Shown here one piece after another: positions 1 to 64,000 of a stretch of DNA of 64,000 nt; position 1 is the stretch's first letter; every line of letters begins with the position of its first letter. The notes below the pieces were generated by a model, which searched no databases, was not told the DNA's origin, and was given only the letters and a program-made list of their open reading frames with translations. A program made the translations under genes and the position numbers. Location: the NCBI GenBank assembly GCA_037976565.1, contig CP137667.1:26552277-26616276 (forward strand), written 5' to 3'. Source of the stretch: Mesocentrotus franciscanus (taxonomy: Eukaryota; Echinodermata; Echinoidea; Camarodonta; Strongylocentrotidae).

Positions 1-303
1 ATCAGAAGAAGAAATACGAAAAAAGGGGGGAAAAAAAAATACTGTCTGAAAATGAGGATGTGTAAAACACCGAAAACATCACTCCCTTTGATGAAATGAT
101 GCACCTATATATCAACACTGTTTCAGCTTCATAACATTAGAAATATCTTTGAAAATGCTTGTAAGGGCCTCTCATGTTTATCCCCCACGTCCGCATCCCG
201 GTGACTTAAGCTCACGCACGCCAGCTATTCTCCACTCCTGACGACGGATAGTCAACCTATTCGAAACGTCGAGCCACCCCCGCCACTCATCCTCTCCAAG
301 CAC
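1..303. other. Non-coding stretch with a short hairpin
   Basis: No coding signal is visible. An A-rich start is followed by unremarkable sequence. At 228-272 lies a hairpin in which GGATAG pairs with CTATTC (one G-T pair), between CTGACGA on the 5' side and GAAACGTC on the 3' side. This resembles the hairpins at the ends of many invertebrate retroelements and loosely resembles a hammerhead ribozyme core, but an extra C follows CTGACGA, so the core is not canonical. Confidence 0.4.
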
Positions 304-529
304 TATAGTTCTCCTTAGAACTATAAGCTAAGAAAAAAAGATAACCAACAGTCTCTTTCAAGACTACACCAACAGTCCTTTTCAGGACTACACAAGCACT
401 ATAGTTCTCCTTAGAACTATAAGCTAAGAAAGAAAGATAAACCAACAGTCTTTTTCAAGACTACACCAACAGTCCTTTACAGGACTACACACCCTCAAGA
501 AAGATTACCAAGAGTTCTTTTCAGAACTC
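304..529 (+). repeat. Tandem hairpins like the histone mRNA 3' stem-loop
   Basis: Two near-identical units of about 96 bp (304-399 and 400-495) are followed by a further hairpin. Each unit has a hairpin with a 9-bp TATAGTTCT stem and CCTT loop (304-325; 400-421), then a purine run of AAGAAAGA type, then two small hairpins. The small ones have 6-bp stems and 4-nt loops, mostly TTTC: AGTCCT-TTTC-AGGACT at 374-389, AGTCTT-TTTC-AAGACT at 447-462, a TTAC-loop version at 471-486 and GAGTTCT-TTTC-AGAACTC at 512-529. The one at 350-365 has a C/A mismatch next to the loop. A 5' CCAAC flank, an AC-rich 3' flank and a CAAGAAAGA element at 496-504 match the known layout of sea urchin histone 3' ends (SLBP site plus U7 target). 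No histone coding sequence is present upstream in the window. Confidence 0.6.
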
Positions 530-959
530 CTCAATCCTCCCTCTCTCTCTCTCACATGGTGCACCGCAAGCCTATTGTACATATTCCTTTGTTTTCATTT
601 CCTCCGTGCGTTTGATGTGTGCCATGTGATAACAATTATAAGAGTTTTGTTTGCCACTGTTGAACCAGTGACTTTGTAAGAAAACGCAAGTGTTTACATA
701 ATTCTTCCTTTCAGACGATATGGGTGAAATGATGTCAATAGTTAGGATACTAATGCGTATAACATGGTTTATACCTTAAATATACAAACGATTAAAATAG
801 TCAAGACAACTGCAATATTTAGCTACAGTAATATTATTTAATATTCAAAGCGACTGAGTATATTTATTACATTGTTAGATAACTCATGATTGTGTTAGGT
901 AAGTGTCATCTACCAAAGTAAACATAATTGTAAACACAGTTTGGATAGTCTCACGGTTT
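530..959. other. No gene seen
   Basis: A short CT-rich tract (about 536-554) is followed by AT-rich sequence with no coding signal or recognised repeat. Confidence 0.5.
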
Positions 960-1260
960 GGTTCCCACTGCCGATCAAACCAACCCGACCAAGCCCAATC
1001 AAGCCCGATTACCCATTTTCCCCCGACCAATCCCGACCACATGCCTAAACACAAGCTCTTCCCGACCTCTTTTCGACCATTGACGACCCACATTCGACCA
1101 TTCACGACTCCTGCACGACGTATATTCGACCACAACTTCGATCTCTTCTCGATCATTCCGATCTACATACAATCCCAACGCGATCCCTACTAGACCAACT
1201 AGACGTACACACGATCTCTACACAATCTCGGCCCGAGCAGATCGACCTGTTCGAACAGGG

Positions 1261-2190
1261 ATCCAAGATGACTCGTGAATTGAGTGGTTGCACAAAATAT
1301 TATAGTCAGCTGATGGTACAGTACTCATTTTTGATCAGCGTTCAGTTCATCTCAGACACTCAAGAAGGCTAAAGGCTTATTTCGAAGTCAATGCATTCCA
1401 CATTTCTTTAAACTTCCCCCTGCAGACCCAGTGCCATTTGCCAAAGTACTGTATTGCACATGATACTTAAAACATTAATTTTATTTGCCTTTTCAAACAG
1501 AATGTCAAGAGCTGCACGTGTCGCAGTCACATGTTACTACCAATTCTAGAAGCGATTAACTTAATTAGTATCAATATACCGGTACGAAGAAAATGTGATT
1601 AGATCAGCACGTAATTGTGTTCTTGTTTTTTTAAATATTTATAAGGTGTTTTATTTATTCAATACCAGAGGCAATACATATAACCGAAATCATGAAATTT
1701 ACATCATATTCAGAACAATCAAAATACAACTCAGAATAATCAAAATACAATTCAAAAGTATTATTCTGAACATCAACTGCTAAACAAAATAACTCTTTCA
1801 TACATTTCCTTATTCGTTTAAAACAATAATAGTAATAATTATAATGATAAAATACTTATTTACATCTCCGTGGTCATTTCATGTTCATTTTGTGCTTCTT
1901 TGAAGAAAAAAACGAATATCTGTTGAATTAAAAAAAAAATAAAAAGTACATGAAATGTTACAGTTTGTCAAAATATTGTTTAAAAAGTACTACCTCTCAA
2001 AAGAGACAAACTCCCCCAAAGAGAGAGATAAAGATAAAAACAACCAAAAACAACCAAAAACAACCCCCAAAAAAAAAAACAACAACAACAAACAAACAAA
2101 TATAAACATAAAGCAAAGAAATACTGCTGGGATAGAGGGTTGGGAAGTTGCTTTTTTAAAAGTTAATTAATATTACACAAAACTTTCCAA
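1261..2190. other. AT-rich non-coding sequence
   Basis: No gene is seen. There are AT-rich tracts, and an A/C-rich low-complexity run at about 2020-2100. It probably belongs to the inverted-repeat element or to the 3' end of the minus-strand LINE, but the boundary between the two cannot be placed. Confidence 0.4.
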
Positions 2191-2194
2191 GGTC

Positions 2195-5100
2195 TCTCAT
2201 TTTTTTAAGTGAATTGAAAGAGTATCCCTTTCCATTGCAAGTTTTTTTTTCCTCTTTCCTATTTTCGAAAATTTTATCTTTTACTTCATCTACATTTGGA
2301 GGCTTCCCCTTCTCTGCTATTAAAAATCATCAATTTAATCAAAATCAGAATGTGGTTTAGTAATTGCTCCGATTTTTTATTACTCCCATCTATTCCAATA
2401 TGAATTTCTTTCCACGACAATTTCCTTAGAATTGGTAAATTGAGTTTATCAGCACATTTTCCCCAGAATCTTTTTATTATATTACATTAAAAAAACATGT
2501 TGATAGGTTTCCTCCAAAATATTGCAATACGAACACAAACCGTTTGTACGAGATTTATATCTATGCAAATGACGGTTTGTATAAACTATTCTATGCAAAA
2601 GTTTAAACTGAAATTCTCTCAGTTTACTGTTTAATGTGCACAACTTTGGTTGAACAAAACAAAATTCCACTTCTTTAGTTGTAATATTATAAAGTTCCAT
2701 TAAGTTATGAAATGCTGAGCTGATTTCTGCATTCTTCTTGATTTGACTTTTATACACCATCTTTGCAGTTATTTCTTCAAATTTAAAAACCTTCTTTGCA
2801 AATATTAATTCTAAACTAAGGCCACAGTGGATGGACTTTTTGCAGGCTGAACATTCTGTTTCCATTCGTGAGGAATTATTGAATAGATTTTGTTAACTTT
2901 TGTAATTTCTTCCTTACTTAAACCAATGGTAATAAAAAATGCATCTTATTCATCGCATATGTGATGAAGTCGATATATTAAAAAAAAAAAAATTTCCTCA
3001 AATAAAGTTTGACCTTCTAGTTGAATAAAATTATTATTATACAATATTTCATTGCCTCTGTATCTCTCTTCTGTTTTAACATATTCTTTCATATCTATCC
3101 ATGCTTTCAGAAGATTCTGATAAAAAGAAGGTAACATGAGTTTTACTGTATCTCTCCAATAGTTGCAATAAATATTAAATTCCCGCCCATTGGTCTCATT
3201 AAATATTTAAAGTAATGTTTCCATTTGATAGCTTGAGTTCCTGTTACAAGCCTTTTTATCCACATTATTCTCTGTGCCTTTACAAACAGTCGGAAATTCA
3301 TCATTTTGAGCCCACCCTGCGGATAGTCTAAAACATGATGCTTTTATTAATTTTGCCTTTACTTCTTCACAAAAAAAAAATCAAAACATATTTCTTCAAT
3401 TTCGCTATACACCTATTCTGGAACCGGCATCAATGTTGATAAATATATAAATTTAGAATAGCCATATACTTTCATTAATTGAATTTTCCCCATTAATGTT
3501 AAATCACGCTGCTTCCACCACGTAAAACGTTTTTTAATCTTGCTCAATATTTCTTTATAATTCATTTGTTCTTTGATATCTTCGTGTATTGAAAAATAAA
3601 TTCCTAGTATTTTAACAATATCTACTTGCTTCCCAAACGGAAATGTATGAGTGGATAATTGTGGACCTAAGGGCAAAATGAATGTCTTGTCCTTGTTTAA
3701 CTTTAAGCCTGACATTTTATAAAAACATTCAAAAATATGTTTAATTTCCTTAAATGAATTCGAATCTTTAATGAAAAGCGTTATATCGTCTGCGTATCGG
3801 CAGTGGGAGAAAGGGGATCTCCCTGCCTTACTCCTCTTTCAACCTTGAAATAACCTGTTGATGTATATCCATTTATAACACAACTTTCTGCTTTAGCATA
3901 AAAATTATTAACCCATTTACAAAACCCTGGTCCAAAATTAAATGATTGTAAAACCTTATATAAAAATAAATGTGAAACAGAATCAAATGCTTTTTCAAAA
4001 TCAATGGCCACCAAAAAAGCGTGTTCTCTGTAAAAAGAAGTATGAAAGATCATGTCGTCTATTATTCGTATTGCTTCTCCAATGTTCCTATCCTTAACTC
4101 TTTGCCCGCCACGTACACAATCCCCCCTGTGCCACATTGTTTTTAGGGTGCCACCTTAGGAGGGGTTCTGCATGGACTATGCTTATTCAACTCGCAATAA
4201 CTTTTGATTGGTGTACTGTAATGTGTACTGTAAAGTGTGATGTGTATACAATGCGAAGCACGCGTTACTATTGTGTGTGTGTGCGTACAATAGAATTAAA
4301 TGCGTTCCGTGTGTATTGTGAATGAAATGTGACTTGAGTCGAAGTTGGCAGCCCGCTGTATGTTCCGCTAGCCGAACGTAGCGGGCAAAGAGTTAACATA
4401 TCCCAACTGATCAAAACTAACAATTTCAGGTAAAACTTCTTGTATTCTCTTTAAAAGTATCTTAGATAGGATTTTATAATCTACGTTTAGCAACGAAATC
4501 GGTATGTAATTCTTAATAAGCTCCGGATCTTTGCCATCTTTATGTATCAAGATAATAACTGCTTGCCTTTGAGAGCCTGATAATTCCCCTTGTTGAAGAG
4601 CTTCATTAAAAGATGCAAGAACTAGATCTCCAATTACTGGCCAAAATTTCTGATAAAATTCTGCACTTAAACCATCATTTCCTGGAGATTTGTTAAGTTC
4701 CATATCTTTTAGTATTTCTATGCATTCCCTTTCTACGATTGTTTCCTCACATGAATCTCGTGATATATTATTCCATTTTGGCAGGTTATTAGGAAAGAAG
4801 TCCAAAGTGTCATCTTGTATAGAATTTATTTGCTATATAGCTGCCCATAAAATGATTTTATTCCTTCAATTAATTTTTTTTTTCGTTAGAAGTGGTATTT
4901 CCATTTCCATTTAATTTCTTTATTTTACTTTTTTCTATTTGATTCCATTAACTGTTTGAAGAATCCTGTATTCTTTTCTCCACATTCATACCATGAGGAT
5001 CTTGACCGTACTTTTAAACCTTCATTGATGTAATCGTGGAGTAAACTTAGTTGTTGTTTCTTAGTTTTCACATTTTCAGAAATATCTTTGTGATGTCCAT

Positions 5101-5715
5101 TGCCAATCGACAATAAATCCTCTTCTAAGTCTTTAATCTCTTTTACCAATTTTCCGATTTTTTTCTTTCTTTCCTTTCCTCCGCCCTTTTTCTTGATAGT
5201 TTAATTGTAAACTTCCGTATTTCCATTTTCATGAAATCCCATAGTACTCACTTATCTTTAATTTCAACAGACAGTTTCTCTTTTAAAGTCTTTATTTCTT
5301 CTCTAATCTTCTTAATGTATTCCTTGTCACTTAATAGACTATCATCATTAAACTTCCAATAAGATCTTTCATTTTTATTTTTGTCGATGACCTATTATGG
5401 ATTACCAGATTAACTGCTGAATGGTCAGGGGCTATAGAGGGAACAATGTCATATTTGGATGTTATTTGCTCTAAATTCTCTGATATGATCCAATAATCTA
5501 AGCGACTTTGCATAAAAGGATTTCGTTGTTTATACGTGTATTGCTTTTATCTTTATTTTTACTTCTCCATACATCACGTAATCTATATCTATCCATGAAC
5601 TCTTCAATTTTTTTACTAAATTTTGTTTGCTTCTTTGATACTTGTCCAAAATAATCTAGATTCGTGTCTCTAATAGCATTGAAGTCACCCCAAGTGCTAC
5701 TGGATTACCTTCTGT
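2195..5715 (-). mobile_element. LINE retrotransposon of the L1/Tx1 kind, 5'-truncated and broken
   Basis: Read on the minus strand, the pieces follow the order of a LINE ORF2. An AP-type endonuclease tail comes first, with GDFN (about 5680), SRLDYW (about 5505) and a PDHS motif. Then come a linker ending in a WYECGEKNT-type motif (about 4960) and reverse transcriptase blocks: SPGNDGLSAEFYQKFW near 4690, ISLLNVDYK near 4500, AIDFEKAFDSV near 4010, RQGDPLSP near 3815 and YADD near 3795. A C-terminal part follows with LMGKIQL near 3490 and a Cys/His zinc motif (CSYC then H) near 2500. Reading frames are broken in several places. The step from GDPLSP straight to YADD shows an internal deletion of some 30-40 residues. 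The copy begins inside the endonuclease and is therefore 5'-truncated. It cannot be active. Confidence 0.85.
4098..4392. mobile_element. piggyBac-type MITE, 295 bp, TTAA target site
   Basis: The terminal inverted repeats are CTCTTTGCCCGCCACGT on the left and, reverse-complemented, CTCTTTGCCCGCTACGT on the right. TTAA flanks both sides (4094-4097 and 4393-4396). The element splits the reverse transcriptase frame of the LINE. Removing it with one TTAA rejoins that frame between GYV and KDRN, which confirms both ends. It has no coding capacity. TTAA duplication with short inverted repeats is the hallmark of piggyBac-mobilised elements. Confidence 0.88.
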
Positions 5716-6238
5716 ATTATTCCTATTGAGTTGAGTTGCGATCGGAAAGATCGAGTGCGGTCGAGAAGTGGTCGAGAAGTGCTCGGGATGTCATCGAGAA
5801 GCAGTCGAGAAGTGAGCGAGTTCGGTCGAGTGACTGTTTAGGGCAGACATGTACCGATCGTCAAGCGGTTGAGTTGTTGATCGAGTTGATCTGGAACCGA
5901 TCGTGTAGAAGTTGTGTATAAATCGAGAAGATCGGGTAGTGATCGGCGGAAAAAATCCACCGCGACCAAACTAGACCTCTATACGATCGATTCCCGATCA
6001 GCTCGACCTCTACTCGACCAATACACGATCGCTGTACGATCGCTTGCCTTCTCGACCCCTACACGATATTTTTTGACATGCCAAAAATGGTCGTGTAGGA
6101 ACCCAGATCGATACCGATCAAGGTAGACCGACCCCGATCAAGGTAGACCGACCCCGATCACCCTTGCCGACCGAGCCCGACCAGGCCAAAATAGCTTGAT
6201 CGGGCTTGGTCGGGTTGGTTTGATCGGCAGTGGGAACC

Positions 6239-6707
6239 CACCAACATTTTTTTACTGGAAATTTACAAACACGCAAATTGCGTGTGATTTCCATTATTTA
6301 GGCAATTGGGTATACGCGCTTGTTAGGAAAGCAAATGATAGAAGAATCAAATTGGAAATTGAATAAACTATTTGTTTTATCGGGCATACTCAGTGTTTTT
6401 AAATTCTACACAATGCTAGTTTTAATAATGAGGTGCAATATAATGAGCATTCCGGTGGTTTAGGAATACCAACGACAGAATATTAGTCATAAGAGTCATT
6501 ATTTTGACAAAAACATATCTCCAACTTTATGATTACGAGATAAGGGGGGAGGAAAGTGTCCTAAAGTTTCAGGTTCATCTTCGAGGTGTGGCTTCATTTG
6601 AATCTCAACAAGTAAACACAAATAAATAAAAACTACATTTATTATTCAATGTACGAACCAAAGGATCTTTTTGTGATGACAGATATAAAATCGGTCAGAT
6701 AATCCTC
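6239..6707. other. No gene seen
   Basis: AT-rich sequence to the right of the inverted-repeat element, with no coding signal or recognised repeat. Confidence 0.5.
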
Positions 6708-6956
6708 CTAATCCTCATTAGATGTTAAACCTTTATCAGCATGCTTGCTCGGCTCTTCGTCTCCATGAAGAGCGCGTCTCAGGGCATGGACTATGCTGTC
6801 CCCATACCTGGACAGATTAATTATACCAATTACAAGCTTATCAGGAGACACCACTCGTTCATCATCACAATGTACAGCCTTGCTTGGTTTGTACGACACG
6901 ATTTCATGTCGTTATGTAGCGACCTTCTTCTTGACATCCGCGTTTACAGATGCCAT
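6708..6956 (-). pseudogene. Short open frame of unknown function with one internal stop
   Basis: From an ATG at 6956 (context CAATATGG) the minus strand reads 82 codons to a TAG at 6708-6710. There is one in-frame TAA at codon 15 (6914-6912). The product would be small, charged and without membrane segments: it starts MASVNADVKKKVAT and ends with an acidic tail (SKHADKGLTSNED). The base composition is less AT-rich than its surroundings, which suggests a real coding remnant, perhaps an exon or a retrocopy. No family is recognised. It could also be a chance frame. Confidence 0.3.
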
Positions 6957-7333
6957 ATTGAATATTATACAACTCACTCCCAGATCCTAATCAAATGATT
7001 GGTCATGCGCGGTCACGTGTGATTCATTTACTGAGCCTATTGCATGCTTTTTCATGAAAAAGAGTGCAATATTTTCCAGTACTATCCAACGATTTTTCAA
7101 TGCCGCGCAGTAGTGCGCGTAGAGGTAAGGGCGCTTAATACTGCGTGCACACATGGGCCTATTCTTGCGCAGCACTATGCGTAAATGGGTATAGATAGAG
7201 GTACGCTTGCTATATCTATACTTATGTGTGCGCACTAAATTGAGAGTTATTAAAACTTGAGATTTATTTGTCAGCCATAAACTGTCACGAAACAATCTTG
7301 AATTAATTATTTTTACATCAAATAACAAGGATC
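6957..7333. other. No gene seen
   Basis: There is a 113-codon minus-strand frame here, but its composition is like random AT-rich sequence and it has no recognisable motif. Confidence 0.4.
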
Positions 7334-7531
7334 TAGGAGTTTCATTGTATAAAACAAATGATGCATGCTCATTCGTTCATTATGCGATCTATACGCTCTC
7401 GTTGATGCTGTGTGTATCTATCGCACTTAGCCTAACGGCTTCGTGCGATAGAAACACACATCCTCAACTCGAGTGCGGATATATTGTATAATGAACTCAT
7501 GAGCATGCATCATTTGTATAATGACCTCCTA
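7334..7531. mobile_element. Hairpin MITE, about 198 bp
   Basis: Almost the whole segment is one imperfect palindrome. TAGGAG...CAAATGATGCATGCTCAT on the left is mirrored by ATGAGCATGCATCATTTG...CTCCTA on the right, and the arms continue inward to GTGCGATAG around 7425-7450 with a short loop. There is no coding capacity. It is most likely a non-autonomous DNA element. No clear target-site duplication was seen. Confidence 0.65.
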
Positions 7532-8724
7532 AACACTGAACATGTGCAACATACTGCAGTTTGAGTGAACTACTATACATATAATCGTGTTGATCATGCT
7601 GAAGGGCATTCAACAGTTCAACTCCAAGCATGTTCATAATATGATTATGTAGACTCATGAGATATGATATCAAATATCATAAATTAGTTACTAATGTAAA
7701 ATGATTAAGACGCACTTTAACTGATAAGGTTCTTACGACAGTGGACGTGTCCATGCTTTCTTACGCGTTTCCTATAGCATAATACTAGTTTTTCATATAT
7801 AATTGTGTCCTTACTAATTTAGAGATGAAATTCATTATTTAGTTATTCCCATAGACATTAAACCATTGCCTATGTGAACCGAATGGCTTCTATATAAAAG
7901 CGTATAGAAGTGAGAGAATTCAATTCAATTCAATTCAATAGTCAATGTGTTAATATGAATGTGTTAATATGGTCTCGCTTAACTGATATGCATGATATGA
8001 GATCAATTGGGGGAAGGAACGGTAAGAGGGTTGTTGTCTTGTTGTCTCTTATTAGTTTAAGCGTAAAATAACTTATGATATAATACATCATGGTTGGCCT
8101 ATTTCATAAAGTTTCTTTCAAGTTTTAATCACTACTACCAACACATTTGGAATTGTGTCCAACCTTTCATGCGCATTGATTGTGAGCAAGCTTCTTTCAT
8201 TCTGTAGTTCGTATTTCTAATAAAGGACTGGGGCAGACGTAGTAATAATGAAAATTGTATCAACCGGTGTCATGTTGATTCCTGTTCACCAGACTCTGAG
8301 GTGAAAGAGTAATTGAAGATACGGTTATTCCATTTAATTTCATTCGTCCCATGTTTTCTCAATCTTGCAGGGAGCGAAACTGCTGTACATATCTATCATG
8401 CACGTATTGTGTCTTCAATAATATTATTGACTACATTATGAGTGTAACTATTTACTAGAACCTAAGTACTCCTTTACCATACCACTTTCTGCTCGTTACC
8501 TTACCTTGGATTAATAATGAACTTTGAAAAGAGTAGTCGGAATACGCCTTTTATTTTAATTGATATTTATATTCTTAAATGACATCCTACTTTACATTAT
8601 GAAACATTTTAAGTGAAATTTTGCCATTACATTTTTGGCGAATTTGAGGCTCCAAAAAATTTAGAGGGGCTTTAAACATCATGTGCTACATGAATATATT
8701 ATGCGTGTTATCTTATATACCGTG
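7532..8724. other. No gene seen
   Basis: AT-rich sequence without coding signal. A simple AATTC run (AATTCAATTC...) lies at 7917-7939. Confidence 0.5.
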
Positions 8725-9200
8725 TTTGTTGTATTATCTGTACATGTCTGTAGAGCAACAGCGGTGGAGTGGTGCATACTGTGACTCATCGTCTCGATAC
8801 AACATCGTTACGTCTATTTGGAGCCAGAAGGGTAGTAACTCATTGTGCTTTTAAGCAGAATTAACGTCCTTCTGGCTCCCAACGCACTAGTATAGTATGA
8901 ATGATGCATGCGAATAAAGATCATACTCAATTAGTGTTACAAAAAATAAAAAATAAAGCAAAGTGCGGAAATGCCTTCTTGACCAAAATAAAATTATATA
9001 AGTCTATATAAGGTTCAGTACAGGTAGCGCAGTTAATATAGTTATGTATTAGTATTGTTCATTTAAAAAAAAAAAAAAAAATCTTCAATATGTTATAAAT
9101 ATTAAGTTTAATAGGTCAAAGATATGTAGTATTTGTTTGTTGGATACGGATTTGCTTAATCATATCTATCGATACGAATACTTCATATCATTTGTCATAT
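8725..9200 (+). repeat. Old dispersed repeat, copy 1
   Basis: This segment aligns, with many changes, to 9858-10330. Shared blocks are GTATTATCTGTACATGTC, GTGGTGCATACTGTGAC, ATGT/TGTTCATTTAAA and GTTTGTTTGTT. In the middle GGAGCCAGAAGG (about 8820) is mirrored by CCTTCTGGCTCC (about 8870), so the unit contains a hairpin of roughly 12-bp arms. Confidence 0.55.
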
Positions 9201-9240
9201 TATACTTCATCATATAACTTAATGCCGATTGTTCTGTAGA

Positions 9241-9460
9241 GATGTCGTGGTCTAGTGGATAAGTGACCGGAATGTCGATTACATGGTTCGCGGGACAAAT
9301 GTCTTTTGACAAGATATTAATCTGCATTTGCCATTCTACACCCAGGTGATTGAAATGTGTACCCGGCTAAAGGAAATTCCTCGAATGTTTATAAAGGAGT
9401 AATAATAGTACAGCGCTTTGAAGCCATACTTTCCAGCGCTATATAAATGGTCCTGTTATT
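9241..9460 (+). mobile_element. tRNA-derived SINE
   Basis: The head GTCGTGGTCTAGTGGATAAG matches a pol III A box, and ATGGTTCGCGGGAC lies at the B-box distance. The body ends in an AGCGCTTTG...CCAGCGCTATATAAATGG block that runs into ATT repeats. This tail is typical of SINEs in echinoderm genomes. It is not a functional tRNA, since the arms do not pair. Confidence 0.7.
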
Positions 9461-9640
9461 ATTTTAATTATCAAACTATTATTGGTATCATTATCATTAA
9501 TTTTCATTATAGCTATTGTTATTATCAAGATTACTATAATTTGCATTATTAATATTAGAAGTAGTGGTAGTAGTAGCAGCAGCAGTAGTAGTAGTATTTT
9601 TATTATTATTATTATTATTAGTAGTAGTAGTAGTAGTAGT

Positions 9641-9685
<45 letters not shown>

Positions 9686-9700
9686 ATTATAACTAATGTC
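9461..9700. repeat. (ATT)n/(AGT)n microsatellite
   Basis: Runs of ATT/TTA and GTA triplets form the SINE tail. Long serine/isoleucine frames on both strands are artefacts of the repeat. Confidence 0.9.
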
Positions 9701-9857
9701 AATGTGATTAGTATTATTTCGAAAATCCTTCTTTTATGTTAAATTTTGTAGGATATTTATATATTAATTGTAATTTTGATTGTAATATATTTTCTCCTCG
9801 TTTCCACAGTGTACCATTAACAATGTGTCATTGTGCGTGTTGCCTATTAAACCATAT

Positions 9858-10340
9858 GTTGTGTATTATCTGTACATGTCAGTAGAGCAAACGTGGTGAC
9901 GTGGTGCATACTGTGACCAGGGAGAATCTCCCTGCTGTGACTCAACGTCTCGATACAGCAATTATAGGTCTGTTCGAAGCCAGAAGGGTGTAATATCATT
10001 CTATGTTAACATCCTTATGGCTCCAAACACACATGTGCGGTTTGAATGATACATTACGAATAAATAACACAAGCTTGTGTAACCGTGTTAAAATAAGTAC
10101 AAGAAAACTTGTCAGCATAAAGCGGGTATGTTTCGTGACGCAGAGAAAATTCAATACAATTGATGCATTTCAGACAACGTATTTACTATAGTTCTGCATG
10201 GTAATTGTTCATTTAAAGCAATGTTTGTTTTTAATATGTTATCAAAATTGAATCCAGGAGGTCTAATATATGAAGTGTTTGTTTGTTCTGTCATGATTGA
10301 ATAACGACTTGCTCTTATCTTCCCTAGGTAGATAGGAACA
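9858..10340 (+). repeat. Old dispersed repeat, copy 2
   Basis: Diverged copy of 8725-9200. The internal hairpin is less perfect (AGCCAGAAGG near 9978 against CCTTATGGCTCC near 10012), and it carries a small extra palindrome, CAGGGAGAATCTCCCTG, near 9918. Confidence 0.55.
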
Positions 10341-11477
10341 TTATCTGAAATCATATATCGATCATCCAGTCAGAGCGAGCCCTTGAGCGTACGTAAGAGA
10401 GAGAGAAAAAAAAATAGAGAGAAAAATGGAGGGGGGTCCGTATACTTTATGTATTACACAATTTGTAATTAGTTCAGGCTTCAGATATACATTTTGAATT
10501 TTTCGTAGTATTACGAAGATATTTCAGAGTTTCCGGCCTATATTCCGTGACCTAAAAGTATCTTTCCTACCATAACGAGCCCCCCCCCCTATCCCTCCCT
10601 CCTGTCTCCCTCACTTTAACCCTCTATTTCACCTACCGCTCTCTTTTAACGAATATTTTTATTTTTTCCCATGCATCTATGTATGATATCCCTTATTCTA
10701 GATGCATGCTACCATTTTAATTTTCATAAACTAATCAAATGTATTGATTATTTGATTCCAACGCAACAAGGCAGGTATACGTTGGTTTTGCTTGTTCTTC
10801 AAGTGACCCCTTAAATGACGATTGAGATTGATTTCTCTGCTCAGTAATCAAATAGGCATAATTTTAAGATTTTCAAGACCAGCTAATGTTTGTTGGGTTT
10901 CATGCCATTGGAATTTTAAAAAATAAAATAAATTTGATACCCTTTGTCCTTTAAAGAGAAGGCTGAGTTTTGGGAAATTAGAGAATGGGATATTTTTCAT
11001 TCTTTGTATGGCATTGTAGAATAACATTTTCTCTAATTATTATTACTTTACTTATTTTTCTTTTATGAAAATCGTATGGTAAGATTGGATTTCCCCCAAA
11101 TTACGCAGCATTTATTTTATGTCTACATGTACAGTTAGATCTAAATTATTCCTACTCTTACCAAGTTGTGTGTTTTTTCTAAGTATGTCAACAATTGATT
11201 TGTCCCAAAATATATTTCTTGAGAATGTGACATAATTATTATTGCTTTAAAAGCATTAACAAAAATCAGCAAAAGCCCTTATTCAACCACTTAAAATTTC
11301 ATTCTTGAGTTACTAAAAACACCTCAGAAATATCAAATTTACAAGGGGTAGGAATAATTAATTGTTAACTGTATATGACATGGACCGTAATGTGACTAAT
11401 CATCTTAATACGCCATAAGCATGTAAAGTAAAACTTCAATACATGTCATAATTGGCACATCGTATGAGTATGCTTAA
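10341..11477. other. No gene seen
   Basis: AT-rich sequence with a GA-rich tract at about 10395-10430 and a C-rich run near 10580. No coding signal. Confidence 0.5.
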
Positions 11478-12196
11478 AGGGCCCATGACATCGAAATACA
11501 AGTGTATTCCTGTTGGTGTGTAGTCCTGCATACATCTCATATTTTGATATGTAAACTTCTGAATTTGTTTCATAGATTTTAAAATATTTTTTGAAATATT
11601 TGTTTTTCAAACTTGCTAAGCTCCACCCCAAAACCTCCAGATCTCATTCCCTTTGTGACATCATCTGTCAGTCATCAATGAGCTAACTTGAGAAAGTGGC
11701 ATGTAATTTGCCATAGTTGACCACCTGTTACAATACCACAAACAATAGCAACATATAAGTTGCTATGTCAGACATGTCAGACTAAACTAATATTATAGAA
11801 TAGACAATAGTATGTAATTTCCCCCAGCTTAGCACACGTTCATAATAGAATTGCATGCTTCCACACATTATGTACAATACATCATCATTGCCTTTGTCTT
11901 CCTGGTGATGCTACAGCATGTCTGACATAGCAACTTGTATGTTGCTCTTGTATTACGTTTTGTAACAGGTGGTCGACTTCGGCAAAGATACATACCACTT
12001 TCTCAAGTTAGCTCATTGATGACTGACAGATGATGTCACAAGGGGAGATCTGGAGGTTAGCAAGTTTGAAAACAAATATTTCAAAAATATTTAAAAATCT
12101 ATGAAACAAATTCAGAAGTTTACATATCAAAATATGAGATGTATGCAGGACTGCACACCAACAGGAATACACTTATATTTCGATGTCATGGGCCCT
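11478..12196. mobile_element. Foldback/MITE with arms of about 300 bp
   Basis: AGGGCCCATGACATCGAAAT at the left end is mirrored by ATTTCGATGTCATGGGCCCT at the right end. The match continues inward, with small indels, through AACAAATATTT, CTCCAGATCTC and GTAACAGGTGG to GTTGCTATGTCAGAC near 11770 and its mirror near 11915. The central unpaired part is about 110 bp. There is no coding frame. The whole would fold into one very long hairpin. The target-site duplication is not clear. Confidence 0.8.
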
Positions 12197-12204
12197 AATA
12201 GGGC

Positions 12205-12400
12205 CTGTTCGTTTGGCACGTCCACATAGACGACGTCAATGATATGACGTCATTTCGGCGATTTGCGCATGCGTCGGGTCGTCTCACGTCGTCAGGCCCA
12301 ATTTGAGGACGCGTTCACCCATGATTTGAGGTTCGTCAGAAAACTCGAACCCCGTCGTCAAAATGACGTCATCTTGCTATATCGCAGCGTAAATCAGAAG
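12205..12400. promoter_or_regulatory. CpG-rich patch with CRE and NRF1-like sites
   Basis: In otherwise CpG-poor DNA this patch holds two perfect CRE palindromes, TGACGTCA at 12245-12252 and 12364-12371, a partial one (GACGTCA near 12233), and TGCGCATGCG at 12264-12273, close to the NRF1 site. This combination is typical of unmethylated promoters, but no gene starts here: downstream is purine-rich sequence and then a truncated LINE. It may be a dead or bidirectional promoter, or part of a repeat. Confidence 0.35.
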
Positions 12401-12555
12401 GGAAAGACAGAAAGAGAAAGTGATAGAATGATAAAAACAGAGAACAACATAAGAGAAGGTGATGAAAGGAAGAAACAAAGAATAACATAAGGAAAGACAG
12501 AAAGAGAAAATGATAAACAAAAGATAATGAGAAGATAGAATGATGAAATAAATAA
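12400..12555. repeat. Purine-rich low-complexity tract
   Basis: AGAAAGAGAAAG-type sequence in which a block near 12400-12430 recurs near 12490-12520. No gene. Confidence 0.6.
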
Positions 12556-13998
12556 TTTTATCTTAAAGGGCATCATATCTTCCGTTGTGGATCCTCTTGT
12601 TCATATTTTTAATTTGTCTTTATTACATGGCCAGGTACCCACCTCCATGAAAGTTGCAAAGGTCATTCCTTTGTTTAAAGGAGTGATAAATTAGATGTTA
12701 ATAATTATCGACCCATTTCTTTATTATCCTCCTTTTCGAAAATTCTTGAAAAGATAATTTATATTCGGACAGTATCCTTTTTTAAAAATCATAATACTTT
12801 TCTAATCTCCAATTTGGTTTTAGGGAAAAACATAACACTGTACACGCACTATTGTCTTTTATTGATAAGGTAGCTCATGCCATCGACAAATCTTCTCATA
12901 TGGTTGGCATTTTCCTGGACTTCTCCAAGGCTTTCGACACGATTAATCATGATATTTTACTTTATAAACTTTCACATTATGGTGTACGTGGGATGGCCTT
13001 GGAGTGGTTCAGAGCTACCTTTCGGATAGAAAGCAGTATGTATTTTTAAATGACAACTCCTCAGATCTTAGTAATATAAATTGTGGCGTTCCACAAGGTA
13101 GCATACTAGGCCCACTCTTATTTATTTTATATATAAATGACTTTTGTCGATCTTCTGATATTCTGTCTTTCGTACTTTTTGCTGATGACACAAATTTATT
13201 TTTTCTCACAAAGACTCCCATAGATTAGTTGAAATAATTAATATTGAAATGTGTAATATTTTATTGTGGATTAGAGCTAACAAATTATCATTGAATCTCC
13301 AGAAAACGAAGTATATGTTGTTTAGTAAATCTATAAATTCATTGCCAGCTAATTTAGTTTTGGATAATACCCCACTGGAGTGCGTTTCATTTAATACATT
13401 TTTAGGTGTAACGGTTGACAAAAAGCTTTCATGGAAAAATCACATCGACAATATTTGTAAAATTATTTCCCGAAATATCGGTATTATTTATAAATTAAAG
13501 ACATGTCTCCCTCTTAATTCATTAATTATGCTTTATAGTTCATTGATACTCCCATACTTAAATTATGGTCTCTTAGTTTGGGGTTACACATCAAACGTCA
13601 TTAGACAAAGTGTTTTATTACAAAGAAGATTATTCGTATAATTTGTAATTCCCCTTTCGCTTCCATACAGACTCTTTATTTTTGAAAATAAGATATTAAA
13701 GGTAAAAGACTTATATCTTTTCCAACTAGGTCAATTTATGTATAATTATAAAAATAATATGTTGCCTTCTGTTTTTCATGAAATGTTTTTTAAAATAGCT
13801 CAGTCCATAATTACCCAACAAGACATTCGGACGATTTTCATTTACCTCTCTTGCGGACCCTCTTAGCCCAAAAAACGTACATATATGAAGGTCCAAAGTT
13901 TTGGAATTCTTTAAGTGATGAAATAAAAAATGCTCCATCGATTAATACTTTTAAGAAAAAATTGAAATTGTTTTTATTACAATCATATCAACCTCATT
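12556..13998 (+). mobile_element. CR1/Jockey-type LINE, 3' half, frameshifted
   Basis: Reverse transcriptase motifs appear in order over three frames: a KVAKVIPLF block near 12650, YRPISLLSSFSKILEK near 12705, FLDFSKAFDTINHDIL near 12915, GVPQGSILGPLLF near 13090, FADDTNLF near 13175, LGVTVDKKLSWKNHI near 13410 and the SLILPYLNYGLLVWG block near 13545. It ends at a stop after LFLLQSYQPH near 13996. The start falls inside the RT domain, as in 5'-truncated LINE copies. At least three frameshifts are present, so it is inactive. Confidence 0.85.
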
Positions 13999-14171
13999 AA
14001 ATTTATATGTTGTTTTGTTGTTTTGTTGTTTTTTTAATACAAGATCATTCTCTACTCGCTGACTCAAAATGTAATTTGATATATTATATTGTGCCTTCTC
14101 AAGCTTATCTCCTTTCTAACGCATCTCTCTTTCCTCATTTTCCTCTCAACCCCACATACCTCATCATTTTA

Positions 14172-14671
14172 NNNNNNNNNNNNNNNNNNNNNNNNNNNNN
14201 NNNNNNNNNNNNNNNNNNNNNNNNNNNNNNNNNNNNNNNNNNNNNNNNNNNNNNNNNNNNNNNNNNNNNNNNNNNNNNNNNNNNNNNNNNNNNNNNNNNN
14301 NNNNNNNNNNNNNNNNNNNNNNNNNNNNNNNNNNNNNNNNNNNNNNNNNNNNNNNNNNNNNNNNNNNNNNNNNNNNNNNNNNNNNNNNNNNNNNNNNNNN
14401 NNNNNNNNNNNNNNNNNNNNNNNNNNNNNNNNNNNNNNNNNNNNNNNNNNNNNNNNNNNNNNNNNNNNNNNNNNNNNNNNNNNNNNNNNNNNNNNNNNNN
14501 NNNNNNNNNNNNNNNNNNNNNNNNNNNNNNNNNNNNNNNNNNNNNNNNNNNNNNNNNNNNNNNNNNNNNNNNNNNNNNNNNNNNNNNNNNNNNNNNNNNN
14601 NNNNNNNNNNNNNNNNNNNNNNNNNNNNNNNNNNNNNNNNNNNNNNNNNNNNNNNNNNNNNNNNNNNNNNN
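14172..14671. other. Assembly gap, 500 N
   Basis: Exactly 500 undetermined bases, a conventional gap length, so the true distance is unknown. Reading frames across it are meaningless. Confidence 0.99.
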
Positions 14672-14769
14672 ACCTGCCAACTGTTCCGATTTAATTGGAA
14701 TATTCTGATTTTCTGAATACTTACGATCATAAAATTAAGAATATTCAGAATTTTAAATTTTTATTTTAT

Positions 14770-15613
14770 TATGCCTCTGCTACAAAGTAGCCGGAGGCAT
14801 TGTGTTTTCTGGTTGTCCGTCAACCCTACGTCCCGTTCTCGTGATCGCGTTATCTCAAGAACCGATTGATGGATTCCGCCAAACTTGGGTCATGTATGTA
14901 TCTTGCAGAGCTAATGAACTGATTAGATATTTGAGTGACGAGGTCACAGGGCTCATTATGTATGCAAAAATAGCTTGTGATCGCGTTAATCTCAAGAACC
15001 GATTGATGGATTACCGCCAAACTTGGGTCATGTATGTATCTTGCAGAGCTAATGAACTGATTAGATTTTGGGGTCAAAGGTCACATGGCTCATTATGTAT
15101 GCAAAAATAGCTCGTGATCGCGTTATCTCAAGAACCAATTGATGGATTCCCGCCATACTTGGGGCATGTATGTATCTTGCAGAGCCAATGAACTGATTAG
15201 ATTTTGGGGTCACGAGGTTAAAGGTCAAAGGTCACAGGGCTCATTATGTATGCAAAAACAGCTTGTGATCACACTATCATTAGAACCGGTGGACGGATTA
15301 CCATCAAATTTAAAACATGTATGTATCTTGCAGAGCAAATGAACTGATTAAATTTAGGTCATGAGATCAAAGGTCAAGGTCATGGGGCTCATTATGTATG
15401 CATATAAATAACTTGGGAATGCATTATAATTAGAACCGACAGATGGATTACTATCAAACTCAGGACAGGAATTTATCTTGCAGAGCCATGTATATGAAAA
15501 ATAGCTTGTAATCACGATATTCTGAGAACCCGTTAATGGATTACTATCAAACTTGAATATTAAAAATTGCTTCCGTTTTGGTTTGTAAAATCGCTCTATG
15601 GCGGAGGCATCAT
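14770..15613. mobile_element. Non-autonomous element with ~125-bp tandem repeats
   Basis: The ends ATGCCTCTGCTACAAAG (14771) and, inverted, GATGCCTCCGCCATAGAG (about 15612) match. Between them are five to six head-to-tail copies of a ~125-bp unit containing GTGATCGCGTTATCTCAAG, ACTTGGGTCATGTATGTATC, AATGAACTGATTAGATTT and GGGCTCATTATGTATGC, more decayed to the right. A lone piece of the same unit lies at 17128-17210. No coding capacity is evident. Confidence 0.65.
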
Positions 15614-16884
15614 TTTCAACTGCGCGCAGTCGAAGTTCCATCTAGTTATTTTCTTTACCTGCATGGCGCGGCTGCCGATCCTCCTAGTCAGTCTCTGCAG
15701 ACTTCCTTCTTGCATTTCACTTTCTTTATTCTCCATTTTTCTTCTTCATTTTTCATTTAAGCAATCACTAATGTCTTTCCAGAAGCCAACCCCCCCCCCC
15801 ATTTGATCAAGTTCTCCAAGTCGCTTCGACAGTCCTCAGATTTTTGCTGGTTGAAAACCCATACATAAATTAAATGAGTCCTCAACTCAGGTTTTGAAAC
15901 ACCCCCTTATCACCCGCGCATTGATAACAACAAGAAAATTCTCTTTACACTATTTGACGATTTTCTGTCTAATTTCAGAAGCTTGTTATATCTTAATTGA
16001 TATTTACATGTACTCTTTTTATTAATGAATACTCATGCAACGGAATTCAGCTTCTTAATGAGGACTAATTTCTGTGCGGATTGTTATTAGGGGGACACTT
16101 CATCCGCGCTCGGCTGCACCATGGCACAAGACACTATGACCCCATTATCTTGTGATGACCGTGTTGCGGACACCCCAGTGCAGGCACGTTACTATGGGGG
16201 TTACTATGGGGGTCTGTCAATCTCTCCTTAATCCCTTCCAGCAATGATCTGGTTCTTGGCAGCCTCCCAAAAACTCCATCCAAGCAAAGAGCAAGGGGGT
16301 ATTTCAATTTTGCTACAAGGACTTTACGTCATGTCCACCCAGTGTCCCTTTTTATTGCATAATGAAGAAGCCAATTCTGACGTTAAAATTCCAAATGCCT
16401 ACATGCAGGTACGTTTCCATTAAATCTAATGTTAGACGCAATGTCCTGTTCATTCTAATATCTCTTATAATGTCCAATCACAGGTCCATGATGACAGAAC
16501 TGATATCTAGCAGCTGCAAAGTTACAATGTACAACAATCTACAAAGCTGGCATACTTCATTTGACTACTTTAGGCTGTCCTTAACCTTGATCCCATGTCA
16601 TCAGCTGTTCATGAGGTATTTTTGAAATTCTGTTATTCTCAATTGTAAAGGGGACTTGTAAGAAATTATAAAGCATTATGTTCAAAAATAGAAAGGAATG
16701 GAAAAGGCTTGATAAGAAGAAAGAAATTCTTTAGCTGTGATAAGTTCACATTGTCTTTCCACACCTTCATGATGTTTATTTCTTAATTGCTTGAAATGTC
16801 TTGTCTTTACAGTACTAAAGTGGAATTCCACCCTGATATTATGTTGGTTTTAATAATTAAAAGCATAAAAATTGGATAAATAAA
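15614..16884. other. No gene seen
   Basis: Non-coding sequence with a C run near 15790 and a local duplication, TTACTATGGGGG, near 16190-16210. An 87-codon frame at 16362-16625 shows no recognisable motif. Confidence 0.45.
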
Positions 16885-17020
16885 CAGGGCAGCGTTTCAT
16901 TAAACCTTCATAAGTACAAGTTCAGCGACATCCCATTGAAGCGTGTTAAACTTAATACACGCATTTCAATGGGATGTCGGTGAACTTGTACTTATGATGG
17001 TTTCGTGATACGCTGCCCTG
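16885..17020. mobile_element. Palindromic MITE, 136 bp
   Basis: CAGGGCAGCGTTTCAT at the left and ATACGCTGCCCTG at the right open a nearly perfect inverted repeat. It runs inward through AAGTACAAGTTCA and GACATCCCATTGAA to the middle near 16955. CAGGG-type ends suggest a hAT-related MITE. No 8-bp target duplication was recognised. Confidence 0.75.
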
Positions 17021-17576
17021 GTTCCCAATAGATATGGACCTTGTGGAAGAGTATAGCCCTATGCTAAACAAGTTATCCGATAAAATCTACTATACTACTA
17101 CTAAACTACTACTAAAAAGCATTTAAAGATGAACTGATTAGATTTTGGGTTCAGGAGGTCTAAGGTCAAATGCTGCAGGGTCATTAATTGAACAGAGGTG
17201 GAAGTTTATTGGAGACGCAGTTCTCCAAAACCCGTGGCTGATTTTAAATATGTGAACTCAATTGGAATCGTTCTTCGGGGGGCATGGGGGCAATTTCATC
17301 TCCGTTTCCTCTTTTTGAGTAACAAATTTTCATTCAGAGTTGAAAATTCAAAGTTGAAAAAGTAGAGATGTAGTTTTCCTAAATAGTCAACCACCACCAT
17401 ATAAAGAAAGTAATGAACCGTGGTCTAGATTTGTGTTTGTGAGTGTAAGTGTGTATATGCAGTGTACTGTTTCTTGTCACATGTACATGCAAACTGTACT
17501 GCAATCTCACCGCACAAAACAAAAAAGAAGAAAATATATGATATTTATGTTACTTTGTATGCTCTTATACATTTCA

Positions 17577-17995
17577 GAGTTCCGCAAGTGCTTTGAGACA
17601 GAGGTGTTCAGATTTTCTGGTCAGCGTGATGCCTTAACATTAAATCAGCTTTTGGATCATCAAGCTGGGTTGCATGTATCAGATGGTGATATTCAGGAGC
17701 AATCCTACCCATACATATCGTAAGTGATTAAGCAAATCTGTAACAATGAAGCGGAGTTTTAAAGGATCTTCATTCAGGTCAGCAGGGAACTACAATTACC
17801 TCAAGTACAGATAGATCAGAGGTTCTTGATACCAGCAAGTGATATAATCTTTTCATCGGAAATTGGGGAAGGCTCCTCAGCACGTGTTTTTCAGGGATTA
17901 TTAAAAAATCCCTGTGGCATTGAAAAGGTTTAAACTAGGGAAAACCATTCCAAAGTATCAGGAAATGCTTAAAAGAAGCTAACAACATCCTCAAA
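17577..17995 (+). pseudogene. Broken N-terminal part of the kinase-RecQ-MULE gene
   Basis: A coding stretch starts after an acceptor-like TTTCAG at 17576 (first residues EFRKCFETEVFRFSG) and runs to a TAA at 17721. The same frame resumes after a second TAA (17760) with a conserved-looking block, ELQLPQVQIDQRFL, and the glycine loop of a kinase, IGEGSSARVFQG, near 17862. A 66-nt intron (17720-17785, GTAAGT donor) would avoid both stops, but it would be very short, so true stops are equally possible. Two more breaks follow. The frame changes near 17926, just before the block FKLGKTIPKYQEMLKR that should carry the beta-3 lysine, and again near 17971, just before the alpha-C glutamate (KEANNILKLKHHN). 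These fit losses of about 5 and 2 nt. The true start codon is not visible. The extreme N-terminal block is not recognised. Confidence 0.6.
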
Positions 17996-20899
17996 TTGAA
18001 GCATCACAATGTTGTTGAATGCTTGGGTGTTTGTCTGCCAGAAATGACTATTATCCTGGAGTACTGCTGCAAATCACTGGATATCAATGGGGGAAATGTC
18101 ATTTGTCATACTGTTCGCCAAATGATAGATGCTATTGGACCCTCATTGCCTCAAGACCTATCGTCGGAAGCCTTGTACCAGATAACTGAAGGTATGAACT
18201 ACCTACATGAACAAAATGTGATCCATTGTGACTTAAAGTCCCAGAATGTACTTGTACGCTCCAGTGTGGATGATGAAAATGAGTGGCTGTTCAAGATATC
18301 AGACATGGGAGAGGCCCATATAGCCCTGGACACCACATACAGGTCTACGATATCTTGCACCCAAAGAGGGGCTGTAGGAACCATCCCATACCAGGCACCA
18401 GAATTACTCAATGGTAATCCAAAGTATACAAAGGCTGTTGATGTCTACTCATATGCGATGATCATGTATGAGTTAGCCCATGCAGATCAGCAGTATCCAT
18501 GGCAAAAAGATTGCGGTTCATCTGCAAGTCAAATCCGAGGTTTAGTCTCCAAAGGTGAGAGGCCAACAATGACTGACAGAATCCCTGTGTGGTATGCTGA
18601 CATGATGACACAGTGTTGGTGCCAAGAACCAGCAGGAAGACCCAGCTTTGAGGCTGTAAAACAAATGCTCATGTGTTTAGATGTTGAAAGTGAAAGCAGT
18701 GCATTATCAGCCCAAAACCTATCAAGAAGCCAGCCACCTGAAATGAAGCTGGTTCAGATCCAGAGCCAAAATGAAGGAGGAGCAATGTCAGGTGGCAGCA
18801 ACCAGTATTTTGTTGAAGATACCGAAATATTACTGGATGGAAGCCAGGATTTGTGTGGAAGGTTAGCTGAAGACCAGAGAGTAATGAGAGAACGAGAAGA
18901 GAAACTGGAAGTTCTACGTACTCTGACTCTCACTAGAAAAGCAAACACAGTACAAGGGACACCACAGAAGACACTAGAGCCTGACTTGGCTGAACCAACC
19001 GAAGAAATGCTCATGGCTTGGACAGGCTTTGCCCAGAAATACTTCAAAATATCACAGTTGCATGACTATCAAACCAAAGCAATAGCTTGTTGGAAAACGG
19101 GATTGGATTGTCTCATTGTGCAATCAACATCAAGTGGAAAGTCTGTGTGTTTCCAGCTGCCCGCTGCTATGGGCAAGGATGGGGACATGGTTGTTGTGGT
19201 GGTTCCAATCATTGCTCTTGCCAAAGATCAAGTGCAGTATCTCCAAGAACGTGGTGTTGAAGCAAAGCTGCTGGGAAGTGCTGCACAGAAGGGCACATTT
19301 ACTGATGTCTTTCTCAACAAACAACAACCAAAAATCCTATATGTGACACCCGAAACGCTTATGGGAGGAGAAGCTTACAAAGGTATTTTGGGAAGACTGC
19401 TAGAAGGTCACAATTCAGAGTTTAGGGTTACCCTATTTGCTGTAGATGAAGCTCATCTGATAACGGAATGGGGCGGCAGCTTTCGAGCATCATTCGACAG
19501 ACTCTCTGAATTGAAGCATCTTTTCCCAGACGTCCCAATGATGGCCCTCACGGCCACACTCCAACCCAAGGATGAAGAAATGATGCGAACAAGCATACTG
19601 CGTGAACCTCTTGTCTTGCGAGGAACAATTGATCGTGCTAATGTGTCCCTGCAGTTGTACAAATACAAGTGCCCAAAGCTGGAAGGGGATTGGACCGCTG
19701 TGGCAGAACAGATCAAAGATGTTGTTGGTGAGGAAAAGGCTATTGTGTACTGCTCTTTCGCCAAAACCTGTGACAGTGTATGTTCAGCACTACTGCATTG
19801 TGGCATGAAATCAGCTGCATACACAGGACATAACAGAACTGCAGAGGAGAAATCTACCATTCATGACAACATGGCTGCAGGGGATATTCAAGTACTGGTA
19901 GCCACACAAGCTTTTGGACTTGGAGTTAACATCAAGTGGATAAGATGGATCATTCACATTGGCTGCCCACAGAACATCCCCCAGTGGGTACAAGAATCTG
20001 GAAGAGCTGGCAGAGATGGAAAGCCAGCAAGTGCTGCCATATTCTTCTCAGAACATGCTGATCTTCAAAGACTGAAATTCTGGGTGAACGATGCCAAAGA
20101 TCATGCTGAGAAGAGCTTGAAGATCGAAGACTTCAAGAAAGTATGGCATTACATATATAGTGCAATGGCTGGGACTTGCCTACACCATCAGCAGAAGCTG
20201 TACTTCGGAGAAGATGATGAGCCGGTACAAGCACATGCTGAAAACGATGTCTGCTGTGACGGATGTACACTGAACAGTGGGAAGAAGTATGATGCCACTA
20301 CAGATGTGAAGGCAATAACAGAGGCCCTGCAAGAGCTTCATGATTTAGGTTTGAAGTGTGTGACGGAGAGAAAACTTGCAGACTGGCTAGAAGGCAAAGA
20401 GCAAGACTGGGTGAAGGACATGTCTAACAGAGACGTATTAGAAAAGTCTCCAACCTTTGGCAGCAAACAAAACTATCAGAGTACGCTGCATGTTGTGCTA
20501 AGGCAGGCAGTTGGACTGGACATTGTGTCTTTGGTCATCCTTATCACTAAGGTCAAAGGGCATTGGAACATTGTCACCAAATACTTTGCCTTCAGTGATG
20601 AGAACAAGTCGGCATTAAGTCACAGCAAAGCCTTGTTTCTCCCTCACCCGGAGGATGTTCAGAAGCACCTGACAAGAGTCACAGAGAAAGAAACATGTAA
20701 AAACCCTTGTAAAGAGAAGATCAAGAAGCAAGGCTACGGAATGAAGGGCAATCGCATTCTCATTCAGATCTTAGAAGATGGAGACTGGGAGCCCATCACG
20801 AAGAAAGAAAACTACATCAATGTGGGCTTTGATGGGGCCTTAACACCTTGCTATATGCAGAGGATTTCAGTAATCTCCCGGGATGCCCAGTTTCTCTGA
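17996..20899 (+). CDS. Protein kinase-RecQ helicase fusion (open frame, 967 codons)
   Basis: One uninterrupted frame joins two enzymes. Residues 1-230 are a protein kinase domain from alpha-C onward: catalytic loop IHCDLKSQNVL (D79, HCD in place of HRD), DMG at 103-105 in place of DFG, and GTIPYQAPELL at 129-138, as in tyrosine-kinase-like/LRRK-type Ser/Thr kinases. A linker with charged helix follows (about 230-340). Residues 345-760 are a RecQ-family SF2 helicase: Q motif LHDYQTKAI, Walker A STSSGKS (377-383), DEAH (484-487), motif III ALTAT, motif V around TQAFGLGVN, motif VI QESGRAGRDG (666-675), and a RecQ zinc site with C728, C753, C754 and C757. A winged-helix-like part follows (about 770-840). 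The first codon given is not a real start: the kinase N-lobe lies upstream in other frames. The 3' end runs into the zinc-domain frame. RecQ helicases unwind DNA with ATP; what the kinase acts on is unknown. I know of no standard host gene with this order. Confidence 0.85.
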   Translation: MKHHNVVECLGVCLPEMTIILEYCCKSLDINGGNVICHTVRQMIDAIGPSLPQDLSSEALYQITEGMNYLHEQNVIHCDLKSQNVLVRSSVDDENEWLFKISDMGEAHIALDTTYRSTISCTQRGAVGTIPYQAPELLNGNPKYTKAVDVYSYAMIMYELAHADQQYPWQKDCGSSASQIRGLVSKGERPTMTDRIPVWYADMMTQCWCQEPAGRPSFEAVKQMLMCLDVESESSALSAQNLSRSQPPEMKLVQIQSQNEGGAMSGGSNQYFVEDTEILLDGSQDLCGRLAEDQRVMREREEKLEVLRTLTLTRKANTVQGTPQKTLEPDLAEPTEEMLMAWTGFAQKYFKISQLHDYQTKAIACWKTGLDCLIVQSTSSGKSVCFQLPAAMGKDGDMVVVVVPIIALAKDQVQYLQERGVEAKLLGSAAQKGTFTDVFLNKQQPKILYVTPETLMGGEAYKGILGRLLEGHNSEFRVTLFAVDEAHLITEWGGSFRASFDRLSELKHLFPDVPMMALTATLQPKDEEMMRTSILREPLVLRGTIDRANVSLQLYKYKCPKLEGDWTAVAEQIKDVVGEEKAIVYCSFAKTCDSVCSALLHCGMKSAAYTGHNRTAEEKSTIHDNMAAGDIQVLVATQAFGLGVNIKWIRWIIHIGCPQNIPQWVQESGRAGRDGKPASAAIFFSEHADLQRLKFWVNDAKDHAEKSLKIEDFKKVWHYIYSAMAGTCLHHQQKLYFGEDDEPVQAHAENDVCCDGCTLNSGKKYDATTDVKAITEALQELHDLGLKCVTERKLADWLEGKEQDWVKDMSNRDVLEKSPTFGSKQNYQSTLHVVLRQAVGLDIVSLVILITKVKGHWNIVTKYFAFSDENKSALSHSKALFLPHPEDVQKHLTRVTEKETCKNPCKEKIKKQGYGMKGNRILIQILEDGDWEPITKKENYINVGFDGALTPCYMQRISVISRDAQFL

Positions 20900-21345
20900 A
20901 CAAGGAAGATTTCCTATGGAACGATGTTGCGATGGGAAAAGGGTCAGGCTTCCCTAAGAAGAAGCTGGATGTCGTGATAAGCGGAGAAACTACATCAGTC
21001 TTCATCAAGAAGAATCCCTGTTCTGGCGTCAAGAAGTGCAGTGGGGATGACTGTAGTTTCGCTACCAGCAAACGTCACAGAGAAAATAGATGTCTTCGTC
21101 ACCAAGATAGTCTACTTCAAGAAACAGGAAAATGCCCAGGAATCTTTGTTTATATTCGTCCCGCAGAGATTACAGATAAACGAAGATGGTTGGGATTCTT
21201 CTCAGACGGTGATGATGGGCACAATCACCCTTGTCCCGTTGGCACAAAACCAGGATCACAGCTGGAAGAAATGGTTGCTGTCTGTGTGAAGCGAGACCCT
21301 ACTAAAACACCTAGAGAACTTGCTAAAGGTTATGGCCTCCCTGCT
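20848..21345 (+). CDS. WRKY/GCM-like zinc DNA-binding domain of the same gene (shifted frame)
   Basis: This frame overlaps the end of the helicase frame and lies in the -1 register relative to it. It reads on smoothly from the helicase C-terminus (CYAEDFSNLPGCPVSLNKED). It contains cysteines in NPCSGVKKCSGDDC and NRCLRH, C in GKCPG, and ends with a DGHNHPCP motif. That Cys and His-x-His layout is typical of the WRKY-GCM1/FLYWCH zinc fold found in front of Mutator-like transposases. The frame returns to the register of the helicase near 21345, so the two indels compensate each other. The region probably belongs to one long protein and was broken by small indels, either in decay or in assembly. 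Confidence 0.6.
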
Positions 21346-22912
21346 TCCTGGTGCGATTTCTGCTGGCGCCAGCACTTCCTGCCTTGCAAAACTCCGATAC
21401 AAGTACCTCATAGACACTGGATCGGCTACGGCAATCAATCTGGTGAGGCAATTTGATGTGCTAATCAAGTCCCAGATTGATTCTTCAGATTCGTTACATC
21501 AGGTGGATGGGGACAAGGAAGTCGTCCAGCAATTAACTACACCATACCTCCGCTGGTGGAATGCATCTGACGACTTACTGGTTGCAGTGTTCATGACACC
21601 ACAAATGAGCCAGATCTTGGCACTGTCGACATTTGTTGAGGCAGACGTGACATTCCCAGGGTGCCAGGTGATGAAGTACATGTTGAATGTGGTCACTTTC
21701 AACGAGCTCACATTGAAGTGGCAGGTGGTGGCAAGGGCTTTGATGTCCAGGATGACTACAGCTGCCTACAAAGCGGCGTTTAACAAGATCCTAGATGTAG
21801 TCACTGAAGGCAATCCTGAATTCAAGAGAGGCCAGGAAACCTCTGCATGGGTTGTTGATTTCAGCGATGCCCAGTCTGCTGCCCTTGAAGACACTCTTGG
21901 GGAGACTGCACTGAAGGTTATTCGTGGATGCAAGGTTCACTACATTAGACTGTGCCACAGGATTGCTGATAAAGTTTGCTGTGGTGAAGAAGAACGCCAA
22001 CTGTTCCTACTCATATCTACAGCGATCCCTGATGTTAAGGAATCTGGAAGTGTAGACATCCTCTTTGATGCTCTCTGTGGTAAAATACCACCATCACAGT
22101 TACCTGAGGACGTTTTGCGACTTCAACCTTCCCAGAAACAGCTGAAGTGTGAAGGATGGAAGGCAGCAAAATCATGGGTTGCTTGGTGGAAGCGGCCGAG
22201 GCATACACGCATGCTGTGCACCAGCTTCAAAGACATGAATGACTCCATTTGGGAAATCAGTCCAAGCTCAACCAATGCAGTCGAGTCGAGGAACAAAGAG
22301 AGTAAACCACAGACTTGCTCCGTAAAGGCTACTCTTGAGCACATCTACCGTTGTGACAGGGCTGCGGCATACGAAGCTATTGCTGCTGAGCAGGGAATTG
22401 CTGTTGCTCCATCACAGTCAACAAGAATAAAACAGAGATCCTTGCAAAAACGTTGGAGGAGGAAAAGGGTAAAGCTGGTAGCCTCTGAAGCATCCATGGA
22501 CAACACAGAAACTGCTGATGGAGCGCAGGAAAATGTTGAACAAACAACTACATTGAAGAGGAAGCATGATGAGGAAGCTCAAACTGCTGTTGAAGCCCGG
22601 GGAAATGTTGAGCAAACAACTACATTAAAGAAAAAGCATGAAGAAGCTGGACCCAGCCGTACATCGTCCATGAGATCCCGCTCAAAAAGAACTTCAACGG
22701 AGCAACATACACCGTTACTAGACCAGTCCGTGATAGGTAAAAGTATCCTCCTAGATACCGAGGGGCATGGGGGGAAAAGGTACGGTTTCCAAGAGGCAAA
22801 GGTAGTTGCTATAGAAGGGAAGTTCTACAAGGCTCAATTTAAGAAGTGGCCTACACATTTTGCCTTTTTTGACGATATCGCATCAGATGATGTCACCATA
22901 CTGGACTCCTAA
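21346..22912 (+). CDS. MULE (Mutator-like) transposase core, C-terminal part of the same gene
   Basis: The open frame covers 21320-22912; the convincing coding part starts near 21346. Counting from 21320 (530 codons), likely catalytic residues are D109 in FVEADVTFPG, D180 or D183 in VVDFSDAQSAAL, and E322 in TNAVESRNK. A GCKVHYIRLCHR block (203-214) matches the C-x2-H signature between the second D and the E of Mutator-like transposases. A K/R-rich tail has two copies of an NVEQTTTLK repeat, followed by a C-terminal block (FQEAKVVAIEGKFYKAQF) that could be a small beta-barrel reader, though this is uncertain. Known MULE transposases cut and paste DNA by a DDE mechanism. The frame matches that of the kinase-helicase part, which supports a single ancestral gene. 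AATAAA overlaps the stop region. Confidence 0.7.
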
Positions 22913-23016
22913 ATAAAAAAGGCGATAACAGATACATTTTAAATTGTGCTTTGCTTCAGCTTGTCATCGTGTGAAACAGCCAAATCTTCACTTTAAGGGG
23001 TGGCAACAAAATAAAA
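22911..23016 (+). promoter_or_regulatory. Candidate polyadenylation signals
   Basis: AATAAA occurs directly after the stop codon of the MULE frame (about 22913) and again near 23009. Either could end the transcript of the kinase-RecQ-MULE gene. Confidence 0.4.
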
Positions 23017-23770
23017 TTTAATTCTTTGGTTTTATGATGAATCTTTTATGTTTCATAAATTTCACATGTAAGATCAAGCAAAAGCATTGATGACACGATT
23101 GGCAGTGTTGAGAGGAAAATTAGGAAGAGCAATATTTGTTTACACAAACATATCCAAAAAGAAATGATGCATGAGTTCGCATTTTTGCAAAAACTTGGTT
23201 AAAAAGGATATTTCAGATATTTAAAAGATCTTTGAAAATAAAAAGTCACTCAAAGGCATGTCGCAAGCTGTGGGGGGTCAGCTGTCATGAATTTTGTACA
23301 GGAGTGATAACAAATGCCCCCAGCAGTGGTAATTTGGTTAAGTGTACCAGAATTGACAGGGTTTATCAAAATGTGGATCAAATTGATAATTGATTTAGTC
23401 TTTATAGATGCACCAAGGAAATGGCATTTCCTCCTAATCCATGATCTTGACCAACACTGTATTAAACCTTTAAAATGTTTATATATATTATATAGCATGT
23501 ACATGTAAACCTTTAAAATGTGTATGTTTAATTTCACATGTAAAGCTTTACACTGTTCATGGGGCTCTCTATTTTGGTGAAGTTATGTGTTTTTTATTTG
23601 AAGGAAACCTTGCCTAGAGAACAATCAACCCTTTAACACATTTCATGTATAATGCAGACTTTTAAAATGTTAAAACAGCTCTCAGTTCTGGTGAAATTAA
23701 GTTGATTATGGGTATGAAAATCTTGCCCAAGGAACATACCTATTCCTTCAACATGTTAAATTTAATTATA

Positions 23771-23935
23771 GGGAAGGAGTGCATGGCTCAGTCTGTAGAG
23801 CAGCAGTCTCGTAACAGGAGGTCCAGGGTTTGAAACCAAATTGATGCACTGGATTCATCCTCATTACCAAGTCCCTCGGATAGGTCCCTGTGTGGCTTGT
23901 ACCTAGTCCTACAAGCCTTTAATTGATTTTTTTAA
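23771..23935 (+). mobile_element. tRNA-derived SINE or tRNA-like relic
   Basis: TGGCTCAGTCTGTAGAGC fits an A box and GGGTTTGAAACC a B box; the anticodon position reads CGT, pointing to tRNA-Thr. The anticodon stem does not pair and the T stem is poor, so it is not a working tRNA. The tail runs into GATTTTTTT. Confidence 0.6.
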
Positions 23936-24508
23936 CAGTAAGGTAAACTAATTCAACAATAATGTACTTTCAATATGGATATGCGGCTTTCAATTTTTCT
24001 GAAATTAATTTGGTCATGTGTGTTAAAATCTTGCCTAAAGAACAGATTCATATATTTAGCATATTTAATACATTATGTAGATCGACTCTAGAAAAAGTCT
24101 ATGCAGCTCTACATTTTGGTGAAATTTTCTGGTAAGCTTTCAATTATGTTGAAATTATCATGTGTGTGAAAAGAGAAACTACATAAAGAAGAACCAATTC
24201 ATTCTTGCAGAGTGTACAGTATCTGTGATACAAACTGCCATACTTACTTTTAAATGTATATATGTTAATATGTTCATTGATTAACATATTATGATGTTCA
24301 TGTCTTGAATAGCAAAATGTATTACAAAACAGTACCTCAAATATGTATTGTAAAAGATGTACCTTAAATAGTCATCTTTGCTCTTGTGTTATTATTAAAA
24401 CATGTTGATAATTTATACAGCTAGCTAAATGCAGAGAATTGCTTGTTATAGTTTATTCCAGTACAGGGTATATACAGTACTACATATCGTAAGCATATTC
24501 AGGTGTAA

Positions 24509-26232
24509 AAAGTACAGTTTCCAAGAGGCAAAGGTAGTTGCCATAGAAGGGAAGTTCAACGGCCTCAATTTAAGAAGTGGCCTACACATTTTGCCTTTTT
24601 GACGATATCGCATCAGATGATGTCACCATATTAGACTCAAAAAAAAAGGCGATAACAGATACATTTTAAATTGTGCTTTGCTTCAGCTTGTCATCGTGTG
24701 AAACAGCCAAATCTTCACTTTAAGGGGTGGCAACAAAATAAAATTTAATTCTTTGGTTTTATGATGAATCTTTTATGTTTCATAAATTTCACATGTAAGA
24801 TCAAGCAAAAGCATTGATGACACGATTGGCAGTGTTGAGAGGAAAATTAGGAAGAGCAATATTTATTTACACAAACACATCCAAAAAGAAATGATGCATG
24901 AGTTCGCATTTTTGCAAAAAACTTGGTTAAAAAAGGTTATTTCAGATATTTAAAAGATCTTTGAAAATAAAAAGTCACTCAAAGGCATGTCGCAAGCTGT
25001 GGGGGGTCAGCTGTCATGAATTTTGTACAGGAGTGATAACAAATGCCCCCAGCAGTGGTAATTTGGTTAAGTGTACCAGAATTGACAGGGTTTATCAAAA
25101 TGTGGATCAAATTGATAATTGATTTAGTCTTTATAGATGCACCAAGGAAATGGCATTTCCTCCTAATCCATGATCTTGACCAACACTGTATTAAACCTTT
25201 AAAATGTTTATATATATTATATAGCATGTACATGTAAACCTTTAAAATGTGTATGTTTAATTTCACATGTAAAGCTTTACACTGTTCATGGGGCTCTCTA
25301 TTTTGGTGAAGTTATGTGTTTTTATTTGAAGGAAACCTTGCCTAGAGAACAATCAACCCTTTAACACATTTCATGTATAATGCAGACTTTTAAAATGTTA
25401 AAACAGCTCTCAGTTCTGGTGAAATTAAGTTGATTATGGGTATGAAAATCTTGCCCAAGGAACATACCTATTCCTTCAACATGTTAAATTTAATTATAGG
25501 GAAGGAGTGCATGGCTCAGTCTGTAGAGCAGCAGTCTCGTAACAGGAGGTCCAGGGTTTGAAACCAAATTGATGCACTGGATTCATCCTCATTACCAAGT
25601 CCCTCGGATAGGTCCCTGTGTGGCTTGTACCTAGTCCTACAAGCCTTTAATTGATTTTTTTAACAGTAAGGTAAACTAATTCAACAATAATGTACTTTCA
25701 ATATGGATATGCGGCTTTCAATTTTTCTGAAATTAATTTGGTCATGTGTGTTAAAATCTTGCCTAAAGAACAGATTCATATATTTAGCATATTTAATACA
25801 TTATGTAGATCGACTCTAGAAAAAGTCTATGCAGCTCTACATTTTGGTGAAATTTTCTGGTAAGCTTTCAATTATGTTGAAATTATCATGTGTGTGAAAA
25901 GAGAAACTACATAAAGAAGAACCAATTCATTCTTGCAGAGTGTACAGTATCTGTGATACAAACTGCCATACTTACTTTTAAATGTATATATGTTAATATG
26001 TTCATTGATTAACATATTATGATGTTCATGTCTTGAATAGCAAAATGTATTACAAAACAGTACCTCAAATATGTATTGTAAAAGATGTACCTTAAATAGT
26101 CATCTTTGCTCTTGTGGTATTATTAAAACATGTTGATAATTTATACAGCTAGCCAAATGCAGAGAATTGCTTGTTATAGTTCATTCCGGTACAGGGTATA
26201 TATTACATATCGTAAGCATATTGAGGCGTAAA
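24509..26232 (+). repeat. Tandem duplication of gene end and 3' flank, copy 2
   Basis: Second copy of 22777-24508. It contains a dead copy of the last codons of the MULE frame (one T lost in the TTTTTTGACGAT run, stop region altered). A third, older and shorter copy of the tail of the unit lies at about 26327-26480. Confidence 0.95.
25499..25663 (+). mobile_element. tRNA-derived SINE or tRNA-like relic, second copy
   Basis: Same tRNA-Thr-like sequence as at 23771, carried along by the tandem duplication; no separate insertion. Confidence 0.6.
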
Positions 26233-26537
26233 GTCTGTTAAAACGACAAATTGTTAATATTTCATGTACATGTACATGTACTTTCATATCAGACATAATG
26301 TCGGTGTTTTTAGTGATATATGTTTTGCATGTATAAGCTTTTAATTATGTAAAAATTATCATGTGTGTAAAAAGATAAACTACATTAAGAAGAACCCACT
26401 TATTCTTGCAGAGTGTATCTATGATACATATTGCCATACTTGCAATTAAATGTATATATGTTAATGTTTCTTGAAACTGAAAAATTGTCTGCAGTGCTTG
26501 CTTCATTGCTGTATTAAGTAGAAATTTATTGAAAATA

Positions 26538-27907
26538 CAGTGCGTTTCAATAAAAAGGAAACCCATCTTTAAATATTAAGTATGGACAAACTATTTGTTT
26601 ACCGGCAATAGAATTAACATCATCTAAAAATAAAATAATTTGACTATTAAATGATACCTTGTTTAGGTTTCTAGAGTCACGTACTACTGAACCCCACTGT
26701 CTTAAACATTTGGTGCTAAATCGCAGTTGGTTCACTACCATTGGAGATCTCAATAGTCGAATTGCATGAATGCCTATATTGTCCAAGCTAATTGACATGA
26801 GCATTTTCATAACGGATAATGACATGCTTTTGTAAGATAGCTTAAATACTCACCATGTATCAATTTATGAATGCCCAGACAATCTTTCTGGCAAAAAAAG
26901 TAACCAAACATGATGTACCTAGCAACACAAAAAGTGTTTCATGAGCTCTTCCCAGACAAGGAATCTCCAGTAAAAAAAAAAAGACCAAAGTGTATATACC
27001 ACTGAACTGCAATTTCGCAAAATTAATTTCAGACAATAATATATAATTCAGTAGGGAAGTGACCCTTGAAACATAACCCAGGTACCATTGAAAAGCTAAT
27101 TATACTTTCATACTATATTAATCGTATTGCTCACAAACCAATACAGAGCTGCCAACCATTACGTTTTTCCTCCAAATTAGGGTAGTACGTTTTTTTCATC
27201 ATAAAATACGTCTTTTTGTAAATATTTTAAATATATATATATATATATATTTCTTACACATATCGCACGTCAAACAACTGCCTAAAATGTTGATTTGATC
27301 ACAAATTAAATATTCTCAAAAAGAATGAAACGCTGATAATACCAAAATAATAACAAAATAATACCTACTTGTAAATAAACTGTAGGTCCTAATATGGAAA
27401 AATCAGCATGAGGAATGGACATTCCTGCATTGGAAGTGTGTCGCGTGTGGTTGTAAGTTTAATTTTAATGAATTCCTTTTTTTTGTGCTTGAAATTCTTT
27501 TTTCTTTTTGGCCATCATGGTTCCTTTTTTTGGTCGCACAAGGTTGGCAGCTCTGCAAATAGTTCATCCAAATTGAGAATTAACCCTAATAAATTGATAG
27601 TTGCCTAACTCTGGAGGCACAAAAATCAAATAAGCACATCAGTGAAGGTTTGATAATTGTCTTTAGTATTTGAAAGATGACATCACCGATGATATAGGAA
27701 ATCTCTCCTTGGCAATGCAGTCACTGTGTGTGCATGTCATGCAGGGAGAACTCCCCCATACGGTGGGTACACAAAATATTCAAAATATCCCCCTTTTTAC
27801 ATTGATTTCTTATATGTTTCTCCAATTTTCTCCATTTATTAAAGCAAAATATCTCTGAAGGATTAATTCCCTTTAAAGTTGGGTTACCTTTTTATTAAAT
27901 CGCACTG
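26538..27907. mobile_element. TA-flanked inverted-repeat element, 1370 bp
   Basis: The ends CAGTGCGTTTCAATAAAAAG (left) and, reverse-complemented, CAGTGCGATTTAATAAAAAG (right) match, and the match goes on to GGTAACCC and CTTTAAA. TA flanks both sides (26536-26537 and 27908-27909), as in Tc1/mariner-like elements. No transposase frame remains, so it is non-autonomous. A second element (27144-27555) is inserted in it. Confidence 0.75.
27144..27555. mobile_element. hAT-type MITE nested in the TA element, 412 bp
   Basis: CAGAGCTGCCAACC at the left end is mirrored by GGTTGGCAGCTCTG at the right end. CAGAG-type ends are common for hAT MITEs. The 8-bp flanks do not match clearly. An (AT)n run lies inside near 27228-27250. 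Confidence 0.7.
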
Positions 27908-27954
27908 TAACACATGTAGAAAGATTAGATATGTCTGGATGCAATAAACATAAT

Positions 27955-28462
27955 ATTGGGTGGAAATTATGCCTCCCATGGAAAAAAAAGGGGGGATGAT
28001 GATGAGCACGAAAATGAGACGGGGTGATTAAGAGAGAGGTACAGGAAGAAAAGGTAGGTAGGGCGGGGGGTGAGAGAGAAAATATGAAATTTTAAGGCAA
28101 CCTATAAGATGAACTTAGAGGACGGGCATGTTCCTGATTCAAGGGAATTAATCCTTTGGGAGGAGACTATTGAAAATATGATCCTGTATCATAAACAAAT
28201 ATGTAGAAAGATTAGATGTGCCTGGGCGGCATTAATGTACAAAATACTGGGTGTAAAGTTTGTCTCCCATGGAAAAGGGTAGAGAGGGGATGATGGTGCA
28301 CATAATAATGAGAGGTGAAGGAAGAAAAGAGAGATAATAAATTGTAGGGGAGTGTGTTGATCAAGAGAGAACATTAATGTAATCGGATGTTCATCAAATA
28401 AAAAAAAGATGACTGACATGTCCCTGAATCAAGAGAATTAATCCTTTGGGAGGACATGGAAT
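27955..28462 (+). repeat. Degenerate direct duplication (two units of about 250 bp)
   Basis: 27915-28168 and 28200-28462 share the blocks GTAGAAAGATTAGAT, CTCCCATGGAAAA, a GA-rich middle and AGAATTAATCCTTTGGGAGGA-like sequence. The copies are old and carry many indels. Non-coding. Confidence 0.6.
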
Positions 28463-29181
28463 GAGGGGAATGTACCCCTAGCTCTCCAATATGAAGCATG
28501 TGCGTCAATCCGTACTCAACTGTGAGGGGGACACGACCGGCTGCTCGAAGAACTGACAAAACAAAATTGTCCGTCGTTTAAAAAAATAGGAAGAACCCCC
28601 CTGCCCCAACCCAGTATCCTTCATGGTCGCATACGAAAACAAAAAACTTAAAGAATTACCAAATAACAAAATGTCCCAATTTCTTTTGGGGTCAAAGTGT
28701 GGGGGGGGGGTTTGTGGGGGACATTACATACGATTATACCCCCCACATTTGGCTAAAAATTGAAAAAGAACAAGAAAAAACATTTTTTTCCTCATTTTCC
28801 CACTTTTGGCTCCAAAAATTACCTGTCCCCCACTCACGTCAAACCGTGGAGGGGGTAATTTAATATGATGTCCCCCCTTAAAAAAAAATAGTTGACGCTC
28901 ATGATAGGAAGTAGATGAAGTATTATTAGAGCACCTACTGGAAAGGCCTCAACCTAACAGGTGGAGGGAGGGGGGGGGGGTGATGGCCATAAAGAGGCCT
29001 TTAAATTTGTTTGGCCAAAACATCCTGTCCACGGGGGGATGGGAGGCGACATTATTTTAGGCCGGGGCGTAATCTTCAAGTTTGTAGGCCAGCGCCCCGC
29101 CCTAACAGATCGTGAATCCGCAACTACATACAAGGGAGCGAGCAGACGTGTACAAAATGAATAATATTGGGGCAGACATCG
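28463..29181. other. No gene seen
   Basis: Non-coding DNA with G runs (near 28700 and 28970) and C-rich stretches, ending at the satellite. A 67-codon frame at 28961-29164 is low-complexity at its start and shows no motif. Confidence 0.5.
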
Positions 29182-32100
29182 TAGCGATCTAACTCGCTAT
29201 TTGAATTCTACCACTACTATAGTAGGAGAGCCCCAACTGTAGCGATCTAACTCGCTATTTGAATTCTACCACTACTAATAGGAGAGCGCCAACTGTAGCG
29301 ATCTAACTCGCTATTTGAATTCTACCACTACTAATAGGAGAGCCCCAACTGTAGCGATCTAACTCGCTATTTGAATTCTACCACCACTATAGTAGGAGAG
29401 CCCCAACTTTAGCGATCTAACTCGCTATTTGAATTCTACCACTACTATAGTAGGAGAGCGCCAACTTTAGCGATCTAACTCGCTATTTGAATTCTACCAC
29501 TACTATAGTAGGAGAGCGCCAACTTTAGCGATCTAACTCGCTATTTGAATTCTACCACTACTATAGTAGGAGAGCCCCAACTGTAGCGATCTAACTCGCT
29601 ATTTGAATTCTACCACTACTATAGTAGGAGAGCCCCAACTTTAGCGATCTAACTCGCTATTTGAATTCTACCACTACTATAGTAGGAGAGCCCCAACTTT
29701 AGCGATCTAACTCGCTATTTGAATTCTACCACTACTATAGTAGGAGAGCCCCAACTTTAGCGATCTAACTCGCTATTTGAATTCTACCACTACTATAGTA
29801 GGAGAGCCCCAACTGTAGCGATCTAACTCGCTATTTGAATTCTACCACTACTATAGTAGGAGAGCCCCAACTTTAGCGATCTAACTCGCTATTTGAATTC
29901 TACCACTACTATAGTAGGAGAGCCCCAACTTTAGCGATCTAACTCGCTATTTGAATTCTACCACTACTATAGTAGGAGAGCCCCAACTTTAGCGATCTAA
30001 CTCGCTATTTGAATTCTACCACTACTATAGTAGGAGAGCCCCAACTTTAGCGATCTAACTCGCTATTTGAATTCTACCACTACTATAGTAGGAGAGCCCC
30101 AACTGTAGCGATCTAACTCGCTATTTGAATTCTACCACTACTATAGTAGGAGAGCCCCAACTGTAGCGATCTAACTCGCTATTTGAATTCTACCACTACT
30201 ATAGTAGGAGAGCCCCAACTTTAGCGATCTAACTCGCTATTTGAATTCTACCACTACTATAGTAGGAGAGCCCCAACTTTAGCGATCTAACTCGCTATTT
30301 GAATTCTACCACTACTATAGTAGGAGAGCGCCAACTTTAGCGATCTAACTCGCTATTTGAATTCTACCACTACTATAGTAGGAGAGCGCCAACTTTAGCG
30401 ATCTAACTCGCTATTTGAATTCTACCACTACTAATAGGAGAGCGCCAACTGTAGCGATCTAACTCGCTATTTGAATTCTACCACTACTAATAGGAGAGCC
30501 CCAACTGTAGCGATCTAACTCGCTATTTGAATTCTACCACTACTATAGTAGGAGAGCCCCAACTTTAGCGATCTAACTCGCTATTTGAATTCTACCACTA
30601 CTATAGTAGGAGAGCCCCAACTGTAGCGATCTAACTCGCTATTTGAATTCTACCACTACTATAGTAGGAGAGCCCCAACTGTAGCGATCTAACTCGCTAT
30701 TTGAATTCTACCACTACTATAGTAGGAGAGCCCCAACTGTAGCGATCTAACTCGCTATTTGAATTCTACCACTACTATAGTAGGAGAGCCCCAACTGTAG
30801 CGATCTAACTCGCTATTTGAATTCTACCACTACTATAGTAGGAGAGCCCCAACTTTAGCGATCTAACTCGCTATTTGAATTCTACCACTACTATAGTAGG
30901 AGAGCCCCAACTTTAGCGATCTAACTCGCTATTTGAATTCTACCACTACTATAGTAGGAGAGCCCCAACTTTAGCGATCTAACTCGCTATTTGAATTCTA
31001 CCACTACTATAGTAGGAGAGCCCAACTTTAGCGATCTAACTCGCTATTTGAATTCTACCACTACTATAGTAGGAGAGCCCCAACTTTAGCGATCTAACTC
31101 GCTATTTGAATTCTACCACTACTATAGTAGGAGAGCCCCAACTGTAGCGATCTAACTCGCTATTTGAATTCTACCACTACTATAGTAGGAGAGCCCCAAC
31201 TGTAGCGATCTAACTCGCTATTTGAATTCTACCACTACTATAGTAGGAGAGCCCCAACTGTAGCGATCTAACTCGCTATTTGAATTCTACCACTACTATA
31301 GTAGGAGAGCCCCAACTTTAGCGATCTAACTCGCTATTTGAATTCTACCACTACTATAGTAGGAGAGCCCAACTTTAGCGATCTAACTCGCTATTTGAAT
31401 TCTACCACTACTATAGTAGGAGAGCCCCAACTTTAGCGATCTAACTCGCTATTTGAATTCTACCACTACATAGTAGGAGAGCCCCAACCTTAGCGATCTA
31501 ACTCGCTATTTGAATTCTACCACTACTATAGTAGGAGAGCCCCAACTTTAGCGATCTAACTCGCTATTTGAATTCTACCACTACTATAGTAGGAGAGCCC
31601 AACTTTAGCGATCTAACTCGCTATTTGAATTCTACCACTACTATAGTAGGAGAGCCCCAACTTTAGCGATCTAACTCGCTATTTGAATTCTACCACTACT
31701 ATAGTAGGAGAGCCCCAACTTTAGCGATCTAACTCGCTATTTGAATTCTACCACTACTATAGTAGGAGAGCCCCAACTTTAGCGATCTAACTCGCTATTT
31801 GAATTCTACCACTACTAATAGGAGAGCCCCAACTTTAGCGATCTAACTCGCTATTTGAATTCTACCACTACTAATAGGAGAGCGCCAACTTTAGCGATCT
31901 AACTCGCTATTTGAATTCTACCACTACTATAGTAGGAGAGCGCCAACTGTAGCGATCTAACTCGCTATTTGAATTCTACCACTACTATAGTAGGAGAGCG
32001 CCAACTTTAGCGATCTAACTCGCTATTTGAATTCTACCACTACTATAGTAGGAGAGCGCCAACTTTAGCGATCTAACTCGCTATTTGAATTCTACCACTA

Positions 32101-32660
32101 CTATAGTAGGAGAGCGCCAACTTTAGCGATCTAACTCGCTATTTGAATTCTACCACTACTATAGTAGGAGAGCGCCAACTTTAGCGATCTAACTCGCTAT
32201 TTGAATTCTACCACTACTATAGTAGGAGAGCCCCAATTGTAGCGATCTAACTCGCTATTTGAATTCTACCACTACTAATAGGAGAGCGCCAACTGTAGCG
32301 ATCTAACTCGCTATTTGAATTCTACCACTACTAATAGGAGAGCCCCAACTGTAGCGATCTAACTCGCTATTTGAATTCTACCACTACTAATAGGAGAGCG
32401 CCAACTTTAGCGATCTAACTCGCTATTTGAATTCTACCACTACTATAGTAGGAGAGCGCCAACTGTAGCGATCTAACTCGCTATTTGAATTCTACCACTA
32501 CTAATAGGCTAGAGCACCAACTTTAGCGATCTAACTCGCTATTTGAATTCTACCACTACTATAGTAGGAGAGCCCTAACTGTAGCGATCTAACTCGCTAT
32601 TTGAATTCTACCACTACTAATAGGAGAGCACCAACTGTAGCGATCTAACTCGCTATTACA
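29182..32660 (+). repeat. 58-bp satellite array, about 60 copies
   Basis: Head-to-tail copies of a 58-bp unit. Each contains TAGCGATCTAACTCGCTA (TAGCGA and TCGCTA pair), a GAATTC site and CTACTATAGTAG, a perfect 12-bp palindrome. Copies are nearly identical. Recurrent variants are a 3-bp shorter unit with CTACTAATAGG, CCCC/CGCC, and TTT/TGT before TAGCGA. Variants are clustered (the CGCC and short forms near both ends of the array and around 30300-30500), as expected from block-wise amplification. Confidence 0.98.
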
Positions 32661-33275
32661 GAAATCGCTACTATATTGATGTTGGTAAGAGTATGTACTA
32701 GTAGGAGAGCGCCAACTGTAGCGATCTAACTCGCTATTTGAATTTCGCTCTTATATATAGGAGAGCGCATCAGCCGTAGCGATCTAACTCGCTATTTGAA
32801 TTCAAACACTACTAGTAGGAGAGCGCCAACTATAGCGATCTAACTCGCTATTACAGAAATCGCTACTATATAGATGTTGGTTATAGTATGTATTAGTAGG
32901 AGAGCGCCAACTTTAGCGATCTAACTCGCTATTTGAATTTCGCTCTTATATATAGGAGAGCGCGTCAGCCGTAGCGATCTAACTCGCTATTTGAATTCAA
33001 ACACTATTAGTAGGAGAGCGCCAACTATAGCGATCTAACTCGCTATTACAGAAATCGCTACTATATAGATGTTGATAAGAGTATGTACTAGTAGGAGAGC
33101 GCCAACTGTAGCGATCTAACTCGCTATTTGAATTTCGCTCTTATATATAGGAGAGCGCAGCAGCCGTAGCGATCTAACTCGCTATTGTAAATGTCGCTAC
33201 TATATAGTTTGTAATAGGAGTTTGTCGCAACAAATTTCTGCTCTTATATATGAGAGCACAAAATCGCTACGTTTG
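32661..33275 (+). repeat. Composite higher-order repeat at the satellite edge
   Basis: Here the TAGCGATCTAACTCGCTA core is joined to other blocks: CAGAAATCGCTACTATAT, GTATGTACTAGTAGGAG, and TTTCGCTCTTATATATAGG, in which CGCTCT pairs with AGAGCG. Together they form a unit of roughly 180-190 bp repeated about three times. The last copies decay to GAGAGCACAAAATCGCTACG near 33265. Confidence 0.85.
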
Positions 33276-34432
33276 CGAGAGAGTAAAGTCCCGATAACTA
33301 ACCGAAAGAGAAGATGCCTATTCTCTCGATAAATTTTAATTGCCTGAATACCGTTGTCATTATCCAATATAATTATAAATTCCCTCTCTCGAAATAGTAT
33401 GTAAATACTGTACGTAAACTATACATCTACCTCTTCCATTGTGTAATCGTATCTCTTAGATATTTACTGAAAGCCAGTCATATGATATCATAATGTATAA
33501 TTTGAAAAGTGGTAAAATAATGATAAACTTCTTATTAGTGTTAATTCCCTCATGCTGTTATTCACAAAGTATTTTTTTAAATGTTTGTGCTCATATTTCT
33601 TGACTTATATTGTGATAATTTTGTATCTTTTCAGATTTCACGTGTCGTCCTGTAAAGTTATTGGTATTATTATTTTGTTTTCATTTTTTAATATCATTTT
33701 ACTCTTCGTATGGATGTTACATTAAACTTGCTTAGTACATCAAATACAAATTTTTAAAAATCCGAAGTGGACCATGGTGTGACATTCCATTAAAATTTCC
33801 GTCGTATTCACTTTGCACCCTGGCTTAAAAGCCATTAAAGTGAATGCTCTGTGAACTGATATTATGAAAGATTAGTTTGCTATGGTGTAAAGAAGAGCTA
33901 TGTATCAACACAAAATAGGCCCAGTTTAACCGTCGAAAGTTCTGTTTCTTGACTAAACATCCGAAGTAATGTAAGAATATTATGATATCTTTGTTAACGT
34001 TTACTGCATTTCTGTTATAATTGGTAATGTCACTTTTTGCACATTTCATGTGAAGTCGGCACTTTTTCTTTCCTTAATTATTACCGCTTCAATTAAATTC
34101 ATTTAAGTTAAATTATATTAAATTAAATTCAATCATACAGATATTCTGATAACCACACACGGTGATTGGTCTGAAAACCAATCCGGATCTTACATTTTTG
34201 TTTTCATTTTTTGTGTCATGATAATGTACCTACAACTTCCTCCTTGGTGCATAGGTATAATTGAGATACCCTAATGTGATCGACCAAACTCGAGGACAAT
34301 GTTCAGCTTGACAATTTTTTCGTATGGTCTAAGTAACTTGGTCCGGTCAATTCTTATGGGAAAAATGGGGCGACTATTTCGGGACAGACTACTGACCCCT
34401 GTACTGTTTTGTACAAAGTTTTGTTAAGTACC

Positions 34433-36414
34433 TTTAAAGGGAAATTCAACCTTGATATCAAACCACTCTAGAGAAAAGCAGAACAATAAGAAAAGTAGGC
34501 TGGTGAAAGTTTGAATGAAATCGGACAAAGTTGATGAAGCTATTAATTTAAAAAAGTTGTAATCACTACAAATATAGGCCTCTTCAAATTGGCTGAATCG
34601 GTAATGTCTCTGTGATGTACTGGCGGACAACTTTCCCATTTCTTCCAACACCAAAAAATTACTTGAATTTTAAAAGGGAGAAGGCGCTTACGCGAAAAAA
34701 CGGAAATATAATGATATTTTTGTGCACGACAAACGGGTGAGTTATCCGTCACTATACGTCACAATACAATGACCAATCTGCCAATTTGATATATATATAT
34801 GTAGCATGGTGGAATACACTGGGATTAAATACGAATGTGAACATGCTGAGTAGCCCGTGAACTTGAAAGTAGCCGAGTTAAAAGGAATATGAGTCCTAGG
34901 GGATAGTAGATTGATAAATAAATGGCTTGGAGATAGATTATGTAGGTGAAGGGACAAGGGAAAAAGAGTAGGGCGATAGGTCGAGTGGGGTTAAGAACGA
35001 TAAAAATACCTTGGACAACAGATTTGTTTTTGATAGAATTTAGCTATGTGTTTGTGAAAATGGTGAATGATAACAGAGTCGTTGTATTGGTAGTTAATTG
35101 ATACTCTAGAGCCTGAGCTGTCACTGGTATCTCGAGAATATTCCAACGAGTGAATCCAGCATACCCACGCTGAATACTATAAGGACTGCCCCTTCATTTG
35201 ACCAATCAGAAATAAAAACAGTTAAAATGTTTGTTAGAGTTTTGGGTTAGAAAGTTTAGACCAATGAAAGAAGTTTTGCCCTGTCCAATAAGAAGTCGAC
35301 AGTGGTGGGAGATCAGGTGACCAAAAAGTATTATGGGATGGGAAAACAAAGAAAATTAATAAGGAATTTGTTGGACTCGAGGTGCGAGCTAGAAAGCTGA
35401 ACGGTGTGCTAATTGAGTATAAAAAGACCCAATCCTCCCTTCCCTTCGCACTTGCATCCCTGGCACCCGAGCATTTGCCACCCCCTTAGGAGGGTGCACC
35501 TTTCCCTATTCCCTAAGTTTATTCCTACTACCATGGACATTTGGAGATCCCCAACTTTTACTAATTAAAGCTTCGTCCTCGGAACGTTTTGAAAGTTCCT
35601 GAACTATATCTTCTTGTCGCTGTTGGCTGACGGTAATAGAAAGGGACTGAACCTACATAACAGTACTTCACTTCACTGCACTTTACCATTCTCAAGTAGA
35701 GAGAACACCTCCACCCTAGAATTACGGGAAGGGACAAAGGAGACCGCTGATTTGTGTTCTTATTGGAGAAAAGTCACTGATTCGACGTAACTGGGACCGG
35801 AGACGAGCACACACATTTAAGACCCTCCGACGCCCCATCAGGACCTCGAGAGGAATTTCAAGTCTGCTACGCCCCGACACCAAGTGCGACGAGTCGCGAG
35901 ACCGGATCAAGAAAGAGCTAAGTCAAACCGTCCCCGATTAAAAAGGCCTATAAACTCTTAAAGACAAGTTATGAACCGAAGACTCTAAAAGTCCGATTAA
36001 TTTAAATAACATCTTTTCCCTTTCCCCTCCCTCTCCTACTAATAAATATATCTTAAGTGAGTGAATGTTGATGTGGATGAGTAAACGAGCTCAAGTAATT
36101 AAGTAAATAAAAAGTACCATAGGGATAAGCACTTAAGAAGCAAGAACCTGTAACCTTTTCTCGAATAAACGACCAAGTGAAATTGTAATTGAAACTGTTT
36201 AAATTCGTATTAATTTATGTCGTGGTCTTGTGGTTTTAACTAACATCCCCACCTCGGCCACGGTGAGAGGTTGCTCTCCAACTGAATTAACAGACCTTAA
36301 CAAAAACAAACCCCCAAAACGTTGAACCGCCGCTGCCGAGGGGTCGGGGGCGTTAGATATATATATACGCTTTAATACAAATGATCTTATTGCAAGGGTT
36401 GGATTGCCCTTTAA
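34433..36414. mobile_element. MITE with TTTAAAGGGAAAT ends, split by a later insertion
   Basis: TTTAAAGGGAAATTCAACCTT at the left (34433) matches the reverse complement of AGGGTTGGATTGCCCTTTAA at the right (ends 36414). The same element without the insertion is at 49518-49729 in copy A. The left part keeps about 190 bp that copy A has lost. Frames inside are not genes. Confidence 0.75.
34800..36356. mobile_element. Probable solo LTR, about 1.56 kb
   Basis: Comparison with copy A (49660-49710) shows that this block is an insertion: copy A reads straight from CCAATTTGA to TACGCTTT. The insert begins TGTAGCATGG, ends near GGGCGTTAG and is flanked by ATATA on both sides. Inside is a TATA box with a following C-rich start-like region (GAGTATAAAAAGACCC near 35420). 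There is no coding frame. This fits a single LTR left after recombination; the 3' end lacks a clean CA, so the class stays open. Confidence 0.45.
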
Positions 36415-36930
36415 CATATCGAATTTCTTCGTTCTTTATTTTTCCTCTGTTCTCTTTTTTTCTTAACTTAAACAATTGTTATAGAAAGTATGTATACGCT
36501 GTAAATGTAGCCTTTTTATTACAATAACATGTTCATTTTACTTTGTATAAACACAGTATTGTTGACGGACACTGGATATATTAGTGGCAGATCTAGATTA
36601 TACTTGTCTTATGTGATATTGACATATGTAAACTAAGTATTCTTTTGTTATTACTGCAAGCCTACCCAAATTAAAATCACAAGAATGGAACATTTTCTGA
36701 GCATAAAAACGACTGATTTAATTTGTTTAATCGTAAATGAGGTGATAAAAGAAATCTCTAAATGAGGCGCAAGCTGACGTAGAATTTGGTAATTTTGATC
36801 CTTACTACGTTACATTTTGATCACATCTTGCAGGTGTCCATACGCTGTCAGATCTCTCGCCATGTTTCTTAGCAAACCGTGTTATCTTACATTGTATGGA
36901 AAGTAAGATGTCATCGCAGTTAGGCAGGCG

Positions 36931-37870
36931 CGGATCCAGGAATTTCGGCAAGGGGGTCACAATGAAAGACGGACAGAAGCGGCGTATCAGCGCCGCGTTC
37001 CCCGCTTGCGCGGACAGGGGGTGTCGGAGTGGGGATGTGCCCCCTAGCTGAGAACATCTATTTTCAAACTCAATTCACGCGATTTGGTGTGTACTTTTGT
37101 CAACATTTCATTATTATTTATCAACAGTTGAAAAGAAAACTTTTACCGGCTATCTTAAATCCCTGTCAATAACATAAAACTAGAACTGAATCGTGGCTGG
37201 GTTTGCGGGTTTCAAAATGTTATGTCATTTGACCAGTCCATTAGACTTAAGCTGAATTTATACTCGAAACGCAACGGTACATGCGCGGTACACTGTTTTT
37301 TGCTTGCCGATATATCGATTATTTTCTGCCGCAACTCACCGCAAAGTCATCGCATTTTGTTAAGATGTATTTGAACTTTATTGCAATGCTAGTATGAACC
37401 ACAGAATTTTCACAAGTTTTCTTTTCAACTGTAGAGCAATAATAAAGCCAATATAATGAAAATGTTGAATATCAAAGTAAACACCAAATCGCGTGAAATG
37501 AGTTTGAAACTTGAAATTTTCTTCAGCTAGGGAGGTGGGGACACATCCCCTCAGAAAAATCTCGCAAAATGGGAACAAAAATTTGGCAAAATTGAGAAGA
37601 AATTAGGGACCATCGGGAAGAAAAGTGAACACCGGGAAGTCCGTGGGTTGCCCGGCTGAATGTTAGGGTGCCTACGCGCACGCGTGGATTCAGCCCCCCC
37701 CCTTTTGCGGCTAAAAAAAAAGAGAAAGAAAGAGAAAAGTGGAAAATAATCATGCATATGGCTCATGTCATGAAAATGTCATAAACATTGTCATTAACCA
37801 TGTCATTCATGAGATATGAAGCGAACAAAATCCATACAGAAAAAAGGAAAAACATATATACATGTAGATC
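36931..37870. repeat. Repeat-rich stretch with a foldback
   Basis: Arms at about 37033-37145 and 37412-37556 are inverted copies (CTAGCTGA..., TCACGCGATTTGGTGT, AACAGTTGAAAAGAAAACTT) around a spacer of about 270 bp. GGCGCGGATCCAGG at 36931 recurs at 56675 inside the hAT-like element. No gene. Confidence 0.55.
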
Positions 37871-37879
37871 CTGACGAAA

Positions 37880-38840
37880 TCAATAGGTGCTCTGCGACGC
37901 TACGCTGCAGATCACCTTATTACAAATATTAAACGACTGGTTTAGAAGTAACAAGCTATTATTGAATTTTAAGAAAACAAAGTATGTATTACTCCATTCT
38001 AAAAGGAAAGGAATCCATCAAAACTGACCCGATAAGAATTGAAAGTACTGTTATTGAGAGAACTGGTCATTCATTTTCTATAAGGCATTCTTATTCATGA
38101 GTCACTTGACTGGAAGTATCACATTGCTAATATCTCTTCTAAGCTTTCAAGAAGTATAGGTGTTTTATCCAAACTCAGATATCTTATACCCACCAATCTA
38201 TCTTGATAAACTCTATATTTCACAAAAAGTGCAATACGACTGATAAAAAAGAGTGACTGTCGTAATCCCAGTCTACCACTATTTATTAAATTAAAAATTT
38301 CCCCAAAGTTTGAACTATTGAAACCTAATATATCAGTTTTAATGTATAAGTATCACAAAGGGATTCTCCCGGTAATTGTTGATAATATTTAAGAACTAAT
38401 TCTTCATTCCATACGTATCACACTCGTACGCGGGATAATCTTTGTGTTCCTATTACTCGTTCAACTACAATAACCCATCATATCCGCTGTACAGGAAAAA
38501 TATGAATGGAATTCAATTTGTAATAACCTTAAATCCGCTCCACACTTTCTCGTTTTAGAACTCTATTCAAACGCTACATTTTTTAAACAATGTCATCCCT
38601 GACTGAGTAGACCCTTTCTTATCTTTTTCATTCTCACCTCTTCCCTTTCTCATTCCCACCTATTCCTTTTCTTTTCTTTCTCTTTCTCACCTCTTCCCTT
38701 TCTTCTCTTTCTCATTCTCAACTCTCCCTTTTTGCTGTATTGCTCTTGTGTGTTTGTGTGTGATTGTGGGTGTGTGCATATACATGGGTGATACCTGCTG
38801 ATAGTTAGTGGTCGGTCCTTTTATTTTCTTTCTTCTTATT
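37880..38840 (+). mobile_element. CR1/Jockey-type LINE remnant, C-terminal part
   Basis: Broken frames give LLNFKKTKYVL (about 37962), a SHLTGSITLLISLLS block equivalent to the ...LDWKYHI... part of LINE reverse transcriptases, and a tail resembling the C-terminus of the LINE at 12556. It is followed by CT-rich and GT-rich 3' sequence. Many indels; inactive. It separates copy 0 from copy A. Confidence 0.6.
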
Positions 38841-39046
38841 TATAATGAAGGCCTATACATGGATCGAAGCCCATCTTTTTGAGATTATCTTCCTTCTCTC
38901 TATCTTTCTCTATTTGTTCTCATAATATGATTCATGCTATCTGTTACTTTTCCCTTTTCCTTCTCTTACATGCTCTTTCCCTTTGTCTTTCTTGCGAATT
39001 ATCACTAATTTTATCACTTATCTCGATCATTGACTACTGTTCCTTT

Positions 39047-39054
<8 letters not shown>

Positions 39055-39077
<23 letters not shown>

Positions 39078-39078
39078 G
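39055..39078. repeat. (CT)n microsatellite
   Basis: A short CT run upstream of the TRIM copy. The equivalent, shorter run is at about 50957-50972 in copy B. Confidence 0.9.
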
Positions 39079-39431
39079 AATATCCACCCTCTTTCGAAAT
39101 TAATATGCTACACCTGAGGAAAAGGGTAGATATATATGGACAGGTTAATAAACTAACATTCAAGGATTGATCAAACAAATGATCATACCAATTTCCTGTT
39201 TTGCAGTTCACCTGTTTATGGCTTTGAATGAAAATAAGTACTGCCGTATCTGTAAAAGAATTACAAATAAATAAAATAGAATTAGTAATACATTAAAAAA
39301 ATAAGATACTCATAAATCTGAAATATCTCAGTCGCACGGACGAGAGCAACACCAGACCGACCCCAGACCGCATAAAATAAAAGCCACATTACCCCGAATG
39401 TCCCCTAAACAGATCCATGTGGAGTCGGTTT

Positions 39432-39576
39432 GAGCCAGGCTTGTGGCATTATTTAGGTATCACTGGCTCTACAGAGAAGGTTAGAGCCAGTCTCGTGGCC
39501 TCATTGAGGTATTACTGGCTCTACAGAGAAGTTTAGAGCCAGTCTCGTGGCCTCATTGAGGTATTACTGGCTCTAT
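39432..39576 (+). repeat. Hairpin minisatellite, 3 units (copy A)
   Basis: Three units of about 52 bp, each opening with GAGCCAGT-type and closing with ACTGGCTC, so every unit can fold into an 8-bp hairpin. Copy B has nine units at the same place. Confidence 0.9.
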
Positions 39577-41371
39577 CGGGAGAATAAAAAAAGAGCAATT
39601 GAGCTGCTAAGTTAACTAGCAAACATACCCATTGTGCTTTCTAATTATTCCTTAACATATTCCAATTGTAATTTAAATTCATAAATAAGATAAAGATGTC
39701 ATGCATATCTAACTGCCTGATGACTAGTACGAGAGAAAATGTCCAGGGCCGATTAGAAACGGTCTATAAAGTTTAATCGGGAATGTTGACTATGTAGTAT
39801 ATAGTATACAAATATATACTGTCTTGAGAGTGACTGCAAAATAACACTATTGCAGTCACCGAGGGACCATAGATTTAATCCAGAGACTCGAATAGAGGCA
39901 GTATATATTTGTTTTATATACTTTATTCATATATTCATTGTTCATTGATTGCTTAAGAGATGTTGCTGTAAAAAAATCAAAGAATTCAAACTTTTAATAC
40001 CCGCTGTAGCCATTACATTTGCCTTGTCATTTCCTACTTGCGCAGCTCAACATATTTATATATATATATGAGTACTGTGTCAATTTTTGCTAGCCGTAAT
40101 TAGTAATTTTTGCTAAATAGTGTGTTTATTTTTGATTATGTGACTCTCTTTTAACCAATCAATGAACAAGAATATATAAGAATAATTGTTTAGGCCAAAT
40201 TGTGTTGGCTTTTTTCTGAGATTTTGGAATCATTTAAAATAATAACACACTGATGTCAATCTTGCTGAAAATCACAACCATTGAAAGCCACTGTACACAG
40301 ATATATGATTCCAGCAATGTCTCAGACTTATTTTGGCTATTTTGCTAGTCCAAAACAATCCATTCACTTTACAATGAAAAGAAAAACTTTTCGACAGTTT
40401 TTTCCTTGATGCAGTTTCACAAACAGAACTTTTATGATTACCTTGATATATTATTATTTCAAATGAATCATATTTCCGTGCAATATGGTCTACATATTCT
40501 ATTTGATATCATTTTTCACATCAGCTCTTCAAACAGACATGATTGACATTATTATGGTTATATAGTCTAAACCGAGTCTAAATCATGATAATTTGTATAA
40601 GAGAGGAAGTGGTGATTTTTTTTCAGGCGAATTTTGCATTTTAATAAGTGTAGCCTCGTGGCATTCCATACGCAAACAAATTGAGAGAAATTGCTGACAG
40701 AGAAAAGGGAAGAGAATGAGAGAAATGGAAGGAGATAAAGGAAGAATAGTGGAGAAAGAAGGGGTGACATATAAATATGGTTACAGTCTTTTACCCTTCC
40801 AAACATAGTAATAAAAACAAATAAAATGTTTGGCTCTATTACTTGGGATTATACTAAATTGGATCTCCAACACAATGTATCCACAACTGAAAACCTAAAT
40901 ATGTCGCCCTCTATAGATAAACATGATGAATACCGCCTATATTAAAGTTCAAAGGTGCTTAGTATCGGCTGGCTGCGCGCGCGCTCTCTGTGGGAAAACC
41001 CACTTCTATTTATAGATCTAGGATGCACAAACTGCGTTATATTCATAAACGATCTACTGTTAGTTTAACATTTTAATTATATTTGTATTGATGTATACAC
41101 TTGAATAGAGACTCAGTGTTTTCGATCACATATTTGTATTTGTAATCAACGTGAGAACTTGGTACAGAACTGCATGTAGTTAGGACGCATTCTACTACAT
41201 CCTACTATACCTCACTGCATTGGCACTGCATCTAGTTTGTGCTTGCATGAACTTACTGTTGGCTTCTATTACACGTCAGCTGATCACAAATTTAAGTTTT
41301 ATTGGGCATTGGATATATGCGTAGAATCGGCTCGCGTTTGTAATAAGCCAGAAATCCGATAATTTGTAACA
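39577..41371. other. Upstream region of TRIM copy A, no other gene seen
   Basis: AT-rich, closely matching 51835-53646 of copy B. It must hold the promoter and 5' UTR, but no TATA box or start site can be fixed. A TATATATATA run lies near 40057. The exon-1 ATG is in good context (AACAATGG). Confidence 0.5.
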
Positions 41372-42013
41372 ATGGCTGAGCAAACTGAGAAAGAGAAAGT
41401 TCCAAGCTCTTCAGAGAACCTGACGTGACCACTATGTCTTGATATCTTCGACGAGGCAACGATCCTGACTTCATGCGGACACACCTTCTGTAGGAAATGT
41501 CTCAAGAACTATGACATTTCCCACCAGGATCTCGATCACATGATCTGTCCTCTCTGCAGGAAGATCACCAAGTTGTCTGCGAACCGTGTCGATGATTTCC
41601 TCAGCAATGTGACTGTCAACGGACTTGTAGACAATTACCACGGCACGTGTGGAGGGATGAACGCTGTCCTTGAGATGCGTCCAAAATGCACTGCTTGCAA
41701 GTTTCATCAAGAATCAGATGCTGTCTCATTCTGTAGAACGTGTAATAATTACATGTGCACTAAATGCGACTGCAGCCATGAGCTGCTGACATCACTCTTT
41801 GAAGGCCATGAGATTGTATCCATACAGGATATCATCAACGGGAAGGTCAGTATTGGTCATCTATCTGAGAAATGCTGCATCCACAAACAAGAGAACAAAG
41901 ATATGTTTTGTGAGGATTGTAAGGTCCATGTCTGTCTCAAGTGCGTGATCGTCGGTCATCAATATCACAACATCAAAAATCAAGCTGACTTCGAGCAGCA
42001 GTTACGTATTAAG
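41372..42013 (+). pseudogene. TRIM exon 1, copy A1, with a stop at the first RING cysteine
   Basis: 642 nt, homologous to exon 1 of copy B over its full length, ending at an AAG/GTAAGG donor (42013/42014). Codon 19, the first zinc ligand of the RING finger, is TGA (41426-41428) where copy B has TGT. The rest is open: RING, B-box 1 with both leading cysteines (C106 and C109) and B-box 2. Initiation downstream would give a protein without the RING. The same stop is found in A2, so it arose before A1 and A2 separated. The exon is followed by 104 bp of intron and then the gap. Confidence 0.9.
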
Positions 42014-42117
42014 GTAAGGGGTTCATTTGAAATTACTTGCGTTTGGCCAAGGCCTGACAAGTTACCCATACAATTCAGATAAGGGAAGGTACACATAGGT
42101 GCCGTAAATGGGGAGGG

Positions 42118-42617
42118 NNNNNNNNNNNNNNNNNNNNNNNNNNNNNNNNNNNNNNNNNNNNNNNNNNNNNNNNNNNNNNNNNNNNNNNNNNNNNNNNNNN
42201 NNNNNNNNNNNNNNNNNNNNNNNNNNNNNNNNNNNNNNNNNNNNNNNNNNNNNNNNNNNNNNNNNNNNNNNNNNNNNNNNNNNNNNNNNNNNNNNNNNNN
42301 NNNNNNNNNNNNNNNNNNNNNNNNNNNNNNNNNNNNNNNNNNNNNNNNNNNNNNNNNNNNNNNNNNNNNNNNNNNNNNNNNNNNNNNNNNNNNNNNNNNN
42401 NNNNNNNNNNNNNNNNNNNNNNNNNNNNNNNNNNNNNNNNNNNNNNNNNNNNNNNNNNNNNNNNNNNNNNNNNNNNNNNNNNNNNNNNNNNNNNNNNNNN
42501 NNNNNNNNNNNNNNNNNNNNNNNNNNNNNNNNNNNNNNNNNNNNNNNNNNNNNNNNNNNNNNNNNNNNNNNNNNNNNNNNNNNNNNNNNNNNNNNNNNNN
42601 NNNNNNNNNNNNNNNNN
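42118..42617. other. Assembly gap, 500 N
   Basis: Exactly 500 undetermined bases between two nearly identical copies of TRIM exon 1 and its upstream sequence. The size is nominal. Confidence 0.99.
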
Positions 42618-42967
42618 ATGCACAAACTGCGTTATATTCATAAACGATCTACTGTTAGTTTAACATTTTAATTATATTTGTATTGATGTATACACTTGAA
42701 TAGAGACTCAGTGTTTTCGATCACATATTTGTATTTGTAATCAACGTGAGAACTTGGTACAGAACTGCATGTAGTTAGGGACGCATTCTACTACATCCTA
42801 CTATACCTCACTGCATTGGCACTGCATCTAGTTTGTGCTTGCATGAACTTACTGTTGGCTTCTATTACACGTCAGCTGATCACAAATTTAAGTTTTATTG
42901 GGCATTGGATATATGCGTAGAATCGGCTCGCGTTTGTAATAAGCCAGAAATCCGATAATTTGTAACA

Positions 42968-43606
42968 ATGGCTGAGCAAACTGAGAAAGAGAAAGTTCCA
43001 AGCTCTTCAGAGAACCTGACGTGACCACTATGTCTTGATATCTTCGACGAGGCAACGATCCTGACTTCATGCGGACACACCTTCTGTCGGAAATGTCTCA
43101 AGAACTATGACCTTTCCCACCAGGATCTCGATCACATGATCTGTCCTCTCTGCAGGAAGATCACCAAGTTGTCTGCGAACCGTGTCGATGATTTCTCACC
43201 AATGTGACTGTCAACGGACTTGTAGACAATTACCACGGCAAGTGTGGAGGGATGAACGCTGTCCTTGAGATGCGTCCAAAATGCACTGCTTGCAAGTTTC
43301 ATCAAGAATCAGATGCTGTCTCATTCTGTAGAACGTAATAATTACATGTGCACTAATTGCGACTGCAGCCATGAGCTGCTGACATCACTCTTTGAAGGTC
43401 ATGAGATTGTATCCATACAGGATATCATCAACGGGAAGGTCAGTATTGGTCATCTATCTGAGAAATGCTGCATCCACAAACAAGAGAACAAAGATATGTT
43501 TTGTGAGGATTGTAAGGTCCATGTCTGTCTCAAGTGCGTGATCGTCGGTCATCAATATCACAACATCAAAAATCAAGCTGACTTCGAGCAGCAGTTACGT
43601 ATTAAG
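42968..43606 (+). pseudogene. TRIM exon 1, copy A2, stop plus two frameshifts
   Basis: Same as A1, with the TGA at codon 19 (43022-43024), plus a 1-nt loss near 43194 and a 2-nt loss near 43336. Together they restore the frame: the exon is 639 nt instead of 642. The sequence on both sides of the gap (41030-42117 against 42618-43710) differs at only about nine places, so A1 and A2 may be two haplotypes placed side by side rather than a true duplication. Confidence 0.88.
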
Positions 43607-46600
43607 GTAAGGGGTTCATTTGAAATTACTTGCGTTTGGCCAAGGCCTGACAAGTTACCCATACAATTCAGATAAGGGAAGGTACCATAGGTGCCGTAAA
43701 TGGGGAGGGAGGCAGATGGGGTTGAGGTCCCGGCATTATTCAAATGGGAGACACAATTGAATTCTGCCGTCTGGGCCCCCCTCGCAATTAGGAAAAATAA
43801 AAAAGGAAAATTATATTAAATTCCTTTGCATCAAAATAAGCTTTCAAGTGCTCTGAAAAATATTTTTCAGCATCCTTAAATCAAAATTTTCTCCACGCGG
43901 TCGCTAAATACACTTCCTCGAATATTAATAGACCCAGTGTTTATTGTATGTAATTGTAAACCCTGTCTACAATATAGTCACCGCAACCAAAGGAGAAGAT
44001 TCTCCCATCTATCGAACCGACGGGTCGGGGCAAAAATAGCCCTCCCCCCCCCCGACAAGGATTGTAAAGTCAAAGTGTGTCTCAGTTTGTCTTGAAACGA
44101 CAAACTTTAAGGTACCATTAGTGCATGAAGCGAGGAGGAGGGTGGGGCTTCGCAAGGAATCAACAAATATATCATGTTACTTTTTTGCATTATAATAAGA
44201 TTACAAGTACTCTGAAATGTAAATTTTCAGCATCCTTAAATCAACATTTCCCCACTCCCTCGAATATTAATAGATCCTGTGTTTATTGTGTTTGTATCTT
44301 GTCTACAAGCATGGGTGAAGATATTCCTATCTAGCAAAGGGTTAGTGCAAAACGAGTTCCCCCTTGACAATAACTATTTTTCAGTTAACCTCAATCAGCA
44401 GATAAGTCCTCTAAAGTGCAAAGTTTAACCATTCCAAAACCTAACTTTTACTAGTTATTGGTCGTTATCCAGACCTACCCTCCCTTACGAATTCTAAAGA
44501 TTTGTAAGCCTCTGTTTATACCGTAGAAATCATGTCTCCTAGAAGTACCAAAAGAGAGATTTGTTTTTCCCTCCTTCCTTGCCAGAGAAAAACTTTTGAC
44601 ATCATTAATGTTGCAGTATAACCATACAAAAGAGGTTCTAAAAAACAAAGTGTCACCATTCCAAATTATAGAATTGTCCTTATCTTCCCGAATCGTCAAA
44701 GCGAGGAGGCTGATGATTCTTTCTGTCATATGATGGAGGCTAAACAATTAGTTTCTCCCCTTTACAAGACATAATTTCGCCGTATATCGATTGGATTAGT
44801 TTGTAAAGACACAAAAATGCAACATATTATGATCTGACTTTACATGTTTTCAGTAAACCATGTTGACTCCCCTAATGAGGCCCCACGTAAGAGAAAGGAA
44901 AAAAAAATCGAGAAAACTGCATGAAAAAGCTGTGATGTATAATGATGTATAATGAGTTTCTTTGGCTATACTGAAGACAAATTAAAACTTTCCAATCTCA
45001 AAATTGTCTCGCTCGGTCGCTTAGCTCCCTCTTAATATTTCTGATGCAGTGTGTCCTGTACTTAAAAAAACCCCTCTACCACAAGGCCATCGAAACCCTA
45101 AAAAGAGGAAACGTTTTAACGTTCCAAAATTGTTCCCCTCACTATGTCGCTTATACACTCTCTCGCATAGTAACAGAAACATTTTAAATAAAACTATCCC
45201 GTAGAAACGATCTATGCCAAGGCCCCGGAGTATTCGGTTAGAGCTTTCCTCTATTATAAGAGGAGCAGGCAAAGGCCCGCCCGGCTCGCAATAAAATAAC
45301 ACAATTGTATTATGTAATATAGCAGAATAAAATAGTATTTAAGTGCTCTAAAGTCACGGTTTCAACTTTCCAAAACAATATCTTTTTCCTCTCGGTCACT
45401 AGGCTTCCTTGCATTTTAATAGTTGGAATGTTTCTTATCATTGTACAAACTCTGTCTACTATAATGGTCTTGAAGCGGGTAAGGTGAAAAGATCTGATCA
45501 ATGCTTCTATCTAGTAAAGGGATGGGACAACACTTTTGCCCTACCCTCTCACAAGACATGAAGCTCTTTCTGTTGCTCGAATACAATATGCAAATCATTA
45601 TTTTGAAGTAGGCTGGGATTTTCCATTGTGTTTCAACTATACTTGATTACACTTTTCAATTTCACAGAAGCTATTTCTTCGCTCGGTCGCTACACTCTCT
45701 CGCGTAATAGTAGACTTTCTCTTGAGCGTTATGATCCTTGATATTATAGAAACACTTTTACATGATGTATGTTATGTTATCATTAAAATATTAATTTCAA
45801 ATATGCTTCAATTAGCAAATATTTTAAATCTGCTTCTGTGTACAAAAAAGGGGAAATGGTTTTTGTTGCTATAAGGAGGGTGGATAGGGCTATTTGAAGG
45901 TAGTAAGCGTAGCTACATTTTATAGCTATACGTCAATCTAAAATCCTTGTAAAAAATCCAGAGTATTTACCCCTCCCATGAAGTTGGAACGGTTCCGGTG
46001 CGCCTGGAAGGTACGAAGTGGTACATGGTATTATCATCTCCATTTTTAATTCAGTTCAGTTCAGTCCTTTTATTCAACCATTTAAAATCACTTAAACAAA
46101 GCATGTAATATAAATAAGAATCCAAAATTAATGGTTAGGATGCTCCTAAAAGCCAAGGCTTGATAAAAACGGAGCACTCAATACATACATTTCTTTTTGC
46201 TCTCCTTGTTTGTCTGTTTCTCTCAATCTCTCTGTCTCTTTGTTACCTCCTCCATTTTGTGGTTTACAATTTAAAGGGGTGAAAGGGGCACGTGCCAAGA
46301 TTATCTAGATATTATCGTAGCTAGCGCCTTTTTCAGAACTTAAAAACAAAATCCACGAAAATCATATAGATAAATATAAAGATTCAGTGAACTTCATTAT
46401 TTTTGGATTTGTGCAAAAGGGCATATCGTCATTGTTATCTTTTTCTAAGCACTTTGAATCAAAGTAAAAATACAGAAATATTTGTGTTTTTCTATGGTTA
46501 TGATGACGATTATGATGATAATAAAAACAATGTCATAGATAATAAATAATGGTAATAATAATAACAATAATAATGAGAAGAAGACGAAAAGCAATTATGA

Positions 46601-47081
46601 TAATAATAATAGTAATAATGTTAATGAAAATCATCATCATCATAATTAGTAATAGAAGTAGTAGTATCATTATTCTTATTATTATCATTATACTGCTTTG
46701 ATTATGGTTATTACTAACATGTATAATCATTATTTATCGTTATTATCATCATGATGATTATAATCATTATTATGATATTACTATTACTATTTGGCTAGCT
46801 ATATCCATTCTGTTTATCTGATATTACTGCTTTCATATAAATGGACTTATTACAAGGGCTGGATTCCCTTTTAAGAAAGCAGAAAAAACAACAATGTATT
46901 CAATTCCTCTGTCCTCGTATGATATATGATGATGTGCGTGTGTGTTGGGGGTTCTTACTTTTGTGAAACTTCAGGCGCGTGCAAAATCCGTGTTTCATTT
47001 TCAAACCAGCTCCATGTAACTAGCATACATCTCATGCTAAAAAAATAGTCTTTTCACTCCTCTATTATTTGTTTTGTTTAG
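43607..47081 (+). other. Intron of TRIM copy A, built from degenerate repeats
   Basis: GT at 43607, AG at 47080-47081. The first 2.1 kb hold several diverged units with the shared blocks GTCTACAATATAG, CGGTCGCTA, CTCCCTCGAATATTAATAG and AGAAGATTCT, at intervals of about 250-350 bp. No gene. Frames here are short and unsupported. Confidence 0.7.
46500..46800. repeat. ATA/ATC-rich microsatellite region (copy A intron)
   Basis: Imperfect TAA, ATC and ATT triplet runs. This is the site where copy B received a LINE insertion. Confidence 0.8.
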
Positions 47082-48346
47082 GTCAGCGACCTTGTCCAGC
47101 GATGTGCCGCTAAGAAGACAGAACTGGAGAAGAACATTCAGAATGTTGAAGTACAACGCCATGAAGTAAACACTGCCGTGCAAAAACTACTGGATGATGT
47201 CAGTCAAGCTACAGCATCAAAGCTAAAGAGCTTGAAGAAAATCACCTTAACCTCATCGAGCAAATCAATGCAGTAAAGCGGAGTTTCGATGACGACCTCA
47301 ACGTCTTGAAATCCAAGAATCGACAAAGGATAAAGAGTATTTGTTGTTCAATAACACTGGTATCTAATGACAGACTGGGTCGTCTTGAGACAGACAGTCT
47401 GTCTGCTCATACCTTGCTCTGTGAGGAGCTGGATGCCATGCTGAAGGAGGCTACTGATCGCACTTCTGCGGCTGCCATTACGAAAAAAGCACAGGAGAAG
47501 AGGTTCAAGCCTGCAGATGATACTCGTCTTGACCTCGGGAGCATCTCAGAATCAGATCCCAAGTTGCAAGTCATTCAGTGTGTAGATCTACAGGGAGAGA
47601 TGTCGGGAATGACCCAGTACTCTGAGGAAAGTGTGGCTATCGCATATTGGAGTACACATGGTATAGATATCATTGATTCAGCTGGTAAACAGGAGCAGTA
47701 TGCAAACATACCAAGAGGAATGACGTGTTATGATCTTGTGTTTCAACAAGACAGGTCGTATTGCATATCGACGGGTTTGACAGAAGCACACCTATATTCT
47801 TCCGATGGATCTAGGAAATCAAACATCTGCGTGAAAGGCAATATTAAAGCCTTTATAAGACTAAACAGAAGTCCATCAGATGAAATCCTTATCGCTAGCA
47901 ATATGAAGCAAGTCTATATCTATGACTCGACTGGATCCACTCTCAAACACACTGTTCCAACAAAACACAACATTACGAGGCAGGTATCTGCCACCAGGTC
48001 GGGTTTGATCATCACGAGTTCATGTAATTACACCAATCCAAGCGTGGTGACGGTCTATAACAGGGATGGGAATGCTGGTAAGTCTCTACAAGCTCCAAGC
48101 GGTGTCTCCCTGTATGTTGCCTTGTATGAGCAGGACAGAGTGTATGTAGCGAGTGTTGATTATATGAATGGTAACGTGGTGATCAGGCTCTATGACTTTG
48201 ATGGCCTGAACCTGACGGAGAGAGTTGAGTTCAATGTACTTAATCTGACGCTTGGTACTAATTGGTGCTACTTGGTTTCCCTCTCTCCAGACATGCTCGC
48301 GTTTGCTTGTAACAAGAAGTTGTATTTTATCAAAGTAACACTGTAA
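47082..48346 (+). pseudogene. TRIM exon 2, copy A, one frameshift
   Basis: Starts after TTTAG at 47081 in phase 0, like copy B. A single C is missing near 47209 (AAGCTACAGC against AAGCCTACAGC in copy B), which breaks the coiled coil. From 47306 the frame is open to the stop at 48346 (346 codons), covering the end of the coiled coil and the whole beta-propeller. Several propeller positions differ from copy B (for example TGLTEAHLYSSDG against WSSNEAHIYSPNG). With the RING stop in exon 1 this gene is dead, or at most makes a fragment. Confidence 0.88.
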
Positions 48347-50130
48347 TCCATCTCACACTCTTTATTACCATTATTGGTGTTGTGTATACCTCTCTGCTCC
48401 AGCTGTACTATAATATGGGCCTATATTGTTTCATATTCTATTGTTTATTATGTGATAACTAACCGAATGAGAAGATGCCTATTCTCTCGATAGATTTTAA
48501 TTGCCTGAATACCGTTGTCATTATCAAATATAATTATAACTTCCCTCTCTCGAAATAGTATTTAAATACTGTACTTAAACTATGAATCTACTTCTTCCAT
48601 TGTGTAATCATATCTCCTAGATATTTACTGAAAGCCAGTGATATGATATCATAATGTACAACTTGAAAATTGGTAAGATATTAATTAACTTCTTATTAAT
48701 GTTATTTACCTTATGTTGTTATTCCCAAAGTATTTTTGGAAAATGTTGTGCTGATATTTATTGACTCATATTGTAGTTATTTTGTATCTTTTCAGCTTTG
48801 AGGGGTCATCCTGTAAAGTTATTGGTATTATTTTGTTCTTCATTTTATAACATCATTTTACTCTTCGTATGGATATTACATTGAATGTATCTAATATATC
48901 AAATCATTTTTTTAATCCTGGGAGGATCATTGTGCGACATTCCATTCAAGATTCCTTTGTATACACTTTGCACCCTGTCTGAAAAGCCATTAAATTGAAT
49001 GCTCTGGGAACTGATAACATGAAAGATTAGTTTGCTATGATGTATAGAAGAACAATGTATCAACCAAAAATAGGCCCAGTTTGACCGTCGGAAGTTCTGT
49101 TTCTTGACTAAACATCCTAAGCAATGTAAGAATATTATGATATCTTTGTAAACGTTTTCTGCTTATCTGTTATAATTGGAAATGTCAGTTTTGCATACAT
49201 GTATATCATGTGAATTCGGCAATTTTGCTTTTCATAATAATTGCCGCTACAATTCAATTCAGTTTGGTTAAATTAGATTCAATTGGATTCAATCATACAG
49301 ATATTCGGATAACCACACAAGTAGGTTGGTCTGAAAACCAATCCCGACCTTATATTTTTTCTTCAGTTTTTGTGTCATGATAATGTACCTACATTTTCCT
49401 CCTGACATAGTTTGGTGCATGGGTAACCCAATGTAATCGACCAAAGCCGAGGACAATGTTCAGCTTGACAAATTTTCTGGCCCCTGTACTGTTTTGTACA
49501 AAGTTTTATTAAGTACCTTTAAAGGGAAATCCAACCTTGATATTAACCACTTTAGAAAAAGGAAGAAAAGAAGGCGCTTAGGCGAAAAAGAGAAATATAA
49601 TGATATTTTTGTGCACGACAAACGGGAGAGATATCCGTCACATTACGTCACAATACAATGACCAATCTCCCAATTTGAGATACGCTTTCATACAAATGAA
49701 CTAATTACAAGTGCTGGATTGCCCTTTAATATATCGAAGTTCTTCATTTGTTGTATTTCCCTCTGTTTTTCTCTCTTTTTCTTAACTTCAAAATATAATT
49801 ATAGAAAGTATGTATACGCTGTAATAACATGTTAATTTTTCTTTGTATAAACACAGTAGTGTTGACGGACAATGGATATATTTGTGGCAGATCTAGATTA
49901 TACTTGTCTAATGTGATATTGACATCTGTAAACTAAGTATTATTTTGTTATTACTGCAAGCCTACCCAAATTAAAATCTTAAGAATGGAACATTTTCTGA
50001 GCATAAAAACGACTGATTCAATTTGTTTAATCGTAAATAAGGTGATAAAAGAAATATTTAAATGAAGCGCAAGCTGACGTAGAATTTGGTAATATTGATC
50101 CTTACTACTTACTAGGTTACATTTTTATCA
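48347..50130. other. 3' flank of TRIM copy A
   Basis: AT-rich, shared with copies 0 and B. No clear AATAAA right after the stop. No other gene seen apart from the MITE listed separately. Confidence 0.5.
49518..49729. mobile_element. MITE with TTTAAAGGGAAAT ends (copy A)
   Basis: 212 bp; ends TTTAAAGGGAAATCCAACCTT and AGTGCTGGATTGCCCTTTAA. Shorter form of the element at 34433, without the LTR-like insertion and with an internal deletion. It predates the segmental duplication. Confidence 0.75.
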
Positions 50131-50137
50131 CATTTTG

Positions 50138-50586
50138 CTGTCCATATGCTGTTAGATCTCTCGCTGTGTTTCTTAGAATGCCATGTTATCTTACACTGTA
50201 TGGACAGCAAGATGTCATCGCAGTAAGGTGTCCATACGCTGTAAGATCTCTCACCATGTTTCTTAGCATGTCATGCTATCTCACATTGTATGGACAGCAA
50301 GATGTCATCAGTTAGGTGTCTATACGCCGTAAGATCTCCCACCGTGTTCTTAACGTATACCATGTTATCACACACTGTATAGACAGCAAGATGTCATCGC
50401 AGTTAGGTGTCCATACACTGTAAGATCTCTATCCATGTTCTTAGCGTGCCATGATATCTCACACTGTATGGACAGCAAGATATCATCGCAGTTAGGTGTC
50501 CATACGCTGTTAGATCTCCCATCATGTTTCTTAGTATGTCATGCTATCTCACACTGTATGGACAGCAAGATGTCATCGCAGTTACG
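50138..50586 (+). repeat. ~88-bp minisatellite, 5 units
   Basis: Five units running from GTCCATACGCTGTAAGATCTC to GTATGGACAGCAAGATGTCATC. The start GTCCATAC and GTATGGAC pair, so each unit is a possible hairpin. Copy 0 has a single unit at 36836-36924. Confidence 0.92.
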
Positions 50587-51369
50587 TGACCAAAAAAATT
50601 AGATAAAACCACCGCGTCATATCTGAACGAGCCTTCAGACGCTACGAAACGAACGAATTAACAAAAATGCAAAATACACGGTACACTGCGGACCAATGAA
50701 CATTCTCTAAGATATAAATCTTTCTCCTTTTTCGATATCCATTGCTATTTGGCCTATACATGTATCGAAGACCATCTTTTTTCAGATTATTTCTTCCTCC
50801 GCTCTCTCTATCTTTCTCTATTCGTTCTCAGAATAAGAATAATTCTGTATGTTACTTTTCCCTTTTCCTTCTCTTACACACTCTTTCCCTTTGTCTTTCT
50901 TGCGAATTGTCACTCATTGTCTCGATCATTGACTACTGATCCTTTACTTTTTGTTCTCTCTCTCTCTCTCTCGAATACCCACCCTCTTTCGAAATTAATA
51001 TGCAACACATGAAGAAAAAGGGAGATCTTGGGTTCAACTTTAGTTAACTGTATATATATATATATATATATGGACAGGTTAATCAAGTAATATTCAAGCA
51101 TTGATAAAATAATTAATCAAACTAATTTCCTGTTTAGCAGTTCACCTGTATATGGCTTTGAATGAAAATAAGTACTGCTTTATCTGTAACAAAAAAGGAC
51201 ATGTAATACATTAAAAAAGAAACGATATTCATACTAAATAATAAATTACTCATACATAGTAATATCTCAGTCGCACGGACGAGAGCAACACAAGACCGAC
51301 ACCAGACCGCACAAAATAAAAGTCACATTACCCCGAATGTCAAAAAACAGATAGGTGTGAAGTCGGTTT

Positions 51370-51832
51370 GAGCCAGTCTCGTGGCATCATTGAGGTATTA
51401 CTGGCTCTACATATAATGTTTGAGCCAGTCTCGTGGAATCATTAGGGAATTACTGGCTCTACAGAGAAGGTTTGAGCCAGACTCGTGGCATCATTGAGGT
51501 ATTACTGGCTCTACATATAATGTTTGAGCCAGTCTCGTGGCAACATTGAGGAATTACTGGCTCTACAGAGAAGGTTTGAGCCAGTCTCGTGGCATCATTG
51601 AGGTATTACTGGCTCTACATACAATGTTTGAGCCAGTCTCGTGGCATCATTGAGGAATTACTGGCTCTACAGAGAAGGTTTGAGCCAGTCTCGTGGCATC
51701 ATTGAGGTATTACTGGCTCTATACAGAGAAGGTTTGAGCCAGTCTCGTGGCATCATTGAGGTGTTACTGGCTCTACCGATAAGGTTTGAGCCAGCCTCGT
51801 GGCATCATTGAGGTATTACTGGCTCTACAGAG
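51370..51832 (+). repeat. Hairpin minisatellite, 9 units (copy B)
   Basis: Nine ~52-bp units, each with GAGCCAGT and ACTGGCTC at its ends. The spacers alternate between ACATATAATG and ACAGAGAAGG over the first six units, so the array grew as a ~104-bp dimer. The conserved interior is CTCGTGGCATCATTGAGG. Confidence 0.93.
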
Positions 51833-53646
51833 AATTAAAATGAGCAACTGAGCTCCTAAGTTAACTAGCAAACATACCCATTGTGCTTTCTAATTATTCC
51901 TTAACATATTCCAATTGTAATTTAAATTCATAAATAAGATAAAGATGTCATGCATATCTAACTGCCTGATGACATGTACGAGAGAAAATGTCCAGGGCCG
52001 ATTAGAAACGGTCTATAAAGTTTAATCGGGAAATGTTGACTATGTAGTAAATAGTATACAAATATATACACTGTCTTGAGAGTCTCTGGTTAAAACTATG
52101 GGCCCAAGGTGACTGCAAATTAAATAACACTATTGCAGTCACCGAGGGACCATAGATATATATTTGTTTTATATACTTTATTCATATATTCATTGTTCAT
52201 TGATTGCTTAAGAGATGTTGCTGTAAAAATCAAAGAATTCAAACTTTTAATACCCGCTGTAGCCATTACATTTGCCTTGTCATTTCCTGCTTGCGTAGCT
52301 CAACATATTTATATATATATGAGTACTGTGTCAATTTTTGCTAGCCGTAATTAGTAATTTTTGCTAAATAGTGTGTTTATTTTTGATTATGTGACTCACA
52401 TTCAACCAATCAATGAACAAGAATATATAAGAATAATTGTTTAGGCCAAATTGTGTTGGCTTTTTTTTTGAGATTTTGGAATCATTAAAAATAATAACAC
52501 ACTGATGTCAATCTTGCTAAAAGTCACAACCATTGAAAGCCACTGCACACAGATATATGATTCCAGCAATGTCTCAGACTTATTTTGGCTATTTTGCTAG
52601 TCCAAAACAATGCATACACTTTACAATGAAAAGACAAACTTTTCGACAGTTTTTTCCTTGATGCAGTTTCACAAACAGAACTTTTATGATTACCTTGATA
52701 CTTTATTATTTCAAATGAATCATATTTCCGTGCAATATGGTCTACATATTCTATTTGATATCATTTTTCACATCAGCTCTTCAAACAGACATGATTGACA
52801 TTATTATGGTTATATAGTCTAAACCGAGTCTAAATCATGATAATTTGTATAAGAGAGGAAGTGGTGATTTTTTTTTCAGGCGAATTTTGCATTTTAATAA
52901 GTGTAGCCTCGTGGCATTCCATACGCAAACAAATTGAGAGAAATTGTTGACAGAGAAAAGGGAAGAGAATGAGAGAAATGGAAGGAGATAAAAGAAGAAT
53001 AGTGGAGAAAGAAGGGGTGAAATATAAGCTTGGTTACCGTCTTTAACCCTTCCAAACATAGTAATCAAAGCAAATGAAATGTCTTGCTCCATTACCTAGG
53101 ATTCTACTAAAATGAATCTCCAACACAATATCCACTACTGAAAACCTTAATAAGTCGCCCTCTATAGATAAACATGATGAATACCGCCCATATTAAAGTT
53201 CAAAGGTGCTTATATAGTATTGGCTGCGTGCGGGCTCTCTGTGGGAAAACCCACTTCTATTCATAGATCTAGGATGCACAAACTGCGTTATATTAAAAAA
53301 CGATCTACTGTTAGTTTAGCATTGTAATCATATTTGTATTGATGTATACACTTGAATAGAGACTCAGTGTTTTCGATCACATATTTGTATTTGTAATCAT
53401 TAACGTGATCGTTGACGTGATACAGAACTGCATGTGGCTATACATGTATATGGATGCAATATCTACTACAATCTACTAGTAGGCCTATACTACGTCACTG
53501 CATATAGTTTGTGCTTGCATGAACTGACTGTTGGCTTCTATATAGTACACATCAGCTGATCACAAATTCAAGTTTTATTGGGCATTGGATATATGCGTAG
53601 AATGAGCTCGTGTTTGTAATTAGCCAGAAATCCGCTATTTGTACCA
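51833..53646. other. Upstream region and presumed promoter of TRIM copy B
   Basis: AT-rich, conserved with copy A. A TATATATATATG run lies near 52309. No transcription start can be fixed. The start codon context is ACCAATGG. Confidence 0.45.
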
Positions 53647-54288
53647 ATGGCTGAGCAGACTGAGAAAGAGAAAGCTCCAAGCTCTTTGGAGAACCTGACG
53701 TGTCCATTATGTCTTGATATCTTCGACGAGGCAACGATCCTGACTTCATGCGGACACACCTTCTGTCGGAAATGTCTCAAGAACTATGACCTTTCCCACC
53801 AGGATCTCGATCACATGATCTGTCCTCTCTGCAGGAAGATCACCAAGTTGTCTGCGAACCGTGTCGATGATTTCCTCACCAATGTGACTGTCAACGGACT
53901 TGTAGACAATTACCACGCCAAGTGTGGAGGGATGAACGCTGTCCTTGAGATGCATCCAAAATGCACTGCTTCCAAGTTTCATCAAGAATCAGATGCTGTC
54001 TCATTCTGTAAAACGTGTAATAATTACATGTGCACTAATTGCGACTGCAGCCATAAGCTAATGACATCAGTCTTTGAAGGTCATGAGATTGTATCCATAC
54101 AAGATATCATCAACGGGAAGGTCAGTATTGGTCATCTATCCGAGAAGTGCTGTATCCACAAACAAGAGAACAAAGATATGTTTTGTGAGGATTGTAAGGT
54201 CCATGTCTGCTTGAAGTGCGTGATCGTCGGTCATCATAATCACAACATCAAGAATCAGGCTGACTTCGAGCAGCAGTTACGATTTAAG
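53647..54288 (+). CDS. TRIM-family protein, exon 1 (RING and B-boxes), copy B
   Basis: 642 nt from an ATG in strong context to an AAG/GTAAGT donor; residues 1-214 of a 633-residue protein. A C3HC4 RING has all ligands: C19, C22, C35, H37, C40, C43, C59 and C62, so ubiquitin E3 ligase activity is likely. B-box 1 spans about 106-146. Its second ligand, C109 in copy A (TACK), is serine here (TASK), so zinc binding by this box may be weakened. B-box 2 spans about 168-199 with C169, H171, C180, C183, C188, C191, H196 and H199. Exon 2 at 62072 joins in phase 0. Large TRIM families of this type are known in sea urchins and other marine invertebrates, and some vertebrate relatives act in innate immunity; a role here is inferred from family only. 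Confidence 0.92.
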
Positions 54289-56689
54289 GTAAGTCACTAT
54301 TAAAGCGTTTGGTTAAGGCCTGAAAAGTTGTATTCATACAATTCAGATATGGGAAGGTACCATAGGCGCCGGGAGTGGGGACCAGAGGGCTAGGGGGTGA
54401 TGTCCCCGCATTATTATTTCAGGGGTGGGGGACGAAATTGATTTCAGCCCTGTGGCCCCTCTCGCAAGACAAAAAAAAAAGAAGAAAATAACATTTATTT
54501 CCTTTGCATCAAAATAACCTTCCAAGTGCTCTGAAAGATAATTTGTTAGCATCCTAAAATCAACATTTTCTCCGAGCGGTCGCTAAATTATACACTCCCT
54601 CAAAATTAATAGGCCCAGTGTGTTTATTGTATATGTAAACCCTGTCTACAATATAGGCACCGCGCAACCAAGGGAGCAGATTCTCCCATGTATCGAAGGG
54701 TTGGGCAAACCCCTACCAAGGATTGTAAAGTCAACGTGTGTCTCAGTTTGTCATCGAAATCACAAAATCATTTAAGGTACCATTGGTGCCAGTTTCGGGG
54801 AGGGGGAAGTGTGGGGGGGGGGGCGCTGAGGGGACTCGTGGAGGGACTGGTTTTAATCATTCAAATGGGGGGTGGCCCGCAAGGATTAAAAAATATATTT
54901 GAAATAACTTTGCATTATAATAAGATTACAAGTAGGCCCTACTCTGAAATGTAAATTTACCATCCTAAAATCAACATCCCCCCTTGGTCCTTACGCTCCA
55001 TCGAATATTAATAGACCCAGTGTTTATTATGTTAGTAAACCTTGTCTACAATATAGACACCGCAAGCATGGGGAAAATATTCTTATCTATCAAAGGGTCG
55101 GGGCGAAAATTAGTGACAACATATATTTTTCAGTATAGCTCAATCAGCAGATATAGTAAGTCGTTTAAAGAGCAAAGTTTAACAATTCCCAAAACCCTAC
55201 TTTTATCAGCTAATGGTCGCTACCCTGCCTTACAGAATATAGAAAGAAGTGTAAGCCTCTATTTATACTGTAGAAATCATGTCTCTAGACGTACTAAAAG
55301 AGAGGGGGACATTATTCCCTCTATCGGGGGTGGGGCAAAATTATTTCTGTCCACTCCCCATGACAAAGCCAAATATCTTTGCAATTAAAGGAGATTTTGT
55401 TTTTTCCTCCTCCTTCGCTAGAGAAAAAATTTTGATATTAATAATGTTGCAGTTCAACCCTACATTAGAGAGTCTAAAATCAAAGTGTCACTATTCCAAA
55501 TTCTAGAATTCTGTCTAGATCGCTATGCTCCCTTTCTTCTAGAATCGTCAAAGCGAGGAGGCTGATGATTCTTGCTATCAAGGTGGCGGCTAAATTAGTT
55601 TCTCCCCTTTACGAGACATAATTCCGCTGTACATCGATTAGTTTTTATTAATTCTGTAGAGATACAAGATTGCAACATGTAATTATCTGACTTTTCATGT
55701 TGTCAGTAATTCATGTTGGCTCACTTATAAATGGGGCCCCTTCTAAGATAAAGGAACAAATTGAGAAAACTGCGTGAAATAGCTGTGTTGTTTAACGATT
55801 TATAATAATTTTCTTTGGCTATAAAAGACATCGCTTAGCAATTAGCATCTTCGTAATTCATTTGATGCAGTGTGTCTTGTAATTTACAAATCCTCTACCA
55901 CAAAGCCTTCGTTACCGCAAAAAGAGGGAGCACTTTAATGTTCCAATATCTTTTTTCCCCTCACTATTTCGCTTATACGCTCTCTCGCATAGTAACAGAA
56001 GCAGTTTTTTTAAAATAAAAGTATTCCGTAGAAACGATCTACGCAGAGGCCCCGGAGTATTCGGTTAGAGGTTTCCTCTATAAAAGAGGAGCAAGCAAAG
56101 GCCCCGCCCGGATCGATAGCACATTATAGTATGAGGTAATATTGCAAAATAAAAAAGTATTTAAATGCTCTAAAGTACGGTTTCCTAAACACTATCTTTT
56201 TCCTCCTGGTCCTCTCGGTCACTAGGCTTCCTCGCATGTTAAAAGTTGGAATGTTTCTTATCATTGTACAAACCACTAGCCTACTGGTGGAGGGGGCTAG
56301 AAATAAAATTAAACCATGACTTATTTTCAATTCCATCCAAGTGATTTATAAATGTTCGTGATATCGCATGATTTTCAACAAAATGCGCGTTTCTCCATTT
56401 CTGTTGCAAACTGACACATTCCCAAATAGCCAGGAAGAGCATATTTTTTATAGTCACTATTAAATGGGCCTTATTAGTGGCCACTCACAGTAACACTAGC
56501 AGATAACCGTACATCCAGTTTAGCGAAAAGTCTTGATACCCGTCCGGCCTAGAGAAGAGCTTAGAGAAGATCGCGGCTGCTCTAGGCGGTACGCAGGGGA
56601 ATGCGCTGTCGCCTGCGCCCAGGGTTTGTTTTGGATGTGGCGAGGAGGGTCATTTCCGGAGGGAATGTTCCACAGGCGCGGATCCAGGG

Positions 56690-57340
56690 GGGAGCGGGCC
56701 ATGCCGCCCCGCAAAGAAAAAGAAAAAAAGAGAGAGAGAGAAGGAAAAGAAGTGAAAGGGAAAGAGGAGAGAAAGGGAAATAAAGAAGAGGAAGAAGAAA
56801 AGAAAATGGGGGAAAAGAAGGAGATCGGGAGGGGTGCCGAAAGGGCCTTGCCTCCCAGGCTGTTTCCCCATCACAAAAAAAATAAGAGAGAAAGAAGGAA
56901 AGGGAAAGGAAAAAAGGAAAAGAGGAGATATAATAAAGGGATGGAAAAAAAGAGGAAGAAGAAAAGAAAAGGGGGATATCAGTTGCAATTTTCCCGCTAA
57001 CAAGTTTGTGCATCGAGGGGAGGCCTTGCCTCTCCCCCCCCAAAAAGAGAGAACGGAAAGGGAAAGAGGAGAGCTAAAAGGGAACAAAAAAAGAAGAAGA
57101 AAAGAAAAGGGTGAAAAGAAGGGGAGATCAGTTGCGATTAATCCCGCAAACAACATGTGGATCGGGGGGGGTTGCCGAAAGGCCCTTGCCTCCCCTTAGC
57201 AAACCTAAAAGATAGAGAAGGAAGGGAAGGGAAAGGGAAGGGGGAGGAAAAGGTAAGGAAAGAAAGAGAGATAGAAGATAGGTAGGGGAGATCAGTTGCG
57301 ATTTTTCCCGCCAACAAGGTGTAGATCGGGGGGCAATTAG
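56690..57340 (+). repeat. Purine-rich tandem repeat in the hAT-like element
   Basis: About four diverged units with GGCCTTGCCTCCC, a long GA/AAG tract and GATCAGTTGCGATTTTTCCC. Confidence 0.7.
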
Positions 57341-57644
57341 TGTCCTGCCAGTGTCACAATAAAATTCAAACGTGGTTCATTTCTAATTCGATACCGGTGA
57401 TTTACAAAATAATGTTGCTGAAATGACATGACGAGATTTTTCCTCACTTTTTAGTAAATTCATACTTTTTTATGCGTTTGTTGGAAAATTACATGGGCCT
57501 ACATGGCATGGCCCGCAAAACGACGGGGCTCTGGGGCCTCGAGCTCCGCCCCCCACTTTTTTTTGAAAAAGTATACTCAAGAGAAATAGAAAGAAAGAGA
57601 GAAAAAAAGAAATAATAATGACCTGTCAGTGTCACTAATAGGAT

Positions 57645-58300
57645 ATCAAAATATGCTCATCTGACCGTAATTAAATGCCTAGAACCCCTGAGCTTCCAGG
57701 GACTCTGCCCGCTGGACCCCACCTAGGGCCCTGTAAAGGGACCCTGGATGCTCATCTGACGGACATTTAATGCTTAAAACCCCTGAACTTCCGGTGGCTC
57801 TGCCCCCTGGACCCAACCAAGGACCCTAAGGCGGGCCCCTGGATACTCATCTGACCATTATTCAATGCCTAAAACCCTTGAGCTTCCGGGAGCTCCGCCC
57901 CCTGGACCCCACGCCAATTAGTGACCTGCCAGTGTCACAAATAAGGTATCAAAATATGCTCATATGACCGTAATCAAATGCCTAAAACCCTTGAACTTCC
58001 GCTAGTTCTGCCCCCTCGACCCTACCAGGGGCCCTAAGGCGGGCCCCTGAATGCTTATTTGACCGTTATAAAATGCCTAAAACCCCTGAGCTTCTGGGGG
58101 CTCCGCCCCATGGACCCCGCCCCCTGGACCCCCACGCCAATTAGTGTCCTGCCAGTGTCACAAAATAATAAGGTATCAAAATATGCTCATCTGACCGTAA
58201 TTAAATGCCCATACCCCCTGAGCTTCCGGGGACTCTGCCCCTTGACCCCTACCGGGGCTTTGTCCCAGGACCCCACGCCAATGTACACTACGCACTTCCT
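57645..58300 (+). repeat. ~90-bp tandem repeat in the hAT-like element
   Basis: About six diverged units with ATGCTCATCTGACCGTAAT, AAATGCCTAAAACCC, TGAGCTTCCGGG and CTCCGCCCCCTGGACCCC. Such GC-rich internal repeats are usual in deuterostome hAT elements. Confidence 0.8.
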
Positions 58301-59604
58301 GATCGTAAATACTTTAGCCTCCCCCCATCCACTTTGAAAAACGGTCAGCGGGTCCTGCATGTAAGAGTGGCGTGATGCGGATTTTTTTTTTGTCTGCCAG
58401 CCCCCAAAAAAAAAAAACAACAATTACGCCACTGGTACAAATCCTGTCTACTATATATGGTCTTGAAGCAGGTAATGTGAGAAGATCAATAATGCTTCTC
58501 TCTAGTAAAGGGGGTGGGACAACACTTTTTCCCTACCATCTTACAAAACATGAAGCTCTCTCTGTTGCTCGCATACAATATGCAAATCAATATTTTGAGG
58601 CTGGGATTTTCCGTTGTGTTTCAAACTATACTTGATTATACTTTTCAATTTCACAGAAGCAATTTGTTCGCTCCGTCGCTACAATCCTTTGTGTAATAAA
58701 AAACTTTCTGTCGAGCTATATGATCATTAATATTAAAGAAACACTGTAACATGAGGTATGTTATGTTATTATTAAAATATTAAGTTTAAATATGCTTCAA
58801 TTTGCAATTATTTCATACCTGCTTCTGTCTACAAAAACGAGAAATTCAATATCTTTTTCCGTTTCTTTTGTTGAAAATTCAAAACACTTTTTAAAAAATC
58901 AATATCGAGAAACATTTTGTATGAAAGGAGAAATGGTGTTTGTTGCTGAGTGAGGGGGCTATTTCAAGGTCTCGAGCGTAGCCACATTTCATCGCTATAC
59001 ATTGTTTTAAAAAAAATCCTTGTAAAAAAATCCAGAGTATTTGCCATCACCCCCCATGAAGTTGGAACGGTTCCGTTGCACCTGGAAGGTACGAAGTGGT
59101 ACATGGTATCATCATCTCAATTTCAATTCAATCCAGTTCCGTCCTTTTATTCAACCATTTAAAACCAATTAAACAAAGCATGTAATATAAATAAGAACAC
59201 AAAATTAATGGTTAGGATGCTCCTAAAAGCCAAGGCTTGATAAAAACAGAGCACTCAATATTTCTTTCTGCGCTCCCTGTTTGTCTGTTTCTCTCAATCT
59301 CTCTGTCTCTTCGTTACCTCCTCCATTTTGTGGTTTACCATTTAAAGAGGTGAAAGGAGCACGTGCCAAGATTATCCAGATAACTTCGTAGCTACGCCTT
59401 TTTCAGAACGGAAAAACAAAATTCACGAAAATCATTTAAATAAATGTAAGGAATCAGTGAACATCATAGGGCCCATCTTTATTGTTTACATTTTGTAAAC
59501 ACTTTGCATCAAAGTAACAATACATAAATATTTATCTTTGTCTGTGTTCATGATGACGATAATGATAATAATCATTACAACAATAATTATAATAAGAAGA
59601 ATAG

Positions 59605-61607
59605 TAGTTATTTTGTTTTGTTTGTTTGCTTTTATTTCTGCGTTCAAAATAATACAATACATAATATAAAATGTGTTTACAAAGATAATATACAAAACAA
59701 TTCATAAGATAAACAATATAGTCATGATACATAATGAATACAAAATAAGGAAGTGAGCTTAAACTTTTTTTATAGATATATATACATATATATATACATA
59801 TACATACATATACATATATATATATACATATACATAGCACATGCATACATACATATACATACACACATACACCTATACATACTCTCACATATAATATAAC
59901 ATAATATAATACATATAATATAATATATAATCCAATCAATGAACGCAGGAGACCGCCATCGTGAGCGGTAAGGCTTGAAATTGATGGCGGCCTCCTAAAA
60001 AGATTCGTGACTGAAATTGATATTTACTGATCAAGTGGGTGCATTGCAGGTGCAGGTGTTGGTGCTGTATGTAGCAGTTGAGTAAAATGAGGATATTGAA
60101 TGACGAATGTGAATAATTATGTGAATATATTAATTTGGAGTATGGGATTCATAAGATTGAATGATAGTTTTTTTTAGAGTGGCTTTCAAGGAGTATATGG
60201 TCGAACAAGATTTAATATTGTCCGAAAGATTATTCCAGATGTCTGGACCATGATGACGAATTGATTTAGAGGCAATTAACAGTCTTGGGTTTGTGAGATG
60301 AAAGTTTCCGGATATGCGAGTTGGGTAGGTATGGACAGAGCTATTGAACTTAAACATGTCATCAAAAGACGAAGGGAGCAGATTATTAATATACTTAAAC
60401 ATAATGATAGCTATTTGAATAGTATATAAGTCGGCAATTTTTAGTGCTTTTTGTTTAAAAATAAAGGATCGGTGTGGGCCAAGTAATGCGATCCTGTACA
60501 AATGCGAATTGCTCTCTTTTGTAGTTTAAAAATAGAAGTCAGTTTGTAGAACCACAACTAGCCCAAACAACGTTACAGTAGGTTATATATGGGAGTACTA
60601 ACGAATTATACAATAAAAATAAAGTTTTATGAGGTAAAATAAATCTTAACTTGGAAATTTTTCCAATACTTTTTGAGATACTTATTATGATATGGTGCAG
60701 ATGTTCATTCCAAGATAAGGTTTGATCTATGATAACACCTAAAAATCTAGAGTGAGTTTTCCGCTCTAATGGCATGCCGTCAATCTGTAAGTGAATTGGA
60801 GTATCAGTAATATGAGAATGGTGTTTAAAATAGATGAAGTGGGTCTTTTTTGTGTTCAAAGATAGTTTGTTAGCTTTAAACCATTGTGATACTTTGTTTA
60901 TTTCATGATTTAATATGTTGTTTAAGGAAGTGAGATTTTTATGAGAAAAAAAGATATTTGTGTCGTCAGCGAATAATACAAAAGATAAAATGGAGGATGT
61001 TCTAATAATGTCATTGACATATAGCAGAAATAACAGTGGGCCTAGAATGGAGCCTTGAGGGACACCACATTGAACTAAAAGTGAATCAGAGTCATAACCA
61101 TTAAATGTGACATATTGTCTTCGATTTCTTAAATAATCTTTAAATCAAAGGAGTGATTGACCTCGTATACCATAATAATTAAGTTTTGAAAGTAAAATAT
61201 CGTGATTAAGTGTATCGAAAGCCTTACTGAGGTCACAAAATATACCAATGACATGTTCTTTGTTAGCTATGGCGTTTGTAATTTTATCATAAATTTGGAT
61301 TAAAGCCAAGTTTGTTGAGTAATTTTTCTGAAGCCATATTGATTAGAAGTTAGCAAATTGTGTTTGTTGATAAATTCATAGAGTCTATTATATACTATTT
61401 TTTCAAAAATTTTGGATATACTTGGGAGTAGAGATATGGGGCGATAATTACTAATTTCATGAGGATTGTCTTTTTTGAAAATTGGATTGATTTTGGCGAT
61501 TTTGAATAAGTCCGGAAAAACACCTTGTGATAATGATTTATTGAAAATGTGACTAAGAGGGTTAGCAAGTGGGTGAATTATTTCTTTTAAAAGAGAGACA
61601 CTAATTC
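59605..61607 (-). mobile_element. CR1/Jockey-type LINE, 5'-truncated, only in copy B
   Basis: Minus-strand reverse transcriptase motifs in order: YRPISLLPSISKIFEK near 61425, GIFCDLSKAFDTLNHDIL near 61240, CGVPQGSILGPLLFLLYVND near 61045, FADDTN near 60970, LGVIIDQTLSWNEH near 60720, LVLPYITYCNVVWAS near 60580, and a C-terminal block (HHGPDIWNNLS) near 60240. Several frameshifts. The 3' end on the left includes a GGCGGTCTCC block and a TATACA-rich tail. Copy A has no insert in the equivalent microsatellite (46560-46620). Inactive. Confidence 0.88.
59770..59935. repeat. (TATACA)n-type microsatellite at the LINE 3' end
   Basis: Imperfect TATACATA and TATAATA runs. The Tyr/Ile/Val-rich minus-strand frame here is an artefact. 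Confidence 0.85.
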
Positions 61608-61800
61608 TATGATAATAATAATGGTAATAATGTTAATGAAAATCATCATCATCATCATCATAAATGGTAATAGAAATAGTAATATCATTATTCTTCTTAT
61701 TATCATTATACTGCTTTTATTATGGTTATTACTAACTTGTAATATCACTATTTATCAATATTATCATCATGATGATTATAATTATTTTTATGATATTAAT
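61608..61800. repeat. ATA/ATC-rich microsatellite region (copy B intron)
   Basis: Imperfect AAT, ATC and ATT triplet runs that match 46600-46790 of copy A, so they predate the duplication. The LINE inserted at their left edge. Confidence 0.8.
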
Positions 61801-62071
61801 ATTACTATTTGGTCTCCATTCTACATTCTGGTTATCTGATATTACTGCTTTCATACAAATTGACTTATTACAAGGGCTGAATTCCTTCTTAAGAAAGCAG
61901 AAAACAATGTATTCAATTCCTCTGTCCTCATGTGATATAAGATGTGTGTGTGTGGGGGGGGGGGTGGTTCTTACTTTTGTGAAACTGCAGGCTCGTGCAA
62001 AATCCGCGTTTCATTTTCAAATCTCATGCTAAAATATGTTCTTTCACTTCTCTATTATTTATTTTGTTTAG

Positions 62072-63331
62072 GTGAGCGACCTTGTCCAGCAATGTGCCGC
62101 TAAGAAGACAGAACTGGAGAAGAACATTCAGAATATTGAAGTACAACGCCATGAAGTATACACTGTCGTGCAGAATCTGTTGGACGATGTCAGTCAAGCC
62201 TACAGCATCAAGGCCAAAGAGCTTGAAGACAATCATCGACATCTCATCGAGCAAATCAATGCAGTAAAGCGGAGTTTCGATAACGACTTCAACGTCTTGA
62301 AATCCAAGAATCGACAGAGGATCAAGAGTATTTGTAGTTCAATAACACTGGTATCGAATGACAGACTGGGTCGTCTTGAGACAGACAGTCTGTCTGCTCA
62401 TACCTTGCTTTGTGAGGAGCTGGATGCCATGTTGAAGGAGGCTACTGATCACACTTCTGCGGCAGCCATTACGAAGAGAGCACAGGAGAAGAGGTTCAAG
62501 CCTGCAGATGATACTCGTCTTGACCTCGGGAGCATCTCAGAATCAGATCCCAAGTTGCAAGTCATTCAGTGTGTAAATCTACGGGGAGCGATGTATGGAA
62601 TCACCCAGTACTCTGCTGACAGTGTAGCTATCGGATATAGTGGTACACATGGTATAGATATCATTGATTCAGCTGGTAAACAGGAGCAGTATGCAAACAT
62701 ACCAAGTGGAATGAAGTGTTATGATCTTGTGTTTCAACAAGACAGGTCGTTATGCATATCGTGGAGTAGCAACGAAGCCCACATATATTCTCCCAATGGA
62801 TCCAGGAAATCAACAATCCACGTGAAAGGCATTTACTCTATTAGACTAAACAGAAGTCCATCAGATGAAATCTTCATCGCTAACTATGGGAAGCAAGTCT
62901 ATATCTATGACCCGACTGGATCCACTCTCAAATACACTGTTCCAACAAAACTCAACATTACGAGCCAGGTATCTGCCACCAGGTCGGGTTTGATCGTCAC
63001 GAGTTCATGTAATTACACCAATCCAAGCGTGGTGGTGGTCTATGACAGAGATGGGAATGCTGGCAAGTCTCTACAAGCTCCATCCAATGTCTACCTGTAT
63101 GCTGCTGTGGATGAGCAGGACAGAGTGTATGTAGCGAGTTGTGAAAGTAATAATGATAACGTGGTGATCAGGCTCTATGACATTGATGGTCTGGACCTAA
63201 AGGAGAGAGTTGAGTTCAATGTACTTAATCTGGCGCCTAAACTTTATGTGTGTTACTTGGTTTCCCTCTCTCCAGACATGCTCGCGTTTGCTTGTGACAA
63301 GAGGTTGTATTTTATCAAAGTAACACTGTAG
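62072..63331 (+). CDS. TRIM-family protein, exon 2 (coiled coil and beta-propeller), copy B
   Basis: 1260 nt from the TTTAG acceptor (62071) to the TAG stop; it joins exon 1 in phase 0 after K214 and begins VSDLVQQCAAKKTELEK. Residues 215 to about 340 are a long heptad-rich coiled coil (EKNIQNIEVQRHEV, IKAKELEDNHRHLIEQINAVK), used by TRIM proteins to dimerise. Residues about 365-633 form a propeller-like domain: five motifs of the form Y/I-D-x-x-G recur near residues 416, 457, 497, 542 and 586, a step of about 40-45 residues, as expected for blades of an NHL/WD-like propeller that would bind a target. The domain is open and closely related to copy A, with differences gathered in a few loops. 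It is an intact gene; no vertebrate one-to-one name is justified. Confidence 0.92.
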   Translation: MSDLVQQCAAKKTELEKNIQNIEVQRHEVYTVVQNLLDDVSQAYSIKAKELEDNHRHLIEQINAVKRSFDNDFNVLKSKNRQRIKSICSSITLVSNDRLGRLETDSLSAHTLLCEELDAMLKEATDHTSAAAITKRAQEKRFKPADDTRLDLGSISESDPKLQVIQCVNLRGAMYGITQYSADSVAIGYSGTHGIDIIDSAGKQEQYANIPSGMKCYDLVFQQDRSLCISWSSNEAHIYSPNGSRKSTIHVKGIYSIRLNRSPSDEIFIANYGKQVYIYDPTGSTLKYTVPTKLNITSQVSATRSGLIVTSSCNYTNPSVVVVYDRDGNAGKSLQAPSNVYLYAAVDEQDRVYVASCESNNDNVVIRLYDIDGLDLKERVEFNVLNLAPKLYVCYLVSLSPDMLAFACDKRLYFIKVTL

Positions 63332-64000
63332 TCCATCTCACACTCTTTATTACCATTATTGGTGTTGTGTATACCTCTCTGCTCCAGTTCTACTCTAATA
63401 TGGGCCTATAATGTGTCATGTTCTATTGTTTATTATGTGATAACTAACCGAATGAGAAGATACTTATTCTCTCGATAAATTTTGATTGCCTGAATACCGT
63501 TGTCATTATCCAATATAATTGTACCTTCCCTCTCTCGAAATTAATAGTATATAAATACTGTACGTAAACTATGCAACTACTTTTTCCATTGTGTAATCGT
63601 ATCTCCTAGATATTTACTGAAAGCCAGTGATATGATATCATAATGTACAACTTGGAAATTGGTAAAATATTGATTGACTTCTTATTAGTGTTATTTCCCT
63701 CATGTTACTATTCTCAAAGTAGTTTTTTTTTATGCTCGTGCTTATATTTCTTCATTTATATTGTGATTATTTTGTATCTTTTTGGCTTTCACGGGTCATC
63801 CTGTAAAGTTATTGGTATTATTATTTTGTTTGTTTAGTTTTATAATATAATTTTACTCTTCGTATGGATGTTCATTGAACTTACCTAATACATCAAATCA
63901 AATTAAATGTTATCATGGGATTTTAAATCATGGGAGGACCATGCCAGTGCGACGTTCTATTAAAAATTCCTTCGTATTCACTTTGCGCCCTGTCTGAAAA
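63332..64000. other. 3' flank of TRIM copy B
   Basis: Shared with copies A and 0 (GATAACTAACCGAATGAGAAG near 63439). AT-rich; no further gene seen before the window ends. Confidence 0.6.

Follow-up and report, generated by a model that had tools for sequence, protein, structure and literature searches.

Foldback elements form hairpins, which are difficult to replicate. Among sea urchins, the TU elements of Strongylocentrotus purpuratus have long inverted ends made of tandem repeats, as does the element that we describe here, but by description they are set apart: their repeat unit is ~15 bp and their target duplications are 8 bp long, as against 58 bp and 9 bp here. Mutator-like elements (the MULE/MuDR superfamily, including Phantom and Rehavkus) encode a DDE transposase with a CxxH motif and a zinc-type N-terminal piece, make 9-bp target duplications and have long inverted ends, all of which are common to them and to the present element; Rehavkus and some Phantom elements are also listed with minisatellites (PMC6446971). 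The words “helicase”, “RecQ” and “kinase” are absent from the main text of that survey. MULE/MuDR elements as described there are without a helicase or kinase, whereas the present element, at ~48.5 kb, appears to fuse both to its transposase.

The root-knot nematode element Tm1, a Mutator/Foldback element, resembles ours in its composite inverted ends with tandem repeats, in its duplications of 8–10 bp, mostly 9 bp, and in having both short gene-free forms and forms with a MULE-like transposase; its internal repeat is ~14 bp rather than 58 bp, and neither “helicase” nor “kinase” occurs in the available text of its description (PMC3169594). A RecQ helicase is encoded by KolobokH, a DDD/E transposon, but KolobokH is fungal, its RecQ gene lies downstream of the transposase and its duplications are the 4-bp TTAA, whereas here RecQ is upstream and the duplications are 9 bp long and mixed in sequence (PMC9587614). 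AcademH is also a DNA transposon that encodes a helicase, of the DEAD/Helicase_C type; a kinase, which the present element has, is not mentioned in the available text (PMC10799480). Fungal IS3EU, likewise a DNA transposon of eukaryotes, does carry a kinase, but this is an alpha-kinase encoded by a separate gene in the opposite orientation, whereas here a TKL-like kinase is fused before RecQ (PMC12730594).

As far as the available texts of these sources go, helicase-bearing transposons (KolobokH, AcademH), kinase-bearing transposons (fungal IS3EU) and foldback MULEs (Tm1, Rehavkus) are already known. What appears to be new is the combination of a kinase and a RecQ helicase with a MULE-type transposase in one gene, of which we found no description. 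The literature that we searched contains no MULE with a RecQ helicase or a kinase; most subscription papers and Repbase lie outside that scope and may list the family. We consider it very probable that the locus is a giant Mutator-like DNA transposon of the foldback type, with a single kinase-RecQ-zinc-DDE transposase gene. The sequence itself shows the inverted terminal 58-bp arrays, the precise ends, the 9-bp duplications around short relatives with the same ends and a domain order that runs in one direction.

A gene for a kinase, a RecQ helicase and a transposase

The features of the window, by which we mean the whole 64,000-nucleotide stretch of Mesocentrotus franciscanus DNA that was analysed, are collected in the table. 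Three further copies were used for comparison: C2up, which is 46 kb upstream of the window copy and 99.4% identical to it over 9.9 kb, C7, and a decayed copy, C9.

Features of the element in the window
Feature	Position	Strand	Basis or remark
Assembly gap, 500 N	14172..14671	.	Sequence; hides left part of window copy
Visible transposon part, at least 18.6 kb	14672..33292	+	Copy comparison
Five to six imperfect repeat copies within element, spaced 93–151 bases	14838..15579	+	Repeat families D4, D8
Possible upstream exon	17577..17720	+	AG and GT-type signals, by eye; without homology support
Protein kinase domain, TKL-like	17805..18673	+	Main frame except for N-lobe, which is in two others
RecQ helicase	19064..20527	+	Pfam domains and motifs TSSGKS, DEAH, TAT, QESGRAGRDG
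DEAD	19064..19573	+	Pfam, over cut-off
Helicase_C	19727..20020	+	Pfam, over cut-off
RecQ zinc-binding	20057..20266	+	Pfam, below cut-off
RQC	20282..20527	+	Pfam, below cut-off
Zinc-type piece	20833..21340	+	Conserved Cys and HNHP, by eye; shifted frame here, in frame in C7
MULE-type DDE transposase (best assignment)	21335..22912	+	D, D, CxxH, E motifs; conserved C-terminal domain
1.73-kb tandem duplication	22770..26232	+	Repeats gene 3ʹ end/last codons and following DNA
Minisatellite array at right end, main unit 58 bp	29182..33206	+	Repeat analysis
Right terminus	33190..33292	+	Copy comparison and genome matches

The kinase and the RecQ helicase both lie inside one stop-free frame on the forward strand, 17939–20896. 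An earlier note on this DNA had rightly described this frame as lacking stops, but its length is 986 codons rather than the 967 given there. In the list of open reading frames for the window, the zinc-type piece falls in frame 20833–21453 and the transposase in frame 21290–22909, coordinates that agree with the same note's view that the kinase-helicase and MULE frames share a register from which the zinc piece is shifted. Comparison with a Lytechinus protein placed the kinase N-lobe ahead of the main frame, divided between two others (17805–17985), and the window copy of the gene is frame-broken. The parts of the gene lie within 17577..22912, as first proposed, but the feature itself is far larger, with its right end at 33292. 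The 1.73-kb tandem duplication is also visible in the C2up and C7 comparisons.

Frame 17939–20896 matched the Pfam families for protein kinase (PF07714, E 6.8e-35), DEAD (E 1.7e-21) and Helicase_C (E 2.1e-16) above their curated cut-offs; the matches to RecQ_Zn_bind (E 1.5e-4) and RQC (E 0.027) were under the cut-offs. By sequence the helicase is nearest to Bloom/RecQ helicases, and its RecQ part matched the Bloom helicase with an E-value of 8.4e-57. The DEAD and Helicase_C domains and the RecQ motifs, with RecQ/BLM proteins as the closest relatives, argue for membership of the RecQ family. The kinase is nearest, among the solved structures listed, to MAP3K12, MAP3K9 and RIPK1. In the window and its relatives the kinase motifs are GEGS, VALK, HCDLKSQN, DVG or DMG, and APEL. 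The catalytic residues are present, and the kinase is probably, but not surely, active, because the Arg of HRD is replaced by Cys and the Phe of DFG by Val or Met.

What kind of transposase follows the helicase? D, D, CxxH and E motifs, with CxxH between the second D and E, are found both in the window and in P0001, a relative on a separate contig that consists of the zinc piece and the transposase and shares 50% identity with the window across 96% of the query. A Pfam search found no family match for the transposase of the window copy or of C7; P0001 matched the MULE family PF10551 under the threshold (E 2.5e-4; 21.9 bits, with the cut-off at 27.6). A profile alignment of the transposase family with five other MULE frames of the genome placed motif on motif, with a probability of 24% and an E-value of 8.4e-4 (E 0.72 for a RecQ control). 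The zinc-transposase profile matched no PDB chain in a sequence-based search, and the zinc piece had no Pfam WRKY-GCM1 or FLYWCH match in the window, P0001 or C7. Since the profile alignment and the motifs go together with the 9-bp duplications described below, MULE is the best assignment, one that draws on the motifs, the target duplications, the sub-threshold Pfam match and the weak profile alignment.

Two other assignments were tried. Kolobok is ruled out by 9-bp duplications of mixed sequence, as against 4-bp TTAA, and for a viral origin, viral contigs scanned with the zinc-transposase alignment gave 31 pattern matches, no relative among them. The transposase of AcademH belongs to a superfamily different from MULE. 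Further MULE-domain matches in the genome number 57 or more. Another MULE family in it is represented by 16 copies with equal PF10551 scores on several chromosomes (for example, L001–L008).

Ends, size and target duplications

The window copy, C2up and C7 agree up to ...AGTAAAGTCCC, which ends at window position 33292, and their flanks then differ. This common end point within dissimilar flanks is the ground on which a simple duplication of a host gene is rejected. The right-end array contains 60 copies of the 58-bp unit in the window. In C2up the array recurs in inverted orientation 30–40 kb further left, with 121 copies in one stretch, and the outer left end (26490685) aligns to the inverted right end over 139 bases. 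C2up thus spans ~48.5 kb (C2:26490685–26539190), ungapped, between inverted 58-bp minisatellite arrays. A first search, confined to the 7 kb around the gene, had missed the inverted left end because it sits 30 kb away. Hence the ends are inverted and consist of tandem repeats, as in foldback elements. The terminal inverted repeats were seen in one gene-bearing copy, C2up, and the ends also pair in 20 short elements.

These ends are widespread in the genome. The last 105 bases of the right end gave at least 41 matches, and among the matches listed 40 stop at query positions 100–105; a 110-base query from the left end gave at least 42. Some places appear in both lists because the ends are inverted repeats. 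Two short copies that we read through are pure foldbacks, with the terminal repeats back to back and no match to the interior of the element.

By eye we selected from these matches 22 pairs of left and right ends that lie on the same strand and span ~1 to 7 kb, and we examined the junctions of 20 of them. Direct repeats were present at both junctions of 13 of the 20 pairs, compared with 1 of 380 mismatched pairs at equal score. Eleven of the 13 are, by eye, exact 9-mers that abut the GGG and CCC ends, and the other two are offset by one base; the remaining 7 pairs have no duplication at their junctions. For the gene-bearing copies the picture varies. In C7, GAAATACATA occurs after the right end and again immediately before an assembly gap, a 10-base repeat of the right flank, and the repeat GAAATACAT(A) is likely to be a 9–10 bp target duplication. 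The ends of C2up have an imperfect, A-rich repeat only, and the window copy, whose left end is in the gap, shows no exact repeat as long as 9 bases. Clean 9-bp duplications were therefore seen around short relatives and at no full-length gene-bearing copy, and it is on the short relatives that the 8–11 bp duplications expected of a MULE are found.

The earlier note had suggested a search for terminal inverted repeats and for such duplications, and both came to light, in the 139-base alignment of the C2up ends and in the 13 short pairs. It had offered two readings of the locus. That of a large DNA transposon is supported by the shared terminus, the inverted arrays and the target duplications; that of a host gene that had captured a transposase is disfavoured by the shared termini and the several insertions.

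Other repeats and genes share the window. A 45-base inverted repeat (960–1004 and 6194–6238; 98% complementary, arms 5.2 kb apart) may mark the ends of another element, and nested inverted repeats at 11478–12196, with 114-base arms that are 97% identical, resemble a short foldback or MITE. By eye, there are LINE-type reverse-transcriptase-like pieces at 4368–4832 (-), 13189–13641 (+) and 60539–61144 (-). Downstream of the element lie two similar sets of TRIM-like RING/B-box frames with matching C-terminal frames, also identified by eye (41429–42082, 47198–48346, 53620–54303 and 62072–63331).

Copies and relatives

A search of the species' own assembly (773 Mb, 21 contigs) with the transposase part gave 10 matches, all at four loci: the window, C2up, C7 and C9. 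These are the only loci of the gene. The kinase-RecQ part gave 42 matches, which are close at the same four loci; those elsewhere are shorter and at most 44% identical, as expected of host kinases and helicases. The kinase-RecQ join itself occurs in only two copies in this genome, the window and C2up, which are 99.4% identical. In C7 the kinase region falls in an assembly gap. In C9 similarity starts at residue 250, immediately past the kinase, and no kinase was found in the preceding 8 kb. Open frames that by eye resemble a DIRS-type tyrosine recombinase (C9:13281019–13282095) lie a few kb ahead of the C9 copy.

Among the three young copies not one substitution was seen over the codons compared (843, 845 and 985), which leaves dN/dS undefined. 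The two comparisons with the decayed C9 copy each gave a dN/dS of 0.51, over 643 and 531 codons and with 8 and 3 stop codons left out, but do not amount to a clean test. Within the gene, the young copies differ almost only by several short length changes at differing places, and these may be real decay or assembly errors. Every copy examined has a broken frame somewhere.

In C7 the RecQ tail, the zinc piece and the transposase form a single open frame of 848 residues, and P0002, on a 4599-base contig, runs from the RecQ tail across the zinc piece into the beginning of the transposase. The one-gene order of the earlier note is borne out by these two sequences, by C7 in full over this part and by P0002 through the transposase start.

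The front of the gene recurs in another sea urchin. P0003 of Lytechinus pictus (1470 aa) runs from the kinase through a long linker and RecQ into the zinc region, of which it has a part, and its gene model stops before the transposase. P0004 (kinase and DEAD) and P0005 (C-terminal part of the helicase and zinc region) are each listed with a 10,711-base ENA contig, on which P0004 is a plain open frame. In P0051 the C-terminal part of the transposase is joined to a RecQ. Hence there are at least three Lytechinus gene models: P0003, P0051 and, if the host is the same, P0004/P0005. Kinase and helicase domains occur together in two (P0003 and P0004) among the best 120 of the 316 proteins found. A search with residues 700–960 as the query gave no relatives among 1185 candidates, a negative that reflects the word filter of the search, since P0003 was later found with residues 1–700.

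The identity of P0003 to the window is 52% over the kinase and 57% over the RecQ ATPase, lower in the RecQ-Zn/RQC part (44%) and the linker (29%), and lowest (27%) in the tail, which aligns poorly. Between P0003 and P0004 identity reaches 94% for the kinase and 97% for DEAD; the linker, where 96 residues are gapped, has 89%. This pattern agrees with a constrained kinase, although it is not a selection test. Because the kinase-RecQ-zinc order recurs in L. pictus, the kinase-RecQ junction is not a local accident. A junction unique to this locus, the outcome that was to have counted against the one-gene reading, did not occur: the order is present in P0003 and in P0004/P0005.

Alternative explanations and possible function

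An alternative explanation is that the gene is passive cargo, a host or dead-transposon gene caught between two foldback elements that are moved by another MULE. There is no shortage of other MULE-domain matches in the genome (the 57 or more noted above, the family of 16 equal-scoring copies among them). Furthermore, the element is huge, most of the sequenced short copies are gene-free (two were read), and the interior of C2up to the left of the gene shows no long open frame. However, the supposed cargo codes for a DDE transposase, and one of the class that 9-bp duplications would lead one to expect, gene and terminus are found together in three copies, and the gene order is kept in Lytechinus. 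We therefore regard cargo as unlikely.

Less probable still is a domesticated host gene, in which a former transposase now serves as a host kinase-helicase and has been duplicated with its surroundings. Such a gene could have the low copy number that we observe (four loci) and the possible introns that were noted by eye, but its copies would not be expected to stop at one base within unrelated flanks on two chromosomes, to have ends in common with dozens of short elements that are bordered by target duplications, to have frames broken somewhere in all copies examined, or to be represented by at least three gene models in Lytechinus (P0003, P0051 and P0004/P0005 if from the same host). The least credible alternative, that the kinase is part of an adjacent gene and that only a lost stop or the gene prediction has joined it to RecQ, agrees with the lack of a kinase in the 8 kb upstream of C9 but not with the single uninterrupted frame in the window or with the same join, through a long variable linker, in P0003 and in the plain open frame of P0004.

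How might a foldback MULE with such a gene move? We propose that the gene yields one protein or precursor. The zinc piece and the transposase would recognise and bind the 58-bp terminal units, and the DDE domain would cut and paste the element as well as, in trans, its short foldback derivatives. The cut would fall at the GGG...CCC ends, with joining at a 9-bp stagger. The RecQ part could open the hairpin-forming ends, or aid the repair or copying of the large donor gap, and the kinase could phosphorylate the transposase itself or host repair proteins and so time the reaction.

More tentatively, the element may represent a distinct sea urchin lineage of giant foldback MULEs with its own RecQ helicase and active kinase. 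The helicase would resolve the hairpins of the minisatellite ends and fill the large donor gaps, and the kinase would direct or silence the host DNA-damage response, keeping a cut-and-paste element of ~50 kb mobile. Such a lineage, a possibility that we rate at somewhat worse than even, may be the long-sought mover of sea urchin foldback elements.

Cut-and-paste transposons become less efficient with growing size (PMC6431247). With a helicase and a kinase fused to it, a transposase would have a direct means against both this loss and the hairpins, and the element would be a rare example of a transposon that carries its own signalling enzyme. With gene-bearing and gene-free foldback forms in a single family, the question of what moves such foldbacks would become testable.
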